Source: Chryseobacterium defluvii (lineage in GTDB: Bacteria > Bacteroidota > Bacteroidia > Flavobacteriales > Weeksellaceae). Taken from it: 64,000 bases of DNA. A model generated the notes under the pieces. It was not told where the DNA came from. It made no database searches and was given only the letters and a program-made list of their open reading frames with translations. The position numbers and the translations under genes were made by a program. The stretch lies in contig NZ_JACHLE010000001.1 of assembly GCF_014204415.1 (NCBI RefSeq), positions 992,001-1,056,000 of the forward strand, read 5' to 3'. Below are positions 1-64,000 of this stretch, one piece after another. Numbering within the stretch: the first letter of the stretch is position 1; each line of letters begins with the position of its first letter.

Positions 1-36
1 AAACAAAAGTCCAATTCCAGGTTCAATAATTCCCAT
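1..36 (-). CDS. atpF: ATP synthase F0 subunit b, N-terminus only
   Basis: The complement of the first 36 bases reads ATG followed by MGIIEPGIGLLF, which matches the conserved N-terminus of Bacteroidetes F0 b subunits (xxPGIGLxFW). The rest lies outside the window. Subunit b is the membrane-anchored stator stalk joining the a subunit to F1. It follows atpE in the same direction, the normal F0 order a-c-b. Only 12 codons are visible, so the call rests on this motif and on position. Confidence 0.8.
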   Translation of the reverse strand, partial: MGIIEPGIGLLF

Positions 37-83
37 ATCTGTAAATTCTTTTTTTAATGTTATATTATGGATCGTTTTTAAAA

Positions 84-120
84 ATTCTTAGCAGCAGCCA
101 ACCGCTTAACTGCTAAGAAT
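84..120 (-). promoter_or_regulatory. Stem-loop between atpE and atpF
   Basis: Perfect 11-base inverted repeat (84-94 with 110-120, 15-base loop) in the roughly 100-base gap between the atpE stop and the atpF start. In the mRNA it lies just after atpE. No long U-run follows in the operon direction, so I do not call it a full terminator. A 3'-stabilising or processing hairpin that raises atpE output is plausible, because the c subunit is needed in many copies. Confidence 0.55.
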
Positions 121-136
121 AGCTTTTTGAGGATAA

Positions 137-355
137 TTACTTGATGAAAGCACCAAAGATGATCGCAATAAGACCAGCACCTTCAATAAGACCAGCAGCA
201 ATAAGCATTGCTCCCTGGATCTTACCAGCTTGTTCCGGTTGTCTGGCGATAGCATCCATAGCATGACCACCGATTTTACCAATACCAAGACCTACTCCTA
301 ATACTGCTAAACCGATTCCTACGTAAATTAATCCTGCTCCAGTTGTTGTATCCAT
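137..355 (-). CDS. atpE: ATP synthase F0 subunit c
   Basis: 72-residue, two-helix proteolipid that forms the rotating c-ring in the inner membrane. Helix 1 (about 8-33) is glycine-rich. The polar loop R38-Q39-P40-E41 is the F1-contact loop. Helix 2 (about 47-70) carries the ion-binding carboxylate E58 in the context LIEGAG. The sodium-type glutamine of helix 1 is absent, so proton coupling is expected. The gene lies 37 bases downstream of atpB and upstream of atpF in the operon. Confidence 0.96.
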   Translation of the reverse strand: MDTTTGAGLIYVGIGLAVLGVGLGIGKIGGHAMDAIARQPEQAGKIQGAMLIAAGLIEGAGLIAIIFGAFIK

Positions 356-392
356 AATAAAATAAATATTTAGTTAAAAATTATTTTCAAAA

Positions 393-1535
393 TTAAGCTC
401 CCGCTTTTTCATGCGCATGGTCATCATGATGATGTTCGTGCTCGTGTTCTGCCACTGCAATACCAATAAATAATGCTGACAATACGGTAAAGATATATGC
501 CTGTAACGCTGCTACCAATAATTCCAGTACTGAAACAAATAACGCCAATGGTACAGATGCAAATCCTAAGAAAGGAGTTTTAAATATAAAGATCAAAGAT
601 ATAATTGCCAGGATCATGATGTGCCCTGCCGTTACGTTGGCAAAAAGTCGCATCATCAATGCAAAAGGCTTTGTAAAGATCCCGATGATCTCGATCGGAA
701 CCATAATCGGGTATAATAAGATCGGAACCGGCGGCATAAAGATGTGCTTCCAGTAGTCTTTATTGGCACTGAACAAAGTAATCAATAAAGTGATGATCGC
801 CAATACGGCAGTAATTGCAATATTTCCTGTAAGGTTGGCTCCTCCCGGGAAGAAAGGGATTAACCCGAAAAGGTTATTGAACCAGATAAAGAAGAAAGCC
901 GTTAAAAGATAAGGCATATACCTCTTGTATTTTACAGATCCGATATTCGGGATAGCTACTTCATCTCTGATAAATACGATAACAGGCTCCATTACTTTCC
1001 CGATTCCTTTCGGAAGCTGGGATTTTTTATACCCTCTCGCCATCCCGATGAAAACAATCATCATAAAGATTACTGAAAGGAACATTGAAGCTGCATTCTT
1101 GGTAATTGAGAAATCAAAAAACACTTCGTTTGCTTTTTGTTTCCCGTTTATGATAGAGAATAATGTTGCTTTTTCAACTCCTTTGGTAGAAACCACTTGT
1201 CCGTGTTCTAACGTATATCCGTCATGCTCATGACCGTGGGCAATACTGTTTGACAGGAATGTATGCCAGCCTGCATTATCCTTAATAATTATGGGCAAAG
1301 GGAGAGAAACATGATGCTCTTCACCATTATCATCTTTAGTAGTCCATAAATGCCATTCATTGGAATCACCAATGTGTTCCATGATCATTTTGGTAGCATT
1401 GAAGTCTTTTTCATCTTCCTTATGCTCTACTTTTTCAGCTGACTTTTCACCTTCAGATCCATGCTGTGCAGCAGCAAAACTGCTAATGAACACAAATAAA
1501 AATGCGAAAAATAATGAAGAAATCTTTCTGTTCAT
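393..1535 (-). CDS. atpB: ATP synthase F0 subunit a
   Basis: 380-residue proton-channel subunit. It starts with a signal-peptide-like segment (MNRKISSLFF...FAAAQ, about 1-24) and a hydrophilic periplasmic region to about residue 150. This makes it longer than the roughly 270-residue enterobacterial protein, as usual in Bacteroidetes. Several membrane helices follow. The essential arginine is R296 in MMRLFANVTAGH. The C-terminus is a charged tail very rich in histidine (about 363-375, alternating HE/HH/DDH). It is the second gene of the visible operon, after an 89-codon membrane gene. Confidence 0.96.
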   Translation of the reverse strand: MNRKISSLFFAFLFVFISSFAAAQHGSEGEKSAEKVEHKEDEKDFNATKMIMEHIGDSNEWHLWTTKDDNGEEHHVSLPLPIIIKDNAGWHTFLSNSIAHGHEHDGYTLEHGQVVSTKGVEKATLFSIINGKQKANEVFFDFSITKNAASMFLSVIFMMIVFIGMARGYKKSQLPKGIGKVMEPVIVFIRDEVAIPNIGSVKYKRYMPYLLTAFFFIWFNNLFGLIPFFPGGANLTGNIAITAVLAIITLLITLFSANKDYWKHIFMPPVPILLYPIMVPIEIIGIFTKPFALMMRLFANVTAGHIMILAIISLIFIFKTPFLGFASVPLALFVSVLELLVAALQAYIFTVLSALFIGIAVAEHEHEHHHDDHAHEKAGA

Positions 1536-1617
1536 ATCTCTTTTTTAATCGTGTGCAAATATATCGATTTTATTAAACTTTACCAATATTAAAAATTGAT
1601 TTTTATCATCAAAAAAA

Positions 1618-1887
1618 TCAGGATCTGTTAATGAGTTTTATTATAGGTAAATATATAAGGAAAGATGCTATAATAAAGCAGATCACAATAAATAGAAAAC
1701 CTTCCTTTGTTCTGTCAATTATTGCCAATGATATAATAAGCCATATAATATCCTTAGAAATATTGATGGCAAGGAATTTCATCCCCGCATCAGGCTTACC
1801 ATACAAAAATCGTCTGAATAGTATGTACACTATTATGTTGAGCAACACTATTAAAAATACCACAATAAGGCCATCTGAAAAATCCAT
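1618..1887 (-). CDS. Small membrane protein at the head of the ATP synthase operon
   Basis: 89 residues with three hydrophobic segments (about 6-24, 44-60 and 64-83) and basic loops. It is the first gene of the F0 operon, in the position where AtpI/AtpZ-type assembly proteins usually sit. I see no diagnostic AtpI motif, so a role in c-ring assembly or ion supply is inferred from position only. The ATG at 1887 lies only four bases after a TATTTTTG box, so translation may start at or near the 5' end of the mRNA. Confidence 0.65.
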   Translation of the reverse strand: MDFSDGLIVVFLIVLLNIIVYILFRRFLYGKPDAGMKFLAINISKDIIWLIISLAIIDRTKEGFLFIVICFIIASFLIYLPIIKLINRS

Positions 1888-1891
1888 ACTG

Positions 1892-1926
1892 CAAAAATAA
1901 AACTATAATTGATTAAACTAAACAAA
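1892..1926 (-). promoter_or_regulatory. Bacteroidetes-type promoter of the atp operon
   Basis: Read on the minus strand: TTTG (1926-1923), 23-base spacer, TATTTTTG (1899-1892). This fits the flavobacterial consensus TTG-N17-23-TAnnTTTG. It lies directly before the start of the 89-codon gene, which implies a very short or absent leader. Confidence 0.6.
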
Positions 1927-1965
1927 TCTCGGCTATTCTATATGATATATATTATTAAAAATCCT

Positions 1966-1973
1966 TATTTTTG
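1966..1973 (+). promoter_or_regulatory. Probable -7 box of the ffh promoter
   Basis: TATTTTTG matches TAnnTTTG and lies 19 bases before the ffh ATG. I see no convincing TTG element at the expected upstream distance. Confidence 0.45.
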
Positions 1974-1992
1974 CAAACTATAATTTATAAAT

Positions 1993-3354
1993 ATGTTTAA
2001 TAGTTTACAGGATAAATTAGACAAAGCACTTCATAATATTTCCGGACGCGGGAAAATTACAGAAATCAATGTTGCAGAAACCGTAAAGGAGATCCGCAGG
2101 GCGCTGGTGGATGCCGACGTTAACTATAAAGTAGCAAAAGACCTTACAAAAAGGGTTCAGGATAAGGCTTTAGGGCAAAATGTTCTTACTTCTCTTACCC
2201 CGGGGCAATTGATGACAAAAATTGTTCATGATGAGCTCGTAGACTTAATGGGAGGTTCCCAAGAGGGGATCAACCTTTCAGGGAAACCGACTGTAATTCT
2301 TATTGCAGGTCTTCAGGGGTCAGGTAAAACCACATTTTCCGGTAAACTTGCCAATTATTTAAAAACTAAAAGAACTAAGAAACCTCTGTTGGTTGCCTGT
2401 GACGTTTACCGTCCGGCTGCTATTGACCAGCTTAAAGTATTAGGCGGCCAGATCGGGGTTCCTGTTTATACTGAAGAAGGAGCAACCAATCCTTCCACTA
2501 TTGCAGACAATGCAATCAAGTTTGCAAAAGAGAACAACCATGATGTTGTGATCGTCGATACTGCTGGACGTCTTGCGATAGATGAGCAGATGATGAACGA
2601 GATCAAATCAGTCCATTATTTCATCAAGCCTCAGGAAACCTTGTTTGTAGTAGACTCTATGACCGGACAGGATGCCGTAAATACGGCAAAGGCATTCAAT
2701 GATGCTTTAAATTTTGATGGTGTTGTTCTTACAAAATTGGATGGTGATACCAGAGGGGGTGCTGCCTTAACGATCCGTTCCGTAGTGGAAAAACCGATCA
2801 AATTCATTTCCACGGGTGAAAAAATGGAAGCTTTAGACCTTTTCTACCCGGAAAGGATGGCAGACAGGATCTTGGGAATGGGAGACGTTGTTTCCTTAGT
2901 GGAAAGAGCCCAGGAGCAGTTTGATGAGGAAGAAGCCAAAAAACTTCATAAAAAAATCGCTAAAAATGAATTTGGCTTTGATGATTTCTTAAAACAGATC
3001 AACCAGATCAAAAAGATGGGTAATATGAAAGACCTGATGGGTATGATCCCGGGGGTAGGAAAAGCCATCAAGGATGTGGAAATAAGTGATGATGCATTTA
3101 AGCATATTGAAGCGATTATCCATTCTATGACCCCTGATGAAAGAAGAAAACCATCTATTATCAATACCCAGAGAAAACAAAGAATTGCTAAAGGGGCAGG
3201 AAGAAAAATTGAAGATGTCAACCAATTGATGAAACAGTTTGACCAGATGGGTAAAATGATGAAGATGATGCAGGGGCCTCAGGGAAAACAGATGATGCAG
3301 ATGATGAGCAAAATGCCGAATATGCCTGGTATGGGCGGAATGTTTGGAAAATAA
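1993..3354 (+). CDS. ffh: Signal recognition particle GTPase Ffh
   Basis: 453 residues, typical length. It binds SRP RNA and the signal sequences of nascent membrane proteins and delivers ribosomes to FtsY. The N domain (1-95) precedes the G domain with G1 GLQGSGKTT (106-114), DTAGR (189-193) and TKLDG (247-251) followed by DTRGGA. The C-terminal M domain (about 300-453) is methionine-rich, with a run of MMKMMQ/MMQMM repeats. It is a single-gene unit closed by a strong terminator and divergent from the atp operon. Confidence 0.97.
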   Translation: MFNSLQDKLDKALHNISGRGKITEINVAETVKEIRRALVDADVNYKVAKDLTKRVQDKALGQNVLTSLTPGQLMTKIVHDELVDLMGGSQEGINLSGKPTVILIAGLQGSGKTTFSGKLANYLKTKRTKKPLLVACDVYRPAAIDQLKVLGGQIGVPVYTEEGATNPSTIADNAIKFAKENNHDVVIVDTAGRLAIDEQMMNEIKSVHYFIKPQETLFVVDSMTGQDAVNTAKAFNDALNFDGVVLTKLDGDTRGGAALTIRSVVEKPIKFISTGEKMEALDLFYPERMADRILGMGDVVSLVERAQEQFDEEEAKKLHKKIAKNEFGFDDFLKQINQIKKMGNMKDLMGMIPGVGKAIKDVEISDDAFKHIEAIIHSMTPDERRKPSIINTQRKQRIAKGAGRKIEDVNQLMKQFDQMGKMMKMMQGPQGKQMMQMMSKMPNMPGMGGMFGK

Positions 3355-3363
3355 ATGATCTAC

Positions 3364-3412
3364 TAAAAATATAAAAGCTCCGGTTCTTCGAACCGGAGCT
3401 TTTATATTTTTA
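3364..3412. terminator. Strong bidirectional terminator after ffh
   Basis: Perfect 22-base inverted repeat (3364-3385 with 3391-3412) around a five-base loop CTTCG. The GC-rich core is AGCTCCGGTT/AACCGGAGCT, flanked by A- and T-rich arms, so it can act in both directions between convergent genes. Confidence 0.9.
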
Positions 3413-3457
3413 TAATACCATTAAAATAAACCTGTTTCAATTTCTATATAATATTTC

Positions 3458-3497
3458 CGAATCTAAACTGTGTTGAGATGCTTTCAGCATGACAAAG
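3458..3497. repeat. Single degenerate copy of the dispersed palindromic repeat
   Basis: The segment CCGAATCTAAACTG...GAGATGC then TTTCAGCATGACAAA matches the right two thirds of the units of the tandem array at 8662-9166. It lies in the convergent gap after ffh. Confidence 0.6.
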
Positions 3498-3531
3498 CAG
3501 ATGCTTATAATAAGCTTCCGTTTTAAATAAG

Positions 3532-3561
3532 AAAGCCCTGAGAAATTAATCTCAGGACTTT
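3532..3561 (-). terminator. Terminator of the first beta-barrel gene
   Basis: Seven-base stem CCTGAGA (3537-3543) / TCTCAGG (3550-3556), extended by AAAG/CTTT across one mismatch. On the minus strand a T-rich tract follows. It lies about 25 bases after the stop of the 3584-4234 gene. Confidence 0.7.
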
Positions 3562-3583
3562 ATCTTCTGTATATGTTCGTTTA

Positions 3584-4234
3584 TTATTTTGCAAAAACAT
3601 ATTTAACACCAATAGTTACCGCTGATAAATTCAAACCGAACTTGTAGTTATTTACACTTTTAGCTCCGTCAACATCTAACTTGGAAGTGTTGTATCCGAA
3701 TTCACCGATAGTAGCCTCGATAGTCCAGTTTTTGTTTAAGAAATAATCTAAACCTGGCTTAACGTTTACTCCGATAGAAGTATAGTTTGCCTCGTCAGAG
3801 CTGGATACTGTTGTAGTGTTACCTCCTACTGTTGTAGTTGCAGTAGCCTCTTCTTTATATTTACCAAACTCCATTGGAACTTCTAATTGTCCGAAGAAAT
3901 ATAATTTATCTCCTAAAGTCCAGTATTTTCTTACGAACGGGCTTGCAACAAATGCAGACTGGGTAACTTCAGATTTAGCAACCGTCATTGCACTCGTAGA
4001 AGTTAAAGTTACTTTATCATTTGCATATCCTACACCTGCACCAACAGCTAAGTTAGGAGCTACAAAGAAACCTACGGTAGGAACTACTCTGAAGCTTTCT
4101 GCTTTAGAATTGTTATTGTTGTTTTCTTCCTGGGAATACCCTACTTGTCCGGAAACATAAACAGTTCCTTTAGCGATCTGAGCATTTGATAAACCGAAAA
4201 GTGCAACTGCACCTGCTAATAATAGTTTTTTCAT
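3584..4234 (-). CDS. Outer-membrane beta-barrel protein (OmpA-like barrel)
   Basis: 216 residues from the chosen start. An upstream in-frame ATG at 4264 would add ten residues, but the ATG at 4234 begins a clean signal peptide (MKKLLLAGAVALFGLSNAQ). The mature part consists of short alternating hydrophobic/polar strands with glycine- and aromatic-rich turns. It ends in a strand terminating VKYVFAK, the usual C-terminal signature of outer-membrane barrels inserted by BamA. No peptidoglycan-binding OmpA domain is present. The ligand is unknown; porin-like or structural roles are possible. Confidence 0.85.
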   Translation of the reverse strand: MKKLLLAGAVALFGLSNAQIAKGTVYVSGQVGYSQEENNNNNSKAESFRVVPTVGFFVAPNLAVGAGVGYANDKVTLTSTSAMTVAKSEVTQSAFVASPFVRKYWTLGDKLYFFGQLEVPMEFGKYKEEATATTTVGGNTTTVSSSDEANYTSIGVNVKPGLDYFLNKNWTIEATIGEFGYNTSKLDVDGAKSVNNYKFGLNLSAVTIGVKYVFAK

Positions 4235-4390
4235 TTTAAAAAATTTTAATACTTTCTGGGGCAAATTTACACTGGCCTTATTACATATTAAAATTTGTTA
4301 ATGTGATTAATATCATTAATAATTTCTAGTAATTTTCAATAATAATATGCATCATATACATGCTTTTGATTTATTTACAATTTTTTGAAT

Positions 4391-4570
4391 AAAAAAACTC
4401 CAACTTTTCAATCGGAGTTTAATATATGTAATTTTTCAATACATCTTAATTTTATTAAAAAAAATCATTCTGATGATCATAACATCTGCCATCCTACCGA
4501 TAGAGCCCCCAATATTCAAAATTGTTTTTTGGGTCCTATATGATATATAACTTAAATCACTGCTGCCCAA
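4391..4570 (-). ncRNA. Candidate small RNA ending in its own terminator
   Basis: On the minus strand a stem (4414-4420 with 4395-4401) followed by a T-run looks like an intrinsic terminator. The preceding gene already has its own terminator at 4590-4609, so the second one suggests a separate transcript of about 150-180 nt. The segment has no open frame. It contains a hairpin-forming stretch around 4500-4540 and the palindrome ATGATCAT. I find no good TAnnTTTG box upstream. Confidence 0.3.
4395..4420 (-). terminator. Orphan minus-strand terminator
   Basis: AAACTCC (4395-4401) pairs with GGAGTTT (4414-4420). On the minus strand at least seven T residues follow. No gene ends immediately before it. 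Confidence 0.65.
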
Positions 4571-4589
4571 CCTCTGATAAAAAACAAAA

Positions 4590-4609
4590 GCCGCTTAAAT
4601 AAGCGGCTC
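4590..4609 (-). terminator. Terminator of the second beta-barrel gene
   Basis: Perfect nine-base stem AGCCGCTTA/TAAGCGGCT with a two-base loop, followed on the minus strand by a T-rich tract, 24 bases after the stop codon at 4634. Confidence 0.85.
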
Positions 4610-4633
4610 TGATACTTTAATATAAAAATTCAA

Positions 4634-5155
4634 TTAAAATTTATAAGCATATCCAATGTTTACAGAACTAAGTGTACCATCTTTGCTGATTCCTTTATAT
4701 CCTGCATATACATTATGCTTTTCTGCAAATGTATAACCTACTTTAGGCTGATAATAGAATCCTCCTCCATCAGCATCACCTGTTAAGAAAGCATATCCTA
4801 AATCTGCACCTAAGTTAAATCCACCGTCAAAGCTATACTGAGCTGTAGCAGCAACCGGAATAGCACCTACATTGAATTTATAAGACTGTGCAGGGATAGT
4901 GATAGGTCCCATAGTAATTGCAGGCGTACTATATTCTTTCCCAAAATAGTGAGAATATCCTGTTGTAGCTCCTAATTCAAAGTTATCAGCTATTTCCCAA
5001 GTATATGCCACGTCTAACCCGGCATTGAAAGAATAAGCATCACCAGCATCACCAATAGGTAAACCAGCATGAGCTCCTAATTTAAAATGACTTTCCTGTG
5101 CATTAACATTTGCTCCTAATAGAGCCAAAGCTCCAATCAATAATAGTTTTTTCAT
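4634..5155 (-). CDS. Outer-membrane beta-barrel protein
   Basis: 173 residues. Signal peptide MKKLLLIGALALLGANVNAQ, then amphipathic strands rich in Gly, Tyr and Phe, ending VNIGYAYKF, a typical barrel C-terminus. It is similar in design to the protein encoded at 3584-4234 and of the OmpW/OmpX-like size class. It is a single-gene unit on the minus strand with its own terminator. The function is unknown beyond its probable outer-membrane location. Confidence 0.85.
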   Translation of the reverse strand: MKKLLLIGALALLGANVNAQESHFKLGAHAGLPIGDAGDAYSFNAGLDVAYTWEIADNFELGATTGYSHYFGKEYSTPAITMGPITIPAQSYKFNVGAIPVAATAQYSFDGGFNLGADLGYAFLTGDADGGGFYYQPKVGYTFAEKHNVYAGYKGISKDGTLSSVNIGYAYKF

Positions 5156-5257
5156 GATTAATTTTAATTATTCTCGGCAAATCTAAATACTTTTTACCAA
5201 ATTAACAAATTTTAATAAAAGTAAGATGTGTAAATTTATAAATTTAACATCATAAAA

Positions 5258-6217
5258 TCAATCATTTCTCACTCTCTTTTCCTCATCATTATAAGCAAGA
5301 ATGATCTTTTTAACCACAGGATGCCTTACCACATCTTCCTCAGTAAGATGCACAAAACCAATCTCTTTTACATCTTTCAATATCCTCATAGCCTCTTTTA
5401 ATCCGGATTGCTGCTTAGGCGGCAGATCTACCTGGCTCGGATCACCGGTGATGATAAACTTGGCATTCATCCCCATTCGGGTAAGGAACATTTTCATCTG
5501 AGAATGAGTGGTATTCTGAGCTTCATCAAGAATAACAAATGCCTCATCCAGGGTTCTCCCTCTCATGAAAGCAAGAGGTGCCACTTCAATTACCTTTTTT
5601 TCCATAAAGCCTTCAAGCTTCTCATGAGGAATCATATCCCGGAGTGCATCATATAAAGGCTGTAAATACGGATCCAGCTTTTCCTTAAGGTCTCCCGGTA
5701 AAAATCCCAGGCTCTCCCCTGCTTCCACAGCCGGCCTGGTCAGGATGATCCTTTTAACTTCCTTATCTCTTAAAGCTCTTGCTGCCAACGCTACACTGGT
5801 ATATGTTTTCCCGGTTCCCGCAGGCCCAATGGCAAAAACCATGTCCTTTTTCTCGGTTTCCTTTACCAGTTTTTTAAGATTAGTAGTTTTGGCTTTAATG
5901 ACCTTTCCATTGACTCCTTTTACAATAATATCCTGGTCAAAGACCAATTGCTTTTCATTCTCATCCTTTATGTTGAGAATATTTTCCACATCCTTTAGTT
6001 CAATAGAATTATTTTTGGAAATAAAGCTTACAATATCATCCAGCTTTTGTTTCAGGATATCCAGAGCCTCCTGATTTCCCATTGCAAAAATATAATGATC
6101 CCTGCCTGTAATCTTAAGAGTCGGAAAACTTGATTTTATTAAATTAAAATATTGATTGTTTACCCCATAGAAGCTTTTTGCATCAATTCCTTCTAAATCA
6201 TATGTTATTTCAAACAT
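5258..6217 (-). CDS. PhoH-family ATPase
   Basis: 319 residues, usual length for the PhoH/YbeZ group. Walker A is GPAGTGKT (131-138) and Walker B is VILDEAQN (228-235). An N-terminal region of about 100 residues resembles a KH-like domain (see ALDILKQKLDDIVSF). Family members are RNA-linked ATPases often paired with the endonuclease YbeY, but no ybeY lies here, so the partner and substrate are unknown. The gene is followed by an AT-rich gap and is divergent from the DUF62 gene. Confidence 0.92.
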   Translation of the reverse strand: MFEITYDLEGIDAKSFYGVNNQYFNLIKSSFPTLKITGRDHYIFAMGNQEALDILKQKLDDIVSFISKNNSIELKDVENILNIKDENEKQLVFDQDIIVKGVNGKVIKAKTTNLKKLVKETEKKDMVFAIGPAGTGKTYTSVALAARALRDKEVKRIILTRPAVEAGESLGFLPGDLKEKLDPYLQPLYDALRDMIPHEKLEGFMEKKVIEVAPLAFMRGRTLDEAFVILDEAQNTTHSQMKMFLTRMGMNAKFIITGDPSQVDLPPKQQSGLKEAMRILKDVKEIGFVHLTEEDVVRHPVVKKIILAYNDEEKRVRND

Positions 6218-6314
6218 GCAAATATTTTTTATTCAGATTTTAAAATTAAAGTTTTTTTTCAAATTTATCTTAAATTGTTATCCACAATCTTCCGGGCTTT
6301 CTTTTATTTTTAAA

Positions 6315-6322
6315 TAAATTTG
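6315..6322 (+). promoter_or_regulatory. Probable -7 promoter box
   Basis: TAAATTTG, a match to TAnnTTTG, lies 18 bases before the ATG at 6341. This supports that ATG over the in-frame upstream alternative start at 6320, which would overlap the box. Confidence 0.45.
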
Positions 6323-6340
6323 CATCACTATTATTCTGGA

Positions 6341-7168
6341 ATGTCAATTATTACCCTTACTTCAGATTTTGGAAGTTTAGACTATAGAGTTTCTGCCGTG
6401 AAGGGCAGGATCTTATCTCTGAATCCGGAAGTCAGTATTATAGATATTACGCACGATATTCAGGCATACAACCTTATACAGACCTCATATATCGTCAGAA
6501 ATGCTTACAGGTATTTTCCTAAAGGGACCATTCATATCCTGTCCGTCGACAGTTTTTTTCATAAATCCAGAAAGAATATTCTGTACAAAGCAGATGGCTC
6601 CTACTTTCTGGCAGCAGATAACGGATTACTGAGTCTTATTTTCTTCGATATCAAGCCAGAAGCTATTTATGAAGTTACCCTGAATAACAGGTTCGATGAT
6701 GTGGTCAATTTTACATCAGCAGATGTTTTTGTGCCTGCTGCGGTACATTTGGCCAACGGTGGACTTCCGGAAGTGATCGGAAGAAAGATCAAATCGGCAA
6801 AGCAGCTTTTATTCCCCAAACCTGTTTATAATGAATCTGAGGGAATGATCATAGGAGAAGTAATGTATATTGATAATTTCGGAAATATAATCTCAAATAT
6901 CAGTAAAGATTTTTTTGAGACCGTCGCCAAAGGATTTGAAAACTTTACAATAAAATTCAGGAATTTAAGTCTTTCCCGGATATTTTCAAGCCACACTGAA
7001 GTCGTTTCAGACTGGGAGCGGGAAACCGAATTTCACGGGCAGTCCGCTGCAATTTTCAATGACAGCCATCTTTTGGAACTTACCATTTATAAAGGAAGTA
7101 AAAAAAACGGGGCCAAGACTTTATTCGGACTGAATGTCGGCGAGAATATTTATATCGAATTTTCTTAA
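6341..7168 (+). CDS. SAM hydroxide adenosyltransferase (DUF62 family)
   Basis: 275 residues from the ATG at 6341. The family hydrolyses S-adenosylmethionine to adenosine and methionine and is related to fluorinase and chlorinase. The N-terminal signature is ITLTSDFGSLDY. Further family landmarks are IIDITHDI, the NG(L)L loop in AADNGLLSLI, and YIDNFGNIISNIS in the C-terminal beta domain. It reads into the E2 gene after 62 bases, although that gene has its own promoter box. The physiological reason for SAM hydrolysis in this organism is unknown. Confidence 0.9.
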   Translation: MSIITLTSDFGSLDYRVSAVKGRILSLNPEVSIIDITHDIQAYNLIQTSYIVRNAYRYFPKGTIHILSVDSFFHKSRKNILYKADGSYFLAADNGLLSLIFFDIKPEAIYEVTLNNRFDDVVNFTSADVFVPAAVHLANGGLPEVIGRKIKSAKQLLFPKPVYNESEGMIIGEVMYIDNFGNIISNISKDFFETVAKGFENFTIKFRNLSLSRIFSSHTEVVSDWERETEFHGQSAAIFNDSHLLELTIYKGSKKNGAKTLFGLNVGENIYIEFS

Positions 7169-7202
7169 ATTATACTTTTCATAAAAAAACCGATTTTTTT
7201 TA

Positions 7203-7210
7203 TATATTTG
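7203..7210 (+). promoter_or_regulatory. Probable -7 box upstream of the E2 gene
   Basis: TATATTTG, a match to TAnnTTTG, 20 bases before the ATG at 7231. No clear TTG element lies at the expected distance. Confidence 0.45.
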
Positions 7211-7230
7211 TCAAAATCTAAAAAATAAAA

Positions 7231-8556
7231 ATGGCAGAGTACAAATTATTGCTTCCTTCCATGGGAGAAGGTGTTATGGAAGCTACAATTATCACTTGGT
7301 TATTCAATGAAGGTGATACGGTAAAGGAAGATGATTCCGTGGTAGAAATTGCAACAGATAAGGTTGATTCAGATGTTCCGACACCGGTTTCGGGGAAAAT
7401 TGTGAAAATCCTGAAACAGAAGGACGAAGTTGCAAAAGTCGGGGAAGCCATTGCTATTTTAGAAATTGAAGGAGAAGGCGGCAATACCACTTCAGAAGAG
7501 GTTAAAACTGAAACTCCGGCTGCAGCTCCTGATACCGAAACGTTAAAAGCCATTGAAGAGCCCTTACAAACAGCGGCTTCTAACGTTGAATTCTCAGGAG
7601 AACTTTACTTATCTCCGCTTGTAAAATCTATCGCCCAGCAGGAAAATATTTCAGAATCCGAACTTAAGACCATCAAAGGAAGCGGTTTGGAAGGAAGAAT
7701 TACCAAAGAAGATATTTTATCATATGTTGCCAACAGAGGAAGCCAGCCTCAGGCAGCCCCACAACAAGCTGCTCCGGTACAGGCGGCGGTTTCTGCTCCA
7801 CAGCCTGTTACGGCATCAGCTCCGGCTCCTACAGTTCCGGTTGCAGCAGGTGATGAGATCATCCCAATGGACAGAATGAGAAAGATCATTGCTGAAAACA
7901 TGGTAAAGGCAAAACAGATTGCTCCGCACGTTACTTCATTCATTGAGACGGATGTAACCAATGTTGTAAAATGGAGAAACAAGCATAAAGATCTTTTCGA
8001 AAAGCGTGAAGGTGAAAAGCTTACATTCATGCCGATCTTCGTAAAAGCTGTTGTAAAAGCCATCCAGGATTATCCTCTGATTAATGTTTCCGTAAACGGT
8101 GAAAACATTATCAAAAAGAAAAATATCAACATTGGTATGGCAACTGCCCTTCCTGACGGAAACCTGATCGTTCCGGTCATCAAGAATGCAGACCAGCTAT
8201 CCCTTTCAGGTTTGGCAAAGGCCATCAATGACCTGGCCTACAGAGCAAGAAATAAAAAATTAAGGCCTGAAGATACTCAGGGGGCAACATATACCATCTC
8301 TAATGTCGGAAGTTTTGGAAATTTAATGGGTACCCCTATTATTCCTCAACCTCAGGTAGCTATTTTAGCGATCGGAGCTATTGTTAAAAAACCTGCTGTT
8401 TTAGAGACTAAGGATGGGGATGTTATTGCGATCCGTCAGTTGATGTTCATGTCACATTCTTATGATCACAGGGTGGTAGACGGTTCTTTAGGGGGTATGT
8501 TCCTAAAGCATGTTCATGATTACCTGCAGAACTGGGATATGAATACGGAAATATAA
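7231..8556 (+). CDS. Dihydrolipoamide acyltransferase (E2) of a 2-oxoacid dehydrogenase
   Basis: 441 residues. A single lipoyl domain carries lipoyl-lysine K44 in ATDKVDSDVP. An Ala/Pro/Gln-rich linker follows, then a peripheral subunit-binding domain (about 125-165, LSPLVKSIA...EGRITKEDI), a second linker, and a catalytic domain ending in the active-site SYDHRVVDG (H413, D417). The VDSDVP lipoyl context is usual for branched-chain or pyruvate-type E2 of Bacteroidetes, so a branched-chain 2-oxoacid dehydrogenase is most likely. No E1 or E3 gene lies nearby. It is distinct from the 2-oxoglutarate E2 at 19097-20356. Confidence 0.93.
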   Translation: MAEYKLLLPSMGEGVMEATIITWLFNEGDTVKEDDSVVEIATDKVDSDVPTPVSGKIVKILKQKDEVAKVGEAIAILEIEGEGGNTTSEEVKTETPAAAPDTETLKAIEEPLQTAASNVEFSGELYLSPLVKSIAQQENISESELKTIKGSGLEGRITKEDILSYVANRGSQPQAAPQQAAPVQAAVSAPQPVTASAPAPTVPVAAGDEIIPMDRMRKIIAENMVKAKQIAPHVTSFIETDVTNVVKWRNKHKDLFEKREGEKLTFMPIFVKAVVKAIQDYPLINVSVNGENIIKKKNINIGMATALPDGNLIVPVIKNADQLSLSGLAKAINDLAYRARNKKLRPEDTQGATYTISNVGSFGNLMGTPIIPQPQVAILAIGAIVKKPAVLETKDGDVIAIRQLMFMSHSYDHRVVDGSLGGMFLKHVHDYLQNWDMNTEI

Positions 8557-8572
8557 ATAATCTAACAATAGT

Positions 8573-8600
8573 TGTCATGCTGAGCTTGTTGAAGCATCTC
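8573..8600 (+). repeat. Dispersed repeat half-copy (GTCATGCTGAGC type)
   Basis: TGTCATGCTGAGCTTGTTGA then AGCATCTC. It is the same sequence family as the perfect inverted pair at 39891-40031, and lies between the E2 stop codon and its terminator. Confidence 0.7.
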
Positions 8601-8610
8601 AAATAATATA

Positions 8611-8640
8611 AAAACCTTCGGATTTTCCGGAGGTTTTTTT
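8611..8640 (+). terminator. Terminator of the E2 gene
   Basis: AAAACCTTCGG pairs with CCGGAGGTTTT (one G-T wobble), followed by a run of T. Confidence 0.85.
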
Positions 8641-8661
8641 GTTACTCTTTATCAAAAAAAC

Positions 8662-9166
8662 AAAGTTTGTTATTTCTCAGGAATCTAAGCCAGGTTTGTA
8701 GAGATTCTTACAGCATCACAAACAAGGATCCTAATTATTCTGTATAATCCAAATGAGTAGAGGTATCCATCAACATAAAGTTTGTCATTCCGAAGGAATC
8801 TAAACTAAGTTCGTAGAGATGATTACAGCATGACAAACATTATCTTAATTATTCTTTATAATCCAAATGAATAGAAGTATCCATCAACACAAAGTTTGTC
8901 ATTCCAAAAAATCTAAATTAAGTTCGTAAAGATGCTTACAGCATGACAAACATTATCCTAATTATTTTTTATAATCCAAATGAAAGAGGTATCCATCAAC
9001 ATAAAGCTTGTCATTCCGAAGGAATCTAAACTAAGTTCGTAGAGATGCTTACAGCATGACAAACAAGGATCCTAACTATTCATATTAGAGGTATCCATCA
9101 ACATAAAGTTTGTCATTCCGAAGGAATCTAAACTAAGTTCGTAGAGATGCTTACAGCATGACAAAC
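8662..9166. repeat. Tandem array of five palindromic repeat units
   Basis: Five direct units begin at about 8662, 8777, 8891, 9003 and 9105 (spacing 115, 114, 112, 102). Each starts AAAGTTTGTCATTCCGAAGG and contains AGATGCTTACAGCATGACAA about 40 bases on. The unit ends TTTGTCAT and ATGACAAA are inverted copies (9109-9116 and 9158-9165 in the last unit), so each half-unit can fold. The linker contains TATCCATCAACATAAAG. The first unit is the most decayed. No protein is encoded. The array fills most of the 708-base gap between the E2 and ClC genes; the rest holds a terminator and AT-rich DNA. Confidence 0.9.
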
Positions 9167-9252
9167 AGGATATTAATTATTCTAATACATATAATATCAG
9201 AACTATTAAGCATCATTCATATCTGAAATTTTTATTTTAATAAATAATATTC

Positions 9253-9260
9253 TAAATTTG
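9253..9260 (+). promoter_or_regulatory. Probable -7 box touching the ClC start
   Basis: TAAATTTG ends only four bases before the ATG at 9265. If used, the mRNA would be nearly leaderless. No TTG element is visible at 17-23 bases upstream. Confidence 0.35.
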
Positions 9261-9264
9261 AAAT

Positions 9265-10620
9265 ATGCTCAAAATTCTGACTTACATCCGAAAAGGTCTC
9301 AAAAAATCTTTTGACAACATCCGAAATGAACGTCTGAAACAAACCCTCCTTCAGGCAATACCCTTTTGGATAGGTTCTGTAATAACAGGTTTTTTTGCTG
9401 TGATGTATGCCAAAATATTTGCTTGGGGAGAAAGTCTCCTGAATTTTATACTCAACTGGCATGACTGGATGATCTTCATCATTGCTCCCATTGGTTTTGT
9501 CATTTCATGGTGGCTGGTTAAGGAATTTGCCCCTAATGCAAAAGGGAGCGGAATTCCACAGGTAATGGCTGCGGTAGAACTTGCCAATCCGAAAGAGCAT
9601 AAGCACATCAGAAGCTTTTTAAGCCTTAAGATCATTGTTTTTAAAATCATTTCATCCGTTGTCCTGGTTATTGGCGGAGGTGCTGTGGGGCGTGAAGGTC
9701 CTACGATACAGATCTCAGGATCCGTTTTCCGGAAGGTGAATGAATATCTTCCTGAGTGGTGGCCTAAAATATCAAAGAAAAACATGATCATGACCGGAGC
9801 AGCGGCGGGGCTGGCAGCAGCTTTCAATACTCCGCTCGGAGGGATCGTATTTGCAGTTGAAGAACTTTCGAAAACGCACATCAATTATTTTAAAACAGCC
9901 CTCTTCACTGCAGTCATCATTGCCGGCTTAACGGCTCAGACCCTGGCCGGTTCTTATTTATACCTTGGATATCCTAAAACCAACGATGTTTCGTTAATGG
10001 TAATGTTTCCTATTATGCTTGTAGCCGGAACTGCAGGGATCCTGGCAAGCCAGCTTTCGGTAATGATGCTTAAAATGAGCACTTGGAAAAAGAAAAAACT
10101 GAAGACCGACAGAGCAAATGTAGCATTCCTTGTTTTCAGTGCCCTTATCATTGCTTCTATTGCTTATTTTATCAACAGAGAAATTCTGGGTTCCGGGAAA
10201 GAGATCATGGAACGGGTGCTTTTCACGTCTGACAAGCACGAAGATTGGTATGTACCCATTTTAAGGATGTTAGGACCTGCATTATCATTTACTTCAGGGG
10301 GAGCCGGTGGAATCTTTGCTCCAGCCCTTACTGCCGGGGCAAGTATCGGGTCTGTGATCTCCGGTGCTATCAATTTATCCCCTAATGAAACCAATGTAGT
10401 TATTTTAGCAGGTATGGTTGCTTTTCTTACCGGTATTACAAGAGCACCTTTTACTTCTGCCATCATTGTCCTTGAAATGACCGACAGGCATTCATTGATA
10501 TTTCACTTAATGCTGGCGGGAATGGTTTCTTCCATCGTTTCCATTCTGGTAAGCCGTCATTCACTGTATGATATGATCAAAGTGAATTTTCTGGAAGAAG
10601 TGAGGGGTAAAGGAAGTTAA
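9265..10620 (+). CDS. ClC-type chloride/proton antiporter
   Basis: 451 residues with about ten hydrophobic segments. All ClC anion-site motifs are present: GSGIP (94-98), GREGP (142-146, gating glutamate E144) and GGIFAPALTAGA near residue 350. A glutamate at the position of the E. coli proton glutamate is present (VEE, E199-E200), which favours an exchanger over a channel. No CBS domains follow. It probably acts in the inner membrane in acid or volume stress. It stands alone between the repeat array and the ribosomal protein genes. Confidence 0.93.
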   Translation: MLKILTYIRKGLKKSFDNIRNERLKQTLLQAIPFWIGSVITGFFAVMYAKIFAWGESLLNFILNWHDWMIFIIAPIGFVISWWLVKEFAPNAKGSGIPQVMAAVELANPKEHKHIRSFLSLKIIVFKIISSVVLVIGGGAVGREGPTIQISGSVFRKVNEYLPEWWPKISKKNMIMTGAAAGLAAAFNTPLGGIVFAVEELSKTHINYFKTALFTAVIIAGLTAQTLAGSYLYLGYPKTNDVSLMVMFPIMLVAGTAGILASQLSVMMLKMSTWKKKKLKTDRANVAFLVFSALIIASIAYFINREILGSGKEIMERVLFTSDKHEDWYVPILRMLGPALSFTSGGAGGIFAPALTAGASIGSVISGAINLSPNETNVVILAGMVAFLTGITRAPFTSAIIVLEMTDRHSLIFHLMLAGMVSSIVSILVSRHSLYDMIKVNFLEEVRGKGS

Positions 10621-10621
10621 A

Positions 10622-10721
10622 AGTTATGAATTATGAGTTATAAGTTATAAGTCATTGTTGAATGGAGTGCAGAAGCTTATCATCAATATAATTCATAATT
10701 CATAATTCATAATTCATAACT
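10622..10721. repeat. Long AT-rich inverted repeat
   Basis: A 20-base arm at 10622-10641 pairs at 19 of 20 positions with 10702-10721. The right arm is made of short tandem copies of AATTCAT. It lies between the ClC stop codon and the rpsF promoter. No T-run follows, so it is not a standard terminator. Confidence 0.75.
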
Positions 10722-10763
10722 CAATTCCAATAATTGATTTCCGGAAATATTTCACCACTCTCA

Positions 10764-10794
10764 TTGCGTATTGTAAATAAAATTCTTACCTTTG
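10764..10794 (+). promoter_or_regulatory. Promoter of the rpsF operon
   Basis: TTG (10764-10766), 20-base spacer, TACCTTTG (10787-10794). This is an excellent match to the flavobacterial consensus TTG-N17-23-TAnnTTTG. Transcription should start near 10801, giving a leader of about 28 bases before rpsF. Confidence 0.75.
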
Positions 10795-10828
10795 CACCTC
10801 GAAATAATTAACAAATTTATTTAACATT

Positions 10829-11170
10829 ATGAACAATTACGAAACTGTTTTCATTTTAACTCCCGTTCTATCTGATGCTCAGGTGGAGGAAGCAGTGAAC
10901 AAGTATGTAGATCTTTTAAAAGAAAAGAACTGCGAAATCGTTGCTAAAGAAAACTGGGGATTAAAAAAATTAGCTTATCCGATCCAATTGAAAAAGAACG
11001 GATTCTACACTTTAATCGAGTTTAAAGGTGAAGGTACTGTAGTTGCTGATCTGGAATTAGCATTCAAACGTGACGAGAGAGTGATCCGTTACCTGACTAC
11101 AAAACTTGACAAACACGCTGTTGAGTATGCTGTAACCAGAAGAACTAAAGTAAAAGCAGCTAAAGCTTAA
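10829..11170 (+). CDS. rpsF: 30S ribosomal protein S6
   Basis: 113 residues, with the family's N-terminus [16 protein letters not shown] and ETV-type beta strand, central [11 protein letters not shown] and [13 protein letters not shown]6 binds 16S rRNA as a heterodimer with S18, whose gene follows after 29 bases. First gene of the S6-S18-L9 group. Confidence 0.97.
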
Positions 11171-11199
11171 TTATTAACCCAATTTAAAAAAGACAAGAC

Positions 11200-11502
11200 A
11201 TGGCAATAGATGAAATGGCTAAACAAGCCTCAGCTGGAGGAGAATCAGAAGTAAAATTCCTTACTCCGCTTGATATCAATACAAAATCTGAAAAGAAATA
11301 CTGTAGATTCAAAAAATACGGAATCAAGCATGTAGATTATAAAGATGCCGATTTCTTATTACAATTCGTGAACGAACAGGGTAAAATTTTACCAAGAAGA
11401 TACACAGGAACTTCTTTAAAATACCAAAGAAAAGTTTCTGCAGCAATCAAAAGAGCAAGACACCTTGCTTTACTACCATACGTAGCAGACTTATTAAAAT
11501 AA
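11200..11502 (+). CDS. rpsR: 30S ribosomal protein S18
   Basis: 100 residues. The conserved core is [18 protein letters not shown], then [20 protein letters not shown] and [11 protein letters not shown]. The first 25 residues are an extension not found in E. coli S18. The single cysteine of KKYC replaces the zinc-type arrangement of some paralogues. Followed by a terminator-like hairpin before rplI. Confidence 0.97.
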
Positions 11503-11520
11503 GATAAAAGAAACAAGAAG

Positions 11521-11556
11521 AAAGAGAAAAGATCCCGGTCTTTTTCTCTTTTTTTA
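11521..11556 (+). terminator. Terminator-like hairpin between rpsR and rplI
   Basis: AAAGAGAAAAGA pairs with TCTTTTTCTCTTT around a CCCGG-containing loop and is followed by T residues. It would reduce readthrough into rplI. Confidence 0.75.
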
Positions 11557-11674
11557 AGTTGCTGAATAAATTAAAATTAATTCTAACTTGATTTTAGATT
11601 TCAGATTTCAGACACAAGACTTTAAGTCTGACATCTACTATCTGGCATCTAACATCTAAAAAAGGACAACAACA

Positions 11675-12175
11675 ATGGAAATTATCCTAAAAAAAGACGT
11701 AGAAAACTTAGGACTTGAGTTTGATACAGTAAATGTAAAACCTGGTTATGCCAGAAACTTCTTAATTCCTCAGGGATATGCACTTTTAGCTACTCCTAAA
11801 AACAAAGCGGCTTTAGAAGCTACTTTAGAGACAAGAAAAGAAGAAGAAGCTAAATTGATCTCTGCTGCAAACTCTGTAGTAGATCAATTGAAGAAAACTT
11901 CTATCACAATTCCTGCAAAAGTAGGTACAGGTGATAAATTATTCGGTTCTATCAACAATGCTGACCTTGCTGAAGCTCTAGGAAAAGCAGGTGTATCTGT
12001 AGATAAAAAATACATCAAAATCCCAGGAAACACAATCAAGAGAACAGGTAAATTCTCTGCTCTTGTAAGACTTCACAGAAATGTTGAATACAACTACGAA
12101 TTCGATGTTGTATCTGATGCTCCTGTTGAAGCTGCTCCGGCTAAAAAAGAGGAAGCTAAAACTGAAGAAGCTTAA
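11675..12175 (+). CDS. rplI: 50S ribosomal protein L9
   Basis: 166 residues. The N-terminal domain has the L9 signature (MEIILKKDVENLGLEFDTVNVKPGYARNFLIPQGYAL as consecutive landmarks), followed by a long central helix rich in Glu/Lys/Ala and a C-terminal RNA-binding domain (KLFGSINNADLAEAL). The last 20 residues form an Ala/Glu/Lys-rich tail absent from E. coli L9. It lies 172 bases after rpsR, separated by a terminator and repeat-like DNA, so it may be expressed at a different level from S6 and S18. Confidence 0.97.
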   Translation: MEIILKKDVENLGLEFDTVNVKPGYARNFLIPQGYALLATPKNKAALEATLETRKEEEAKLISAANSVVDQLKKTSITIPAKVGTGDKLFGSINNADLAEALGKAGVSVDKKYIKIPGNTIKRTGKFSALVRLHRNVEYNYEFDVVSDAPVEAAPAKKEEAKTEEA

Positions 12176-12208
12176 TATCCAAAAGAGAAAACAAATTCTC
12201 ATACATAC

Positions 12209-12236
12209 AAAACCACTTCGTTTGAAGTGGTTTTTT
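12209..12236 (+). terminator. Terminator of rplI
   Basis: AAAACCACTTC pairs with GAAGTGGTTTT around GTTT, followed by further T residues. Confidence 0.9.
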
Positions 12237-12321
12237 GTTTTCAATGCCCTTCAATGGTAAGCTTATTGCTGCTGGTAAAATATCACATAGATTCATCTGC
12301 TTACTCAATTAAACTTTGAAT

Positions 12322-13683
12322 ATGGAAATTCAGGAAATCTTATCCGAACAAAAAATGTTTTTCAGGACACAAAAAACCGGGAATATCAGATTCCGGAAAA
12401 TGTATCTTGAAAAGCTGAAAGATCTTATCATACAAAATGAAAACGTATTGTATGAAGCTATTGACAGGGATTTCGGCAAGTCTGAATTTGATACTGCAAC
12501 TACTGAGATCTCTTTTATTCTAAAGGATATTAGCTATTATTTAAAGAATTTAAATATCCTCACCAGTCCTAAAAAAGTTCGTACCAATTTAGCCAATCAG
12601 ATCGGGAAAAGCAGGATCTGTACAGATCCGCTGGGATGCGTACTTGTCATCGGAGCCTGGAATTATCCTTATCAGCTCTCCCTCTCCCCTGTTATTGCCG
12701 CACTGGCTGCCGGAAACTGCTGTATTTTGAAACCAAGCGAAATTGCTGCCCATACTTCAAAAGCAATGGCAAAAATTATCAATGACAATTTCCCTCCTGA
12801 ATATGTATATGTTTATGAAGGGGGTATCGAAGAAACCACAGAACTTCTGAAACTGAGATTTGATAAAATATTCTTTACCGGAAGTACAAAAGTGGGAAAA
12901 ATAGTCTACAAAGCCGCTGCTGAACATCTTACGCCCGTAACATTGGAATTAGGCGGTAAATCACCGGTTATAGTAACCAAAAATGCCAGTCTGGAAATTG
13001 CCGCCAAAAGGATCGTATGGGGAAAATTCCTGAATGCAGGCCAGACGTGTGTAGCTCCGGATTATTTACTGATTGAAGAGACTGTACAGGAACAGTTCCT
13101 GGAACTTCTAAGAAATTATATCAAAGAATTCAGGTATGAGCCGGGCTCCGGGCATTATACACGGATCATCAACCTAAAAAATTTTCAACGGCTTATTCAA
13201 CTTATTGATAAGGAAAAGATCTATTATGGAGGAAACTATAATGAGGAAAAACTTTATATAGAACCGACTATTTTAAGCAATGTGGATCGGGAAGATGATG
13301 TAATGCAGGAGGAAATCTTCGGGCCTATCCTTCCGGCAATCTCTTTTGACAATTTTAATACCGCTCTCAACTCGGTACTGGAAATGGAAAAACCGCTTTC
13401 TGCTTATTTATTCAGCAACAGTCAGGAAGAAAAAGACGCTTTCACTCAAAAGCTGTCTTTCGGCGGAGGATGCATCAATGATGTTGTTATGCATCTGGGG
13501 AACGAAAATCTTCCGTTTGGGGGAGTGGGAAATTCAGGGATCGGGAGCTATCACGGAAAATATGGGTTTGAGACTTTCTCTCATCAGAAAGCAGTTCTTG
13601 AAAGGGCTACATGGGGTGAACCCAATATAAAATACCCACCCTATTCTGAGCAAAAATTAAAGTGGATCAAAAGGCTTCTGTAA
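12322..13683 (+). CDS. Aldehyde dehydrogenase (fatty aldehyde type)
   Basis: 453 residues from the ATG at 12322; a TTG six bases earlier is in frame but unlikely. NAD(P)-dependent oxidation of aldehydes to acids. Landmarks are GAWNYPYQLSLSP near residue 113, KPSEIAAHTS, FTGSTKVGK, the general-base motif LELGGKSPVI, and the nucleophile cysteine in NAGQTCVAPDY (about residue 240). The C-terminus, PFGGVGNSGIGSYHGKYGFETFSH, resembles class-3 enzymes such as ALDH3/YwdH. No C-terminal membrane helix is seen. It stands alone, closed by a bidirectional terminator. Confidence 0.93.
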   Translation: MEIQEILSEQKMFFRTQKTGNIRFRKMYLEKLKDLIIQNENVLYEAIDRDFGKSEFDTATTEISFILKDISYYLKNLNILTSPKKVRTNLANQIGKSRICTDPLGCVLVIGAWNYPYQLSLSPVIAALAAGNCCILKPSEIAAHTSKAMAKIINDNFPPEYVYVYEGGIEETTELLKLRFDKIFFTGSTKVGKIVYKAAAEHLTPVTLELGGKSPVIVTKNASLEIAAKRIVWGKFLNAGQTCVAPDYLLIEETVQEQFLELLRNYIKEFRYEPGSGHYTRIINLKNFQRLIQLIDKEKIYYGGNYNEEKLYIEPTILSNVDREDDVMQEEIFGPILPAISFDNFNTALNSVLEMEKPLSAYLFSNSQEEKDAFTQKLSFGGGCINDVVMHLGNENLPFGGVGNSGIGSYHGKYGFETFSHQKAVLERATWGEPNIKYPPYSEQKLKWIKRLL

Positions 13684-13690
13684 AAACAAA

Positions 13691-13712
13691 AAACCGGGAG
13701 TCTTCCCGGTTT
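13691..13712. terminator. Bidirectional terminator between convergent genes
   Basis: Perfect nine-base stem AAACCGGGA/TCCCGGTTT with loop GTCT, A-rich before and T-rich after. It serves the aldehyde dehydrogenase and the thioredoxin-like gene. Confidence 0.9.
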
Positions 13713-13719
13713 GATTTAT

Positions 13720-14289
13720 TTATGAAGTCGGACTCCAGCTGCTAAAGAACTCTTTTACTTTATCCAGACTATATCCTTTCCCTTCTTCCAGCACATCACT
13801 CTGCTGAATATGGATCATTTTACCATTTTGATCTAAAATAATGAATACGGGATACCCATATTTCTCTCCCGGATTATTATATTTCATGAAAATACTTTCA
13901 TTCTTATTTTCAGGGGAATAATTGAGATGATAATATAGATAATTCTTGTCTACAATTTCTTTCAGTTCAGGAGTGTTCTGTACAAAATCGTTAAAGCGCA
14001 GGCACCAGATACACCAGTTACCACCTGCCTGGATCATAATGTTTTTACCCTCCTTTTTAGCCTGTGCTACCAAGGCTGCTATATCTTTCTGCGCATCAGC
14101 TTTTGGATTATAAGGTTTAGGCAACTTGGCTTTCTCCTCCGCTGTCCTTTTCTTTGCTTCAAGCTCAGCATGATCCGGCTTTACCAGAAGGGCTTTATCT
14201 CCGGAATTCCTTTCAGGAGTATTTTTAATTTCCTGAGAGTAAGCAACTGTGCTTAGTGCCAGAAAAGCAATCAGTGATAATTTTTTCAT
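13720..14289 (-). CDS. Secreted thioredoxin-like protein
   Basis: 189 residues with signal peptide MKKLSLIAFLALSTVAYSQ. After a charged linker comes a thioredoxin-fold domain (about 65-185) with active-site WCIWC (C93, C96), followed by NTPELKEIVDKNY and YPVFIILDQNGK, which matches the Thioredoxin_7/DsbD-gamma-like family. It probably acts as a periplasmic disulfide reductase or oxidase. Partner unknown. It is a single-gene unit, divergent from the acyltransferase operon. Confidence 0.88.
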   Translation of the reverse strand: MKKLSLIAFLALSTVAYSQEIKNTPERNSGDKALLVKPDHAELEAKKRTAEEKAKLPKPYNPKADAQKDIAALVAQAKKEGKNIMIQAGGNWCIWCLRFNDFVQNTPELKEIVDKNYLYYHLNYSPENKNESIFMKYNNPGEKYGYPVFIILDQNGKMIHIQQSDVLEEGKGYSLDKVKEFFSSWSPTS

Positions 14290-14352
14290 ACTTTAAATAT
14301 AAAAAATAATATTTAACCCGAAGCAAAAATAGAACCATAATTTTATTATCCT

Positions 14353-14360
14353 TAAATTTG
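14353..14360 (+). promoter_or_regulatory. Probable -7 box of the acyltransferase operon
   Basis: TAAATTTG ends eight bases before the ATG at 14369, which suggests a very short leader. No TTG element is visible at the expected distance. Confidence 0.4.
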
Positions 14361-14368
14361 CATGTTTT

Positions 14369-15253
14369 ATGAACTTCCTGATCAAAATACTGTATTTAAT
14401 TTCTAAACTTCCGCTTAAAGTATTATATATTTTTTCGGATATTATTTTCTTTCTGAACTATTATTTTGTCGGGTACAGGAAGAAAGTAATTACACAGAAT
14501 ATAAAGAATTCATTCCCGGATAAACCGGATGAAGAGATCAGAAAGATCAGAAAAAAATTCTACCGCAATTTCTCCGATTATCTTGTAGAAACCGTGAAAT
14601 CGTTCAGTATTTCAGAAACGGAATCCCGCGTGAGGATGCAGCATATCAACCAAGACGTGTTTCACGAGGCTAAAAAAGAAGGCAAAAACATTATTCTGCT
14701 TGCCGGGCATGTTTTCAACTGGGAATGGATCAATGCATTTGCAAAGATCATTCCTCAGGAGCATTGCCACCCGGTTTACAGAAAGGTGAACAGTGATTTC
14801 TGGGAAAACCAGATGAAAAAAGTGCGGAATAAATTCGGAAACGAAGCGTTGGAGGCCAACGAGGTGATCATGAATATTTTCAGGGCTAAAAATGACGGAA
14901 ATTCTGCCTATATGTTTGTGGCTGATCAAAGCCCGCATATTTCACACGTAAGCTACGGATTAGAGTTTCTTAATCAGAAAACCCCTGTTTTTATAGGATA
15001 TGATAAACTGGCAACAAGAATGGATCTTATTTTTATTTATTGTGAGATGAAAAAGGTAAAACGTGGTTTTTACCAGGTCAATTATCACAGGATCTATCCT
15101 GACGGAGAAAAATTTACGGAACATGAAGTCGTGAAAAAATTCCATAAATTGCTGGAAAACACCCTGCATAAACGCCCCGATAATTACCTTTGGTCCCACA
15201 GAAAATGGAAATACCAGGATGCCATCAAAAATTTTGATTCCGAAAAAATATAG
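14369..15253 (+). CDS. Lipid A biosynthesis type acyltransferase (LpxL/HtrB family)
   Basis: 294 residues. An N-terminal membrane anchor (about 5-35) is followed by the catalytic HX4E motif H114-VFNW-E119 in LAGHVFNWEW, and downstream by ADQSPH and a basic region. Family members transfer acyl chains from acyl-ACP to lipid A or to amino/ornithine lipids at the cytoplasmic face of the inner membrane. First gene of a five-gene operon and only five bases from the glycosyltransferase. The substrate is not determined by sequence. Confidence 0.9.
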   Translation: MNFLIKILYLISKLPLKVLYIFSDIIFFLNYYFVGYRKKVITQNIKNSFPDKPDEEIRKIRKKFYRNFSDYLVETVKSFSISETESRVRMQHINQDVFHEAKKEGKNIILLAGHVFNWEWINAFAKIIPQEHCHPVYRKVNSDFWENQMKKVRNKFGNEALEANEVIMNIFRAKNDGNSAYMFVADQSPHISHVSYGLEFLNQKTPVFIGYDKLATRMDLIFIYCEMKKVKRGFYQVNYHRIYPDGEKFTEHEVVKKFHKLLENTLHKRPDNYLWSHRKWKYQDAIKNFDSEKI

Positions 15254-15258
15254 GTCAA

Positions 15259-16230
15259 ATGTCTGAAAAACTAGCTGTAGTAATATTAAACTGGAATGGT
15301 AAAAGCTGGCTTGAAAAATTTCTTCCGAGCGTTATCCGCTTTTCCGGGAAAGCTGACATCTATATAATTGATAATCTTTCTACTGACGATTCCATTGCTT
15401 ATCTGGAAATGCAGTTCCCTGCTGTGAAAATCATCAGAAATGATAAAAACTACGGTTTTGCAGGCGGCTATAATGAAGGATTAAAGAAAGTAAAGGCTGA
15501 ATACTACTGCCTGCTCAATTCCGATGTTGAAGTGACGGAAAACTGGATCGAACCTGTTTTGGAATTGTTTGAAAAAAATCCTCAGATCTCAGCAATACAG
15601 CCCAAAATTTTATCATTCCATAATAAGGAGCAATTTGAATTTGCAGGAGCAGGGGGCGGATTAATAGATAATCTGGGATATCCTTACTGTAGAGGACGTG
15701 TTTTTGATGATCTGGAAGAAGATAAGGGACAGTATGATGATGAAGCAGAGATATTCTGGGCTTCCGGATGCTGCTTTTTTATCCGTTCAAAAGATTTTTG
15801 GGACCATAAGGGATTTGATGAAAGGTTTTTTGCCCATCAGGAGGAAATCGACCTTTGCTGGAGGCTTATCAATTCAGGAAGGAAAATATATTACACGGGA
15901 AAATCCAAGATCTATCATGTAGGAGGCGGCACGCTGAACAAACAGAGCGCTCAGAAGACTTATTTGAACATCAGGAACAATCTTTCGATGATGGTGAAGA
16001 ATTTACCTTTTCCAAAGTTGGTCTGGCTGATATTTTTCAGGCTTTGCCTGGATGGTGTCGCAGGGATCTATTTTGGATTAAAAAACGGCTTTCCGCACCT
16101 TTGGGCGGTTGTGAGGGCGCATTTCGGGTTTTATGCCCAGCTTCCGGGAACTTTAAAGCTTCGTGGAAAAAATCAAATTAAAAATTACTATCAGTCCAAA
16201 TATTTGATTTTCAAACATTTTTTAGGATAA
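15259..16230 (+). CDS. Glycosyltransferase family 2
   Basis: 323 residues with a GT-A fold. N-terminal VVILNWNGKSW, nucleotide-binding IIDNLSTDDS (36-45), metal-binding NSDVEV (87-92), and the acceptor-site region HQEEIDLCWR near residue 197. It resembles the rhamnosyltransferase-like WcaA/Rfb group. A hydrophobic C-terminal stretch (about 253-275) may touch the membrane. Tightly coupled to the acyltransferase, which suggests modification of a lipid or cell-surface glycan. The acceptor is unknown. Confidence 0.92.
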   Translation: MSEKLAVVILNWNGKSWLEKFLPSVIRFSGKADIYIIDNLSTDDSIAYLEMQFPAVKIIRNDKNYGFAGGYNEGLKKVKAEYYCLLNSDVEVTENWIEPVLELFEKNPQISAIQPKILSFHNKEQFEFAGAGGGLIDNLGYPYCRGRVFDDLEEDKGQYDDEAEIFWASGCCFFIRSKDFWDHKGFDERFFAHQEEIDLCWRLINSGRKIYYTGKSKIYHVGGGTLNKQSAQKTYLNIRNNLSMMVKNLPFPKLVWLIFFRLCLDGVAGIYFGLKNGFPHLWAVVRAHFGFYAQLPGTLKLRGKNQIKNYYQSKYLIFKHFLG

Positions 16231-16258
16231 TTTTTTTTACCTTTATTTCATAACAATT

Positions 16259-17125
16259 ATGAAATTAGATTTTTACACAGTTCTCATCGTTTTTTGCGTT
16301 ATAACCCTGATTTTAGGGTTAATTATTTATTTTTTTCAGCAAAAATTTTTCTTTCATCCAGAAAAACTGCCGAAGGATTTCAAATTTGCCTACGATAACC
16401 TTCATGCAGAAGAATTAACGGCAGAAACCGAACCCGGTGTTTTCATCAGTTATCTTCACTTCAAAACCGAACATCCGAAAGGAATTGTTTTTTATCTGAA
16501 AGGCAATACCAAAAGTATCAAAGGATGGGGAAAATTTGCGATAGACTTCACCCGTCTTCAGTATGATGTGATCATGCTGGATTATCGGGGTTTCGGGAAA
16601 AGCACCGGAAAAAGGACCTCAGAAGGGCTGAAACACGATATCCGTTTTATTTACAATCTTGTGAAACAGCAGGTGCCGGAAGACCGGCTCGTTGTTTACG
16701 GAAGAAGTCTTGGAACACCTTTTGCCGCTATGCTAGCAGCAAAAAACAATCCGAGGCTGTTGATCCTTAATGCGCCTATTTACAGTTTAGAGCGGTCGAT
16801 CAACCGGTATCTTCCCTGGTTACCGGCCAAATATTTTATGCGCTTTAATCTTCCGACCTACAAATATCTCAGAGGCGTAAAATGTCCTATCAAAATTATA
16901 CATGGAAGTGATGACAAGCTTGTTCCTGTGAAAACAGCCATTGAACTCTCCGAAATTCAGCCCGAAAATACACGGCTTTATATCATTCTGAAAGCCGGAC
17001 ATATCAATGTACATACATTCAAGGAATACCACCGCGTTTTGGATGAAGTTTTTGAAGATATTGAAGAGCCGGAAAAGGAGATCAATTTCCAGAATACCAG
17101 TATGAATATTAACCACAGATCTTAA
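16259..17125 (+). CDS. Membrane-anchored alpha/beta hydrolase
   Basis: 288 residues. An N-terminal transmembrane anchor (about 6-27) precedes an alpha/beta hydrolase domain of the COG1073 type. Nucleophile elbow GRSLG gives S150; the acid is in GSDDKLVP near residue 220 and the histidine in AGHINVH near residue 245. The active site probably faces the periplasm. Together with the next gene it forms a tandem pair of paralogues (shared KGIVFYLKGN / KGVILFFHGN, DYRGFGKS / DYRHYGKS). In this copy the usual HG after the beta strand is KG, an oddity near the oxyanion hole. Confidence 0.88.
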   Translation: MKLDFYTVLIVFCVITLILGLIIYFFQQKFFFHPEKLPKDFKFAYDNLHAEELTAETEPGVFISYLHFKTEHPKGIVFYLKGNTKSIKGWGKFAIDFTRLQYDVIMLDYRGFGKSTGKRTSEGLKHDIRFIYNLVKQQVPEDRLVVYGRSLGTPFAAMLAAKNNPRLLILNAPIYSLERSINRYLPWLPAKYFMRFNLPTYKYLRGVKCPIKIIHGSDDKLVPVKTAIELSEIQPENTRLYIILKAGHINVHTFKEYHRVLDEVFEDIEEPEKEINFQNTSMNINHRS

Positions 17126-17177
17126 AAAAAGGAATGTCCATTTCTATAAAAATTCAAACAATATCATTCCCTATTAT

Positions 17178-17969
17178 ATGACAAAATGGGTTCATTTTTT
17201 GCAGGAGAAGCTGATATTTCTTCCGGTAAAGCTACCGGAGGATTATGCTTATGATTTTCCGAAAAAATTTAAGGAATATTTCTTCGAAACACCCAATAGC
17301 GGGGTTATCAATGCCTTACATTTTAAGGTTAAAAACCCCAAAGGTGTCATACTTTTTTTTCATGGTAATGCAGATAATCTGGTAAGATGGGGCGCTATTG
17401 CTTCTAATTTCACCGATTATGATCACGACGTTCTGGTGATGGATTACCGCCATTACGGGAAAAGCAAAGGGGAAAGATCCGAAAATAACCTATATGCGGA
17501 TGCGCAATTCTGCTATGATTTTGTAAAGAAAAAATATGGCGAAGAAAACATTATTGTCTATGGGGTAAGCCTGGGTGGTGCTTTTGCCATAAAAATGGCT
17601 GCAGAAAATGAACCAAAACTATTGATCGTAGAAGCCACTTTCTATAATCTGAAAGATATGGTAAACCGTTGGATCCCCAAAAATACGACTGAAAAAATAA
17701 CCACGAAGATGACCTATGATTTCAGGTCTGATGAGCATATTATTAAGGTCAATTGTCCTGTTTATCATTTTCATGGAGATAAAGACCTCGTTGTTCCCAT
17801 AAAATCCGGCAAAAAGCTTTTTAATGAACTGGAAGAAAAAAGGCCTGAAGTCCCTAAAAAGTTTATAGAAATTAAGAAAGGAAGCCATAATGATCTTTCC
17901 AATTTCGAGCAGTATCACCATGAAATGAAAGAAATTTTTTCAATTATCCATCCCCAAAGGAATGATTGA
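17178..17969 (+). CDS. Alpha/beta hydrolase, paralogue of the preceding gene
   Basis: 263 residues, COG1073-type serine hydrolase without an obvious membrane anchor. FFHGNAD supplies the oxyanion region, GVSLGG the nucleophile S131, GDKDLVVP the acid, and KGSHNDLS the histidine. It lies 52 bases after its paralogue, and its last eight bases overlap the exonuclease start. The substrate is unknown; the neighbourhood suggests lipid or cell-envelope chemistry. Confidence 0.88.
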   Translation: MTKWVHFLQEKLIFLPVKLPEDYAYDFPKKFKEYFFETPNSGVINALHFKVKNPKGVILFFHGNADNLVRWGAIASNFTDYDHDVLVMDYRHYGKSKGERSENNLYADAQFCYDFVKKKYGEENIIVYGVSLGGAFAIKMAAENEPKLLIVEATFYNLKDMVNRWIPKNTTEKITTKMTYDFRSDEHIIKVNCPVYHFHGDKDLVVPIKSGKKLFNELEEKRPEVPKKFIEIKKGSHNDLSNFEQYHHEMKEIFSIIHPQRND

Positions 17970-18519
17970 TTTCTGCGCCATAGATTTTGAAACGGCTACA
18001 TTCGAAAGGCATTCCGCGTGTGAGCTCGGTATATGTATAGTTCAAAATTCTCAAATTGTGGAAACCAAAACATGGCTGATCAAACCTCCAAGCTTTCCTT
18101 ATTTCAGCCAGCATAATATTGACATTCACGGGATCACTCCTCAAGATGTAAAGGACGCTCCCACTTTTGATGAGATCTGGTACGAGGTGGAAGAAATGAT
18201 GTACGGAACTTTAATGATCGCCCATAATGCAAGCTTTGATGCCGGGGTTTTAAGAAGCTGCCTCAATTATTATGGAATGTTCACTCCCAAACTGAATTAT
18301 TTATGCAGCATCCAGCTGGCCAAAAAGTCGTGGAATTACCTTCCCCGCTATGGACTGAAACATCTGGCTGAATATCACCGGATCGAATTTAAGCATCACA
18401 GAGCCGGAGATGATGCTGAGGCTTGTGCAAGAATTTCTTTGCTGGCTTTTGAGAAACTGTTCCTCACCAATAATGAAGAGATTACTGATTATATGAAATT
18501 GAAGATCAAAAAGCTTTAG
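17962..18519 (+). CDS. DEDDh 3'-5' exonuclease
   Basis: 185 residues, an isolated exonuclease domain of the DNA polymerase III epsilon/RNase T type. All five catalytic residues are visible: D8 and E10 in IDFET, D93 in HNASFDAG, and H146 and D151 in HHRAGDD. It starts inside the 3' end of the hydrolase gene (eight-base overlap), so the two are translationally coupled. No BRCT or helicase domain follows. Its role may be DNA repair or RNA turnover; its place in an envelope operon is odd. Confidence 0.93.
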   Translation: MIDFCAIDFETATFERHSACELGICIVQNSQIVETKTWLIKPPSFPYFSQHNIDIHGITPQDVKDAPTFDEIWYEVEEMMYGTLMIAHNASFDAGVLRSCLNYYGMFTPKLNYLCSIQLAKKSWNYLPRYGLKHLAEYHRIEFKHHRAGDDAEACARISLLAFEKLFLTNNEEITDYMKLKIKKL

Positions 18520-18625
18520 TTTTTGCTCGCAGATATAGCAAATTACACGGATGATTGCGTATAATTCCAGATTGTGTTAATTCTATAGTTATATAAAGCT
18601 AACGAATAATAATCAGCTGGCTTGT

Positions 18626-19015
18626 TTAGTTGCTTAATACTTCAGACAGCAGGTTAAATTTTGGAATATCAATCTCGAAATTTTCCTGGGTCTTCATATT
18701 TTTAACGAGGTATTTTCCGCTCATATTTCCTACTCCCGAACGTAACATCACATTGGAGAAATAAGCAAAATTATCTCCGGCAGGAATTTCAGGGGTTAAG
18801 CCAATTACACCATCTCCCATAATTTCCGTGTACCCGAAACCTACATCAAAAATCAGCCATTTTCTTTTCAATATTTTTATAGGGAAATCTCCTTCATTTT
18901 CTATCGTGATATTGTACTTGAAAACATAACGGTTTTCAGACGGGTAACTATTCTTGCTATCATATTCAGGAACCACTGAAACTTTGATATTGGAAGTTAT
19001 TTTTGAGAACATCAT
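18626..19015 (-). CDS. apaG: ApaG family protein
   Basis: 129 residues, a single fibronectin-like beta-sandwich (DUF525). Landmarks are VSVVPEYDSKNS, NRYVFKYNITIENEGDFPIKIL, WLIFDVGFG, VIGLTPEIPAGDNFAYFS and GNMSGKYLV. ApaG proteins are genetically linked to cobalt/magnesium resistance and Ap4A metabolism, but the molecular activity is unresolved. It follows the sucA-sucB operon on the same strand, beyond a terminator. Confidence 0.93.
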   Translation of the reverse strand: MMFSKITSNIKVSVVPEYDSKNSYPSENRYVFKYNITIENEGDFPIKILKRKWLIFDVGFGYTEIMGDGVIGLTPEIPAGDNFAYFSNVMLRSGVGNMSGKYLVKNMKTQENFEIDIPKFNLLSEVLSN

Positions 19016-19041
19016 TTTAGTATTTCTTAAATATATACAAA

Positions 19042-19067
19042 AATCTCGCCTTTTTTAAAGCGAGATT
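19042..19067 (-). terminator. Terminator of the sucA-sucB operon
   Basis: AATCTCGC (19042-19049) pairs with GCGAGATT (19060-19067). It lies 30 bases after the sucB stop codon. Confidence 0.75.
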
Positions 19068-19096
19068 GTAAAGTTATATTATTAATTCATTAAAAA

Positions 19097-20356
19097 TTAT
19101 AATTCTAATGCTTTTCTTTCGTCACCACCCATTAATATTTCAACAGGGTTGTCGATACCTTCTTTTACCGCTACCAGGAATCCTACAGATTCTCTTCCGT
19201 CGATAATTCTATGGTCATAAGACATGGCTACGTACATCATTGGGCGAATTACCACCTGCCCGTCAATAGCCACAGGTCTCTGAATGATGTTGTGCATTCC
19301 CAAAATAGCAGATTGAGGAGGGTTAATAATCGGTGTAGACAGCATGGAACCAAATACACCACCATTGGTCACTGTAAATGTACCTCCTGTCATTTCATCA
19401 ACGGTAATCTTACCATCTCTTACTCTGTCAGCAAGATTTTTAATATTGGCCTCAACCGCTCTGAATGTCATATTTTCAGCGTTTCTCAATACAGGTACCA
19501 TTAATCCTTTAGGCCCTGAAACTGCAATTGAAATATCGCAGAAATCATAGTTTATTTTGAAATCCCCGTCAATAGATGCATTTACGTCCGGATACATCTG
19601 TAACGCTCTTGTAACCGCTTTTGTAAAGAAAGACATGAACCCAAGACCTACTCCGTGCTTTTGAGCAAATTCATCTTTATACTGCTTTCTGATCCTGAAG
19701 ATCTCAGACATATCAACTTCGTTGAAAGTAGTCAGCATGGCTGTTTCATTCTTTACAGAAACCAATCTTGCAGCCAATTTTCTTCTAAGAACAGAAAGTT
19801 TAGTGGTAGTGGTAGATCTGGATCCTGTTGCAGATAATGAGTTTCCTCCCAATGCTGGAACAGCTGTTAATTCAGCATCAGTTTTAGTGATCCTTCCGTC
19901 TCTTCCGCTTCCTAAAACCTGCCCGGCATCGATCCCTTTTTCGTCAAGGATCTTTTTAGCAGCAGGTGACGGAGCTCCGGTTGCATAAGTTTGTGCAGCA
20001 GCAGCCGGTTGGGCCACAGGCTTTGGAGCTTCCTGTTTAGCAGGTTCAGCCGCTTTCGGGGCCTCTTCCTGTTTTGGAGCTTCAGCAGCAGGAGCAGCCG
20101 CACCTTCCGGTTTAGCAGCATCCATATCAATTAAACAAACTACCTGGCCTACCTGTACCACATCTCCTTCTTCAGCCTTTAAAGTAATAACACCACTTTG
20201 TTCAGCAGGCAATTCAAGAGTTGCTTTGTCTGAGTCTACCTCAGCGATCGGTTGATCTTTTTCTACATAATCACCATCTTTTACAAGCCAAGTTGCAATT
20301 TCAACTTCTGTAATTGATTCGCCCGGTGAAGGAACTTTCATTTCTAAAACTGACAT
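19097..20356 (-). CDS. sucB: Dihydrolipoamide succinyltransferase, E2 of 2-oxoglutarate dehydrogenase
   Basis: 419 residues. One lipoyl domain carries K44 in [11 protein letters not shown], the context characteristic of succinyl E2. An Ala/Pro/Glu-rich linker and a subunit-binding domain ([13 protein letters not shown]...DGRITKTD) follow. The catalytic domain contains DVNASIDGD and the active-site [11 protein letters not shown] (H382, D386). The complex converts 2-oxoglutarate to succinyl-CoA in the TCA cycle. It lies 45 bases downstream of sucA in the same operon. Confidence 0.97.
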
Positions 20357-20401
20357 ATTATTGAGTATTTTTTATTTTTTAATTGATTATTATTTTTCTG
20401 A

Positions 20402-23218
20402 TTAGGCTGTAACCGGTCTTTTGGCAGGAGCATCGTTTCTGTCGAACACTTTGTTGATCACCGCATTCTGGTTTTTCTCAAACATTTTATGGCTTCCCGG
20501 AGCCGGAGCACCACTTGGTACCGGAGCAATCACCTGAATTCCCGTCTCCCTGAAGTTTCTCAGGATATAAGACCACGCCCCCATATTTTCCGGTTCTTCC
20601 TGGGCCCAAACCAATTCTTTTCTGTTTTCGTATTTATTAAGGATTGCCTCGATAGCATCTGCCTGAAGCGGATATAATTGCTCAAATCTTACTAAAGCAA
20701 TATTCTCGGCATTTAATTCTTCTTTCTTCGATAAGAGCTCAAAGTATAGTTTACCTGAACAAAGAACTACTTTCTCTACTTTTTTAGGATCTGCTGTTGG
20801 ATCATCCAGGATCGGCTGGAACGAACCGTTGGCAAAGTCTTCCAATGGAGAAACCACTTTCGGGTGTCTTAACAAAGATTTCGGACTCATTACGATCAAT
20901 GGTTTTCTGAAGTTCCATTTCAACTGCCTTCTTAACAGGTGGAAGTAGTTAGCCGGTGACGTAATATTGGCTACTACCATATTTTCGTTGGCACAAAGGG
21001 TAAGGAATCTTTCCAGTCTTGCAGAAGAGTGTTCTGCTCCCTGCCCTTCCGAACCATGAGGCAATAGCATCACCAATCCGTCCTGGATCTTCCACTTTTC
21101 TTCCGCTGCAGCTAAATACTGGTCAACAATGATCTGTGCTCCGTTTACGAAATCCCCAAACTGAGCCTCCCAAATTGTCAATGTATTTGGTGAAGCCATT
21201 GCATATCCGTAATCAAATCCCAGAACCCCATATTCTGAAAGGTGGGAATTGTACACATCGAATCTGTTCTCGGAAACATGTCTTAACGGGATATATTCTT
21301 CTTCAGTATCTTCAGTTTTTACTACAGCGTGTCTGTGAGAGAATGTTCCTCTTTCCACATCTTCCCCGGAAATTCTGATGTTGTGCCCCTCTGTAAGCAA
21401 TGTTGCATAAGCTAACCATTCTCCTAAAGCCCAGTCTAATGAGTTTCCTTCAATCGCTTTGATACGGTTTTCAAAAAGTCTTGTGATCTTATTAATGAAT
21501 TTTTTATCAGCCGGAAGTGTTGACATTCTAACAGCCAGCTCTTTCAGCTTAGCCTGATCATATTTTGTATCAACCGGCAGCTGAACTGCACCTCTCTTTC
21601 CAATCGGATAATTGGTCCAATATTCAGCCATGAACACATCCATTGCATTTTTCTCAATCTCTTTGGAGGCGTCAAAGTCTTTATCCAGAAGAGCTTTGAA
21701 ATCGGTTTCCATTTTCTTAAGAACATCGTTGGAAACTACACTGTCCTGAAGTAATTTATCTTTATAGATCTCTCTTGGGTTAGGATGCTTTGAAATTGTT
21801 TTGTATAAATTAGGCTGCGTGAATCTTGGTTCATCTCCTTCATTATGTCCATATTTTCTGTATCCCAACAGGTCAATGTAAACATCTTTTCCGAATTTAG
21901 CCCTGAAATCAGCTGCAAAATGAATAGCATGTACCACTGCTTCCGCATCATCTGCATTCACATGCATTACCGGAGACTCCGTCACTTTCGCAATGTCTGT
22001 ACAGTATGTTGAGGATCTTGCATCGGTATAATTGGTCGTAAATGAAACCTGGTTGTTCACAACGATATGAACGGTTCCACCTGTTTTATAGCCTTCAAGG
22101 GTCATCATCTGGGCTACTTCATACGCAATACCCTGTCCTGCAATAGCACCGTCACCGTGGATTATAATTGGTAAGATCTTAGAGAAATCCCCTTTATATT
22201 TATCATCTACTTTGGCACGACAGATCCCTTCTACAAGGGCAGCTACTGTCTCCAGGTGAGACGGGTTCGGAGTAAGGTTAATGGATACTTCTTCTCCTGA
22301 AGCTGTCTGGATCTTCTTGGATGAACCTAAGTGGTATTTAACATCACCGGAGAATACATCTTCTTCGAATTCTTTTCCTTCAAATTCGGAGAAAATCTGC
22401 TTGTAGGACTTCCCAAAGATATTAGACAGCACATTCAGTCTTCCTCTGTGTGCCATCCCTAAAACCACTTCATTCACCCCTAATTGGGAAGATCTTGTGA
22501 TCAGCTGATCCAAAGCAGGGATCAAGGACTCCCCTCCTTCTAACGAGAATCTCTTCTGCCCTACGAATTTGGTATGTAGATAATTTTCAAATGCTACGGC
22601 CTGGTTTAATTTTAATAAGATCTCAGTTTTTTCATTCGCGGAAAGGTTCGGATGGTTTTCATTAACCTGCAACCATTTTTTGATGAAATCTTTCTCTTCC
22701 ACATTGTTGATATGCATATACTCTACCCCTATCGAATCGCAGTAGATGTTTTCGAGGTGTGCAATGAGATCCTTCAATGTGGCGGGTTCCTTCATTCCTG
22801 TTTCTACCGCACAGTTGAATTTTGTATTCAGGTCTTCTTGAGACAATCCAAAATTCTCGATGTCCAAAGTAGGGGTATAATGCCTTCTTTCTCTTACCGG
22901 GTTTGTTTGTGTAAACAGGTGCCCTCTGGTTCTGTAAGCCTCGATAAGGTTTACGACTTTGAATTCTTTTTTGATGTGCTCAGGAACTTCACCGTTGGAA
23001 ACTGCCTGAGATATTTGCTGTGTTGCAGGAGCCGCACCGGCCGAAGCCTGGATATACTGAATATTATTGTCATCACCATAGTTCTCTAAAGCAAAATCGA
23101 AGCCCTGAAAGAAGGCTTTCCATGATGGTTCTAAAGAATCCGGGAATTTTAAGTACTGTTGGTATAAATCCTCAATTAACTGAGAATGAGCTGCGTTTAG
23201 GAATGAAAATCTGTCCAT
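20402..23218 (-). CDS. sucA: 2-oxoglutarate dehydrogenase E1 component
   Basis: 938 residues, normal length for the thiamine-diphosphate E1 of this complex. N-terminal FLNAAHSQLIEDLYQQYLKFPDSLEPSWKAFF is recognisable through its landmarks AHSQLIEDLY and PSWKAFF. The ThDP site includes GMAHRGRLNVL and GDGAIAGQG. The C-terminal part has SEYGVLGFDYGYA, LPHGSEGQGAEHSSARLERFL and QEEPENMGAW as motifs. It starts the sucA-sucB operon behind a TAAATTTG box at 23265-23272. Confidence 0.97.
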   Translation of the reverse strand: MDRFSFLNAAHSQLIEDLYQQYLKFPDSLEPSWKAFFQGFDFALENYGDDNNIQYIQASAGAAPATQQISQAVSNGEVPEHIKKEFKVVNLIEAYRTRGHLFTQTNPVRERRHYTPTLDIENFGLSQEDLNTKFNCAVETGMKEPATLKDLIAHLENIYCDSIGVEYMHINNVEEKDFIKKWLQVNENHPNLSANEKTEILLKLNQAVAFENYLHTKFVGQKRFSLEGGESLIPALDQLITRSSQLGVNEVVLGMAHRGRLNVLSNIFGKSYKQIFSEFEGKEFEEDVFSGDVKYHLGSSKKIQTASGEEVSINLTPNPSHLETVAALVEGICRAKVDDKYKGDFSKILPIIIHGDGAIAGQGIAYEVAQMMTLEGYKTGGTVHIVVNNQVSFTTNYTDARSSTYCTDIAKVTESPVMHVNADDAEAVVHAIHFAADFRAKFGKDVYIDLLGYRKYGHNEGDEPRFTQPNLYKTISKHPNPREIYKDKLLQDSVVSNDVLKKMETDFKALLDKDFDASKEIEKNAMDVFMAEYWTNYPIGKRGAVQLPVDTKYDQAKLKELAVRMSTLPADKKFINKITRLFENRIKAIEGNSLDWALGEWLAYATLLTEGHNIRISGEDVERGTFSHRHAVVKTEDTEEEYIPLRHVSENRFDVYNSHLSEYGVLGFDYGYAMASPNTLTIWEAQFGDFVNGAQIIVDQYLAAAEEKWKIQDGLVMLLPHGSEGQGAEHSSARLERFLTLCANENMVVANITSPANYFHLLRRQLKWNFRKPLIVMSPKSLLRHPKVVSPLEDFANGSFQPILDDPTADPKKVEKVVLCSGKLYFELLSKKEELNAENIALVRFEQLYPLQADAIEAILNKYENRKELVWAQEEPENMGAWSYILRNFRETGIQVIAPVPSGAPAPGSHKMFEKNQNAVINKVFDRNDAPAKRPVTA

Positions 23219-23264
23219 TATTACAGTTTATCTGTTATTAAAATTTGTTTGTAAAATTAATCTT

Positions 23265-23272
23265 CAAATTTA
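23265..23272 (-). promoter_or_regulatory. Probable -7 box of the sucA promoter
   Basis: On the minus strand TAAATTTG, about 45 bases upstream of the sucA ATG. No TTG element is seen at 17-23 bases upstream. The rest of the 224-base gap to 23442 holds only short AT-rich repeats and no gene. Confidence 0.4.
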
Positions 23273-23442
23273 ATAAAAAAAACCGACTTGGAACAGTATT
23301 GAAGTATTAAAGTTTTAGAGTTTGAGGGTTTTAGAATATCAGAAAATTAAATGAGAACAACAGAAGATCGATCGGATTTTCTGCCTTCGGGTGTTTTCGC
23401 TTAAAAATGAAAACAAACCGGCTCTAAATGATTGTCAATAAT

Positions 23443-24483
23443 TTATTTATAAACAGATAATGAAAGTTTCATATTCACATCCTGCTCTTCCATCGGCCGT
23501 TCAATAAAGGTTTGGCGAACATCGCCATAACGCATTTCATCTTTTTTGGCTTTCTGGATCAGCTGCTGGATGGCTTTTACTCTTCCGGCATATGTTCCTT
23601 TATAGTACATAATGTAATTCTGAGTCGGATTTATCGTCCTGAAACTGAAATTATTATCTGTAACTCCTATTTTTTTAGACAATGGAATTCCGAGAAAATA
23701 GGACACCTCTTTGTCTTTATAGTTATCGGCATCGGTGAGCAGTACAGGATACCCGAATTCGTCATCTTTTTTGCCCAGATCCATCGTTACAAAGTTGTAC
23801 ACTTTATTGTAATTCATCACGATATTCTTGTACAGGGCATCCTTCTTGTTGGAAGCACTTACATTGATCCCCAAAAGCAATTTATCTTCTTCATTTTCCA
23901 CCATCAGGCTGTCATATTTTATGGAAGCCATCTGGTTGTCTTTTTCCACTTTATTTCCTAAAACATTTTTCAGGTTGACCATACTTTTATCGATATTGTC
24001 TGCAAAACGGTCTTCCGTCCAGAAGTTTTTCACTCTTTTTAAAACCGAAAGTTTAGGCGTATGAACATACCATATGATCTTTGTTTTTGTGGCTGAAAGT
24101 GGTTTGAATTTTACATCTACAAGAGTAGGATTCTCATTTTTATTTTCAAAGAGCTGGTATCTCAGAGTTTTGTTCAGGTTTTCATAGCGAATGAACATCT
24201 CCCCATCCATATCATTTTTCTGATCCATATAGCTGATCGCACTTCCCTTTCCTTCATAAGGGGTATAATAATCAATATCAATGGATTGGGAACTGGTAAA
24301 GAAATTGTTCCATCGGGTAAAGTTCTGAAGATTGTTGAATTGAGAAAACACTTTATCTACAGGATAATCTACCTCTTTTTCGATCTGGAAATTCTTGCTC
24401 TCATCCACAAAATAATACATGGAAAGCGCATAAGCCCCCATCAGAACCAAAATAATTACCGCTATGATCTTAATAAAACGCAT
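23443..24483 (-). CDS. START/SRPBCC-fold membrane-anchored protein
   Basis: 346 residues from the ATG at 24483, which begins MRFIKIIAVIILVLMGAYAL; an upstream in-frame ATG at 24501 is possible. After the single N-terminal membrane helix comes a polyketide-cyclase/SRPBCC-like domain (about 30-165: EVDYPVDKVFSQFNNLQNFTRWN, read as consecutive landmarks). The C-terminal half resembles a second effector-binding-like domain (YGDVRQTFIERPMEE). The ligand is unknown; it is probably a periplasmic lipid- or small-molecule-binding protein. It stands alone. Confidence 0.8.
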   Translation of the reverse strand: MRFIKIIAVIILVLMGAYALSMYYFVDESKNFQIEKEVDYPVDKVFSQFNNLQNFTRWNNFFTSSQSIDIDYYTPYEGKGSAISYMDQKNDMDGEMFIRYENLNKTLRYQLFENKNENPTLVDVKFKPLSATKTKIIWYVHTPKLSVLKRVKNFWTEDRFADNIDKSMVNLKNVLGNKVEKDNQMASIKYDSLMVENEEDKLLLGINVSASNKKDALYKNIVMNYNKVYNFVTMDLGKKDDEFGYPVLLTDADNYKDKEVSYFLGIPLSKKIGVTDNNFSFRTINPTQNYIMYYKGTYAGRVKAIQQLIQKAKKDEMRYGDVRQTFIERPMEEQDVNMKLSLSVYK

Positions 24484-24712
24484 CGCACAAAAGTAATACA
24501 AATAAAAAAAGTGACCAATATGTTGGCCATTATAGTTGTATGTTAAAATTGCTTAAAGTTTCTTCAAAGTTTTAACAATAAAAGGCACAAAAGTTTTAAA
24601 TAAATATTGGTAATTATAAATATAATTTTATACAAATTAATATAATAAAAATTATTCATGATCTATTGAATTAATGTATATATTCACACTTTAATTTAAA
24701 AAAAATCATATC

Positions 24713-25072
24713 ATGAAAAAAGTTTTAGTAATTGCAACTTTAGGAGTTGCCGGATTAATTAGTGCGAAAAATTCTGAAGCCAAATTAAATTCTCTTGACC
24801 TTTCCAATTTAAGTGTTGTGAAAATTGAAAAAAGCACAAAAAATTTGGGGGAATTGAAATGGCATTATCTTTACCAGTCTACCTGTGGTTGGACGTTTAA
24901 TATGACTTCTGATATTGCAATACAAAACATGACCGATGAGCAATACGAGAATTACATAGATGAAGTGATAACCATGAATAACCAAATTTGTAAACTTCAT
25001 GGAGAAAAGCCTGTTAATAATTTTACATTTATCAAAATGATGAATACTTCTGGGGTAAAAGAAAGAGTTTAA
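24713..25072 (+). CDS. Small secreted protein of unknown function
   Basis: 119 residues. An N-terminal hydrophobic signal segment (MKKVLVIATLGVAGLISAK) is followed by a hydrophilic domain with two cysteines (STCGWTF near residue 56 and NQICKLH near residue 94) that may form a disulfide. I do not recognise the family. It lies 20 bases upstream of the GLPGLI gene and is probably co-transcribed. The two are AT-rich compared with the flanking suc and glg operons. Confidence 0.7.
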   Translation: MKKVLVIATLGVAGLISAKNSEAKLNSLDLSNLSVVKIEKSTKNLGELKWHYLYQSTCGWTFNMTSDIAIQNMTDEQYENYIDEVITMNNQICKLHGEKPVNNFTFIKMMNTSGVKERV

Positions 25073-25092
25073 ATAATACGTAAATTAGCTCA

Positions 25093-25890
25093 ATGAAAAA
25101 AATATTGATTCTTATCTCTGTTGTTTTATATACAGTGTTGTTTTCTCAAAAACAGAATGATGTATCTGATCTTAAAGTACGTTATTATATGATTATGGTA
25201 TCTGATTCCGCTTTATTGAGAAATGAAAATGAAGCTTCTGTTTTCAGTTACTCGCTACTATGTAATGCAGATAGATCTATTTATGCAGATGAAACCGCTA
25301 AGACTTTTTATAATTACCTCCGTAGTAATAGAGGTAATTATGGGCAACTTCCTATCAACAGTTATCCGAAATCTAAAAGCAGCACCTATAAAGAGGGTGA
25401 TAAAGTAATTGTTACACTTCCGATAGGAAGGAAAGATTTATACAGGTATGAAGAACCAGACCTAAAATGGGAGCTTATAAAAGATAAACAAAAAACCATT
25501 CTCACTTATTCATGTAATTTAGCTAAAGCAACCTCAGATACAGGAAAAGTATATTATGCTTGGTACAGCCCATCAATACCCATCCCTGAAGGACCTTTTA
25601 GATTTAAAGGATTAAATGGTTTAATTTTAGAAGTTTATAACGAAGAAAAAACAATAAAGATAAATGCTGTTGAAATTGCAAAAGTGAAGGAATTAATTGA
25701 GCCTCTTAAATATGCTTCGGTATATGATGTGAGTAAATCCCAATTTTTGAAAAAAAGGAAAGAATATGTTATAGATCCTAATACGAGTAATCACGAATCT
25801 AAATACAAAGCAATAGGGCCAGATGGAAAGGAAATAAAAATAGAAAAACAAGAATCAATTAAAGTAAAGGAAAATAACCTTTTAGATTAA
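25093..25890 (+). CDS. GLPGLI family secreted protein
   Basis: 265 residues. Signal peptide MKKILILISVVLYTVLFSQ. The family-defining motif is GPFRFKGLNGLILEVYNE near residue 172, a variant of the GLPGLI signature preceded by YAWYSPSIPIPEGP. The family is found mainly in Bacteroidetes, is exported and has no assigned biochemical function. The preceding gene also encodes a small exported protein, so the two may work together. Confidence 0.88.
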   Translation: MKKILILISVVLYTVLFSQKQNDVSDLKVRYYMIMVSDSALLRNENEASVFSYSLLCNADRSIYADETAKTFYNYLRSNRGNYGQLPINSYPKSKSSTYKEGDKVIVTLPIGRKDLYRYEEPDLKWELIKDKQKTILTYSCNLAKATSDTGKVYYAWYSPSIPIPEGPFRFKGLNGLILEVYNEEKTIKINAVEIAKVKELIEPLKYASVYDVSKSQFLKKRKEYVIDPNTSNHESKYKAIGPDGKEIKIEKQESIKVKENNLLD

Positions 25891-25893
25891 AAT

Positions 25894-25920
25894 AAATCCC
25901 CTTCTTGCGTTGGGGATTTT
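25894..25920. terminator. Terminator between the GLPGLI gene and glgC
   Basis: AAATCCCC (25894-25901) pairs with GGGGATTT (25912-25919), followed by T residues. It lies directly after the GLPGLI stop codon, in a convergent gap. Confidence 0.8.
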
Positions 25921-25979
25921 TGTTTATTCTTTGTCGTCTTCAATAACTCCCTACTTCCAGCTTCCCTACTCTTTAGCTA

Positions 25980-27248
25980 TCACCCGATATGTGTACCCGG
26001 AGGAACCACAGCTCCTTTTTTCACTACCACAATTCCGTCCTGCACAGAATGGGTTCCAAAGTCACCATCCGGCAGGTGCTTCCCGCCAATGATCCTTACA
26101 TTGTCTCCGATATAGCAGTTTTTATCCAGAATGGCCTTTTCTATGTAACAGTATTTCCCGATTCCCATATTGGGACGGCCTTTTCTGTCGTTCATTACAA
26201 TTTCTGTAGTTTTCTGGTAAAAATCAGCGCCCATTACATAGGAATTTACAATGGTGCTGCCTTTATCGATCCTTGTCCTATTTCCGATCACTGAATTTTC
26301 AATCTTATCCGCCATAATGATGCATCCGTCCCCAAAAACGGCTTTGCTTACATAAGACCCGTTGATCTTAGACGGCGGAAGCATCCTTGCCCTGGTATAA
26401 ACCGGTGAAGAAGAGAATAAATTGAACTGCGGAAAATCCTGGCACAGGTCTAAATTGGCCTCATAGAAAGATTCTATGGTTCCTATATCTGTCCAGTATC
26501 CTTCAAACTGATAGCTTAGGGTGGTGTACTTTCCTATTGAGCTTGGAATGATATCCTTCCCGAAATCGTCTCCGGCCCCTTCTTCAAACATCTTTTTAAG
26601 GATATTCCTGGTGAAGATGTAGATTCCCATTGAGGCTAAATACTCTTTTCCTTTATGCTTATTTTCTTCGGAAACTTCGGATTTCAGGTCACCCAGCATA
26701 TCAAAACCCGGTTTTTCAACGAAAGACGTGATGTTACCATCATCATCGGATTTCAATATTCCAAAACCTGTGGCATCTTTTGCGTTTACGGGGATGGTAG
26801 CAATAGTAACGTCTCCCCCTTTTTCAATATGAAAATCCAGCATTTGCCTGAAATCCATCTGATAGAGCTGATCTCCCGAAAGAATCAGAATATACTCATA
26901 ATCATATTTGTCAAGATGCTTCATAGACTGGCGGACAGCATCTGCCGTCCCCTGATACCAGCTGTCGTTCTCTACATTCTGTTCAGCAGCTAAAATATCT
27001 ACAAATCCTTTGCTGAAGATATCAAAATGGTAAGAATTCTTAATATGTGAATTTAAAGATGCTGAATTAAACTGTGTAAGAACCAGGATCTTATTTAATC
27101 CTGAATTTAAACAATTTGAAATCGGTATATCCACCAACCTGTATTTTCCGGCAATGGGAACGGCTGGCTTCGACCTTGAATAGGTTAACGGAAAAAGCCT
27201 GGTTCCTCTACCTCCTCCCAAAACAATGGAAATAACATTGTGCTTCAT
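25980..27248 (-). CDS. glgC: Glucose-1-phosphate adenylyltransferase
   Basis: 422 residues. It makes ADP-glucose from ATP and glucose-1-phosphate, the committed step of glycogen synthesis. N-terminal pyrophosphorylase motif GGGRGTRLFPLTYSRSKPAVP, then WYQGTADAVRQ, SGDQLYQMDF and FVEKPG. The C-terminal left-handed beta-helix (about 300-422) contains hexapeptide repeats such as GDGCIIMADKIENSVIG. It is the last gene of the glgB-glgA-glgC operon, 14 bases after glgA. Confidence 0.97.
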   Translation of the reverse strand: MKHNVISIVLGGGRGTRLFPLTYSRSKPAVPIAGKYRLVDIPISNCLNSGLNKILVLTQFNSASLNSHIKNSYHFDIFSKGFVDILAAEQNVENDSWYQGTADAVRQSMKHLDKYDYEYILILSGDQLYQMDFRQMLDFHIEKGGDVTIATIPVNAKDATGFGILKSDDDGNITSFVEKPGFDMLGDLKSEVSEENKHKGKEYLASMGIYIFTRNILKKMFEEGAGDDFGKDIIPSSIGKYTTLSYQFEGYWTDIGTIESFYEANLDLCQDFPQFNLFSSSPVYTRARMLPPSKINGSYVSKAVFGDGCIIMADKIENSVIGNRTRIDKGSTIVNSYVMGADFYQKTTEIVMNDRKGRPNMGIGKYCYIEKAILDKNCYIGDNVRIIGGKHLPDGDFGTHSVQDGIVVVKKGAVVPPGTHIG

Positions 27249-27262
27249 AAGTATGTTGCGTT

Positions 27263-28669
27263 TTATTTATTGTATAAATCTATATATTTTTCGGCAGATT
27301 TCTCCCATGCAAAATCAAACTGCATATTGGCGCGGATAAGATTTTCCATGACATCTTTCTGATTATACAGACCGATCCCCCTATTGATAGCATGGATAAT
27401 GTCATCTACTCCCGGATAGGTAAAATTCAACCCGGCCCCGCCTGTAGAAACATCTTCCACCGTATCTCTCAATCCACCCGTATACCGTACCACCGGAACA
27501 GTCCCATACCTCATTGAGTACATCTGGTTAAGACCACAGGGTTCCACTCTTGAAGGCATTAATAAAAAATCTGCCGAAGCATATATTTTATGCGAAAGAT
27601 GTTCTTTATATCCTAAGTCCAAAGCAAAGTTGCTATAAGTATAGTTATATTCTTTCAGCTTATTCTCTATATAGGTATTTCCGGAGCCCAGGATCATGAT
27701 ATTTAAGGCTCCATAACTCTGCTTGATGCTTCTCCAGACCATTTCCGGCAACAGGTCGGCACCTTTTTCCGTAGCAAATCTTCCGATAAAGGCAAACAAA
27801 GGAAGGTCAGGCCTCAGACCGTATTCTTTGCAGAGCTTCTCCTTATTTTTCTTTTTTTGCTTAACCGCATTTTTGATGTTAAAATTAAAATCCAGCATAG
27901 GATCGGTTTCAGGGTTCCATACTTCCGCATCAATACCGTTGATGATCCCGTAAGCTTTTCCGAATTCCTGCCGCACCAGGCTTTCCAGTCCACGGAAGGC
28001 TATATAAAGCTCTTCCAGATACCCTTCCGAAACGGTAGTAAAAGCATCAGAACATTTGATCATAGATGCCAGCGGATTGATGAATCCGTTCCAATCCAGA
28101 AGCCCCCATTTCCATGCATCAAAAGAAGGCATATAATGGGCCATATTCCAGCTCATCATTCCCTGATACTCTCCATTGTGGATAGTTCCGATCGTTTTTA
28201 CCCCTTTCAGGAAACTAAATTCCGGGCAATTTTCGATCATAAAGGGCACTAATCCCGTATGATAATCATGGCAATGCAGAATGTCCGGACGGATCTGCAT
28301 CGCACTCAGCCAATGCAGAACTCCGTGCTGAAAAGCCAGGAACTGAAAGCTTTCGTCCTGATACCCGTAAGGATTATCCCTGTCTAAAAGCCCCGGAATT
28401 TTAACCATATACAGTTCAAAGCCCAATATATCGGCTTTTTCTTTCATCACCTGAACCTGAAGCATATTGGATCCCTGATGAATAAATCCATCAAAAACGA
28501 TGTCAAACTCATGATCATAAAAGAAAGCCTTATTGTACCACGGCATTACCACCTTGGCCTCTACTCCTTCTATTTTATTCTGATATTTAGGCAGCGATCC
28601 TACAACATCCGCCAGGCCGCCTACTTTTGCCACCGGATAACATTCCGTACTGAGATGATAAACAATCAT
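27263..28669 (-). CDS. glgA: Glycogen synthase (ADP-glucose type, GT5)
   Basis: 468 residues. It elongates alpha-1,4-glucan from ADP-glucose. The N-terminus has the ADP-glucose loop KVGGLADVVGSLP (about 15-27). Family landmarks are HCHDYHTGLVPF, KTIGTIHNGEYQG, GIINGIDAEVWNP, FIGRFATEKGAD and, in the C-terminal domain, PSRVEPCGLNQMYSMRYGTVPVV. The ATG is separated by one base from the glgB stop (TAA-A-ATG), so translation of the two is probably coupled. Confidence 0.97.
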   Translation of the reverse strand: MIVYHLSTECYPVAKVGGLADVVGSLPKYQNKIEGVEAKVVMPWYNKAFFYDHEFDIVFDGFIHQGSNMLQVQVMKEKADILGFELYMVKIPGLLDRDNPYGYQDESFQFLAFQHGVLHWLSAMQIRPDILHCHDYHTGLVPFMIENCPEFSFLKGVKTIGTIHNGEYQGMMSWNMAHYMPSFDAWKWGLLDWNGFINPLASMIKCSDAFTTVSEGYLEELYIAFRGLESLVRQEFGKAYGIINGIDAEVWNPETDPMLDFNFNIKNAVKQKKKNKEKLCKEYGLRPDLPLFAFIGRFATEKGADLLPEMVWRSIKQSYGALNIMILGSGNTYIENKLKEYNYTYSNFALDLGYKEHLSHKIYASADFLLMPSRVEPCGLNQMYSMRYGTVPVVRYTGGLRDTVEDVSTGGAGLNFTYPGVDDIIHAINRGIGLYNQKDVMENLIRANMQFDFAWEKSAEKYIDLYNK

Positions 28670-28670
28670 T

Positions 28671-30620
28671 TTATCTTTTGTGTAATTTAATCCTTTGTAA
28701 TTTATATTTCTTGTCTTTTTTCTGTTTTAAAATAATCCCGGCAAGAGGCGGCAGTTTCAGGGTGATCGATTTTGAATGCCCCATCCATTGCCCGTATTCT
28801 TCCTTAAGGATCTCAGGTTTTATTCCGCTTCCTTTATACCGTTCATCATCGGAACTGAAAAAAACTTCCCAATGGGAGGCTGCATTCACTCCTATTTTAT
28901 AGTCCAGCACACGTGGTGTTAAATTTAACACTACCATAAAGGCATCATCCTTTTTTTTACCCTTCCTTAAATATACGTAAATTGAATTATTTTCATCATT
29001 GGCCTCCACCCACTCAAAACCGTCCGGATTATACTGATTTTCATAAAAGGCAGGCTCATACCTGTAGATATGGTTAAGATCCTTTACAAGCGTCTGCACG
29101 CCTTTATGAACCGGATACTGTAATAAATGCCAGTCTAAACTCCGGGTAAAGTTCCACTCGTTAGTCTGCCCAAATTCATCTCCCATAAACAGAAGCTTGG
29201 CCCCCGGATGGGTGTACATGTACACATATAATGCCCGAAGATTGGCAAATTTCTGCCATTCATCTCCCACCATTTTATAGATCAGGCTTGCTTTTCCATG
29301 AACCACCTCATCATGAGATAAAGGCATCATGTAATTTTCATTATACATATACATGGAGGCAAAGGTGAGTTTATGATGATGGTATTTCCTGTGAATAGGA
29401 TCTTCCTTGAAATAATCCAGGGTATCATGCATCCACCCCATCATCCATTTCATACCGAAGCCTACCCCGCCTTCATGAATCGGCTTTGTCAGCTTAGGAA
29501 AATCCGAACTTTCTTCTGCTATTGTAATAATGTTATTTCCAAATTCTTTATAAACAGCTGTATTGAATTCCTGCAAAAAAGCTTTGGCTTCGAGGTTTAC
29601 GTTTCCGCCATAAATGTTAGGTTCCCATTCCCCTTCATTCCTCGAATAATCCAGATGCAACATGGAAGTGACCGCATCTACGCGAAGGCCATCCGCATGG
29701 TAGCGCTCCAGCCAGAACATGGCGTTTGAAATAAGGAAAGATTTCACTTCATTTCTTCCGTAATTGAAAATATGGGATTTCCAGTCCGGATGAAAGCCTT
29801 TTCTGGGGTCTTCATGTTCATACAGAAAAGAGCCGTCAAAACGATGCAATCCGTTAGCATCTCCTGGAAAATGGGACGGAACCCAGTCTAAAATAACTCC
29901 GATATCATTTTTATGAAGCTCATTAATAAGGTGCATCAGATCCTGCGGTGAACCGAAACGTGAGGTTGCCGCATAAAATCCCGTGATCTGGTATCCCCAG
30001 CTCGGGTCATACGGATATTCCATCACCGGCATGAATTCCACATGAGTAAAACCCATTTCTTTGATATAAGGGACTATTTTTTTAGCAACATCCCTGTAAT
30101 TCAGGAATGTTTCAGGGGCATCCCCCTCCCTTACCCATGAACCTAAATGCAGCTCATATACGGAAACAGGAGCATCCAGACTGTTTTTTTTCCAGCGGTT
30201 TTGAAGCCACTCCCGGTCTTCCCACTCGTACCATGTCGTAGAAACCAAAGAAGCGGCCTGTATGTTCTGTTCCCAGCTTAAGGCATAAGGATCACTTTTC
30301 TCCAAAATTTCTCCGTAAGCGGTTTCAATAGCATATTTGTATAAAGTTCCCCATGTAAGACCTGCAATAAAGCCTTCCCAGATTCCTGATTCGTCCCATC
30401 TGGGATATAGAATATGATCTTTATGATTCCAGTTATTGAAATTCCCTATTACAGAAACTTTTTTTGCATGAGGCGCCCAAACTGAGAAATAAACTCCATG
30501 AATCCCATCTTTCTCCACAGAATGTGCCCCGAACTTTTCAAACAGTTTATAATGCCTGCCTTCTTTAAAAAGGTAAACATCATGATCTGTAAAAAGTGTA
30601 TAGGTTTTAACTGAAATCAT
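28671..30620 (-). CDS. glgB: 1,4-alpha-glucan branching enzyme (GH13)
   Basis: 649 residues. It introduces alpha-1,6 branches into glycogen. The N-terminal CBM48 domain (about 20-110: FSVWAPHAKKVSVIGNFNNWN) is followed by a GH13 barrel with VEFMPVMEYPYDPSWGYQ, DWVPSHFP, the nucleophile aspartate in GLRVDAVTSML, the acid/base glutamate in IAEESSDFP, and LSHDEVVHGK. A beta-sandwich C-domain ends the protein. First gene of the glg operon, divergent from the esterase at 30829. Confidence 0.97.
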   Translation of the reverse strand: MISVKTYTLFTDHDVYLFKEGRHYKLFEKFGAHSVEKDGIHGVYFSVWAPHAKKVSVIGNFNNWNHKDHILYPRWDESGIWEGFIAGLTWGTLYKYAIETAYGEILEKSDPYALSWEQNIQAASLVSTTWYEWEDREWLQNRWKKNSLDAPVSVYELHLGSWVREGDAPETFLNYRDVAKKIVPYIKEMGFTHVEFMPVMEYPYDPSWGYQITGFYAATSRFGSPQDLMHLINELHKNDIGVILDWVPSHFPGDANGLHRFDGSFLYEHEDPRKGFHPDWKSHIFNYGRNEVKSFLISNAMFWLERYHADGLRVDAVTSMLHLDYSRNEGEWEPNIYGGNVNLEAKAFLQEFNTAVYKEFGNNIITIAEESSDFPKLTKPIHEGGVGFGMKWMMGWMHDTLDYFKEDPIHRKYHHHKLTFASMYMYNENYMMPLSHDEVVHGKASLIYKMVGDEWQKFANLRALYVYMYTHPGAKLLFMGDEFGQTNEWNFTRSLDWHLLQYPVHKGVQTLVKDLNHIYRYEPAFYENQYNPDGFEWVEANDENNSIYVYLRKGKKKDDAFMVVLNLTPRVLDYKIGVNAASHWEVFFSSDDERYKGSGIKPEILKEEYGQWMGHSKSITLKLPPLAGIILKQKKDKKYKLQRIKLHKR

Positions 30621-30828
30621 CAGGATTGGACTTAATATTATATTTTCATGAAACTACAAAAAATATTGGCAACACGCATTAATTATTATTGAAATAATTA
30701 TTATGTTAATTCCTTTTCTTTGCCAGTTTACCAAATATATAATTTTTTCATTCATAGTTTTTATGATTTTAAATAATCCACATAAAAAGATTTTTTATAA
30801 ATTTAGCGTTTAATTTTTTTAAACACGC

Positions 30829-31953
30829 ATGATGAGGTTCGACCTTTATACAGAAGAAAATGACGACAGGCCTGTGTATATCACGGGAAATTTCAACAAC
30901 TGGAATCCTAAAGACAGCAACTTTCAACTTAAACAATCAGATACCGGCAGCTATTCTATTGAAATTGATGACAGCCTTCTATCTCCCAATATAGATTATA
31001 AATTTACCAAAGGGGGCTGGGAAAATGTGGAACTGGACAAATACGGGAACATTACTCCCAATCGGAAAACCGAAAAATCAAAAGGCAGGGTTTCTGATAG
31101 TGTGGAAAAATGGAGGCTCAACTGGGGACCTTTTAAAAAGGAGTATTTTCCCCTTGCAGAAATTATTTCGGAAGAATTTTATATTCCCCAGCTTGACCGT
31201 TACCGGAAAGTATGGGCGCTTCTGCCTTATGATTATTATGTTTCCAATAAAGCTTATCCCGTTTTGTATCTTCAGGATGCACAGAACCTGTTCAATGAAG
31301 GAAGCGGCTATGGGAACTGGGAGATCGATAAAAAGCTCTCCATCCTTGCAGAATACGACCGTGGAGATGTGATCATTATTGCCATTGAGCACGGAAGTGA
31401 GGAAAGGATCAAAGAATACATTTTCGATAATGACAATGTGGCCAACGGCTCTGAAGGGAAGAAATACATCCGCTTTATTACAGATACCCTGAAACCGTTC
31501 ATAGATGAAAATTACAGAACCAAAAAAGACAGGGACAACACCGGCATCGGAGGCAGTTCTTTAGGAGCTTTGATCAGCATTTACAGTGGATTCCTTTATC
31601 CGGAAGTCTACTCTAAATTATTGATCTTCTCCCCTTCTCTTTGGGTAGAACCGAATAATAACTTCCCTATGATGAATTTCCGGGCACCCTTCAAAATGAA
31701 AATATATTTATACGGCGGCGGGCAGGAAGGCTCCAAGATGGTCAAAAGAATTCACCTTTTCGAAGATTATTTGAAAAGATGGGAGAAAAAAAATCTTTTT
31801 GATTTTGAATTTAAAACGAATATTAACCCGGAAGGTACACATAGTGAATTCTACTGGTCTCAGGAATTCCCGAGAGCAATCGAATGGCTCTTCTACGACA
31901 ATAAAGAAAACCCTGTTGAGGTAAAACCACAACAGAAAAGTATCAAAAATTAA
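30829..31953 (+). CDS. Esterase with N-terminal AMPK-type E-set domain
   Basis: 374 residues. Residues 1-60 form an immunoglobulin-like E-set domain like those that bind glycogen (VYITGNFNNWNPKDS). Residues 120-350 form an esterase D/enterochelin-esterase-type alpha/beta hydrolase with nucleophile S244 in GGSSLGAL and a likely histidine in NPEGTHSEFYW. There is no signal peptide, so it is cytoplasmic. It sits head-to-head with glgB, which may point to glycogen binding, yet it is only five bases from the aminopeptidase gene, which points to peptide or amide chemistry. Confidence 0.85.
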   Translation: MMRFDLYTEENDDRPVYITGNFNNWNPKDSNFQLKQSDTGSYSIEIDDSLLSPNIDYKFTKGGWENVELDKYGNITPNRKTEKSKGRVSDSVEKWRLNWGPFKKEYFPLAEIISEEFYIPQLDRYRKVWALLPYDYYVSNKAYPVLYLQDAQNLFNEGSGYGNWEIDKKLSILAEYDRGDVIIIAIEHGSEERIKEYIFDNDNVANGSEGKKYIRFITDTLKPFIDENYRTKKDRDNTGIGGSSLGALISIYSGFLYPEVYSKLLIFSPSLWVEPNNNFPMMNFRAPFKMKIYLYGGGQEGSKMVKRIHLFEDYLKRWEKKNLFDFEFKTNINPEGTHSEFYWSQEFPRAIEWLFYDNKENPVEVKPQQKSIKN

Positions 31954-31958
31954 TATCT

Positions 31959-33374
31959 ATGAAACTAATCAACAAAAAAAATAAAAAATATACTCAAATC
32001 TTCCATTTATTCACAGAAGAAGAATGGACTAAAGCAAATAAAAAATTCAATAAAAATATCTCCACTTTTTTTACCGGAAAGAAGCACGAAGTTTTCATCA
32101 ATACCGATGAAGATGGGATTACTTACTTTATCGGTCTTGGAAAATCTACGCTGGAGAATTTTGAAATCCAACAAGTAGCCAATAAGTTTTCACAAACCCA
32201 GAAAAAAGGTTTACAGGCCGCTCCCACTTTGGTTCTTGCCGATTTCCTCAATGAAAAACAATTCGAGGAGTTTGTAAAAGGGCTTCTGATCGGGACATAC
32301 AACTACCCTTTCGAAAAAAACCATCCCTTCTGGAATACTAAATTTGAAATTCACTTTGAAAGCCTGAGCCAGAAAAAACTGGACCAGGTCATTCTGAGAG
32401 CTGAAGCCATAAGTAACGGACAAATTGCCTGCCAGGAATGGCTGAATAAACCTGCCAATCTTAAAAAACCTGATATTTTCAATACCTATCTTAAAGCTCT
32501 TGCCAAAAAGCATCACCTAAAATATACCGTTTTCAACCGGAAAAAATGCGAAGAGCTTGGCCTGGGCGCCTATCTTTCCGTCAATCAGGGAAGCGCTTAC
32601 GATGCTGCTTTCACTATCCTGGAATATAAAACAGACGTTAAAAAAGCCAAAACTTTCGGATTAGTCGGAAAATGCGTATTGTTTGATACCGGAGGAGTTT
32701 CATTGAAAAATCCGGACAATATGCATTATATGAAATCCGACATGGGAGGCGCTACAGCCGTTTTGGGAGCTTTGATCTGTGCTTCAGAAATGAAGCTTCC
32801 CGTTAATATTATTGCTGTTTTACCGATCACAGACAATGCTATTTCGGAAAATGCCTTTCTTCCAAGTGATGTGATTACTGCTTATAACGGAAAAACCATA
32901 GAAGTACTGAATACTGATGCGGAAGGAAGAATGATTTTAGCCGATGGCCTTTCCTATCTCGCCAAAAATTACAAAACGGACCTTATTATTGATCTTGCCA
33001 CTTTAACGGGCAGTTCGGTAAGAATGTTCGGGGATACCTGCGGGGCTTTATTTTCAAATAATGAAGAATTGAAAAATCTTTTGATCAAAACCGGAGATAA
33101 AACCAATCAGAGATTATGGAATCTTCCGCTGTGGGATGTATGGAAAGATGATATTCAGTCTGATGTGGCCGATCTTAAGAATATTTCCATGAAACCAATA
33201 GGTGATTGTATCATTGCCGCCAAATTCCTGGAGCAATTCATTGAAAACCATCCTAAATGGGCACATTTAGATATAGCAGGAGTTGCTTTTGGAAACACAA
33301 ATTATGCCAAAGAAAAAGCAGCTACCGGTTTCGGGGTACAATTATTAACGGATTTAATCGAAAATTATCACTAA
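31959..33374 (+). CDS. Leucyl aminopeptidase family M17
   Basis: 471 residues. The C-terminal catalytic domain has the two-metal site: GKCVLFDTGGVSLK, KSDMGGATAVLGAL, and the family signature NTDAEGRMILADGLSYL. The N-terminal domain (1-150) is divergent. M17 enzymes are hexameric zinc/manganese exopeptidases that remove N-terminal residues and can split dipeptides such as Cys-Gly. It is coupled to the esterase upstream and separated by 141 bases from the ATP-grasp cluster downstream. Confidence 0.93.
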   Translation: MKLINKKNKKYTQIFHLFTEEEWTKANKKFNKNISTFFTGKKHEVFINTDEDGITYFIGLGKSTLENFEIQQVANKFSQTQKKGLQAAPTLVLADFLNEKQFEEFVKGLLIGTYNYPFEKNHPFWNTKFEIHFESLSQKKLDQVILRAEAISNGQIACQEWLNKPANLKKPDIFNTYLKALAKKHHLKYTVFNRKKCEELGLGAYLSVNQGSAYDAAFTILEYKTDVKKAKTFGLVGKCVLFDTGGVSLKNPDNMHYMKSDMGGATAVLGALICASEMKLPVNIIAVLPITDNAISENAFLPSDVITAYNGKTIEVLNTDAEGRMILADGLSYLAKNYKTDLIIDLATLTGSSVRMFGDTCGALFSNNEELKNLLIKTGDKTNQRLWNLPLWDVWKDDIQSDVADLKNISMKPIGDCIIAAKFLEQFIENHPKWAHLDIAGVAFGNTNYAKEKAATGFGVQLLTDLIENYH

Positions 33375-33478
33375 AAATTAGTTTATTACAAAAATTCTCT
33401 GTATAATTGATATATAAATTTTCAAAAGCTCATCATATTTCAAATTTTAGCATTAAAAATTTAATAAAAATTTGATTT

Positions 33479-33486
33479 TATTTTTG
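33479..33486 (+). promoter_or_regulatory. Probable -7 box of the amidoligase cluster
   Basis: TATTTTTG, a match to TAnnTTTG, 29 bases before the ATG at 33516, in an AT-rich gap. No TTG element was found at 17-23 bases upstream. Confidence 0.4.
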
Positions 33487-33515
33487 AAAATTCATCAAAA
33501 TTTAAAAAACATTGT

Positions 33516-34727
33516 ATGGAGGAGAAAACAATAGTATGTATTTCGTGCTATTACAAGGGCTATGATTTCATGAATGAAATGAAGAAGCTCGGTAATAAGA
33601 TTATTTTAGTAACATCCGAAAATCTTAAAGAAAAAGACTGGCCTTGGCATGCCATTGATGAGGTATTCTACATGCCCGAGGTAAAGCCGTCTGTCTGGAA
33701 TATGGATCATCTGGTACAAGGATTTTCCCACCTGATGCAGACCAGAAAAGTAGATGCCGTGATCGCGCTGGATGATTACGATGTAGAAAAAGCAGCCCTT
33801 ATCCGGGAAACATTCCGTATTCCGGGAATGGGACAGACTACGCATCGTTATTTCAGGGATAAACTGGCGATGAGACAGAAGGCTAAAGATTCCGGGATCA
33901 GTGTACCGGAATTCACTGCGGTTTTCAACAATGATGAAGTTAACGAGTTTACTGATAACGTTCCTGCTCCTTGGGTTTTAAAACCGCGTTCAGAAGCATC
34001 TGCATCTGGAATTAAAAAACTGACTTCCAAAGAACAGCTTTGGGAAGCTTTGGATACGCTTGGAGAAGAACGGCATATGTTCTTATTGGAAAGTTTTAAA
34101 CCGGGCGATGTTTATCATGTGGACAGCTTAACATTCAATAAAGACATTGTCTTCACATCCGCTTCAAAATATCTGGCACCACCTATGCAGGTTTCTCATG
34201 AAGGGGGTGTTTTCAGAAGCAAAACTTTAGGGAGATATTCTGATGAATTCAAGTCCCTGGAGCAGGTAAATGCAAAAGTTATTTCCAGCTTCGGATTGAT
34301 GAATGGAGCAACGCATACGGAATTCATCCGCGGTAAAGATGACGGAAAGTGGTATTTCCTGGAAACTTCTTCAAGAGTCGGAGGAGCCCATATCCCGGAT
34401 CTGGTAGAAGCTTCCAGCAACATTAATATCTGGAGAGAATGGGCAAAAATTGAAGACGCACTTTTAAGGGGTAAGAACTACGAGGTTTCTAAACCTACAG
34501 GATATTATTCGGGGCTCATCGTAGCTTTGATCAAAGACAAAGAACCCGATTATAATGAATTTAAATGCGAAGAGGTTGTAAAATTTCTCCCGATAGATTA
34601 TCATGTGGGAATTGTTTACAAATCCAACGATTCTGCCATTGTACAGGAAAGATTGGATTATGCTGCTGAAAAAATTCACTCGGAACTACTTAATATCCTT
34701 CCTCCTAAAGACAGACCAACGAGTTAA
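33516..34727 (+). CDS. ATP-grasp carboxylate-amine ligase (first)
   Basis: 403 residues. The N-terminal pre-ATP-grasp region starts TIVCISCYYKGYDFM. The ATP-grasp core has APWVLKPRSEASASGIKKL (lysine and small-residue loop), followed by LLESFKPGDVYHVDS and the metal-binding end YFLETSSRVGGAHIP. It resembles the carbamoyl-phosphate/biotin-carboxylase-like branch of ATP-grasp enzymes, which form amide or peptide bonds through acyl phosphates. Substrates cannot be read from sequence. First gene of the amidoligase cluster. Its stop codon lies inside the first unit of a seven-base tandem repeat. Confidence 0.85.
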   Translation: MEEKTIVCISCYYKGYDFMNEMKKLGNKIILVTSENLKEKDWPWHAIDEVFYMPEVKPSVWNMDHLVQGFSHLMQTRKVDAVIALDDYDVEKAALIRETFRIPGMGQTTHRYFRDKLAMRQKAKDSGISVPEFTAVFNNDEVNEFTDNVPAPWVLKPRSEASASGIKKLTSKEQLWEALDTLGEERHMFLLESFKPGDVYHVDSLTFNKDIVFTSASKYLAPPMQVSHEGGVFRSKTLGRYSDEFKSLEQVNAKVISSFGLMNGATHTEFIRGKDDGKWYFLETSSRVGGAHIPDLVEASSNINIWREWAKIEDALLRGKNYEVSKPTGYYSGLIVALIKDKEPDYNEFKCEEVVKFLPIDYHVGIVYKSNDSAIVQERLDYAAEKIHSELLNILPPKDRPTS

Positions 34728-34762
34728 GAGTTAAGAGTTAAGAGTTAAGAGTTAAGAGTTAG
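34721..34762 (+). repeat. Seven-base tandem repeat (GAGTTAA)n
   Basis: Five perfect copies of GAGTTAA and a sixth ending GAGTTAG. The first copy contains the stop codon of the upstream ATP-grasp gene, so copy-number change would not alter that protein but would alter the leader of the esterase gene. Confidence 0.9.
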
Positions 34763-34831
34763 CAAAATTATTTATTATTCATGACTCAAAATATCAATCA
34801 TCATTAATCAATTATCATTTATAAATAAAAT

Positions 34832-35545
34832 ATGCCTCAAATAGAACATACAGACTATTATTCACATATATTAGGAACAAGCCTTAAAGTAGAAGTAACC
34901 GGACATTACGGATATCCTATCATTATGTTTCCGACTTCTCAGGGACAATACACACAAAACCATGATTTCCACCTTAATGGAAGTATTAATTGGTTTATAG
35001 AACAGGGAAAAGTTAAACTATATAATGTTCAGACCATTGACGGCTGGAGCTTTTACGATGAAAAGATCTCCCCGCAGCAAAGGATAAAAAATTATGAACT
35101 CTATGTAAGATTTCTGATCGAAGAATTTGTCCCTTACATTCAGAAGCTTCATCAGACCCATCGCGTTGCTGTTGCAGGAGCCAGTTTTGGAGGGTACCAT
35201 GCTGCCAACTTCGCATTCAGGTTTCCGGATGTGGTTTCGCATTTATTCTGCCTGTCCGGGGCTTTCAGCATCCGGAATTTTATGGACGGCTATTCCGATG
35301 AGCTGGTTTATTTTAACTGCCCTCGGGAATTTGTAAGAAATGATGAAGCCTGGAAATACAAACATATGCATATTGTTTTAAGTACCTCAGATCAGGATAT
35401 ATGCAAGGATAAAAACCTGGAAATGGCAGGGATCTTAAAATCAAAAGGAATTGATTTCTGGTATGATGAAAGAAAATGGATCAATCATGATTGGCCACTA
35501 TGGAGAATGGTTTTCCCAACATTTATAGGATCCTTCTTCTCCTAA
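34832..35545 (+). CDS. Serine esterase in the amidoligase cluster
   Basis: 237 residues, alpha/beta hydrolase of the esterase D-like type with no signal peptide. Nucleophile S118 in GASFGG, a likely acid in STSDQD (187-189), and histidine H219 in WINHDWPLW. The fold matches small acyl-esterase or thioesterase-like enzymes. It sits between two ATP-grasp genes on the same strand, which suggests that it removes an ester or releases a product of those ligases. Substrate unknown. Confidence 0.85.
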   Translation: MPQIEHTDYYSHILGTSLKVEVTGHYGYPIIMFPTSQGQYTQNHDFHLNGSINWFIEQGKVKLYNVQTIDGWSFYDEKISPQQRIKNYELYVRFLIEEFVPYIQKLHQTHRVAVAGASFGGYHAANFAFRFPDVVSHLFCLSGAFSIRNFMDGYSDELVYFNCPREFVRNDEAWKYKHMHIVLSTSDQDICKDKNLEMAGILKSKGIDFWYDERKWINHDWPLWRMVFPTFIGSFFS

Positions 35546-35603
35546 ACTTTTAAAACTGAAATAATATCTAAACATTAAATACAACATTAAAAAACAAAAA
35601 ATT

Positions 35604-36557
35604 ATGGCAAAAAAAGTGGGAATTCTATTCGGAATGGAAGATACATTTCCTTGGGCATTTATTGACAAGGTAAATGAATTAGGCGGCGGAGAAGTTATAG
35701 CAGAACCTGTAAGTATCGACAAACTGGAACAAGGCGCTGACTATGGCTATGCAGTAATTATCGACAGAATTTCGCAAGATGTTCCTTTTTACAGAGCTTA
35801 CCTTAAAAATGCAGCAGTTAACGGAACTTATGTGATCAATAACCCGTTCTGGTGGAGTGCTGATGAGAAATTCTTCAATAATGCACTGATGTCTAAACTG
35901 GGAATTCCACTTCCAAAAACAGTTTTGTTACCATCACATGAAAGACCTACCAATACTTCGGAAACTTCATTCAGAAACCTGAAATTTCCTCATGACTGGG
36001 ATTATATATTCAATTATATAGGCTTTCCTGCTTATATGAAACCTCACGACGGCGGTGGATGGAGAAACGTGTACAGAGTGGAGAACGCTGAAGATATGTG
36101 GAATAAATTAGGTGAAACGGAACAGCTTGTCATGATGGTTCAGGAAGAGATCGTTTTCCAGGATTATTACAGAGTGTACTGCTTAGGTAAAAAATATGTG
36201 CATATTATGCCTTATGAGCCAAGAAATCCACATCACCTGAGATATGCTACGACTCACCAAACGCAGGGTGAAGATCTGGAAAAATTATTAAAGACCATTC
36301 ATGATTACACGATCAAAATGAATGAGGCTTTAGGATATGATTTCAATACGGTGGAATTTGCAGTAAGAGACGGTATTCCTTATGCGATCGATTTCTGTAA
36401 CCCTGCACCGGATGCAGACAAGAATTCGGTAGGAGAAGAAAACTTTGCCTGGATTGTGGAACATTCTGCAAAATTGGCTATTGAAAAAGCTAAAGAATAT
36501 GTTCCGGGAAAACCAAATATCTCTTGGGGAACTTTTGTAAAAGATTCAGCAAAATAA
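35604..36557 (+). CDS. ATP-grasp ligase (second, RimK-like)
   Basis: 317 residues. An N-terminal Rossmann-like region (VGILFGMEDTFPWAFIDK) is followed by an ATP-grasp core: FPAYMKPHDGGGWRNVYRV supplies the lysine and glycine-rich loop, MMVQEEIVFQDYYRVYCLG the middle strand, and NTVEFAVRDGIPYAIDFCNPAPDAD the metal-binding end with E, D and N. The size is in the RimK/glutathione-synthetase range, consistent with adding an amino acid to a carboxylate. It lies 25 bases before the GCS2 gene, so the two are co-translated. Confidence 0.86.
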   Translation: MAKKVGILFGMEDTFPWAFIDKVNELGGGEVIAEPVSIDKLEQGADYGYAVIIDRISQDVPFYRAYLKNAAVNGTYVINNPFWWSADEKFFNNALMSKLGIPLPKTVLLPSHERPTNTSETSFRNLKFPHDWDYIFNYIGFPAYMKPHDGGGWRNVYRVENAEDMWNKLGETEQLVMMVQEEIVFQDYYRVYCLGKKYVHIMPYEPRNPHHLRYATTHQTQGEDLEKLLKTIHDYTIKMNEALGYDFNTVEFAVRDGIPYAIDFCNPAPDADKNSVGEENFAWIVEHSAKLAIEKAKEYVPGKPNISWGTFVKDSAK

Positions 36558-36582
36558 ATTAAGAAAATAAAACACAAAAAAA

Positions 36583-37701
36583 ATGCATCAATTTACTATC
36601 GGAATCGAAGAAGAATATCAAATTATTGATGTTGAGAGCAGGGATCTTGTCTCTCATGTTTCGAAAATCATTGAAGGCGGAAAAGCGGTTTTAAGTGAAA
36701 ATTTAAAACACGAAATGCATGAATCCATGATCGAGATGGAAACCGGCATTTGTCAGAATATACAGGAAGCCAAAGCAGAGCTTACCAATTTAAGAAGACA
36801 CCTTATCAACACAGCCCACGAACAGGGACTTCGCGTTTCAGGAGGGGGTACACACCCGTTTTCAAATTGGGAACATAATACGATCACCAACGGAGAACGT
36901 TATATCAAGATCGTGGATGATATGGGTGATGTAGCACGGGGAAATCTTATTTTCGGACTTCACGTTCATATCGGGATTCCGAATCGTGAGGAAGGCGTAA
37001 GGATTCAAAATGTAATGCGTTATTTTCTGCCTCACGTATATGCCCTTTCCACGAATTCTCCTTTTTGGATCGGAAGAAACACCGGGTTTAAGTCTTACAG
37101 ACAGGAAATTTTTGTAAAATTCCCGAGAACAGGAATACCAAGCTACTTTAATTCCCTTGCCGAGTTTGACAGCTATGTGGATCTTCTGGTAAAAACAGGA
37201 ACGATAGATAATGCCAAAAAGATCTGGTGGGATCTTCGTGTACACCCGTTCTACCCTACCATTGAATTCAGGATCTGTGACATGCCGCTAAGAATTGACG
37301 AAACGGTTTGTTTGGCAGCTATTATGCAGAGCCTTGTAGCCAAGATATATAAACTTCATCAGCAGAATTTAAGTTTCAGAAGCTATAGAAGGCTCTTGCT
37401 TAACGAAAATAAATGGAGGGCTTCCAAAAGCGGAATCGAAGCTCACCTGATCGATTTCGGGAAAGAAGAATCCGTGCCTTATCCTGACCTTTTAAAAGAA
37501 CTCCTTGAATTTATTGATGATGTAGTGGATGAGCTGGGATGCAGAAAAGAAGTGGAATATGCCTGGACAATCCTTGAAAACGGAACCGGAGCTGACCGAC
37601 AGCTTAAAGTATTCAATGAAACAGGGGATCTTGCCAAGGTTGTAGACTATATGATCTCAGAAACTGAGTTTGGCATAACACATGGCGAAACGGCTTCATA
37701 A
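36583..37701 (+). CDS. GCS2/YbdK-family carboxylate-amine ligase
   Basis: 372 residues, typical length for the YbdK branch (COG2170) of the glutamine-synthetase-like fold. The first strand carries the metal-binding glutamates in GIEEEYQIID (7-16). Further motifs are HEMHESMIEMETGIC, SGGGTHPFSNW, FGLHVHIGIP, TNSPFWIGRNTGFKSYR and TIEFRICDMPL. YbdK of E. coli has weak glutamate-cysteine ligase activity; here the likely substrate is another glutamate-like carboxylate and amine. The position between an ATP-grasp enzyme and an amidotransferase supports a multi-step amide assembly. Confidence 0.92.
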   Translation: MHQFTIGIEEEYQIIDVESRDLVSHVSKIIEGGKAVLSENLKHEMHESMIEMETGICQNIQEAKAELTNLRRHLINTAHEQGLRVSGGGTHPFSNWEHNTITNGERYIKIVDDMGDVARGNLIFGLHVHIGIPNREEGVRIQNVMRYFLPHVYALSTNSPFWIGRNTGFKSYRQEIFVKFPRTGIPSYFNSLAEFDSYVDLLVKTGTIDNAKKIWWDLRVHPFYPTIEFRICDMPLRIDETVCLAAIMQSLVAKIYKLHQQNLSFRSYRRLLLNENKWRASKSGIEAHLIDFGKEESVPYPDLLKELLEFIDDVVDELGCRKEVEYAWTILENGTGADRQLKVFNETGDLAKVVDYMISETEFGITHGETAS

Positions 37702-37710
37702 TTTTTTTGG

Positions 37711-37718
37711 TAACTTTG
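37711..37718 (+). promoter_or_regulatory. Possible internal promoter box before the amidotransferase
   Basis: TAACTTTG, a match to TAnnTTTG, 19 bases before the ATG at 37738, in a 36-base gap inside the cluster. Confidence 0.35.
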
Positions 37719-37737
37719 CAGGAAATTAGAAGTAAGT

Positions 37738-38571
37738 ATGAAAGATATTAGAATCGCTTTGTTGGATATGAACAACAATCATGTCAATCAGGGTTTCCGA
37801 AACATTAAAGAAATTTCTGAAGCGTTCCAGCTAAGTTCTGATGAGAATGTAACCATTAAAACGTTCGATGTAAGGCATAAAAATGAAATTCCGAATATTG
37901 AGGATTTTGATATTTTTATTTCTTCGGGAGGTCCCGGAACGCCGCACAGGGAAGGTTTTGAATGGGAAGATAAATTTGCGAATTTTCTGGATACGGTTTT
38001 CGAACACAATAAATACAACGAGGATAAAAAGTATCTGTTCCTAATATGCCACTCATTCCAGTTGGCGAGTATTCATTGGGATCTGGGTAATATATGCAAA
38101 AGAAAATCTTATTCTTTCGGAGTAATGCCGGTTCATAAAACAGAAGAAGGCGAACAGGAGTTTTTATTCAGAAACCTTCCGGATCCTTTTTATGCTGTGG
38201 ATTCAAGAGCGTACCAGTTTATTGAACCCAACTATGAGCGTTTTGAAGAATTGGGAATGAAGATCGTGGCGATCGAAAAATTCCGTCCGCACATCAATTT
38301 AGAGAGGGCGGTAATGGCTATTCGTTTTTCTGATGAGATCTTTGGAACACAGTTCCATCCTGAGGCCAACCCTGCAGGCATGGTCGAAAACCTGAAGGAT
38401 GAAAAGAACAAGGAAGCCATGATAGAAAATTTCGGAATGGAAAAGTATCTTGAAACCTTAGACAGAATGGATGATGAAGATAAGATTATCCTTACCCAGG
38501 CTCAGATACTTCCAAGATTTTTACAGTTTGCCAAAAAGAACATTTTAAAAGGGTTTGCTGTAATGGCTTAG
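37738..38571 (+). CDS. Class I glutamine amidotransferase-like protein
   Basis: 277 residues. GATase-I fold with oxyanion-region SSGGPGTPH (62-70), nucleophile C104 in LICHSFQ, and the His-Glu pair H207 and E209 in GTQFHPEANP. The residue after the nucleophile is histidine, not the common glycine, so the elbow is unusual. There is no synthetase domain. It could supply ammonia to one of the ligases or hydrolyse a gamma-glutamyl bond in the manner of PuuD. The C-terminal 60 residues are a helical extension. Confidence 0.86.
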   Translation: MKDIRIALLDMNNNHVNQGFRNIKEISEAFQLSSDENVTIKTFDVRHKNEIPNIEDFDIFISSGGPGTPHREGFEWEDKFANFLDTVFEHNKYNEDKKYLFLICHSFQLASIHWDLGNICKRKSYSFGVMPVHKTEEGEQEFLFRNLPDPFYAVDSRAYQFIEPNYERFEELGMKIVAIEKFRPHINLERAVMAIRFSDEIFGTQFHPEANPAGMVENLKDEKNKEAMIENFGMEKYLETLDRMDDEDKIILTQAQILPRFLQFAKKNILKGFAVMA

Positions 38572-38603
38572 AAGCTTAGCTTAATAAAATAGGTACTTCA
38601 TGA

Positions 38604-38626
38604 ACTACGAAGCATCTAAAAAATAA
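38604..38626 (+). repeat. Weak half-copy of the dispersed palindromic repeat
   Basis: CGAAGCATCTAAAAAA resembles the end of the repeat at 40002-40031. It lies between the amidotransferase stop codon and the terminator hairpin. Confidence 0.4.
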
Positions 38627-38641
38627 ACTATTTAAATACAG

Positions 38642-38668
38642 AAATCGAGCAAATTTGCTCGATTTTTT
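38642..38668 (+). terminator. Terminator inside the amidoligase cluster
   Basis: Perfect 12-base palindrome AAATCGAGCAAA/TTTGCTCGATTT followed by T residues, 21 bases before the third ligase gene. It would separate or attenuate expression of the downstream genes. Confidence 0.85.
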
Positions 38669-38688
38669 AAAATCACAAAGAAAAAATT

Positions 38689-39873
38689 ATGATACCAAAA
38701 TACCGGAAACAATTTAACCAGGAATTCACTTACGAAAAATACGATCAGTTTAAACAGATACTGAAGCAAAAAAGCGGCTTAGAGCCTGCTTTCAGAATTT
38801 CTGAAAGCCCGATCTTCCTTACAAAAGAATTTGAAGGCAAACTTATTGATGCCTGTGAGAGCATTATAGACCAGATCAAATCCTTACCTCCTGAAACACT
38901 GGATAAGTCCATCCCTGAAAACTGTAAAGTTCCCAATGATACGAAACAGCCTCATTTCCTTACGATAGATTTTGGTATCTGCAAAAATGAAAAAGGTGAA
39001 ATAGAACCGCAGCTTATAGAACTGCAGGCTTTCCCGTCTCTGTATGCCTTCCAGCAGGTGTATGAAGATACATTCTGCGAATTGTATCCTTTCCTCAATG
39101 AGATCAGGAATAAAATGCCTTACGAGGAATTAAGAAACTACCTGAAAGAGGTAATCGTTGGGGATGAGGATCCTGAAAATGTCATTCTTTTAGAAATTTT
39201 CCCGGAGAGGCAGAAAACAGGCATTGATTTTGCGCTTACCGAAAGGTTATTAGGAATTAAAACGGTCTGCCTGACCAAAGTAAAAAAACAGGGAAACAAA
39301 CTCTACTATGAGAATGACGGAAAACTTATAGAGATTAAAAGGATCTATAACCGTGTGATCTTTGATGAGCTGGACAGGATCCCGGATCTTACCACTGAAT
39401 TTGATTTCCGTGATGATATTGATATAAAATGGATCACCCATCCGAACTGGTTCTTTAAGGTTTCAAAATTCCTTTTACCATTATTGCAACATCAGTTTAT
39501 TCCAAAAAGCTATTTCCTGCATGAGTTCCCGGAAAATGAAAACCTTGAGAATTTTGTTTTAAAACCCTTATTCTCCTTTGCAGGAAGCGGAGTTAACCTG
39601 AACCCGACAAAGGAGGTTACAGACGCCATTGAAGATAAAGAAAACTACATTTTACAGAGAAAAGTAACCTATGAACCAATTCTTGAGGATATCAACGGTG
39701 AATTTTCAAAAGCAGAAATCCGTTTGTTATATATCTGGAAAGAAAATGACGAAAGACCTGTTCTTCTTGAAAATCTTGGAAGAATGACCAAAGCAGCTAT
39801 GGTGAATGTAGATTTCAATAAGAAAGATGCTATCTGGATCGGAGGTTCCAATGCCTTTTTTGGTGAAGAATAA
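38689..39873 (+). CDS. ATP-grasp-like protein, divergent (third)
   Basis: 394 residues. I infer an ATP-grasp relative from FVLKPLFSFAGSGVNLNP near residue 285, which resembles the lysine and glycine-rich loop, and from EIRLLYIWKENDERPVLLENLGR. Acidic motifs LIELQAFPSLYAFQ lie N-terminal to this loop, an order that hints at the circularly permuted or glutathionylspermidine-synthetase-like type. There is no close match to a family I know by name. Its place in the cluster supports another ligase; substrate unknown. Confidence 0.65.
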   Translation: MIPKYRKQFNQEFTYEKYDQFKQILKQKSGLEPAFRISESPIFLTKEFEGKLIDACESIIDQIKSLPPETLDKSIPENCKVPNDTKQPHFLTIDFGICKNEKGEIEPQLIELQAFPSLYAFQQVYEDTFCELYPFLNEIRNKMPYEELRNYLKEVIVGDEDPENVILLEIFPERQKTGIDFALTERLLGIKTVCLTKVKKQGNKLYYENDGKLIEIKRIYNRVIFDELDRIPDLTTEFDFRDDIDIKWITHPNWFFKVSKFLLPLLQHQFIPKSYFLHEFPENENLENFVLKPLFSFAGSGVNLNPTKEVTDAIEDKENYILQRKVTYEPILEDINGEFSKAEIRLLYIWKENDERPVLLENLGRMTKAAMVNVDFNKKDAIWIGGSNAFFGEE

Positions 39874-40045
39874 AATCTGATTTATATAATTTAGATGCTT
39901 CGACTTTGCTCAGCATGACACAGAATAATTGATAAAAGATAATTGATGAACGATAAATCACTTCTCATCTAAAATTTAAAATCTATAATTTATAATTTCC
40001 CTGTCATGCTGAGCAAAGTCGAAGCATCTAAAAAACTAAGATAAT
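39874..40045. other. Intergenic region with a perfect inverted-repeat element
   Basis: 172 bases between the third ligase and the small membrane gene, filled by the repeat element at 39891-40031. I see no coding sequence. Confidence 0.6.
39891..40031. repeat. 141-base element bounded by perfect 30-base inverted repeats
   Basis: The arm at 39891-39920 is the exact reverse complement of 40002-40031, separated by 81 AT-rich bases. The arms contain GATGCTTCGACTTTGCTCAG and GCATGACA, the same family as 8573-8600. No transposase is present and I see no clear target duplication. It could be a mobilisable miniature element or a paired insertion of a REP-like sequence. Confidence 0.9.
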
Positions 40046-40504
40046 ATGGAAGAACAATCAGCATTTGAAGAGTTTGATGTAAAAACCGGTCCCATACGGA
40101 GAAGAAGCCTGCTCCCGTTATGGATCAAGATATTTTTATGGATATTTTTGATCATGGGAAGCATTGCTGTTTTGATCTTCCTGTGCGGGCTTTTTATGGA
40201 CGATGTAGAATTATCAATTTATGGCATTGAGGCTAATCATCCTTATACAATCTCCGGACTTATCGTTAGTATTTTAATGATCTGCAAAGGCATTGTGGCT
40301 TACGGACTCTGGTTTGAACAGGATTGGGCCCCAAAAGCAGCAATCATTGACGCTGTTGCAGGTATTATTATATGCTCGGCTATGATGATGATTATTCCTT
40401 TCATCTCCGATGCGATTAAGTTTAGCATCAGGCTGGAATTGATTCCTTTGATTTTCTATCTGATAGATATGCGGAAAATAGAAAAAAAATGGAATAGAGT
40501 CTAA
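40046..40504 (+). CDS. Small four-helix membrane protein
   Basis: 152 residues. A basic N-terminal segment (about 1-28) is followed by four hydrophobic helices at about 29-52, 66-88, 94-117 and 128-142. No recognised family. It is the last gene on the plus strand before the cphA terminator and could be a membrane partner or exporter accessory of the cluster, by position only. Confidence 0.7.
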   Translation: MEEQSAFEEFDVKTGPIRRRSLLPLWIKIFLWIFLIMGSIAVLIFLCGLFMDDVELSIYGIEANHPYTISGLIVSILMICKGIVAYGLWFEQDWAPKAAIIDAVAGIIICSAMMMIIPFISDAIKFSIRLELIPLIFYLIDMRKIEKKWNRV

Positions 40505-40510
40505 AAAAAT

Positions 40511-40540
40511 AAAACCTCCGAAAATTCGGAGGTTTTTTTA
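40511..40540. terminator. Bidirectional terminator before cphA's end
   Basis: Perfect 12-base stem AAAACCTCCGAA/TTCGGAGGTTTT with a two-base loop, flanked by A- and T-rich DNA. It serves the membrane gene (+) and cphA (-). Confidence 0.92.
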
Positions 40541-40556
40541 TGATGCAATATTGCGT

Positions 40557-43184
40557 TTAAATCTTATTGTCTTCCTGCAACTCTCTTGTCTGGTATTCCT
40601 GCACAAGATCGATCGCATTAGAGATCACATCGCTTAAGGCCGTGATAAAAGTGCCTTCTTCCGCCATGCTCATCGCATGCTTTAAGGCCTCGATCTCTTT
40701 TGGAATAATTTCATAGCTCACATCTCTTCCCGAAGACTGTATTCCCTCAATGATCAGCCCGTTGATCTCTTCTTCCGTTCTTCCGCGAAGATGTTTTTCG
40801 TTTCTGATGATGATATTATCGAACATCCTTCCGGCGATCTTTCCGCAAAGTTTGATATCTTCATCCCTTCTGTCTCCAACTCCTGAAATAATACCAATCT
40901 TCTTAGTAGCTTCTATATTTTTGAGGAAATCTTCAATGGCTTCATATCCCGCAGGGTTATGGGCAAAATCGATGAGTACCTTGAAATTTTTGAATTTGAA
41001 AATATTCAGTCTTCCCGGGGTAAGCTGGGCACTTGGAATGAATGTCCTCAATGAATTGGAAATATCTTCAATGCCAAAACCATAAAGATAAGACGCCAGA
41101 CTGGCTGCCAGAACATTCTGGATCATAAATTTGGCTTTTCCTTCCATAGTGATCGGGAAATCCTTTGCCTTTCCTATTCTGATCTTCCAGTCTCCTTTTT
41201 TAATGGTTACAAAACCTTCTTCATATACACAGGTAATTTTCCCTTCCTTTGCAAATTTCCTGATGTGAGGATTATTCTCATCCATACTGAAAATGGCCAC
41301 ATTACTGTCCAGTTCATTCAGGATTTTCATAGAATATTCATCATCTGCGTTCATCACACTCCATCCGTTTTTCTTTACGCTGTCCAGAACCACTCTTTTT
41401 ACTTTTGCAAGGTCTTTCAGGTTATGAATGTCATTCAGTCCCAAGTGATCTTCCTTGATATTCGTCAGAACACCGATATCACATTGTGAAAATCCTAATC
41501 CGGCACGCAAAATCCCTCCCCTTGCAGTTTCCAGAACAGCAAATTCCACGGTAGGGTCTTTTAAGATAAATTCTGCAGAAAGCGGGCCTGTGGTATCCCC
41601 TTTGGAAAGCATTGTATTTTGTATATAGATCCCGTCTGAAGTAGTAAAGCCCACTCTATAGCCATTACTTTTAACGATATGGGAAATCAATCTTGTTGTC
41701 GTTGTTTTACCGTTAGTTCCGGTAACCGCAATGATTGGAATGGTATAAGGTTTTCCCGGCGGATACAACATATCCACCACCGGAGCGGCAACGTTTCTTG
41801 GCAGTCCTTCACTTGGGGCCAGGTGCATCCTGAAACCCGGTGCTGCATTCACTTCAATAATGGCTCCTCCGCTTTCTTTCAAAGGCTGGGTAAGATTTTC
41901 CGCCATAATATCGATTCCGCAGACATCAAGCCCGATGATCTTGGATATTCTTTCTGCCATCGTTACATTCTCGGGATGCACCATATCGGTCACGTCAATA
42001 GAAGTTCCGCCTGTAGAAAGATTTGCCGTCGATTTTAAATAAACCACCTCTCCTTTTTGAGGAACGGTTTCAAGAGTATATTGTAATTTTTCAAGAAGTT
42101 CCAGGGTATCTTTATCCACTTCGATCTCCGTTAAGACATTTTCATGGCCATATCCCCTTCTCGGGTCCTTATTTTCTTTTTCTATCAGCTTTTCAAGATT
42201 CAGTTCACCGTCTCCCACAACGTGAGCAGGAACTCTCCTTGCCGCTGCAACCATTTTATTATTGATCACCAACACCCTGAAATCATATCCGGTAATATAT
42301 TTTTCAACAATTACTTTTCTGGAATATTTCTGGGCATGCTGCAGGCCAATTTTGGCAGCTTCCCAATCATTTACATTGATCGAAGAACCTTTCCCATGAT
42401 TTCCGTCCAAAGGTTTCAAAACGATGGGGTATCCTATCTTCCGGATTACTCTCTCCAAATCTTCTTCATCCACGATCAGATCTCCTAACGGAACAGGAAT
42501 AGCAGCATCATGCAGCATTCTTTTCGTAAGCTCTTTATTACAGGCAATATCAACGGCAATAGAACTTGTTTTCCCGGTAATGGTAGCCTGAAACCTTTGT
42601 TGGTTTACCCCATACCCCAGCTGTACTAAAGAATTGGTCCCTAACCTTATCCACGGAATCCTCCTGGAAACAGCTTCTTCCACAATACTTCCCGTTGAAG
42701 GGCCTAAACGTACCCTTTCCCTGATCTCTTTCAGTTTCTGGATACAGGCATTCAGATCGTAATCTTTTCCTTCAACCAAAGCTTCCGCAATTTTTACAGC
42801 CTGTTCGGCAGCATAAATACCTGCATTTTCTTCCAGATAATTGAATACTACATTGTAAACTCCGGGACTTTTAGTCTCCCGGGTTCTTCCGAATCCCACA
42901 TCCATTCCCGCCAGGGTCTGGATCTCTAAAGCAACATGCTCAATAACATGTCCCATCCAGGTTCCAGTTTCTACCCTGTGGAAGAAACCTCCTTCCACTC
43001 CTTCGGAGCATCTGTGTGTGATTAAGGATGGCATCAGTTTTTCTATCCGTTCCCGGAAACCTTCGATTTTATTGGTAGGGAAATCTTCCATTTCTTCAAG
43101 ATCAAGCCTCATCTGTATCAGCTTTTTCCTTCTTATACTCCAAATATTAGGTCCGCGTAAAGCCTGTATCTTTTCGATTTTCAT
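40557..43184 (-). CDS. cphA: Cyanophycin synthetase
   Basis: 875 residues from the ATG at 43184 (MKIEKIQALRGPNIWS); an upstream in-frame start at 43232 would add 16 residues and is less likely. It polymerises aspartate and arginine into multi-L-arginyl-poly-L-aspartate. Domain order is the family's: N-terminal domain (1-160), ATP-grasp domain for aspartate addition (KPLDGNHGKG 257-266, EVNAAPGFRMH 444-454), and a Mur-ligase-like domain for arginine addition (P-loop GTNGKTTTT 489-497, then NIKEDHLG and DFAHNPAGYEA). It is convergent with the ligase cluster and divergent from cphB. Confidence 0.96.
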   Translation of the reverse strand: MKIEKIQALRGPNIWSIRRKKLIQMRLDLEEMEDFPTNKIEGFRERIEKLMPSLITHRCSEGVEGGFFHRVETGTWMGHVIEHVALEIQTLAGMDVGFGRTRETKSPGVYNVVFNYLEENAGIYAAEQAVKIAEALVEGKDYDLNACIQKLKEIRERVRLGPSTGSIVEEAVSRRIPWIRLGTNSLVQLGYGVNQQRFQATITGKTSSIAVDIACNKELTKRMLHDAAIPVPLGDLIVDEEDLERVIRKIGYPIVLKPLDGNHGKGSSINVNDWEAAKIGLQHAQKYSRKVIVEKYITGYDFRVLVINNKMVAAARRVPAHVVGDGELNLEKLIEKENKDPRRGYGHENVLTEIEVDKDTLELLEKLQYTLETVPQKGEVVYLKSTANLSTGGTSIDVTDMVHPENVTMAERISKIIGLDVCGIDIMAENLTQPLKESGGAIIEVNAAPGFRMHLAPSEGLPRNVAAPVVDMLYPPGKPYTIPIIAVTGTNGKTTTTRLISHIVKSNGYRVGFTTSDGIYIQNTMLSKGDTTGPLSAEFILKDPTVEFAVLETARGGILRAGLGFSQCDIGVLTNIKEDHLGLNDIHNLKDLAKVKRVVLDSVKKNGWSVMNADDEYSMKILNELDSNVAIFSMDENNPHIRKFAKEGKITCVYEEGFVTIKKGDWKIRIGKAKDFPITMEGKAKFMIQNVLAASLASYLYGFGIEDISNSLRTFIPSAQLTPGRLNIFKFKNFKVLIDFAHNPAGYEAIEDFLKNIEATKKIGIISGVGDRRDEDIKLCGKIAGRMFDNIIIRNEKHLRGRTEEEINGLIIEGIQSSGRDVSYEIIPKEIEALKHAMSMAEEGTFITALSDVISNAIDLVQEYQTRELQEDNKI

Positions 43185-43229
43185 AGTCAATTTGCATTTT
43201 TCCTGATTAATAATACTCTCTTCTAAAAT

Positions 43230-43237
43230 CAAATATA
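43230..43237 (-). promoter_or_regulatory. Probable -7 box of the cphA promoter
   Basis: On the minus strand TATATTTG, about 45 bases upstream of the ATG at 43184. Its position supports that start over 43232. Confidence 0.45.
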
Positions 43238-43371
43238 ATACAAAAGCGTAAAAAAAACTATAACCTGCTTAAAGATTTCCTAAAAAAGAAATAAATATGA
43301 TCAATAATTCCAAAACACCCTGAAATTCAGTTAAAATATTGTTGAAATATAGTTAACATTTAATTTTTTTT

Positions 43372-43379
43372 TAAATTTG
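43372..43379 (+). promoter_or_regulatory. Probable -7 box of the cphB promoter
   Basis: TAAATTTG ends six bases before the ATG at 43386. A TTG at 43342-43344 is 27 bases upstream, longer than usual. A leaderless or very short-leader mRNA is implied. Confidence 0.4.
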
Positions 43380-43385
43380 CATACT

Positions 43386-44276
43386 ATGATGAAACCTGTT
43401 GGAAAATTAATTATTATCGGAGGTGCTGTAAACAAAGGAAGCTTTACGGAAACCGATTTTGACCAGAATATAGAAAAAAACCTTAACTTCTTTGAAAGAG
43501 GTATCTTAAGAAAGATTATCAATGAGTCTAAAAACAAAGAAAATTCGGTCATAGAGGTTATTACTACCGCCTCACAAATCCCTCAAATAGTAGGTACGGA
43601 ATATAAAAAAGCATTCGAGTTTCTGGGTGCCAAAAATGTAAATATTCTTGATATCCATAACCGTGAAGAAGCCAATTCTGATGCTATGGTCGCAAGAGCC
43701 AGTGCCGCCGATGTGGTCATGTTCACCGGCGGGGATCAGCTGAGACTGACGTCTATCCTTGGCGGGACGAGATTTCATGATACCATTTTACTGAAATACC
43801 AGGAGGAGGACTTTATTTATTCCGGGACTTCTGCCGGCGCTGCTGCTGCTTCTGAAAACATGATCTATCAGGGAAGCAGTTCTGAGGCTCTGCTCAAGGG
43901 AGAGATCAAAACGACACAGGGCTTAGGCCTTATTGACAACGTTATTATTGATACTCATTTCGTGCAAAGAGGAAGGATCGGACGTCTTTTCCAGGCAGTG
44001 GTTAATAATCCAAGGACATTAGGAATTGGTTTGGGAGAAGATACCGGGCTTTTCATTCATAATGATGTGATGACTGCTATTGGTTCCGGGCTTGTCATTA
44101 TTGTAGACGGAAGATTTATTAAAGACACCAATCTTACCAATATCAATCTGGGTGAGCCTATCTCCATTGATAATTTAACAGTGCACGTAATGTCAATGAA
44201 TGATCATTATGATCTGGCAACCCGGGCACTGACGATCGAAAACTCCCAGTTCAATCCCGTACCTCAGGACCGGTAA
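43386..44276 (+). CDS. cphB: Cyanophycinase
   Basis: 296 residues from ATG 43386; ATG 43389 is equally possible. Serine exopeptidase of family S51 that cuts cyanophycin into beta-Asp-Arg dipeptides. The nucleophile is S149 in SGTSAGAAAAS. GGDQL (115-119) and the histidine H191 in DTHFVQRGRIGRL are the family's other landmarks. It is divergent from cphA and followed after eight bases by the DUF1275 gene, so the three plus-strand genes form a degradation operon. Confidence 0.95.
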   Translation: MMKPVGKLIIIGGAVNKGSFTETDFDQNIEKNLNFFERGILRKIINESKNKENSVIEVITTASQIPQIVGTEYKKAFEFLGAKNVNILDIHNREEANSDAMVARASAADVVMFTGGDQLRLTSILGGTRFHDTILLKYQEEDFIYSGTSAGAAAASENMIYQGSSSEALLKGEIKTTQGLGLIDNVIIDTHFVQRGRIGRLFQAVVNNPRTLGIGLGEDTGLFIHNDVMTAIGSGLVIIVDGRFIKDTNLTNINLGEPISIDNLTVHVMSMNDHYDLATRALTIENSQFNPVPQDR

Positions 44277-44284
44277 GCTAAATC

Positions 44285-45001
44285 ATGTTCAGGCATAAAG
44301 GGAAAACCCGGACTTATTACCATAACCTGCATATAGCCTGCTTATTATCTTTTGTAGCCGGAATCGTAAATGTAGCCGGGTATTTGTCTGTGCAAACCCT
44401 TACCACTAATGTAACAGGGCATTTTGCCTTTTTTATTGATGAAATATTTAGTCTTAGATTCTGGAAGGGTTCTATTTATTTTTTCTATATCCTGTTTTTC
44501 TTTATGGGGTCATTTATTTCTAATTTTATCACAGAAATAATTTCCAGAAAAAACAGTCAGTATATATATGTAATCCCTACTTTAATGGAAAGCATTATTT
44601 TATTATCTACCGGAATATGGGGAAGCTATTTTATAAAATACAATCCTGTACTGCTGTCTTTTCTATTATTATTTGCTATGGGCATGCAGAATTCACTGGT
44701 AACTACAATATCTAATGCCAGTGTGAGAACTACTCATTTAACAGGGCTGTTTACTGATTTGGGCATTGAGCTTTCGCAACTCTTTTTTTATAAAGAAGAG
44801 AAAAGAAAAAGACTCCTTTCATCCATTAGGCTTAGAGTTTCTATTATTAGTTTTTTCTTTTTAGGGGGTATTACCGGCGGAGTCCTTTATGGTTCTATTG
44901 CTTTGGCAATCCTTATTCTGGCCGGTATAATATTATTATTGGGATTAATATACGATTATATAAAAATTGGTTATCTTGTGTACAAAAAACATCATCATTA
45001 A
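44285..45001 (+). CDS. DUF1275 (YoaK-like) membrane protein
   Basis: 238 residues with six hydrophobic segments. N-terminal region CLLSFVAGIVNVAGYLSV, then TTNVTGHFAFF and MGMQNSLVTTISNASVRTTHLTGLFTDLGIELSQ (read as landmarks), which is the DUF1275 signature. The function is unknown; transport or membrane sensing is a guess. Its stop codon overlaps the ATG of the isoaspartyl peptidase (TAATG), and it is eight bases from cphB, so it is tightly tied to cyanophycin breakdown. Confidence 0.87.
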   Translation: MFRHKGKTRTYYHNLHIACLLSFVAGIVNVAGYLSVQTLTTNVTGHFAFFIDEIFSLRFWKGSIYFFYILFFFMGSFISNFITEIISRKNSQYIYVIPTLMESIILLSTGIWGSYFIKYNPVLLSFLLLFAMGMQNSLVTTISNASVRTTHLTGLFTDLGIELSQLFFYKEEKRKRLLSSIRLRVSIISFFFLGGITGGVLYGSIALAILILAGIILLLGLIYDYIKIGYLVYKKHHH

Positions 45002-45843
45002 TGAAATTAATAATACACGGTGGTTTCTTTTCAGAAAGCGATCAGAGTAATGAAGTAAAAACGGCCAAACAAAATTCTTTAAAAAAAATAGCTCAGCAGG
45101 CTTTTGAATATCTCAGATCCCATTCTGCATTGGATACGGCAGCCTATGCTGTTTCTCTTTTGGAAGACGATAAGCTTTATAATGCCGGGATCGGCTCGCA
45201 GATCCAGAGTGACGGAATTATCCGGATGAGTGCATCCCTTATGGATGGTGAAACACAAAAACTGAGCGGGGTTATCAATATTCAGGATGTAAAGAACCCG
45301 ATTTTTGTGGCTAAAGAATTAATGAAGGAAGATGACCGGGTTTTAGGAGGAAGCGGGGCCAAAAACTATGCTTCTGGACACGGTTTTGAAGATTTCTCGA
45401 CAGAAATTCCCCAAAGAAGAAAAGAATATGAAGCCAAACTTAGTAATGGCGGAAAAGGTACGGTAGGCTGTGTTGCCCTCGATGGAGATGGAAAGCTGGC
45501 TGTAGCTACCTCTACAGGAGGAAAAGGGTTTGAAATTCCGGGAAGGATCTCAGATTCTGCCACTGTGGCCGGGAATTATGCTAATTCTCTCTGCGCGGTA
45601 AGTTGTACGGGCGTTGGAGAGGATATTGTAAGCAATGCTACCGCTTCAAAGATTGTAACCCGAGTAACTGATGGAATGAACCTGAAAGATGCTTTTGACA
45701 AAACTTTTGATGAACTGAAAGCCATTGACGGGTTTGCCGGTGCCATTGCCATAGACAAAGAGGGTAATATCTATCATAAAGACTCCTATCCCACGATGGT
45801 TTTTGCTAGTTTTGACGGAGACAACTTTGAGGTCTTCCAATAA
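45001..45843 (+). CDS. iaaA: Isoaspartyl peptidase / plant-type asparaginase
   Basis: 280 residues, Ntn-hydrolase precursor that self-cleaves before T154 in KGTVGCVAL. The substrate-binding signature TSTGGKGFEIPGRISDS (170-186) and GTGxY-like VAGNYAN follow. These enzymes hydrolyse beta-aspartyl dipeptides, so the predicted role is splitting beta-Asp-Arg released by CphB into Asp and Arg. The residues between the GG of STGG and PGR (KGFEI) differ from the usual MTNK, which may reflect specificity. Translationally coupled to the DUF1275 gene. Confidence 0.9.
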   Translation: MKLIIHGGFFSESDQSNEVKTAKQNSLKKIAQQAFEYLRSHSALDTAAYAVSLLEDDKLYNAGIGSQIQSDGIIRMSASLMDGETQKLSGVINIQDVKNPIFVAKELMKEDDRVLGGSGAKNYASGHGFEDFSTEIPQRRKEYEAKLSNGGKGTVGCVALDGDGKLAVATSTGGKGFEIPGRISDSATVAGNYANSLCAVSCTGVGEDIVSNATASKIVTRVTDGMNLKDAFDKTFDELKAIDGFAGAIAIDKEGNIYHKDSYPTMVFASFDGDNFEVFQ

Positions 45844-45877
45844 TTTTAACATTATTTTATAATTCTTATTTATTTTT

Positions 45878-45894
45878 TTGGCACGTATTTTACA
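45878..45894 (+). promoter_or_regulatory. Sigma-54-like promoter
   Basis: TTGGCACG-TATT-TTACA. Compared with the sigma-54 consensus YTGGCACG-N4-TTGCW, the -24 element is perfect and the -12 element has one mismatch (TTACA for TTGCA). Spacing is exact. Transcription would start near 45906, 39 bases before the ATG at 45945. Confidence 0.6.
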
Positions 45895-45944
45895 TATGAA
45901 TACATAACAAATTTTAATATTATTAATTTTAAAAATTAGAAATC

Positions 45945-46181
45945 ATGGGAAATAAAACAAATGGATTATTGGCTTTATTAGGTTTAGGAGCTTTAGCCTA
46001 CTGGAAGTATAAAAAATCGACTCCTGAAGAGCAGCAGGCTGTTAAAGATAAGATCAACACAGCTAAGGACAACCTTAATAAGTGGGGAAATGATCTTAAA
46101 AACAAGGCTAATGAAGTAGCTTCTCAGGTTCAGAATAAAGTAGACGAAGCTAAAACAAAAGCTGAAGATTCTTTGAATTAA
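45945..46181 (+). CDS. YtxH-like small stress protein
   Basis: 78 residues. One N-terminal hydrophobic helix (GLLALLGLGALAYWKYKK), then an amphipathic helix rich in Lys/Glu/Ala/Asn with repeats such as KDNLNKWGNDLKNKANEVA. This is the YtxH/LEA-like design of membrane-tethered coiled-coil proteins induced by stress. It is a single-gene unit under a sigma-54-like promoter and closed by a terminator that overlaps the stop codon of the convergent methyltransferase. Confidence 0.8.
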   Translation: MGNKTNGLLALLGLGALAYWKYKKSTPEEQQAVKDKINTAKDNLNKWGNDLKNKANEVASQVQNKVDEAKTKAEDSLN

Positions 46182-46209
46182 GACTTAGTTTTTTAACATT
46201 CATATATAA

Positions 46210-46245
46210 AAGTCATCATAACTGCACACTATGATGACTTTTTTT
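46210..46245 (+). terminator. Terminator of the YtxH-like gene
   Basis: AAGTCATCATA (46210-46220) pairs with TATGATGACTT (46230-46240), followed by T residues. The right arm includes the stop codon of the convergent methyltransferase gene (46229-46231). Confidence 0.85.
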
Positions 46246-47026
46246 GTGCTTTCAATGCATATACCATAGGTATTTTATTGCCAAACTGAGGGATCCTCCA
46301 TTTTCCTTTTTCAAACTCATCTACATATTTAAAACACGGATATGGCGACCAGTCGAATTCCTGAAAATTCTCAAGTTCCATCTCTTTATCAATCAAGTTT
46401 TGCAGGACTTCTGACAAAGAATGGTTCCACATGACGTATTCCTGAACAATATCTGCCGAAAAGTCAGCATATGTTCCTTCATATGTTTCCATGATCGGCT
46501 TTTCATTGAAATAATTATAATGAATTCCTTTAAAATCATCATCGAACATCCAGATTACCGGATGAAATTCTGCCATAACAAATCTTCCTCCGGGTTTTAA
46601 GAAATGATCAATCACTCCGGCCCATTTTTCCAGATCAGGAAGCCAGCCAACGGTTCCGTAACTGGTAAAAACAATATCAAACTTCTGATCTAAAACAGTA
46701 GGAAGATCATATATATCTGAGCAGATAAATTCAGTATCTGTACCGCATTGTTGAGCCAGATATTTTGCCGCATCAACAGCCTTATCAGACAAATCTATTC
46801 CAGTAGCTTTTGCTCCAAGCCTTGACAATGAGATCGTATCCTGTCCAAAATGGCATTGTAGATGCAGAATACTTTTTCCTTTTACATCTCCTAAAAGTTC
46901 CAGTTCAATTGAATTTAAAGATGTTCTTCCTTTCAGGAATTCATCCACAAAATAGAAATCCGATTTCAAATGCGGTTCTACTTTGGCATTCCATGAGTTT
47001 TTGTTGATCTCTAAATAGTTTTTCAT
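46229..47026 (-). CDS. Class I SAM-dependent methyltransferase
   Basis: 265 residues. SAM-binding motif I is SILHLQCHFGQDTISLS near residue 50, followed by ATGIDLSDKAVDAA (acidic residue at the end of beta 2) and FDIVFTSYGTVGWLPD. It is a small-molecule-type methyltransferase (Methyltransf_25/11-like). The substrate is unknown. A single gene on the minus strand, slightly AT-rich, sharing its stop with the terminator of the convergent gene. Confidence 0.9.
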   Translation of the reverse strand: MKNYLEINKNSWNAKVEPHLKSDFYFVDEFLKGRTSLNSIELELLGDVKGKSILHLQCHFGQDTISLSRLGAKATGIDLSDKAVDAAKYLAQQCGTDTEFICSDIYDLPTVLDQKFDIVFTSYGTVGWLPDLEKWAGVIDHFLKPGGRFVMAEFHPVIWMFDDDFKGIHYNYFNEKPIMETYEGTYADFSADIVQEYVMWNHSLSEVLQNLIDKEMELENFQEFDWSPYPCFKYVDEFEKGKWRIPQFGNKIPMVYALKAQKKSS

Positions 47027-47066
47027 AGTTAAATAAATTAAATCTGGTGATTATATAATTTAAACT

Positions 47067-47786
47067 TTATCTCATCCAGCCCTGGACAATATAGTTTTTA
47101 GTAAATAATTTCCTTTCCGGTTTATTCAATTGATCCGGTTTAAACCAAACCTCAATCCTGCTTCCATAAAAATCACCCCAATCTCCTTCATATATGGTGA
47201 AATCATTTTTAAGCTCAAACCTTTTCAATGTATCTGCGGGATTAAAAACGAACATTTCAGTACGGTTTTTTACACTTTTTTCAGAAAGAAGCTTATTTTT
47301 AGTTACTTCAAATACTTTTAAATAAATCTTGCCTTTTTCAATGTTATTTAAATATACGTCATACTTATATATCCCAGGTTGAGAATAATCATATAGAACC
47401 AAATCCTGTTTATCCACTTTAGGTGTTGGCTTATTTTCTTCATATGGGATTTCCAAAGGCTTTTCAAATTTTATATTTTCCGGGATGTCCAGGTTATTGG
47501 CAAAAAAATCATACGGATAAAAAATTAAAGCAAAAGAGTACCAACAATAAACTACTGCTCCCAAAACTATAGTAAAGAAGGTTTGCAATATTCCGTTCAG
47601 ATATTCTTTTCTAAGAATACGAATAATTCCTCCAATACCTACCATCAGAAAAAAAATAAACGGCAGAAAAAAAGAGAGATAAAGTATGTATTGGCTGGGA
47701 ATTGAAAGCCCATAAAAACAAAGAATACTTATAAGTACACCTATAACAATTAAGTGATACCATTTTTTATTAAGTATTTTCCACAT
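47067..47786 (-). CDS. Membrane protein of unknown function
   Basis: 239 residues. Three hydrophobic segments in the first 90 residues (about 11-29, 33-55 and 61-87), then a soluble C-terminal domain with beta-strand pattern (about 105-239), probably periplasmic. Contains YDYSQPGIYKYDVYL and a proline- and lysine-rich linker at 110-125. I do not recognise the family. It lies six bases downstream of the PH/SHOCT gene and is likely co-transcribed with it. Confidence 0.75.
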   Translation of the reverse strand: MWKILNKKWYHLIVIGVLISILCFYGLSIPSQYILYLSFFLPFIFFLMVGIGGIIRILRKEYLNGILQTFFTIVLGAVVYCWYSFALIFYPYDFFANNLDIPENIKFEKPLEIPYEENKPTPKVDKQDLVLYDYSQPGIYKYDVYLNNIEKGKIYLKVFEVTKNKLLSEKSVKNRTEMFVFNPADTLKRFELKNDFTIYEGDWGDFYGSRIEVWFKPDQLNKPERKLFTKNYIVQGWMR

Positions 47787-47792
47787 TTTATG

Positions 47793-48329
47793 CTACAATT
47801 TTTCAAGCAGCTTTTTCTTCTGCTCAATAAATTCTTCTTCTGTTATCACTCCATTTTCTTTAAGTCTGCCTAATTGTTCCAGTTGATCTAAAACAGTTGG
47901 CTCGGATTTAGCCTGAAAATATTCTTTGGGGCGGGACATGAAATCCCTCACTTTTTCACAGAATAATTCCGCTTCGTATTTTCCTACCCCGTCGATCTCA
48001 ACAATATTTCCGGAAATGTAAACATCTATGGAAGCGAGCATAAATTCCGTTTCGTATTGTATGGAGGTTACTTTATCATAAGAAAAGTCTTCTACTTTTA
48101 ATCCGTACAGGAATTCCTTATCGATGAAGATCAATCGTCGGTCTGTAGCCACCAAAAGGATATGATGATTGGATGGCTTATTTCTTCCTTCCACCAGATA
48201 GACGATCTTTTCATCTGCTGAAAGAACATTCGGCAGTTCACGGATCTCTTTTCTGGCAAAGAAGGTAGGATTTATATCTAATTTTTCAAGTTCTTCTCTT
48301 ATTTCGTCAAGTCTTGATTTTTCACTCAT
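47793..48329 (-). CDS. PH-like and SHOCT domain protein
   Basis: 178 residues. Residues 35-135 resemble a bacterial pleckstrin-homology (YokE/bPH) domain (HILLVATDRRLIFIDKEFLYGLKVEDFSY, read as landmarks). The last 30 residues are a SHOCT motif (LEQLGRLKENGVITEEEF...KKKLL). Such proteins are probably membrane-associated scaffolds. It is placed between hisS and a membrane protein of unknown role; the spacing to hisS is 18 bases. Confidence 0.85.
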   Translation of the reverse strand: MSEKSRLDEIREELEKLDINPTFFARKEIRELPNVLSADEKIVYLVEGRNKPSNHHILLVATDRRLIFIDKEFLYGLKVEDFSYDKVTSIQYETEFMLASIDVYISGNIVEIDGVGKYEAELFCEKVRDFMSRPKEYFQAKSEPTVLDQLEQLGRLKENGVITEEEFIEQKKKLLEKL

Positions 48330-48347
48330 TATTTAGTTTTTAGCGTT

Positions 48348-49697
48348 TTATTTTAAAAATTCCTCCAAAGAAATCGTTTTCTGTGCTCCGGCCTCAAGGT
48401 CTTTATAGGTAACCGTTCTGTTTCTGATCTCTTCTTCGCCTAAGAAAACAAGATTCTTTATACCTTTCTTTTCCGCATAGCTGAATTGTTTCCCCAGTTT
48501 GGCATTTTCAGGATACAGTTCTGCTGAAATCCCTTTTTCTCTTAATTGAAGGATCAGTTTTAAAGCTTCCAAAGTTTCTTCCCCACCGAAATTGGCAAAT
48601 AAATACTCTACTTTTGACGCAGCTTCTTCAGGGAAAAGACCTAATTCTTCTACCACCAGGTAGATCCTGTCTAATCCAAACGAAATCCCGATCCCCGGAA
48701 TATTTTTCACTCCAAAAACCTCTGTAAGGTTATCATACCTTCCACCACCTCCAATGGAACCCATCTGAACTTCATCTGCTTTCACCTCAAAGATCGCTCC
48801 CGTATAATAATCCAGACCTCTTGCCAGGGTAATATCAAAAACAAGATTCTGAATATCCACACCAAGGCTCAAAGATTGGGTAAGCACAAATTCCAGTTCC
48901 TCCACTCCTTTTAAACCGATCTCATTTCCTCCAAATTTTTCCTTGAGTTGGAGAAGGTTTTCCAATGCATCATCAGATTGGCTGAACAAGAACTCAAGTT
49001 TGTCAATGGATTCCTGAGCAATCCCCCTTTCCAGCAATTCTTTTACAACTCCATCTTTTCCTATTTTATCAAGTTTATCAAGAGCTACCGTAAAATCAAT
49101 CAGCTTATTAGTAATTCCTGCATATTCAGCTAGACCTGAAAGGATCTTTCTATTGTTTAAATGAATGGTAACCGGGACTTTAAGATCCGAAAATGATTTA
49201 AGGTATAACTGTATGAGATCTACTTCCTGCAGCAGGCTTTCGCTTCCTACCACATCGGCATCACACTGATAAAACTCCCTAAATCGGCCTTTCTGGGGAC
49301 GATCTGCCCTCCAAACCGGTTGAATCTGATATCTTTTGTAAGGAAATGTTAACTGCCCGTGGTTCATGGCCACAAACCTTGCAAAAGGTACGGTAAGATC
49401 ATATCTAAGAGCCTTGTCTGAAATTTGAGAAGTAAGTTTTTGATGGTTTTTATTTTCCCAGTCTTCCTGATTCACTTTAGAAGTATAATCCCCTGAATTT
49501 AAAATTTTAAAGATCAGGCGGTCTCCTTCTTCTCCATATTTCCCCGTCAGTGTCGAAAGATTTTCAAAGCTTGGGGTTTCCAACGGCTGGAATCCGAATA
49601 ACTCGAAGTTTTTCTGCAAAGTATTGATAATATATCTTCTCCTTGAAACTTCTAGTGCTGTAAAATCTCTTGTCCCTTTTGCTAAGCTTGGCTTCAT
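48348..49697 (-). CDS. hisS: Histidyl-tRNA synthetase
   Basis: 449 residues, class II synthetase. Motif 2 is in [26 protein letters not shown], the His-A motif is [14 protein letters not shown], and motif 3 includes GGGGRYDNL and [13 protein letters not shown]. The C-terminal anticodon-binding domain spans about 355-449. Slightly longer than E. coli HisS. First gene of a minus-strand unit with the PH/SHOCT and membrane genes, behind a TATTTTTG box at 49740-49747. Confidence 0.97.
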
Positions 49698-49739
49698 TTA
49701 TAATTGATAAATAATATGATTAATATTTGATAAGTATTG

Positions 49740-49747
49740 CAAAAATA
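49740..49747 (-). promoter_or_regulatory. Probable -7 box of the hisS promoter
   Basis: On the minus strand TATTTTTG, about 43 bases before the hisS ATG at 49697. Confidence 0.45.
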
Positions 49748-49773
49748 AGGAATTGAAAAGACTTTTGGTACAT

Positions 49774-49815
49774 TAAAAAAGCCAAAGAAGTAATCTTCTC
49801 CGGCTTCCTTTTTTA
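49774..49815 (-). terminator. Terminator of the HRDC gene
   Basis: AGCC..AGAAG and CTTCT..GGCT pair with short internal mismatches, followed on the minus strand by a run of T. It lies about 27 bases after the HRDC stop codon. Confidence 0.75.
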
Positions 49816-49841
49816 ATCATTTGTGTTATGAATAGGTCTTT

Positions 49842-50294
49842 TCAGACATTTTCCAGAATTTCAAGGATCTCTTCTCCATAATTTTCTATCTTATGCTTGC
49901 CAAAACCTTTAATATCCAACAATTCTTCTTTTCTGGCTGGTTTATACTTAGCTACAGATATCAATTCTTTATTACTGGCTATAAAATATGAAGGAAGATT
50001 TTGTTCTTTGGCTTTTTCTGATCTCCAGTATTTCAAGGCATCCAGTATTTTCTCTTCATCACTATTCAACGGGTCATTATCGGCTGAATACTTTACACTT
50101 TTGGTCTCTCTGACACTGGCTACCGGCTTAATTTCTTCAAAATAAAGCATAACCGACCAATAATTTTCACTGCCTACAAAAGCCGTTTCCACTTTTATGA
50201 TCTCATGGCTTTCCAGAAAATCATCCAAAGATCTCTGATCCATACGCAGGAAGTCCTCAGATAATCTTATTTTAAAAACTTTTGTTTTCATCAT
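49842..50294 (-). CDS. HRDC domain protein
   Basis: 150 residues. The C-terminal half (about 75-148) is an HRDC domain as in RecQ/RNase D (LKYWRSEKAKEQNLPSYFIASNKELISVA, then ELLDIKGFGKHKIENYGEEIL as landmarks), which binds nucleic acid. The N-terminal half is a small beta-rich domain. There is no helicase or nuclease domain. It lies 22 bases downstream of the SSB gene and is probably co-transcribed, which suggests a role in DNA metabolism. Confidence 0.87.
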   Translation of the reverse strand: MMKTKVFKIRLSEDFLRMDQRSLDDFLESHEIIKVETAFVGSENYWSVMLYFEEIKPVASVRETKSVKYSADNDPLNSDEEKILDALKYWRSEKAKEQNLPSYFIASNKELISVAKYKPARKEELLDIKGFGKHKIENYGEEILEILENV

Positions 50295-50316
50295 CTGTGT
50301 TTTTAATTGTTAAAAT

Positions 50317-50649
50317 TTATTTACCGCCCAAAAGCAGGATCTCATCTACTCTTATCTCTGTAATATACCTTTTTACTCCGTCCTTATCATCATAAGAACG
50401 ATAGGTAAGTTTTCCTTCTATGGCAATTTCTTTTCCTTTAGGAACATATTTCTGGAAGATCTCTGCTGCCTTTCCGAAAGCTACCAGATTATGCCATTGT
50501 GTTTCTTCCACTTTTTCACCTTTTGCGTTAGTGTAGTGATCGCTGGTTGCCAGAGATACGCTTGCTTTTATATTTCCGTTATCGAAGTTTACTATTTCAA
50601 CTTCTTTACCTGTGTGCCCTATAAGGGTTACTTTGTTTCTTAGTGACAT
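50317..50649 (-). CDS. ssb: Short single-stranded DNA-binding protein
   Basis: 110 residues from ATG 50649, which begins MSLRNKVTLIGHTGKEVEI; a longer in-frame start at 50718 would add 23 unconserved residues. A complete OB-fold core is present, with VSLATSDHYTNAKGEKVEETQWHNLVAFGKAAEI as landmarks and EIAIEGKLTYRSYDDKDG. The protein ends ILLLGGK, with neither the glycine/glutamine-rich linker nor the acidic DDDIPF-type tip that recruits partner proteins. It is probably an accessory SSB; the HRDC gene follows in the same unit. Confidence 0.9.
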   Translation of the reverse strand: MSLRNKVTLIGHTGKEVEIVNFDNGNIKASVSLATSDHYTNAKGEKVEETQWHNLVAFGKAAEIFQKYVPKGKEIAIEGKLTYRSYDDKDGVKRYITEIRVDEILLLGGK

Positions 50650-50775
50650 AGCATTTAAATTTTTAAGATTAATATTCAGATAAGAGACGTTCACTGATTT
50701 CTCAAATCTCTGCAACAAAGATGCGGGAACAGGAAAATCAGAGTCGGTATAAAACTATTTAAATTCATTTGTAGT

Positions 50776-50805
50776 CGTTTGCAAACGGATATTTTCTTAT
50801 CTTTG
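50776..50805 (+). promoter_or_regulatory. Promoter with overlapping palindrome
   Basis: TTG (50779-50781), 16-base spacer, TATCTTTG (50798-50805), one base shorter than the usual flavobacterial spacer. The TTG lies within a perfect 12-base palindrome CGTTTGCAAACG (50776-50787) that could be a repressor operator. The predicted leader to the HPP gene at 50909 is about 95 bases. Confidence 0.5.
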
Positions 50806-50908
50806 AGATCATGTGTTTCGGAATAGATCAACAGATTATGATGAAAATGGCATTTACACCCACCCTTTTTTAGAAAATTTAATTCAAATAATAGTTAAAA
50901 AAGACTAA

Positions 50909-51505
50909 ATGAAGAAGACCATAAAAAGAACATTCAGGGTTTCAAAGTATGTGATTTACAAAGAAACTCTTGTTGATTACAAAGAACATTTCTGGTCATT
51001 TCTGGGAGCGTTTTTCGGAATAGGGATCATTGCTTTTATTCAATCTCATTCCTTATCTGCAACAGAAAATATATTTCTGATCGGTTCTTTCGGAGCCTCC
51101 AGTGTTTTGATCTATGGTGCGATCCAGAGTCCGTTGGCACAGCCTAGAAACCTGATAGGCGGACATGTGATCTCGGCACTCGTAGGGGTAACTGTTTTTA
51201 AGATAATCCCTGACGTTCTCTGGCTTTCCGCATCTTTGGCCGTAGCCCTTTCCATTGTTTTGATGCAATATACAAAGACTTTACATCCGCCGGGTGGGGC
51301 AACAGCTCTGATCGCAGTGAGTTCAACAGGAAAAATTCCTGAGTTGGGTTATTGGTATGTTATCTCTCCTGTTCTTTCAGGATGCATCATTCTCCTGGTC
51401 GTAGCCTTGATCTTTAATAACATGACCTCCAACCGAGACTACCCTACCCACAGCAGATTAAAAAGATTACTGAAGAAAAAACATACACACAAAATGAAAA
51501 AATAG
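50909..51505 (+). CDS. HPP family membrane protein
   Basis: 198 residues, four hydrophobic helices. The family motif HPPGGATAL is at about residue 127-135 in TKTLHPPGGATALIAVSS; SFGASSVLIYGAIQSPLAQPRNLIGGHVISA (landmarks) is the other conserved block. HPP proteins are integral membrane proteins; a plastid member transports nitrite, but bacterial roles are not settled. There is no CBS domain. It lies five bases before the zinc-ribbon gene. Confidence 0.93.
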   Translation: MKKTIKRTFRVSKYVIYKETLVDYKEHFWSFLGAFFGIGIIAFIQSHSLSATENIFLIGSFGASSVLIYGAIQSPLAQPRNLIGGHVISALVGVTVFKIIPDVLWLSASLAVALSIVLMQYTKTLHPPGGATALIAVSSTGKIPELGYWYVISPVLSGCIILLVVALIFNNMTSNRDYPTHSRLKRLLKKKHTHKMKK

Positions 51506-51510
51506 AAATT

Positions 51511-51855
51511 ATGAATTGTCTCGAATGTGGCGAAAAAATAATTGGCCGGTCAGATAAAAAGTTCTGTAATGATGCCTGCCGTAATGCCTATAACAATAAA
51601 CAGAATAAGGATTCCAGTAATCTGATGCGGAATATCAATAATAAGCTCCGCAGGAATTACCGCATCCTAAGGGAAACCAATACAGAAGGCAAAACTAAAA
51701 TTTTGAAATCCAAACTGGATGGCTTAGGTTTTGATTTTGATTATTTTACCAATCTGAAAGTATATAAAAACGGATCCGAATATAGATTCATCTATGATTA
51801 TGGCTATAAACTGTTGGATGATGATTTTATATTGATTGTGAAAAATCAGGGATAA
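51511..51855 (+). CDS. Zinc-ribbon protein (DUF2116-like)
   Basis: 114 residues. N-terminal zinc ribbon with C3-x2-C6 and C19-x3-C23 (CLECGEK and KKFCNDACRN), then a basic helix and a small C-terminal domain. The function is unknown; nucleic-acid or protein binding is plausible. Lies between the HPP and epimerase genes with gaps of five and 20 bases, so all three are likely one operon. Confidence 0.83.
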   Translation: MNCLECGEKIIGRSDKKFCNDACRNAYNNKQNKDSSNLMRNINNKLRRNYRILRETNTEGKTKILKSKLDGLGFDFDYFTNLKVYKNGSEYRFIYDYGYKLLDDDFILIVKNQG

Positions 51856-51875
51856 TAACACACAAACTAAACATT

Positions 51876-52790
51876 ATGAAAGAAGTGGTTTTGATTACCG
51901 GAGCCGGCGGCATGATCGCAAAGGAACTGGCAAAAAAAATTGATAAAGAATATACTGTCAGATTCTTAACGCGAAGAAAAAAACAGGATAATGAATATGA
52001 ATGGGACATCAGCCAAGGAACTATTGATGAATCTGCCTTTGAAGGTGTAGCACATATCATTCATTTAGCCGGAGCCAATATTTCTGAAAAACGCTGGACG
52101 AATGAACGGAAAAAAGAATTGATCTCCAGCAGAACAGATTCCGCCAGACTGCTTTTAAATACTGTGAAAAAGAAAGGCATTAAGCTAAAATCATTTATTT
52201 CAGCTTCGGGAGTGAACGCTTACGGAACTCTGACCACTGAAAAAATTTATATTGAAGAAGACCCGTTCGGTAATGATTTTCTAAGTGAAGTGGTGGCTGT
52301 TTGGGAGCAATCCGCCGATCAGTTTTTGGAAGAAAACGGAGCCGAAAGAATTGTAAAAATACGAACAGCCGTTGTTCTCTCCGAAAAAGATGGTGCTTTG
52401 AAGAAAATGGTACCGACTATAAATAGTTACATTGGTTCCCCATTAGGAAGCGGAAAGCAGTATATGCCCTGGATCCATGTGAAAGACATCTGCTCGATCT
52501 ATGAATTTGCTTTGAAAGATTCTCATATAAAAGGAGCTTATAATGCGGTTTCACCTCAGCATATCACCAATAAAGAGCTTACAAAAAGTATAGCAGAAGT
52601 CTTAAAGAAACCTTTATGGATGCCTAATGTTCCTGCTTTTGTTTTGAAACTGATCTTCGGAGAATTGGCAACAGCGTTGCTGGAAGGTTCACGGATATCT
52701 TCCCGGAAAATTCAGGATGCCGGATTCAGGTTTGAATTTCCGGATCTGAAAGGAGCTTTGGAAGATTTATTGAGAAAGAAGAAGAATTAA
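51876..52790 (+). CDS. TIGR01777/SDR39U1 epimerase-like protein
   Basis: 304 residues, atypical short-chain dehydrogenase. The NAD(P)-binding loop is ITGAGGMIAKELA instead of the more common GGTGFIG. HLAGANISEKRW and SASGVNAYG (serine-tyrosine region) follow. The C-terminal DUF1731 block has ATALLEGSRISSRKIQDAGFRFEFPDL. The substrate is unknown; this family is widespread and of unassigned physiological role. Co-directional with the next secreted protein gene after 12 bases. Confidence 0.92.
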   Translation: MKEVVLITGAGGMIAKELAKKIDKEYTVRFLTRRKKQDNEYEWDISQGTIDESAFEGVAHIIHLAGANISEKRWTNERKKELISSRTDSARLLLNTVKKKGIKLKSFISASGVNAYGTLTTEKIYIEEDPFGNDFLSEVVAVWEQSADQFLEENGAERIVKIRTAVVLSEKDGALKKMVPTINSYIGSPLGSGKQYMPWIHVKDICSIYEFALKDSHIKGAYNAVSPQHITNKELTKSIAEVLKKPLWMPNVPAFVLKLIFGELATALLEGSRISSRKIQDAGFRFEFPDLKGALEDLLRKKKN

Positions 52791-52802
52791 AAAAATAAAT
52801 AT

Positions 52803-53381
52803 ATGAGACCCCGATTTTCAATCATTTTTTGTTTATTACTGTTTATCACGGCTTTTGGCCAGAAGAAAGAAACACTCAATGCAAAGGATAAAGCTATTGC
52901 CGAGCACTTTAAGAACGATTACAAAAAGAAGAATTATAAAAAATTTGCCGGAAAGATTACCGTAAAAGACAACAAGGTACAGTTTGATGACAAAGTGATG
53001 CTTTATGATCAATCTGATAAGTTAACGGCTTTACTCTTACGGGAAGGTCTAATTTACCCACAGCTTTTAACGGATTATCAGATGGACAAGTTTCTGGATG
53101 AAACGGAGGATAAAACACAGAAAAGATTCTTAAAGCTTCAGAAAGATCCCAGAACTTCCTTTGACGTTAATAATGTAAAATTAACAGAAGCCTCTGAATT
53201 AACTTTCCTGAGCTCAAACCCTCATGTTAAAAGGTTTAAAGTGCTATGTAGAGACAACAGGATTTCCAGTACTCTTACCTATTTCATCGAGCTTACCAAC
53301 AAAAATGCTACGGACAAAACTTCAACGGAGGATTTTATTAAAAACTCGAAACTAACTTATATTTATCAGAGAACGGAATAA
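52803..53381 (+). CDS. Secreted protein of unknown function
   Basis: 192 residues. Signal peptide MRPRFSIIFCLLLFITAFGQ, then a lysine-rich, mostly soluble region without recognised motifs (KAIAEHFKNDYKKKNYKKF). One cysteine is in the mature part (VLCRDNR), in the last third. Last gene of the run from 50909. Predicted periplasmic or outer-membrane-associated. Confidence 0.75.
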   Translation: MRPRFSIIFCLLLFITAFGQKKETLNAKDKAIAEHFKNDYKKKNYKKFAGKITVKDNKVQFDDKVMLYDQSDKLTALLLREGLIYPQLLTDYQMDKFLDETEDKTQKRFLKLQKDPRTSFDVNNVKLTEASELTFLSSNPHVKRFKVLCRDNRISSTLTYFIELTNKNATDKTSTEDFIKNSKLTYIYQRTE

Positions 53382-53491
53382 GTTTTATTAATGATTAATT
53401 TCGCAAAAGATCATGAAATAGTAAGCCTTATAATTGATTTTCTAGTTTTATAAATTTTGTCCTTAACTTCCCAACAACAAGAAATATTCCC

Positions 53492-53499
53492 TACATTTG
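53492..53499 (+). promoter_or_regulatory. Probable -7 box of the riboswitch-metE transcript
   Basis: TACATTTG, a match to TAnnTTTG. A start near 53506 would place the aptamer about 35 bases into the RNA. No TTG element at standard spacing. Confidence 0.45.
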
Positions 53500-53540
53500 T
53501 TCTGAAAACAGTTCTTTAACATCCTTCATCAAACAGAAGA

Positions 53541-53700
53541 GGTTTTACTTAACGTAGATTAATAGGGAATCGTGTGAAAATCACGAGCTGTCGCGCAACT
53601 GTAAGTAACGTACCAAAGGTTTTTGTCCCAGTATATCCACTGCCATAAGCGGGAAGGATGACAAACACCGTTATAAGCCAGGAGACCTGCCTGTTCTGAA
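53541..53700 (+). ncRNA. Cobalamin riboswitch
   Basis: The B12 box AGCCAGGAGACCTGCC is at 53676-53691. Upstream are the conserved aptamer pieces AATAGGGAATCGTGTGAAA (53561-53579), GCTGTCGCGCAACTGTAA (53587-53604), TCCACTGCC and AAGCGGGAAGG (about 53636-53657), in the order expected for the adenosyl-/aqua-cobalamin aptamer. It precedes metE, the B12-independent methionine synthase, which is sensibly repressed when B12 is available. Confidence 0.95.
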
Positions 53701-54192
53701 TTGACAATGCTTTCGCGGTCTGAAGCTTAAGGTCATACAGATGATACTTTTGAACGTATTTGGTTTAAAATTTTAGCTTGATTTAATTTTAAACGTAAAG
53801 ATTTTTATAATGACTTCTTAATTTTTTAAGGAGCAAAGAAATATGATCGATCACTATGAAGCTTATCCATAAGCATTCACTCCATAAAATCAATGAAATT
53901 GATACTTCTTTGCCTTACTGAATAAAAAAGAATTTTAATTAAAACTTTGCGTCAAAAAATAAAATTAATTTTTAACTGTTAGAAATTGAGATTTTTAAGC
54001 TTTCCTTAATTAATCTCAACAACTTAAATTTTCTTTATGGTTAAATTTTAAAACTATTTTGAGCCATCTTAATATTAATTAGAAAACTACGTTACAGTAT
54101 CGCCTTGTTCCTCAAAATTCTTTCCCGGCTGCATTGCGAAGCATTCTAAAGAGCTTTTAAAAATCATTGTTTAATTTAAAAGTTTAAAGAAC

Positions 54193-56532
54193 ATGCGAAC
54201 GCACATTCTTGGCTATCCGCGTATTGGTAGCAACAGAGAACTCAAAAAAGCCTGCGAGCAGTATTGGTCAGGCAAAACATCATTACAGGAACTTCTAAAG
54301 GTGGGAGAAACCATCTGCCGGCAAAATTGGAAACTTCAGCAGGAAGCCGGAATCGACCTGATCCCCTGCAACGATTTTTCTTATTATGACCAGGTTCTGG
54401 ATATGACACTCACAGTGGGAGCCATTCCGGAACGTTATCAGGAAATTGCCTCAAAACAGTCAGGTCCGGAGCTTGACCTGTATTTTGCTATGGCAAGAGG
54501 ATATCAGAAAGAAGGTTTAGACATCACCGCAATGGAAATGACCAAATGGTTTGACACCAATTATCACTACATCGTCCCTGAATTCCGAAAAGATCAGCCA
54601 TTCAGATTATTTTCGCACAAAATCATGAATGAATTCGTAAGCGCAAAGCAAACCGGCGTCAATGCAAAACCCGTAATTATAGGGCCTTTGACCTATCTTT
54701 TATTAGGAAAAGAGAAGGAAAACGGTTTTGATAAGCTGGACCTGATCCAAAATTTATTACCTGTTTATGCTGAAATTTTAAAAGAACTACAAAATTATGG
54801 AGCTCAATGGATCCAATTCGAGGAATCGTTTCTGGCGTTGGATCTCAATGAAAAAGCCAAAGAAACCTATGAATGGGCCTATAGTGAGATCAGGAAACAG
54901 TTCCCGGACCTGAAATTCATCGTTACCACCTATTTCGATGGTCTGAAAGATAATCTTTCATTAGCCGCCTCACTTCCCGTTGATGTCCTGCATATCGATC
55001 TGGTACGCTGTCCTGAACAATTGGATGAGGTTTTAAGTATCATTCCTGAGACATTAAGCCTCTCCTTAGGTATTGTAGACGGGAGGAATATCTGGAAAAA
55101 TGATTTTGAAAGGTCTTTACATTTTATCGAAAAAGCAATCAGTAAAATTGGTTCCGAAAGAGTATTCATTGCCCCTTCCTGTTCATTGCTACACTCTCCT
55201 TTCGACCTTGATCTGGAGCAGAACGAAAAAATATTATCCCCGGAAGTTAAACAATGGATGGCCTTTGCCAAACAAAAAGTTTATGAGATCGTTTCCCTAA
55301 AAAAGTTAGCTTCAGGAAATGCAGATTATCCGGCATTACACCAATATGCTGAAAATAAAAAAGCGTCCTCCCTACGCAAGACCTCTGCATTGATCCATAA
55401 TCAGGAGGTAAAAAATCGTGTAGATATTATAACTGAAGAAGATTCCCAAAGAAAGAGCCCGTTCAATGTAAGGAAAGAAGCACAGCAAAAAGTATTGCAG
55501 CTCCCTTTGTTTCCAACTACGACTATCGGCTCCTTTCCACAGACAAAAGAAGTGAGGAGCTGGAGATCAAAATTCAAAAAAGGGGAACTGGCCTCCGAAC
55601 AGTATGACCACCTGCTTAAAAAGGAAACTGAAAGGACTATCCGCTGGCAGGAAGAAATCGGGATCGATGTGCTGGTACATGGCGAATTTGAACGTAATGA
55701 TATGGTGGAATACTTCGGGGAGCAGCTTGAAGGATTCTCATTCACTCAAAACGGGTGGGTACAGAGCTACGGAAGCCGTTGCGTAAAGCCACCGGTAATC
55801 TTTGGAGATGTTCACAGGCCGTACCCGATGACTGTTTACTGGTCTCAATACGCCCAGTCCTTAACAAAAAAATGGGTAAAAGGCATGCTAACCGGACCTG
55901 TTACGATCCTTCAATGGTCTTTTGTCCGTAACGATCAGCCCCGTTCAGTAACCTGTAAGCAGATCGCACTGGCCATTCGCGATGAGGTGAATGACCTGGA
56001 AAAAGCAGGCATCAGGATTATCCAGATAGATGAACCGGCAATACGGGAAGGCCTTCCGTTAAGAAAAGCGGACTGGCAGAATTACCTGAAATGGGCGGTT
56101 GAAGCCTTCAGGATCTCAGCGGGAGGTGTTGAGGATGCTACGCAGATCCATACTCATATGTGTTATTCTGAATTCAATGATATTATTCAGAATATTGCAG
56201 AAATGGATGCTGATGTCATCACAATAGAATGCTCGAGAAGCCAGATGGAACTATTGAACGCTTTTGCAGACTTCAAATACCCGAATGAAATTGGCCCCGG
56301 AGTTTATGATATACATTCACCAAGGGTTCCTTCAAAAGAAGAAATGCTGGAACTGCTGAAGAAAGCCCAAACCGTAATTCCTGCTCAACAGCTTTGGGTA
56401 AACCCCGACTGTGGATTAAAAACACGGCATTGGGACGAAACCGAAAAAGCTTTGACTGCAATGGTAGAAGCTTCAAAGGAAGCTGGTGCAGCTTATGTCA
56501 CACGGGAGAAATTAAAAGATCACTGGTCTTAA
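54193..56532 (+). CDS. metE: Cobalamin-independent methionine synthase
   Basis: 779 residues, full length. It transfers the methyl group of methyl-tetrahydrofolate triglutamate to homocysteine. The N-terminal half begins HILGYPRIGSNRELKKA. The C-terminal half has PLFPTTTIGSFPQT, and the zinc ligands in HTHMCYSEF (His, Cys), IECSRS (Glu) and NPDCGLKTR (Cys). Transcription is predicted to be controlled by the cobalamin riboswitch 490 bases upstream. Confidence 0.97.
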   Translation: MRTHILGYPRIGSNRELKKACEQYWSGKTSLQELLKVGETICRQNWKLQQEAGIDLIPCNDFSYYDQVLDMTLTVGAIPERYQEIASKQSGPELDLYFAMARGYQKEGLDITAMEMTKWFDTNYHYIVPEFRKDQPFRLFSHKIMNEFVSAKQTGVNAKPVIIGPLTYLLLGKEKENGFDKLDLIQNLLPVYAEILKELQNYGAQWIQFEESFLALDLNEKAKETYEWAYSEIRKQFPDLKFIVTTYFDGLKDNLSLAASLPVDVLHIDLVRCPEQLDEVLSIIPETLSLSLGIVDGRNIWKNDFERSLHFIEKAISKIGSERVFIAPSCSLLHSPFDLDLEQNEKILSPEVKQWMAFAKQKVYEIVSLKKLASGNADYPALHQYAENKKASSLRKTSALIHNQEVKNRVDIITEEDSQRKSPFNVRKEAQQKVLQLPLFPTTTIGSFPQTKEVRSWRSKFKKGELASEQYDHLLKKETERTIRWQEEIGIDVLVHGEFERNDMVEYFGEQLEGFSFTQNGWVQSYGSRCVKPPVIFGDVHRPYPMTVYWSQYAQSLTKKWVKGMLTGPVTILQWSFVRNDQPRSVTCKQIALAIRDEVNDLEKAGIRIIQIDEPAIREGLPLRKADWQNYLKWAVEAFRISAGGVEDATQIHTHMCYSEFNDIIQNIAEMDADVITIECSRSQMELLNAFADFKYPNEIGPGVYDIHSPRVPSKEEMLELLKKAQTVIPAQQLWVNPDCGLKTRHWDETEKALTAMVEASKEAGAAYVTREKLKDHWS

Positions 56533-56544
56533 TTCTTAATAGGG

Positions 56545-56575
56545 AAGCAGGAGTATTTTCTCCTGCTTTTTGTTT
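56545..56575 (+). terminator. Terminator of metE
   Basis: AAGCAGGAG (56545-56553) pairs with CTCCTGCTT (56560-56568) around TATTTT, followed by T residues. Confidence 0.9.
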
Positions 56576-56632
56576 TTAAGCTTCAAAAACATTAGTTTTA
56601 CGTTATTAATAACACAAATACAGGTGACCACA

Positions 56633-57124
56633 ATGTTTAAGAAAACCGAAGTACTCATTATCCTTTTTCTTTGGTTGAACATTATTTTTTCCTTTATTAC
56701 CGTTCCTTATTCAAATCTGTTTTTAAACATAGGAATAGCCGGATTAGCAATTGTTTCTGTTTTATATAAATTCCGTCCCAGACTGAGTACAATCATTTTA
56801 ATTTTTTTGTTAGGTATAGGAGTTTTTAACATAGCCAGTTTCAACAATGCATTTCAGATTAATTTTGCTCATATAAATATTATTAACCTGCTATTATTAT
56901 CAATCTTAGCTTATAAAAAACGCGACATCATTTCCGGTCTGAAAGAGAAGTGGTTCGGAACAACAAAAGAGGAAATCTCAGAAAGAAGAAACAGCCAGAT
57001 CGACTTTTTCAGAACCCGTTTCAAAGATCTTAATGATGATGAGCTAAAAAGAAAGCTGCAGGAAAATATATCCGATAAAGCCAAAAATGCCATCCGAAAA
57101 ATATTGATTGAACGGAAGTTGTAA
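56633..57124 (+). CDS. Four-helix membrane protein
   Basis: 163 residues from ATG 56633, preceded by an AGGTGACC ribosome site; an in-frame start at 56570 lies in the metE terminator and is rejected. Four hydrophobic helices occupy about 5-100. The charged C-terminus (about 105-163) has RFKDLNDDELKRKLQENISDKAKNAIRKIL, a short helical motif also seen at the ends of other Bacteroidetes membrane proteins. Function unknown. First gene of an AT-rich patch. Confidence 0.7.
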   Translation: MFKKTEVLIILFLWLNIIFSFITVPYSNLFLNIGIAGLAIVSVLYKFRPRLSTIILIFLLGIGVFNIASFNNAFQINFAHINIINLLLLSILAYKKRDIISGLKEKWFGTTKEEISERRNSQIDFFRTRFKDLNDDELKRKLQENISDKAKNAIRKILIERKL

Positions 57125-57196
57125 AACTCTTGTTTTAATAATGAATTTCAACTGAACACTTACTCAAATGTACATCTTTATTAAGTTTAAATTTTT

Positions 57197-57751
57197 ATGC
57201 TAAAAATCTTCAAACTATCAAAACTCCAGATAATTATTATATCCTTTTTAATATTTATTTTTTGTATAAACGACTTCTTTCTGAAACCTATCATTAAGGA
57301 AAAATATCTGGATACTGATCTCAAAAGTTTTGAACACATTTCCTGGCGATATTTACTTATCATTTCTGTATTTATTGCAGTAATTACAATAGCTGTAATC
57401 CAGCTCAGATTAAAAAAAGTACATATCCTCCAAGTATTTATGGTCATTGTTTTTTCGGGATTACTTACATTTTTTGGATTTTACAGATTTATCAGCAATG
57501 CTTTACTTTATATAAATTTTAAAACTGAAAAAGAAGAAATTATACGAGAATATCAAGTGATTAACCATAAGGAACAGAAGGTTTTTTGGTTGGACGCAGG
57601 TGAAAACAGCCTACATGATAAAGATGAAATGCTTAAATTAAGTAAAAACATTACTCAAAAAAATTCCAGATTTATTTTTGAATATAAGAATAATGACACT
57701 GTAAAAGTTAGTTTTAAAAAAGGAATACTCAATGTAAATTATCTAGACTGA
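57197..57751 (+). CDS. Membrane protein of unknown function
   Basis: 184 residues, very AT-rich. Three hydrophobic segments (about 8-30, 48-69, 77-101), then a soluble C-terminal domain with VFWLDAGENSLHD. No recognised family. Separated by 72 bases from the previous gene and by 142 from the HNH gene. I see no obvious promoter box. Confidence 0.65.
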   Translation: MLKIFKLSKLQIIIISFLIFIFCINDFFLKPIIKEKYLDTDLKSFEHISWRYLLIISVFIAVITIAVIQLRLKKVHILQVFMVIVFSGLLTFFGFYRFISNALLYINFKTEKEEIIREYQVINHKEQKVFWLDAGENSLHDKDEMLKLSKNITQKNSRFIFEYKNNDTVKVSFKKGILNVNYLD

Positions 57752-57893
57752 TCATTATGAATTTATAACTCGTCTAATCATCTGAAATTAAAGATACTAA
57801 TTAAATTATATATTTTTCTAACCCATATTATAAAGAAGCAAAATAGGAGTATATTTAATAACTTTCTTTCAAAGTTTAATTCAAACAACATTC

Positions 57894-58664
57894 ATGAAAC
57901 AAGGACAGCGTTTATGGACAAGAGAAGAACTAATTTTAGCAATTAATCTTTATTGCAAACTGCCTTTTGGTCGTTTGCATCGTTTAAACCCTGAAATTAT
58001 AAGCTTTTCCAATCTAATTAATAGAACTCCAAGTTCAGTTGCATATAAATTAGTAAATTTTGCAAGTCTTGACCCTAGTTTAAAAGCAAGAGGAATAAAA
58101 GGTGCTACCAATACTAGCAAATTGGATAAAGAAATCTGGAATGAATTTTATAATCATTGGGATATACTTCCATATGAAAGCGAAAAACTATTAGCACAAT
58201 TCAAGCATATAACCATTGAACAGCTAAATCATATACAGGAAAGTGAATTACCAAAAGAAGGCAAAGTAAAAGAACAAATTGTAAAAATTAGAGTTAATCA
58301 ATCTTTTTTTAGAAGTTCAGTTTTAGCAGCCTATAATAACACTTGCTGTATAACTGGAATTAGCCAATCTGAATTTTTAATAGCAGGACATATTCGACCT
58401 TGGGGAATTGATGAAAAGAATAGATTAAATCCGAGGAATGGAATTGCCATAAATGCCTTGCATGATAAAGCTTTTGAAATAGGATATATAACTATAACAC
58501 CTGAATACAACATTAGAATCTCTCCTTTGATTTTAAAACAAACTAATCAACAATCATTCGATTTTTTTGGCAGGTTTGAAAATCAAAAAATTATTTTGCC
58601 CTCAAGATTTTTACCTGATATAGAATTTTTGAAATACCATAACGAAGAACGTTTTAAACATTAA
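57894..58664 (+). CDS. HNH endonuclease (HNH_2 type)
   Basis: 256 residues. The C-terminal half contains the ITGISQSEFLIAGHIRPW motif and a complete HNH triad: H166 in AGHIRPW, N182 in NPRNG, H190 in ALHDKAFE. Residues 151-152 are CC, in place of the single cysteine common in this family. The N-terminal 120 residues (RLWTREELILAINLYCKLPFGRLHR as landmarks) resemble a domain found in other HNH_2 restriction-like proteins. Probable mobile or defence-related nuclease; followed after nine bases by a 78-codon gene. Confidence 0.85.
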   Translation: MKQGQRLWTREELILAINLYCKLPFGRLHRLNPEIISFSNLINRTPSSVAYKLVNFASLDPSLKARGIKGATNTSKLDKEIWNEFYNHWDILPYESEKLLAQFKHITIEQLNHIQESELPKEGKVKEQIVKIRVNQSFFRSSVLAAYNNTCCITGISQSEFLIAGHIRPWGIDEKNRLNPRNGIAINALHDKAFEIGYITITPEYNIRISPLILKQTNQQSFDFFGRFENQKIILPSRFLPDIEFLKYHNEERFKH

Positions 58665-58673
58665 GATTATAAT

Positions 58674-58910
58674 ATGGATTATAAACTTTTAGAAACAATA
58701 GCAGACATTGCTTATCACGCAGGTCAAAAAGGATTTTATTCAGGAAATTCACGAGCAGATATTATAAACTTTATATGGTGGGCAAAAGAATTTGAAAAGC
58801 TTCATAAATATACTGACTGGTATTCTATAGATTATATTTTAACTATTGAGCAATATACGGAAGATAAACTACTATATTATCAAAAAATAAACCAGAACCC
58901 TACTTACTAA
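58674..58910 (+). CDS. Small protein downstream of the HNH nuclease
   Basis: 78 residues, mostly helical with many aromatic residues (three Trp, ten Tyr). No signal peptide and no recognised family. The nine-base gap to the nuclease gene suggests co-transcription; it could be an immunity or accessory factor, which is inference only. Confidence 0.6.
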   Translation: MDYKLLETIADIAYHAGQKGFYSGNSRADIINFIWWAKEFEKLHKYTDWYSIDYILTIEQYTEDKLLYYQKINQNPTY

Positions 58911-59022
58911 ACTTCTCACTTGAATTTAAAGATTGAATATCAATACTTAAAAGTAAGATTGACCCCAGATTAATTAAACAAAATTCTCATCAAAAGTGTG
59001 AGATGGATTTTTTGATTCATAA

Positions 59023-59050
59023 AAAAGCGCTCCCAAATGGGAGCGCTTTT
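59023..59050 (-). terminator. Terminator of the RND efflux operon
   Basis: Perfect 12-base stem AAAAGCGCTCCC/GGGAGCGCTTTT with loop AAAT, ending four bases from the transporter stop codon. It can also act on the plus strand for the HNH unit. Confidence 0.92.
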
Positions 59051-59053
59051 CTA

Positions 59054-62000
59054 TTATTCAGATTCCGAACCAGAATCCTTTTTCTTATGATATTCCTCAT
59101 ACTCTTCAGGATACAATTGCTTCAATCTTTCCTGTTCCTCAGCATCTTTCTCCGCATCATGAGCATGTTTTTCCACATACTTTCTTCTCGCTTTGATCTT
59201 TCTCTTGGAGATAATGTAGAACATTACCGGAACAATGATCAACGTTAAGAATGTTGCAAATGATAATCCGAAGATGATCGTCCATGCCAATGGTCCCCAG
59301 AACATTACATTGTCCCCTCCTACCGAGAAATGCGGATTAAGGGTCGTAAGGAAGGAGAAGACGTCGAAGTTCAGACCTACCGCTAACGGGATCAATCCCA
59401 GGATCGCTGTAGTTGCCGTTAATAATACCGGTCTCAGACGTTCTTTTCCGGATTCTATGATGATCTCTTTTACTTCTTCCAGCTCAAGGTCATCATGAGT
59501 TTCCACACCTTTTTGCGATACTTTTTCATCCAGCTTGAGGACGAAGAAGTCCATCAGTACGATACCGTTCTTCACTACAACCCCTGCGAGGGAAATGATG
59601 CCCATCATCGTCATCAGGATCACAAAGTCCATTCCGAAGATCGATAATCCTAAGAAAACCCCTGCAAAACTCAGGAAGATGGTAGTCATGATGATCAATG
59701 TCTTAGAGATAGAGTTGAACTGGAATACAATGATCGAGGTTACCAGCGCCATCGCAAGGAATAGAGCAAATAATAGGAAATTCATGTTTTTCCCCTGCTC
59801 TTCCTGCTCTCCACCAAAGCTATAGGTGATTCCTTCAGGAGTTTTATAGCCTTTCAGGGAAGCCTGTATTTCCTGAACAATTTCATTGGCATTGGCATCT
59901 TTTAATACGTTGGAATACACCATGATCGTCCTCGTATTGTCTTTTCTCTTGATCTTATTGAACGTATTTTCCTCCTTCATCGTAGAGAATGTGGACATAG
60001 GAACCAAAACCGGTCCGTTAGGCCCTTGAAGCGTAATCGGCTGGTTAAAGAGTACACTTGTATTTCTTCTCTGATCCTGCTGTAACCTTACAGAGATATC
60101 ATAATCTTCCTTCACATCCTTAAAGGTAGAAATATCCTGCCCGAATAAAGCCCTACGAAGGGTAATTCCGGTGTAGGCAGTAGAAACACCCATATTTCCG
60201 GCAGTTTCCCTGTTAATATCTATAATAAGCTCCGGGCTTTCCTTGTTGATATCAGACTGCAGTTTTTCGATACCACTGATGCCCTGTTTGTTAATGAAAG
60301 AGATCATATTATGAGCTTCTGCCAACAGTTCGTCATAGTTATCTCCTTTCAGCTCTATGGAAATAGGATAACCAACCGGCGGCCCCGCTGCATCTTTTTC
60401 CACTGTAAAGGTAAACCCTGGAATATTAGGAATAGCTTTCCTGATGTCTTCCATCACATCACCCGTATCTATACCGTGACGTTTTGCAAACTCCACGAAA
60501 GTGATCGTAATTTTTGACTTGAACGGTGTATCAGCCTCAGAACCGGCATCTACCTGCGGGTTAATTGCTCCTTTTCCTATCTGCGTCACCATAGACTCTA
60601 CCAGGAAGTTTTTACCGCTCTTATCATTGTATTTTCTAAGGACATTCAAAACTTTAGCCTCCACCTGCTTGGTAGCAGTATTGGTTTTGGCAATATCTGT
60701 CCCTTGAGGATATTCCATGTAAATGATCACCTGCTTAGGGATGTTTTCCGGGAAGAACAATACTTTGGAACGTCCCATTCCCATCATTGCTCCGTAAAGG
60801 ATGAATGAAAATATAAGTACCCCTACAACACCTAAGAACGCATTTCTTGGTTTTTTCCCCTGTAAAAGGTTTCTTAAGAATTTCTGATACTTCTTCGCCA
60901 GATTAGGGAAAAAAGTATACTGGAAATGTTCAATCCTGTCATGGAAGAAATTTTTATATAACCATATGGCCGCAATAGCCAATATAGACAGCGTCACTAC
61001 CGCAAGGAAATACTCTACTCCTGTAAATAATCTTAAAGCTCCGAAAACAACAGCCAGAATAGCAAAAATCATGGTATATCTTATAGCCTGTCGTTTTGTA
61101 ATATTCTTGTTGTCCAAGGTCATTCCACCACCTGTCATCGAAGCATTGATGATTAATGCAACAAATAAGGAAGCCAAAAGGGTAACGGTAATCGTGATCG
61201 GGAAATACCTCATGAATTTACCCATAATTCCCGGCCACATCAGCATGGGTAAGAATGCGCAAACTGTGGTTAATGTAGAAGTAATTACCGGGAAAGCAAT
61301 CTCCCCGATCCCAAACTTGGAAGCTTCCCTGCGTTTATAACCCTTTTCCATATTGGCATATACGTTGTCCACGACCACAATTCCGTCGTCCACCAGCATC
61401 CCCAGTCCCATTACCATCGCAAAAAGTACCATCGTATTTAAGGTAACCCCGAAAGCACTTAAGACCGCAAAGGCTATTAACATGGAGAGCGGGATCGCCG
61501 TACCCACAAATAGTGCATTCTTAAGCCCCATTGAGAAACTCAGCACACACATTACCAAAAGGATACCGATCAAAATGTGGTTGGCCAGTTCGTTTACCTG
61601 GTGCTCAACGTCCGTAGACTGGTCAGAGGTAAGGGAAATATCAAGATCTTTCGGCAAATAGGTTTCTTTTGCTTTTTCGATCTTCTCTTTGGCCTGTTCT
61701 ATGGCAGCGATCATGTTGGTCCCCGATCTTTTTCTCAGGTTGATCATGACCACATCCTTTCCGGACTCCCTTGCATAAGTAGTTTTTTCTTTTTCTTTGA
61801 AGGCTACCGTTGCAATATCCATAATTTTTACTCCCGGCTTGACAATGAAGTTATTGAGATCCGACGGATTGGAAATCTGCCCTTTGATCCTTACATTTTC
61901 ACGGTTACCTTCGGAGATAAGGTTACCTCCGGAGATGGTAATATTTTCATTCCGTATAGCATTGATCACCTGGTCAAAGCTTACTCCCGAAGCATTCATT

Positions 62001-62620
62001 TTATAAATATCAAGCGCTACTTCCACCTCATTATCATCAACTCCTAAAACCACCGCATCTTTTACTTCCGGAATGTCTTCAAGATCATCTTTGATATCAT
62101 CAGCATATTGTCTTAACGTAAATTTCGGATAATTTCCTTTCAGATTGATATTTAAAATAGGGATTTCTTCTGAAATATTAAGATCGAAAACACTTGGCTC
62201 TACCTTAGACCCTGAGTCTACCGTAGGCCAGTCCTGATCTCCCTTTGCTTCGTCTACCTTATCTTTTATTCTCTGCTTTGCTTCAGGTAATTCTACATTT
62301 TCATCAAATTCTACCGTGATCAGACAGTAGTCCTGAAAGGAATTTGAGGTCACCTTATTTACTCCTGAAACATTCTTGAACTTATCTTCAAGCTCTTTGG
62401 TTATCAGTTTTTCAACATCTTCTGCGGAGTTCCCCGGATATACAGAAGATATATATATCTTGTTTTCTACCACTTCCGGAAAGCTTTCCCTTGGCATGGA
62501 CATGTAAGCAAAGATCCCCATAATGACTATAATGAAAGTAAGTACATATACTGTGGTTCTGTTGTCTACCGCCCAGCTGGAAAAGAACGATTCTTTTTCG
62601 TGGTGTTTATTTTCGCCCAT
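59054..62620 (-). CDS. RND efflux transporter (AcrB/HAE family)
   Basis: 1188 residues, inner-membrane pump of the HAE-like RND superfamily driven by protons. Twelve transmembrane helices in two groups flank two large periplasmic loops. The first loop begins with ESFPEVVENKIYISSVYPG. Helix 4 carries the paired aspartates in LVDDGIVVVDN, the usual proton relay. The loop after helix 8 includes GGEQEEQGKNM. An acidic/histidine-rich C-terminal tail (about 1150-1188) is longer than AcrB's. Substrates are unknown. The adaptor gene is 19 bases upstream. Confidence 0.95.
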   Translation of the reverse strand: MGENKHHEKESFFSSWAVDNRTTVYVLTFIIVIMGIFAYMSMPRESFPEVVENKIYISSVYPGNSAEDVEKLITKELEDKFKNVSGVNKVTSNSFQDYCLITVEFDENVELPEAKQRIKDKVDEAKGDQDWPTVDSGSKVEPSVFDLNISEEIPILNINLKGNYPKFTLRQYADDIKDDLEDIPEVKDAVVLGVDDNEVEVALDIYKMNASGVSFDQVINAIRNENITISGGNLISEGNRENVRIKGQISNPSDLNNFIVKPGVKIMDIATVAFKEKEKTTYARESGKDVVMINLRKRSGTNMIAAIEQAKEKIEKAKETYLPKDLDISLTSDQSTDVEHQVNELANHILIGILLVMCVLSFSMGLKNALFVGTAIPLSMLIAFAVLSAFGVTLNTMVLFAMVMGLGMLVDDGIVVVDNVYANMEKGYKRREASKFGIGEIAFPVITSTLTTVCAFLPMLMWPGIMGKFMRYFPITITVTLLASLFVALIINASMTGGGMTLDNKNITKRQAIRYTMIFAILAVVFGALRLFTGVEYFLAVVTLSILAIAAIWLYKNFFHDRIEHFQYTFFPNLAKKYQKFLRNLLQGKKPRNAFLGVVGVLIFSFILYGAMMGMGRSKVLFFPENIPKQVIIYMEYPQGTDIAKTNTATKQVEAKVLNVLRKYNDKSGKNFLVESMVTQIGKGAINPQVDAGSEADTPFKSKITITFVEFAKRHGIDTGDVMEDIRKAIPNIPGFTFTVEKDAAGPPVGYPISIELKGDNYDELLAEAHNMISFINKQGISGIEKLQSDINKESPELIIDINRETAGNMGVSTAYTGITLRRALFGQDISTFKDVKEDYDISVRLQQDQRRNTSVLFNQPITLQGPNGPVLVPMSTFSTMKEENTFNKIKRKDNTRTIMVYSNVLKDANANEIVQEIQASLKGYKTPEGITYSFGGEQEEQGKNMNFLLFALFLAMALVTSIIVFQFNSISKTLIIMTTIFLSFAGVFLGLSIFGMDFVILMTMMGIISLAGVVVKNGIVLMDFFVLKLDEKVSQKGVETHDDLELEEVKEIIIESGKERLRPVLLTATTAILGLIPLAVGLNFDVFSFLTTLNPHFSVGGDNVMFWGPLAWTIIFGLSFATFLTLIIVPVMFYIISKRKIKARRKYVEKHAHDAEKDAEEQERLKQLYPEEYEEYHKKKDSGSESE

Positions 62621-62639
62621 AATTTTAATTTATTTCAAA

Positions 62640-63896
62640 TTATTTTGAGATTTTTACCTTCTGTCCTTCCGTAAGGTTTTTGGAACCGTCTGTAATGATC
62701 ACATCGTCTGCTTTCAGCCCTCTTGTAATCTCCACACTGTTCTCAGATTTTTGTCCTGTTTCCACAAACACTTTTTTAGCCACTCCGTTCTCTCCGTTGA
62801 TGTTGGTAGCTATAAATACATAGCTTTTGTGGGCAGCATCTTCATAGATGTACTGTGCAGGGATCTGTATTGCAGACGGATTCAGGTAATCCTGGATCTT
62901 GATCTGTGCCAGTAGGTTCGGTTTTATATACCCGCCTTCATTAGAAACAGGAACCTGAATGGTAAATGTTCTTGTAGCCGGATCTATATAGTTCCCTACC
63001 AACCTCACACTGGATTTTATTGTTTTGTTCAAGGCCGGGAAGAAAACTTCTACGCTGGTTCCCGGTTTTATATTTGCCAAATAGGTTTCCGGAACGTTTG
63101 CTTCTACACGCATGATTCCAAGACTGATCAGCTTAACGATGTCTGAAGCCGGAGCAGCAGATACCGCCTGCCCGTTTTGGGTGATCACCTTATCAATCAC
63201 ACCACTAAATGGTGCAACCACTGTTGTTTTCACCAGATTAGCCCTCACTGCATCAGCCGCTTTTTGGGTGGCAGCCACCTGGCTTTGGGCTGCAGCAATT
63301 TGTTTTTGGGCAGATTCGTAATTGGTTTTCGCCTGAAGGTACTGGTATTCTGAACCGATCTTTTGTTTCCAAAGCGCCGATTGCTTTTCATAGGTTATCC
63401 TTGCCAGATTAGCCTGTGATTTTACCTGCTGAAGCTGTGCATTCATTGCAGAAACCTGTATCAATGCCTGTTTATGCTGGTCATTCAGCCCGCCGTCTGC
63501 AATTCTTCCGATTACCTGTCCTCTGTTAACTCTCTGGCCTTCTCTTACATAAAGGGTTAAAGTTCCGTTGAACTGGGATTGTACATTAACATCCTGATCG
63601 GTCGTTACATTTCCCTGGATCTCTACATTATGGGCAAATGAGGTCTGCTGCAGTTTTTGTACGGATACATATCCTGTAGTCTGGCTTACCCCCCATGCTG
63701 TAAGATTTTTATCTACTTCAGCCATCACGCTGTTCAGGCTGTCCATTTTCGCTTTCTGACGGTCTTTGTACGCCTGAAGTCCTTTTACATCTTTGGTTTT
63801 TATAAGGGCCTCCAGGGTTTTATCCTGTACATCACCTTCTTTCTTGCAGGCCGCAAGACTAAGTATTAATGCTAATGGGAGAAATATTTTTTTCAT
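62640..63896 (-). CDS. RND efflux periplasmic adaptor lipoprotein
   Basis: 418 residues from ATG 63896 (MKKIFLPLALILSLAACKK); an upstream in-frame start at 63926 is rejected because it would bury this lipoprotein signal. The lipobox is LAAC, giving a lipid-anchored cysteine near residue 17. A coiled-coil hairpin of about 60-70 residues on each side (rich in Gln and Ala) follows the biotinyl/lipoyl-like domain (QGNVTTDQDVNVQSQFNGTL as landmarks). The C-terminal membrane-proximal domain ends with GLKADDVIITDGSKNL. Partner of the RND pump. Confidence 0.93.
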   Translation of the reverse strand: MKKIFLPLALILSLAACKKEGDVQDKTLEALIKTKDVKGLQAYKDRQKAKMDSLNSVMAEVDKNLTAWGVSQTTGYVSVQKLQQTSFAHNVEIQGNVTTDQDVNVQSQFNGTLTLYVREGQRVNRGQVIGRIADGGLNDQHKQALIQVSAMNAQLQQVKSQANLARITYEKQSALWKQKIGSEYQYLQAKTNYESAQKQIAAAQSQVAATQKAADAVRANLVKTTVVAPFSGVIDKVITQNGQAVSAAPASDIVKLISLGIMRVEANVPETYLANIKPGTSVEVFFPALNKTIKSSVRLVGNYIDPATRTFTIQVPVSNEGGYIKPNLLAQIKIQDYLNPSAIQIPAQYIYEDAAHKSYVFIATNINGENGVAKKVFVETGQKSENSVEITRGLKADDVIITDGSKNLTEGQKVKISK

Positions 63897-63971
63897 GTGG
63901 AAATTTTTTATTTTAAGTTGTCCCATGAACCTTTCGGTTTCATATATAGTTTATTATTTTCGTTTGTTTTA

Positions 63972-64000
63972 TTACAGATCGCCTTTTGCTTTATCAAGGG
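63972..64000 (-). CDS. Probable TolC-family outer-membrane channel, C-terminus only
   Basis: On the minus strand the last residues read LDKAKGDL followed by TAA, which resembles the end of TolC-type proteins. It would be the first gene of the tolC-adaptor-pump operon, with the usual order. Only nine codons are visible, so this is mainly a call from position. Confidence 0.5.

Follow-up and report, generated by a model that had tools for sequence, protein, structure and literature searches.

Genes at the Locus

The window, a stretch of 64,000 nt from Chryseobacterium defluvii (NZ_JACHLE010000001.1, positions 992,001-1,056,000), carries a gene set made up of two conserved blocks (Table 1). Block A has the order est2, RimK-like ATP-grasp ligase, GCS2/YbdK ligase, GAT and AG3, whereas block B comprises est1, lap and AG1. 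The original prediction covered positions 33516-40504 and described seven ORFs on the plus strand, all of which are present at the coordinates it gave. Its core genes were borne out, and its boundary has to be shifted upstream, because est1 and lap, which it left out, lie just before AG1. At the other end the small membrane protein is dropped and probably lies outside the core: it was seen only within the genus (loci L046, L047, L007, L009, and L010) and was found neither in locus L061 nor in the cores of other families. The minimal core consists of the RimK-like, GCS2 and AG3 genes.

Table 1. Features of the gene set and its immediate neighbours (window coordinates).
Feature	Position	Strand	Evidence
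est1, PF00756 serine esterase, block B	30829..31953	+	PF00756 83.8 bits
lap, M17 leucyl aminopeptidase, block B	31959..33374	+	PF00883 355 bits
AG1, ATP-grasp ligase, L-amino acid ligase-like, block B	33516..34727	+	PF13535 above cut-off
est2, small PF00756 alpha/beta hydrolase, first gene of block A	34832..35545	+	PF00756 36 bits (cut-off 22)
RimK-like ATP-grasp ligase, block A	35604..36557	+	fold of AF2 model
GCS2/YbdK carboxylate-amine ligase, block A	36583..37701	+	NF010039 (carboxylate-amine ligase) 535.5 bits (cut-off 371)
GAT, class I glutamine-amidotransferase-like enzyme, block A	37738..38571	+	PF00117 39.5 bits (cut-off 22.8)
Terminator-like palindrome between GAT and AG3	38642..38670	+	perfect 12+12-nt palindrome, then T run
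AG3, permuted ATP-grasp, block A	38689..39873	+	AF2 fold, glutathione synthetase/GspS
Small membrane protein, 152 aa	40046..40504	+	without family match
Bidirectional terminator between cluster and convergent cphA	40511..40536	.	11-bp stem, T tail on both strands, inverted repeat I2
cphA, cyanophycin synthetase, neighbour outside the module	40557..43184	-	TIGR02068 1276 (cut-off 850)
cphB, cyanophycinase, neighbour outside the module	43383..44276	+	TIGR02069 228.7 (cut-off 126.6)

Amide-Forming Ligases

AG1 exceeds the cut-off of the ATP-grasp_4 family (30.9 against 27 bits), and its nearest solved relative is the L-amino acid ligase 4wd3 (E 3e-17, residues 72-326). By sequence it is related to the L-amino acid ligases, and it may form dipeptides. 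The GCS2 protein matches the YbdK structure 1r8g (E 4e-50), retains its catalytic residues and is encoded in 76 of 80 RimK neighbourhoods. In some lineages GCS2 is missing, or a circularly permuted ATP-grasp gene stands in its stead, and gamma-glutamylation may therefore not be universal.

The RimK-like protein had no Pfam match and scored 35.8 bits against the TIGR00768 cut-off of 143.4, so that it has a RimK-like fold without being a member of the RimK family. Its AF2 model (pLDDT 83.5) adopts an ATP-grasp fold, with Foldseek matches to Ddl, RimK, LysX/ArgX, and PsnB, those to Ddl, RimK, and LysX lying at E values of 1e-13 to 1e-11. Residues K146, E251, D263, and N266 are kept in 117-118 of 119 homologues. 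By the model and these residues, the protein is a classical ATP-grasp enzyme in its fold, its nucleotide-binding lysine and its metal-binding Glu, Asp and Asn.

These fold matches bear on two other readings of the ligases. In other bacteria ribosomal protein S6 is a target for modification by RimK, and the structure of RimK with RpsF (5zk6) is among the matches of the model; the RimK-like enzyme and AG3 might accordingly add amino acids to a protein, with GAT, M29 peptidase or lap removing them. Such a protein-modification system is unlikely, as the protein falls short of RimK membership, the cores are without a conserved small protein or tag gene, and a small molecule better accounts for several ligases accompanied by an L-amino acid ligase. 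Elsewhere ATP-grasp enzymes also work on polymers of the wall and capsule, and D-Ala-D-Ala ligases are the first matches of the model. That the ligases modify a wall, peptidoglycan or capsular precursor is nevertheless rather less credible still: the neighbourhoods have no constant mur, glycosyltransferase or flippase gene, and the cluster is absent from about two-thirds of the sampled Bacteroidota, a phylum whose members are walled.

AG3 matched GSP_synth below the cut-off, and its best sequence matches were YgiC (7uk8) and PF03738. Its AF2 model (pLDDT 91.5) retrieved human glutathione synthetase (GSS; 8fbz, E 1.5e-14) and GspS (2io7, E 2e-11), as well as YjfC (7uk6) and Cp1B (9cjn). Residues D94, E111, Q113, K292, E343, and R345 are invariant in 80 of 80 sequences. 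The RxD...ExN motif of GspS, YgiC and Cp1B fails in AG3, where Arg is replaced by A, Q or T and Asn by Q; the family motif is instead [A/Q/T]xD...ExQ, its D, E and Q being invariant over the 80 sequences. This motif was placed by eye, since only the loop region was aligned in the profile alignment with GspS and YgiC. AG3 is thus ranked as a relative of glutathione synthetase and GspS by fold only, and the model suggests a new subfamily of permuted ATP-grasp enzymes with this fold. A lack of catalytic residues on modelling, which the original prediction had named as grounds against itself, did not refute it: the residues proved conserved in the RimK-like ligase, and the one blemish is AG3, which keeps only part of the family motif.

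The resemblance of AG3 to peptide-polyamine enzymes (GspS, YgiC, YjfC), in both sequence and fold, raises the possibility that AG3 joins a peptide made by GCS2 and the RimK-like enzyme to a polyamine, with GAT or M29 releasing it. YgiC and YjfC are cited as peptidylpolyamine synthetases by the authors of the Cp1B study (PMC12568646). This synthesis of peptidyl-polyamines or peptide-amines is conceivable but doubtful: in structure AG3 matches glutathione synthetase just as well, at the RxD and ExN positions it departs from GspS-type enzymes, and no polyamine gene was present in the loci examined.

Putative Trimming Enzymes

The Cys-His-Glu triad of GAT (C104, H207, E209) is intact in 67 of 67 homologues. 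In other loci its position is occupied by an M29 peptidase, the two genes alternating there, which indirectly favours hydrolysis over ammonia transfer. GAT is a probable gamma-glutamyl or peptide hydrolase. The metal-binding motif NTDAEGRM of lap is intact, and lap adjoins AG1 in other families too. In est2, residues S118, D189, and H219 are kept in 74, 77, and 74 of 77 homologues, respectively. The N-terminal stretch of est1 resembles, by eye, a CBM48/E-set domain.

Distribution and Co-Inheritance

Block A recurs in one and the same order across Bacteroidota, and also in MAGs assigned by their labels to other phyla, and the succession est2, RimK-like, GCS2, GAT or M29, and AG3 is kept over many families. 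The est1-lap-AG1 block recurs in loci L062, L139, L159, L163-L165, L167, and L169. With its order repeated in Bacteroidota and outside that phylum, the arrangement goes far beyond chance. Among 297 Bacteroidota genomes, the RimK-like gene was found in 107, about one-third of the sample. AG1 occurred in 65 genomes, every one of them RimK-positive, and GAT in 69, of which 68 were RimK-positive; AG3 was present in 91, sharing 88 with the RimK-like gene (p 4e-52 at the level of genomes); counted by genus, all 63 with AG3 were RimK-positive. GCS2 was detected in 45 of 59 RimK-positive genomes against 4 of 71 RimK-negative ones, the matches in these four reaching only 33-39% identity. Divergence is correlated as well (r 0.73-0.89).

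The genes are therefore co-conserved across related genomes, where a lack of co-conservation had been named as grounds for abandoning the original prediction. Its claim of novelty for the exact gene set did not hold, as this is a widely conserved module rather than a local one. The gene set is ancient; about one-third of Bacteroidota have kept it together, and so have other phyla here and there. Such wide conservation argues for a general, not a strain-specific, metabolic role.

Sigma-70-like promoter matches and terminator-like matches at the cluster were at chance level and the Bacteroidetes-type promoter pattern was absent there, so that they do not establish a single transcript; GAT is also separated from AG3 by a terminator-like palindrome. 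These observations would suit independent housekeeping genes that lie side by side and share no pathway. That reading is highly improbable, because the phyletic coupling holds where the genes are unlinked: the RimK-like gene and AG3 lie more than 15 kb apart or on separate contigs in 39 of the 88 genomes that have both, and their co-occurrence is thus not mere hitch-hiking. In the carriers the genes are often scattered and yet inherited together, as is characteristic of a pathway of general metabolism.

Beside the cluster, the window contains cphA and cphB, both above their cut-offs, and in the genus a beta-aspartyl-peptidase gene lies beyond them. This succession would fit a cluster accessory to cyanophycin metabolism, making or using cyanophycin-derived peptides, and a link to the cyanophycin genes had been part of the original prediction. 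The link was rejected, and an accessory role has only a very small probability. A search of relatives for cphA-cphB next to the cluster found the adjacency only in the genus, to which the occurrence of cphA within about 6 kb of the RimK-like gene is also confined; cphA is convergent to the cluster, behind the bidirectional terminator; and phyletic correlation is lacking, with 18 of the 297 genomes having both the RimK-like gene (107) and cphA (40; Fisher p=0.22; p 0.18 at the genus level).

Proposed Pathway

No conserved precursor peptide was found among 1009 small ORFs from 119 loci, in which the sole cluster common to families was a GIY-YIG-like ORF. A RiPP or graspetide cluster with a ribosomal precursor or protein tag was rejected, no small ORF being conserved across families. 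Four co-conserved ligase-type enzymes without a conserved precursor make a non-ribosomal amide-linked product, as originally proposed, the most likely outcome.

The genes are co-inherited, their catalytic residues are kept, and their folds are those of acyl-phosphate amide ligases, a Cys-His-Glu amidotransferase/hydrolase, peptidases, and serine esterases. The reading preferred here, with a probability of roughly 0.5, is that a small peptide or peptide amide of gamma-glutamyl type is put together and trimmed in the cytosol, independently of any NRPS. GCS2 would activate the gamma-carboxylate of glutamate and attach an amino acid or an amine to it, in the manner of gamma-glutamylcysteine ligase, and the RimK-like enzyme and AG3 would add further residues to its product, while AG1 would make a dipeptide building block. 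GAT, or the M29 metallopeptidase in other lineages, would cut a gamma-glutamyl or peptide bond, whether for turnover or so as to take off a gamma-Glu that had served as temporary protection. A dipeptide would be degraded by lap, and the PF00756 esterases would cleave by hydrolysis an O- or S-linked ester in the product or a conjugate.

Two readings tied to known thiols were rejected. Canonical glutathione synthesis was rejected on prokaryotic GshB, none lying above the cut-off in the genome (TIGR01380, best 24.5 against 299 bits). Replacement of bacillithiol fails for want of complementarity, bshC being present in 292 of 297 Bacteroidota genomes, RimK-positive or not; with bshC near-universal, the product fills no obvious gap in low-molecular-weight thiols. 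More speculatively, the product could be a hitherto undescribed low-molecular-weight gamma-glutamyl peptide, widespread in Bacteroidota and found here and there in other phyla, analogous to glutathione in layout and perhaps a thiol or peptide-polyamine. Ligases, hydrolases and esterases that cleave its conjugates would be dedicated to it, and AG3 would form a new subfamily of the glutathione-synthetase fold. If one compound is made, then a metabolite common among free-living Bacteroidota would so far have escaped description. With the candidate enzymes, the minimal core and the natural substitutes (M29 in place of GAT, a permuted ATP-grasp in place of GCS2) defined, the question is directly testable.

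Comparison With Known Systems

Literature searches, whose scope did not extend to the survey of Iyer et al. 2009, found no description of the operon. That survey reportedly covers ATP-grasp/GCS2 neighbourhoods with peptidases and may already include this set.

AG3 shares with GspS, YgiC, YjfC, and the fungal Cp1B the permuted ATP-grasp fold, the KP...G loop, D94, and E111, and differs from them in the change of RxD to [A/Q/T]xD and of ExN to ExQ and in its gene context. Construction by stand-alone amide ligases has a precedent in E-64, to whose pathway Cp1B belongs (PMC12568646). AG1, with an L-amino acid ligase as its nearest relative, recalls the BacD, DdaF, and L-amino acid ligase pathways, and weak matches to DdaF and BacD were found. 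The clusters of BacD (bacilysin) and DdaF (dapdiamide) are strain-specific antibiotic loci, whereas the present cluster is widespread and its partner enzymes are unrelated to theirs. In the PuuA-PuuD system putrescine is gamma-glutamylated and then deglutamylated, and there too a class I GAT hydrolase accompanies a gamma-Glu ligase; PuuA, however, is glutamine-synthetase-like, not GCS2, and the cluster has four ligases.

The closest parallel in layout is glutathione metabolism, with its GshA-like and GSS-like ligases, gamma-glutamyl hydrolase, Cys-Gly-type dipeptidase and S-formylglutathione-hydrolase-type esterase. The cluster likewise has a gamma-Glu ligase (GCS2), a GSS-fold ligase (AG3), GAT, an aminopeptidase and a PF00756 esterase, but these belong to different enzyme families and are accompanied by two extra ATP-grasp ligases. 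The proposed pathway would follow the logic of glutathione metabolism, using other enzymes and probably yielding another product.

Composition of the gene cluster

The window is part of a Bacteroidota genome whose genus, judged by its gene content and size, most resembles Chryseobacterium. All seven plus-strand ORFs of the original prediction are present, with their coordinates confirmed, and the family assignments hold, with refinement for two proteins. The RimK-like protein has an ATP-grasp ligase fold in its predicted structure, has no Pfam matches and scores below the RimK family cut-off. AG3, a permuted ATP-grasp protein, gives only sub-threshold sequence matches; its predicted structure is confident (pLDDT 91.5), and the top PDB matches comprise human glutathione synthetase (E 1.5e-14, TM 0.63), E. 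coli glutathionylspermidine synthetase and 3n6x, an ATP-grasp with circular permutation. A serine esterase gene (est1) and a leucyl aminopeptidase gene (lap) upstream of the predicted interval are also members of the set. Together with AG1, an L-amino acid ligase-like ATP-grasp, they lie directly upstream of the block formed by a second esterase (est2), the RimK-like ligase, the YbdK-type ligase GCS2, the amidotransferase-like GAT and AG3; elsewhere the trio lies downstream of this block, inverted (L062, L139, L159), or stands alone (L163-L165, L167, L169). The small membrane protein was seen in the genus only (L046, L047, L007, L009, L010). A survey of 1009 small ORFs around 119 loci bore out the noted lack of a ribosomal peptide precursor: within the core or next to it, no ORF cluster extended across families, the sole exception being a scattered GIY-YIG-like ORF.

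The est1 N-terminus resembles a CBM48/E-set domain, and AMPK1_CBM is matched weakly by a related esterase at L176. Given the terminator-like palindrome preceding it, AG3 may be read at a level differing from that of the preceding genes.

Features in the window and at homologous loci (L numbers) of other genomes
Feature	Coordinates	Strand
glgC-glgA-glgB, divergent from est1	25980-30620	-
Perfect 24-bp palindrome, then T run, between GAT and AG3	38642-38670	
11-bp bidirectional terminator between cluster and cphA	40511-40536	
cphA, cyanophycin synthetase	40557-43184	-
cphB, cyanophycinase	43383-44276	+
DUF1275 membrane protein, between cphB and beta-aspartyl-peptidase gene	44285-45001	
Permuted ATP-grasp replacing GCS2	L067:10522-11970; L072:8132-9553	
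RimK-like orthologues with Lys/Ala-rich tails	L062:9008-9949; L048:9458-10525; L053:8925-9854	
AG3 away from RimK, another family	L189:4900-7487; L190:4892-7517	
GH18-deacetylase-glycosyltransferase protein, Mucilaginibacter	L117:13708-17049	

Conservation and lineage variants

Phyletic profiles of 297 Bacteroidota genomes provide the strongest evidence, because they are independent of linkage. RimK occurs in 107 genomes and AG3 in 91, with 88 carrying both (Fisher p 4e-52 per genome; at genus level 63/63 AG3 genera are RimK-positive, p 1e-26; relatedness makes both values too small). All 65 AG1 genomes and 68 of the 69 GAT genomes are RimK-positive. RimK and AG3 are >15 kb apart or on separate contigs in 39/88 genomes, a number somewhat inflated by contig breaks. 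GCS2 is present in 45/59 RimK-positive genomes examined; one RimK-negative genome (G212) yet retains GCS2-GAT-AG3, and 4/71 other RimK-negative genomes have GCS2, all at just 33-39% identity.

A core gene order recurs across many carriers. On 80 named contigs retrieved with a RimK profile it runs esterase-RimK-GCS2-(GAT or M29 peptidase)-AG3, with GCS2 in 76, AG3 in 64, est2 in 57, GAT in 47 and M29 in 10 neighbourhoods. Among the carriers are isolates of Algoriphagus, Mucilaginibacter, Pontibacter, Belliella, Arcicella, Sediminibacterium (RimK-GCS2 only, the full order not being in all carriers) and Cryomorpha. Further carriers are MAGs: those of Ignavibacteria and, as single cases that may be mis-binned, ones labelled Calditrichaeota, Cloacimonetes, Verrucomicrobia, Thermoanaerobaculum and delta-proteobacterium. 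AG3 is full-length in 57/60 genomes of the genus. For the five core proteins, pairwise divergence rises in concert (r 0.73 to 0.89, against permutation maxima of <=0.20), and the arrangement is beyond chance.

An M29-type peptidase takes the place of GAT in several lineages (L054, L078, L087, L088, L092, L099 and others), which suggests that GAT acts by hydrolysis rather than as an ammonia supplier. Other lineages miss GAT altogether, and the minimal core is RimK-GCS2-AG3. In a Chitinophagaceae-like group a circularly permuted ATP-grasp replaces GCS2 in genomes without AG3; this natural replacement may be a clue to the GCS2 substrate.

In several families, RimK-like orthologues bear low-complexity Lys/Ala-rich C-terminal tails, absent from the window copy. 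An Amidohydro_3 gene immediately precedes AG3 in L190, ~480-aa genes also lie upstream of it in L186, L188, L189, L191 and L200, and the preceding gene in L193 encodes a CNNM/CBS protein. Beyond the Mucilaginibacter cluster lie a gene for a large multidomain protein and a conserved short ORF bearing the motif CGSNCKCG.

The cyanophycin assignments (CphA, CphB) are genuine, and the proposed link to the cluster was not supported: cphA is convergent to it beyond a terminator, lies near RimK within the genus only, and does not co-occur with RimK in Bacteroidota genomes (18 genomes carry both, of 40 with cphA and 107 with RimK; p 0.22).

Catalytic residues

Catalytic residues are kept in the RimK-like ligase (K146, E251, D263, N266 in 117-118/119), GAT (C104, H207, E209 in 67/67) and est2 (S118, D189 and H219 in 74/77, 77/77 and 74/77), as are D94, E111, Q113, K292, E343 and R345 of AG3 (80/80). 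The AG3 acyl-phosphate motif, [A/Q/T]xD...ExQ, differs at 2/4 residues from the RxD...ExN of gss, YgiC and Cp1B (in the latter R139, D141, E163, N165; PMC12568646). Since its D, E and Q never vary across the family, AG3 is taken to be a separate subfamily that is probably active.

Proposed function and known systems

Four acyl-phosphate ligases whose active sites are conserved, a hydrolase or peptidase, an aminopeptidase and two serine esterases, with neither NRPS nor precursor, fit small-peptide assembly and trimming. The ligases would assemble the peptide, and the Cys-His-Glu hydrolase (or its substitute peptidase), aminopeptidase and esterases would trim it. Lower weight is given to a peptidyl-polyamine product, to protein modification and to action on envelope precursors. 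For the small-peptide reading, GCS2 beside a glutathione-synthetase fold suggests a gamma-glutamyl peptide. No GshB scores over cut-off in this genome, and almost the whole phylum carries bshC, so the product is probably not just a thiol that these cells would otherwise lack.

In the searchable literature no description was found of the AG3 subfamily or of a gene set with this composition and spread. Iyer et al. (2009) reportedly surveyed such ligase neighbourhoods, and that survey may contain this set. Stand-alone amide ligases building small peptides are an already known kind of system, and the layout here would be like that of glutathione metabolism.
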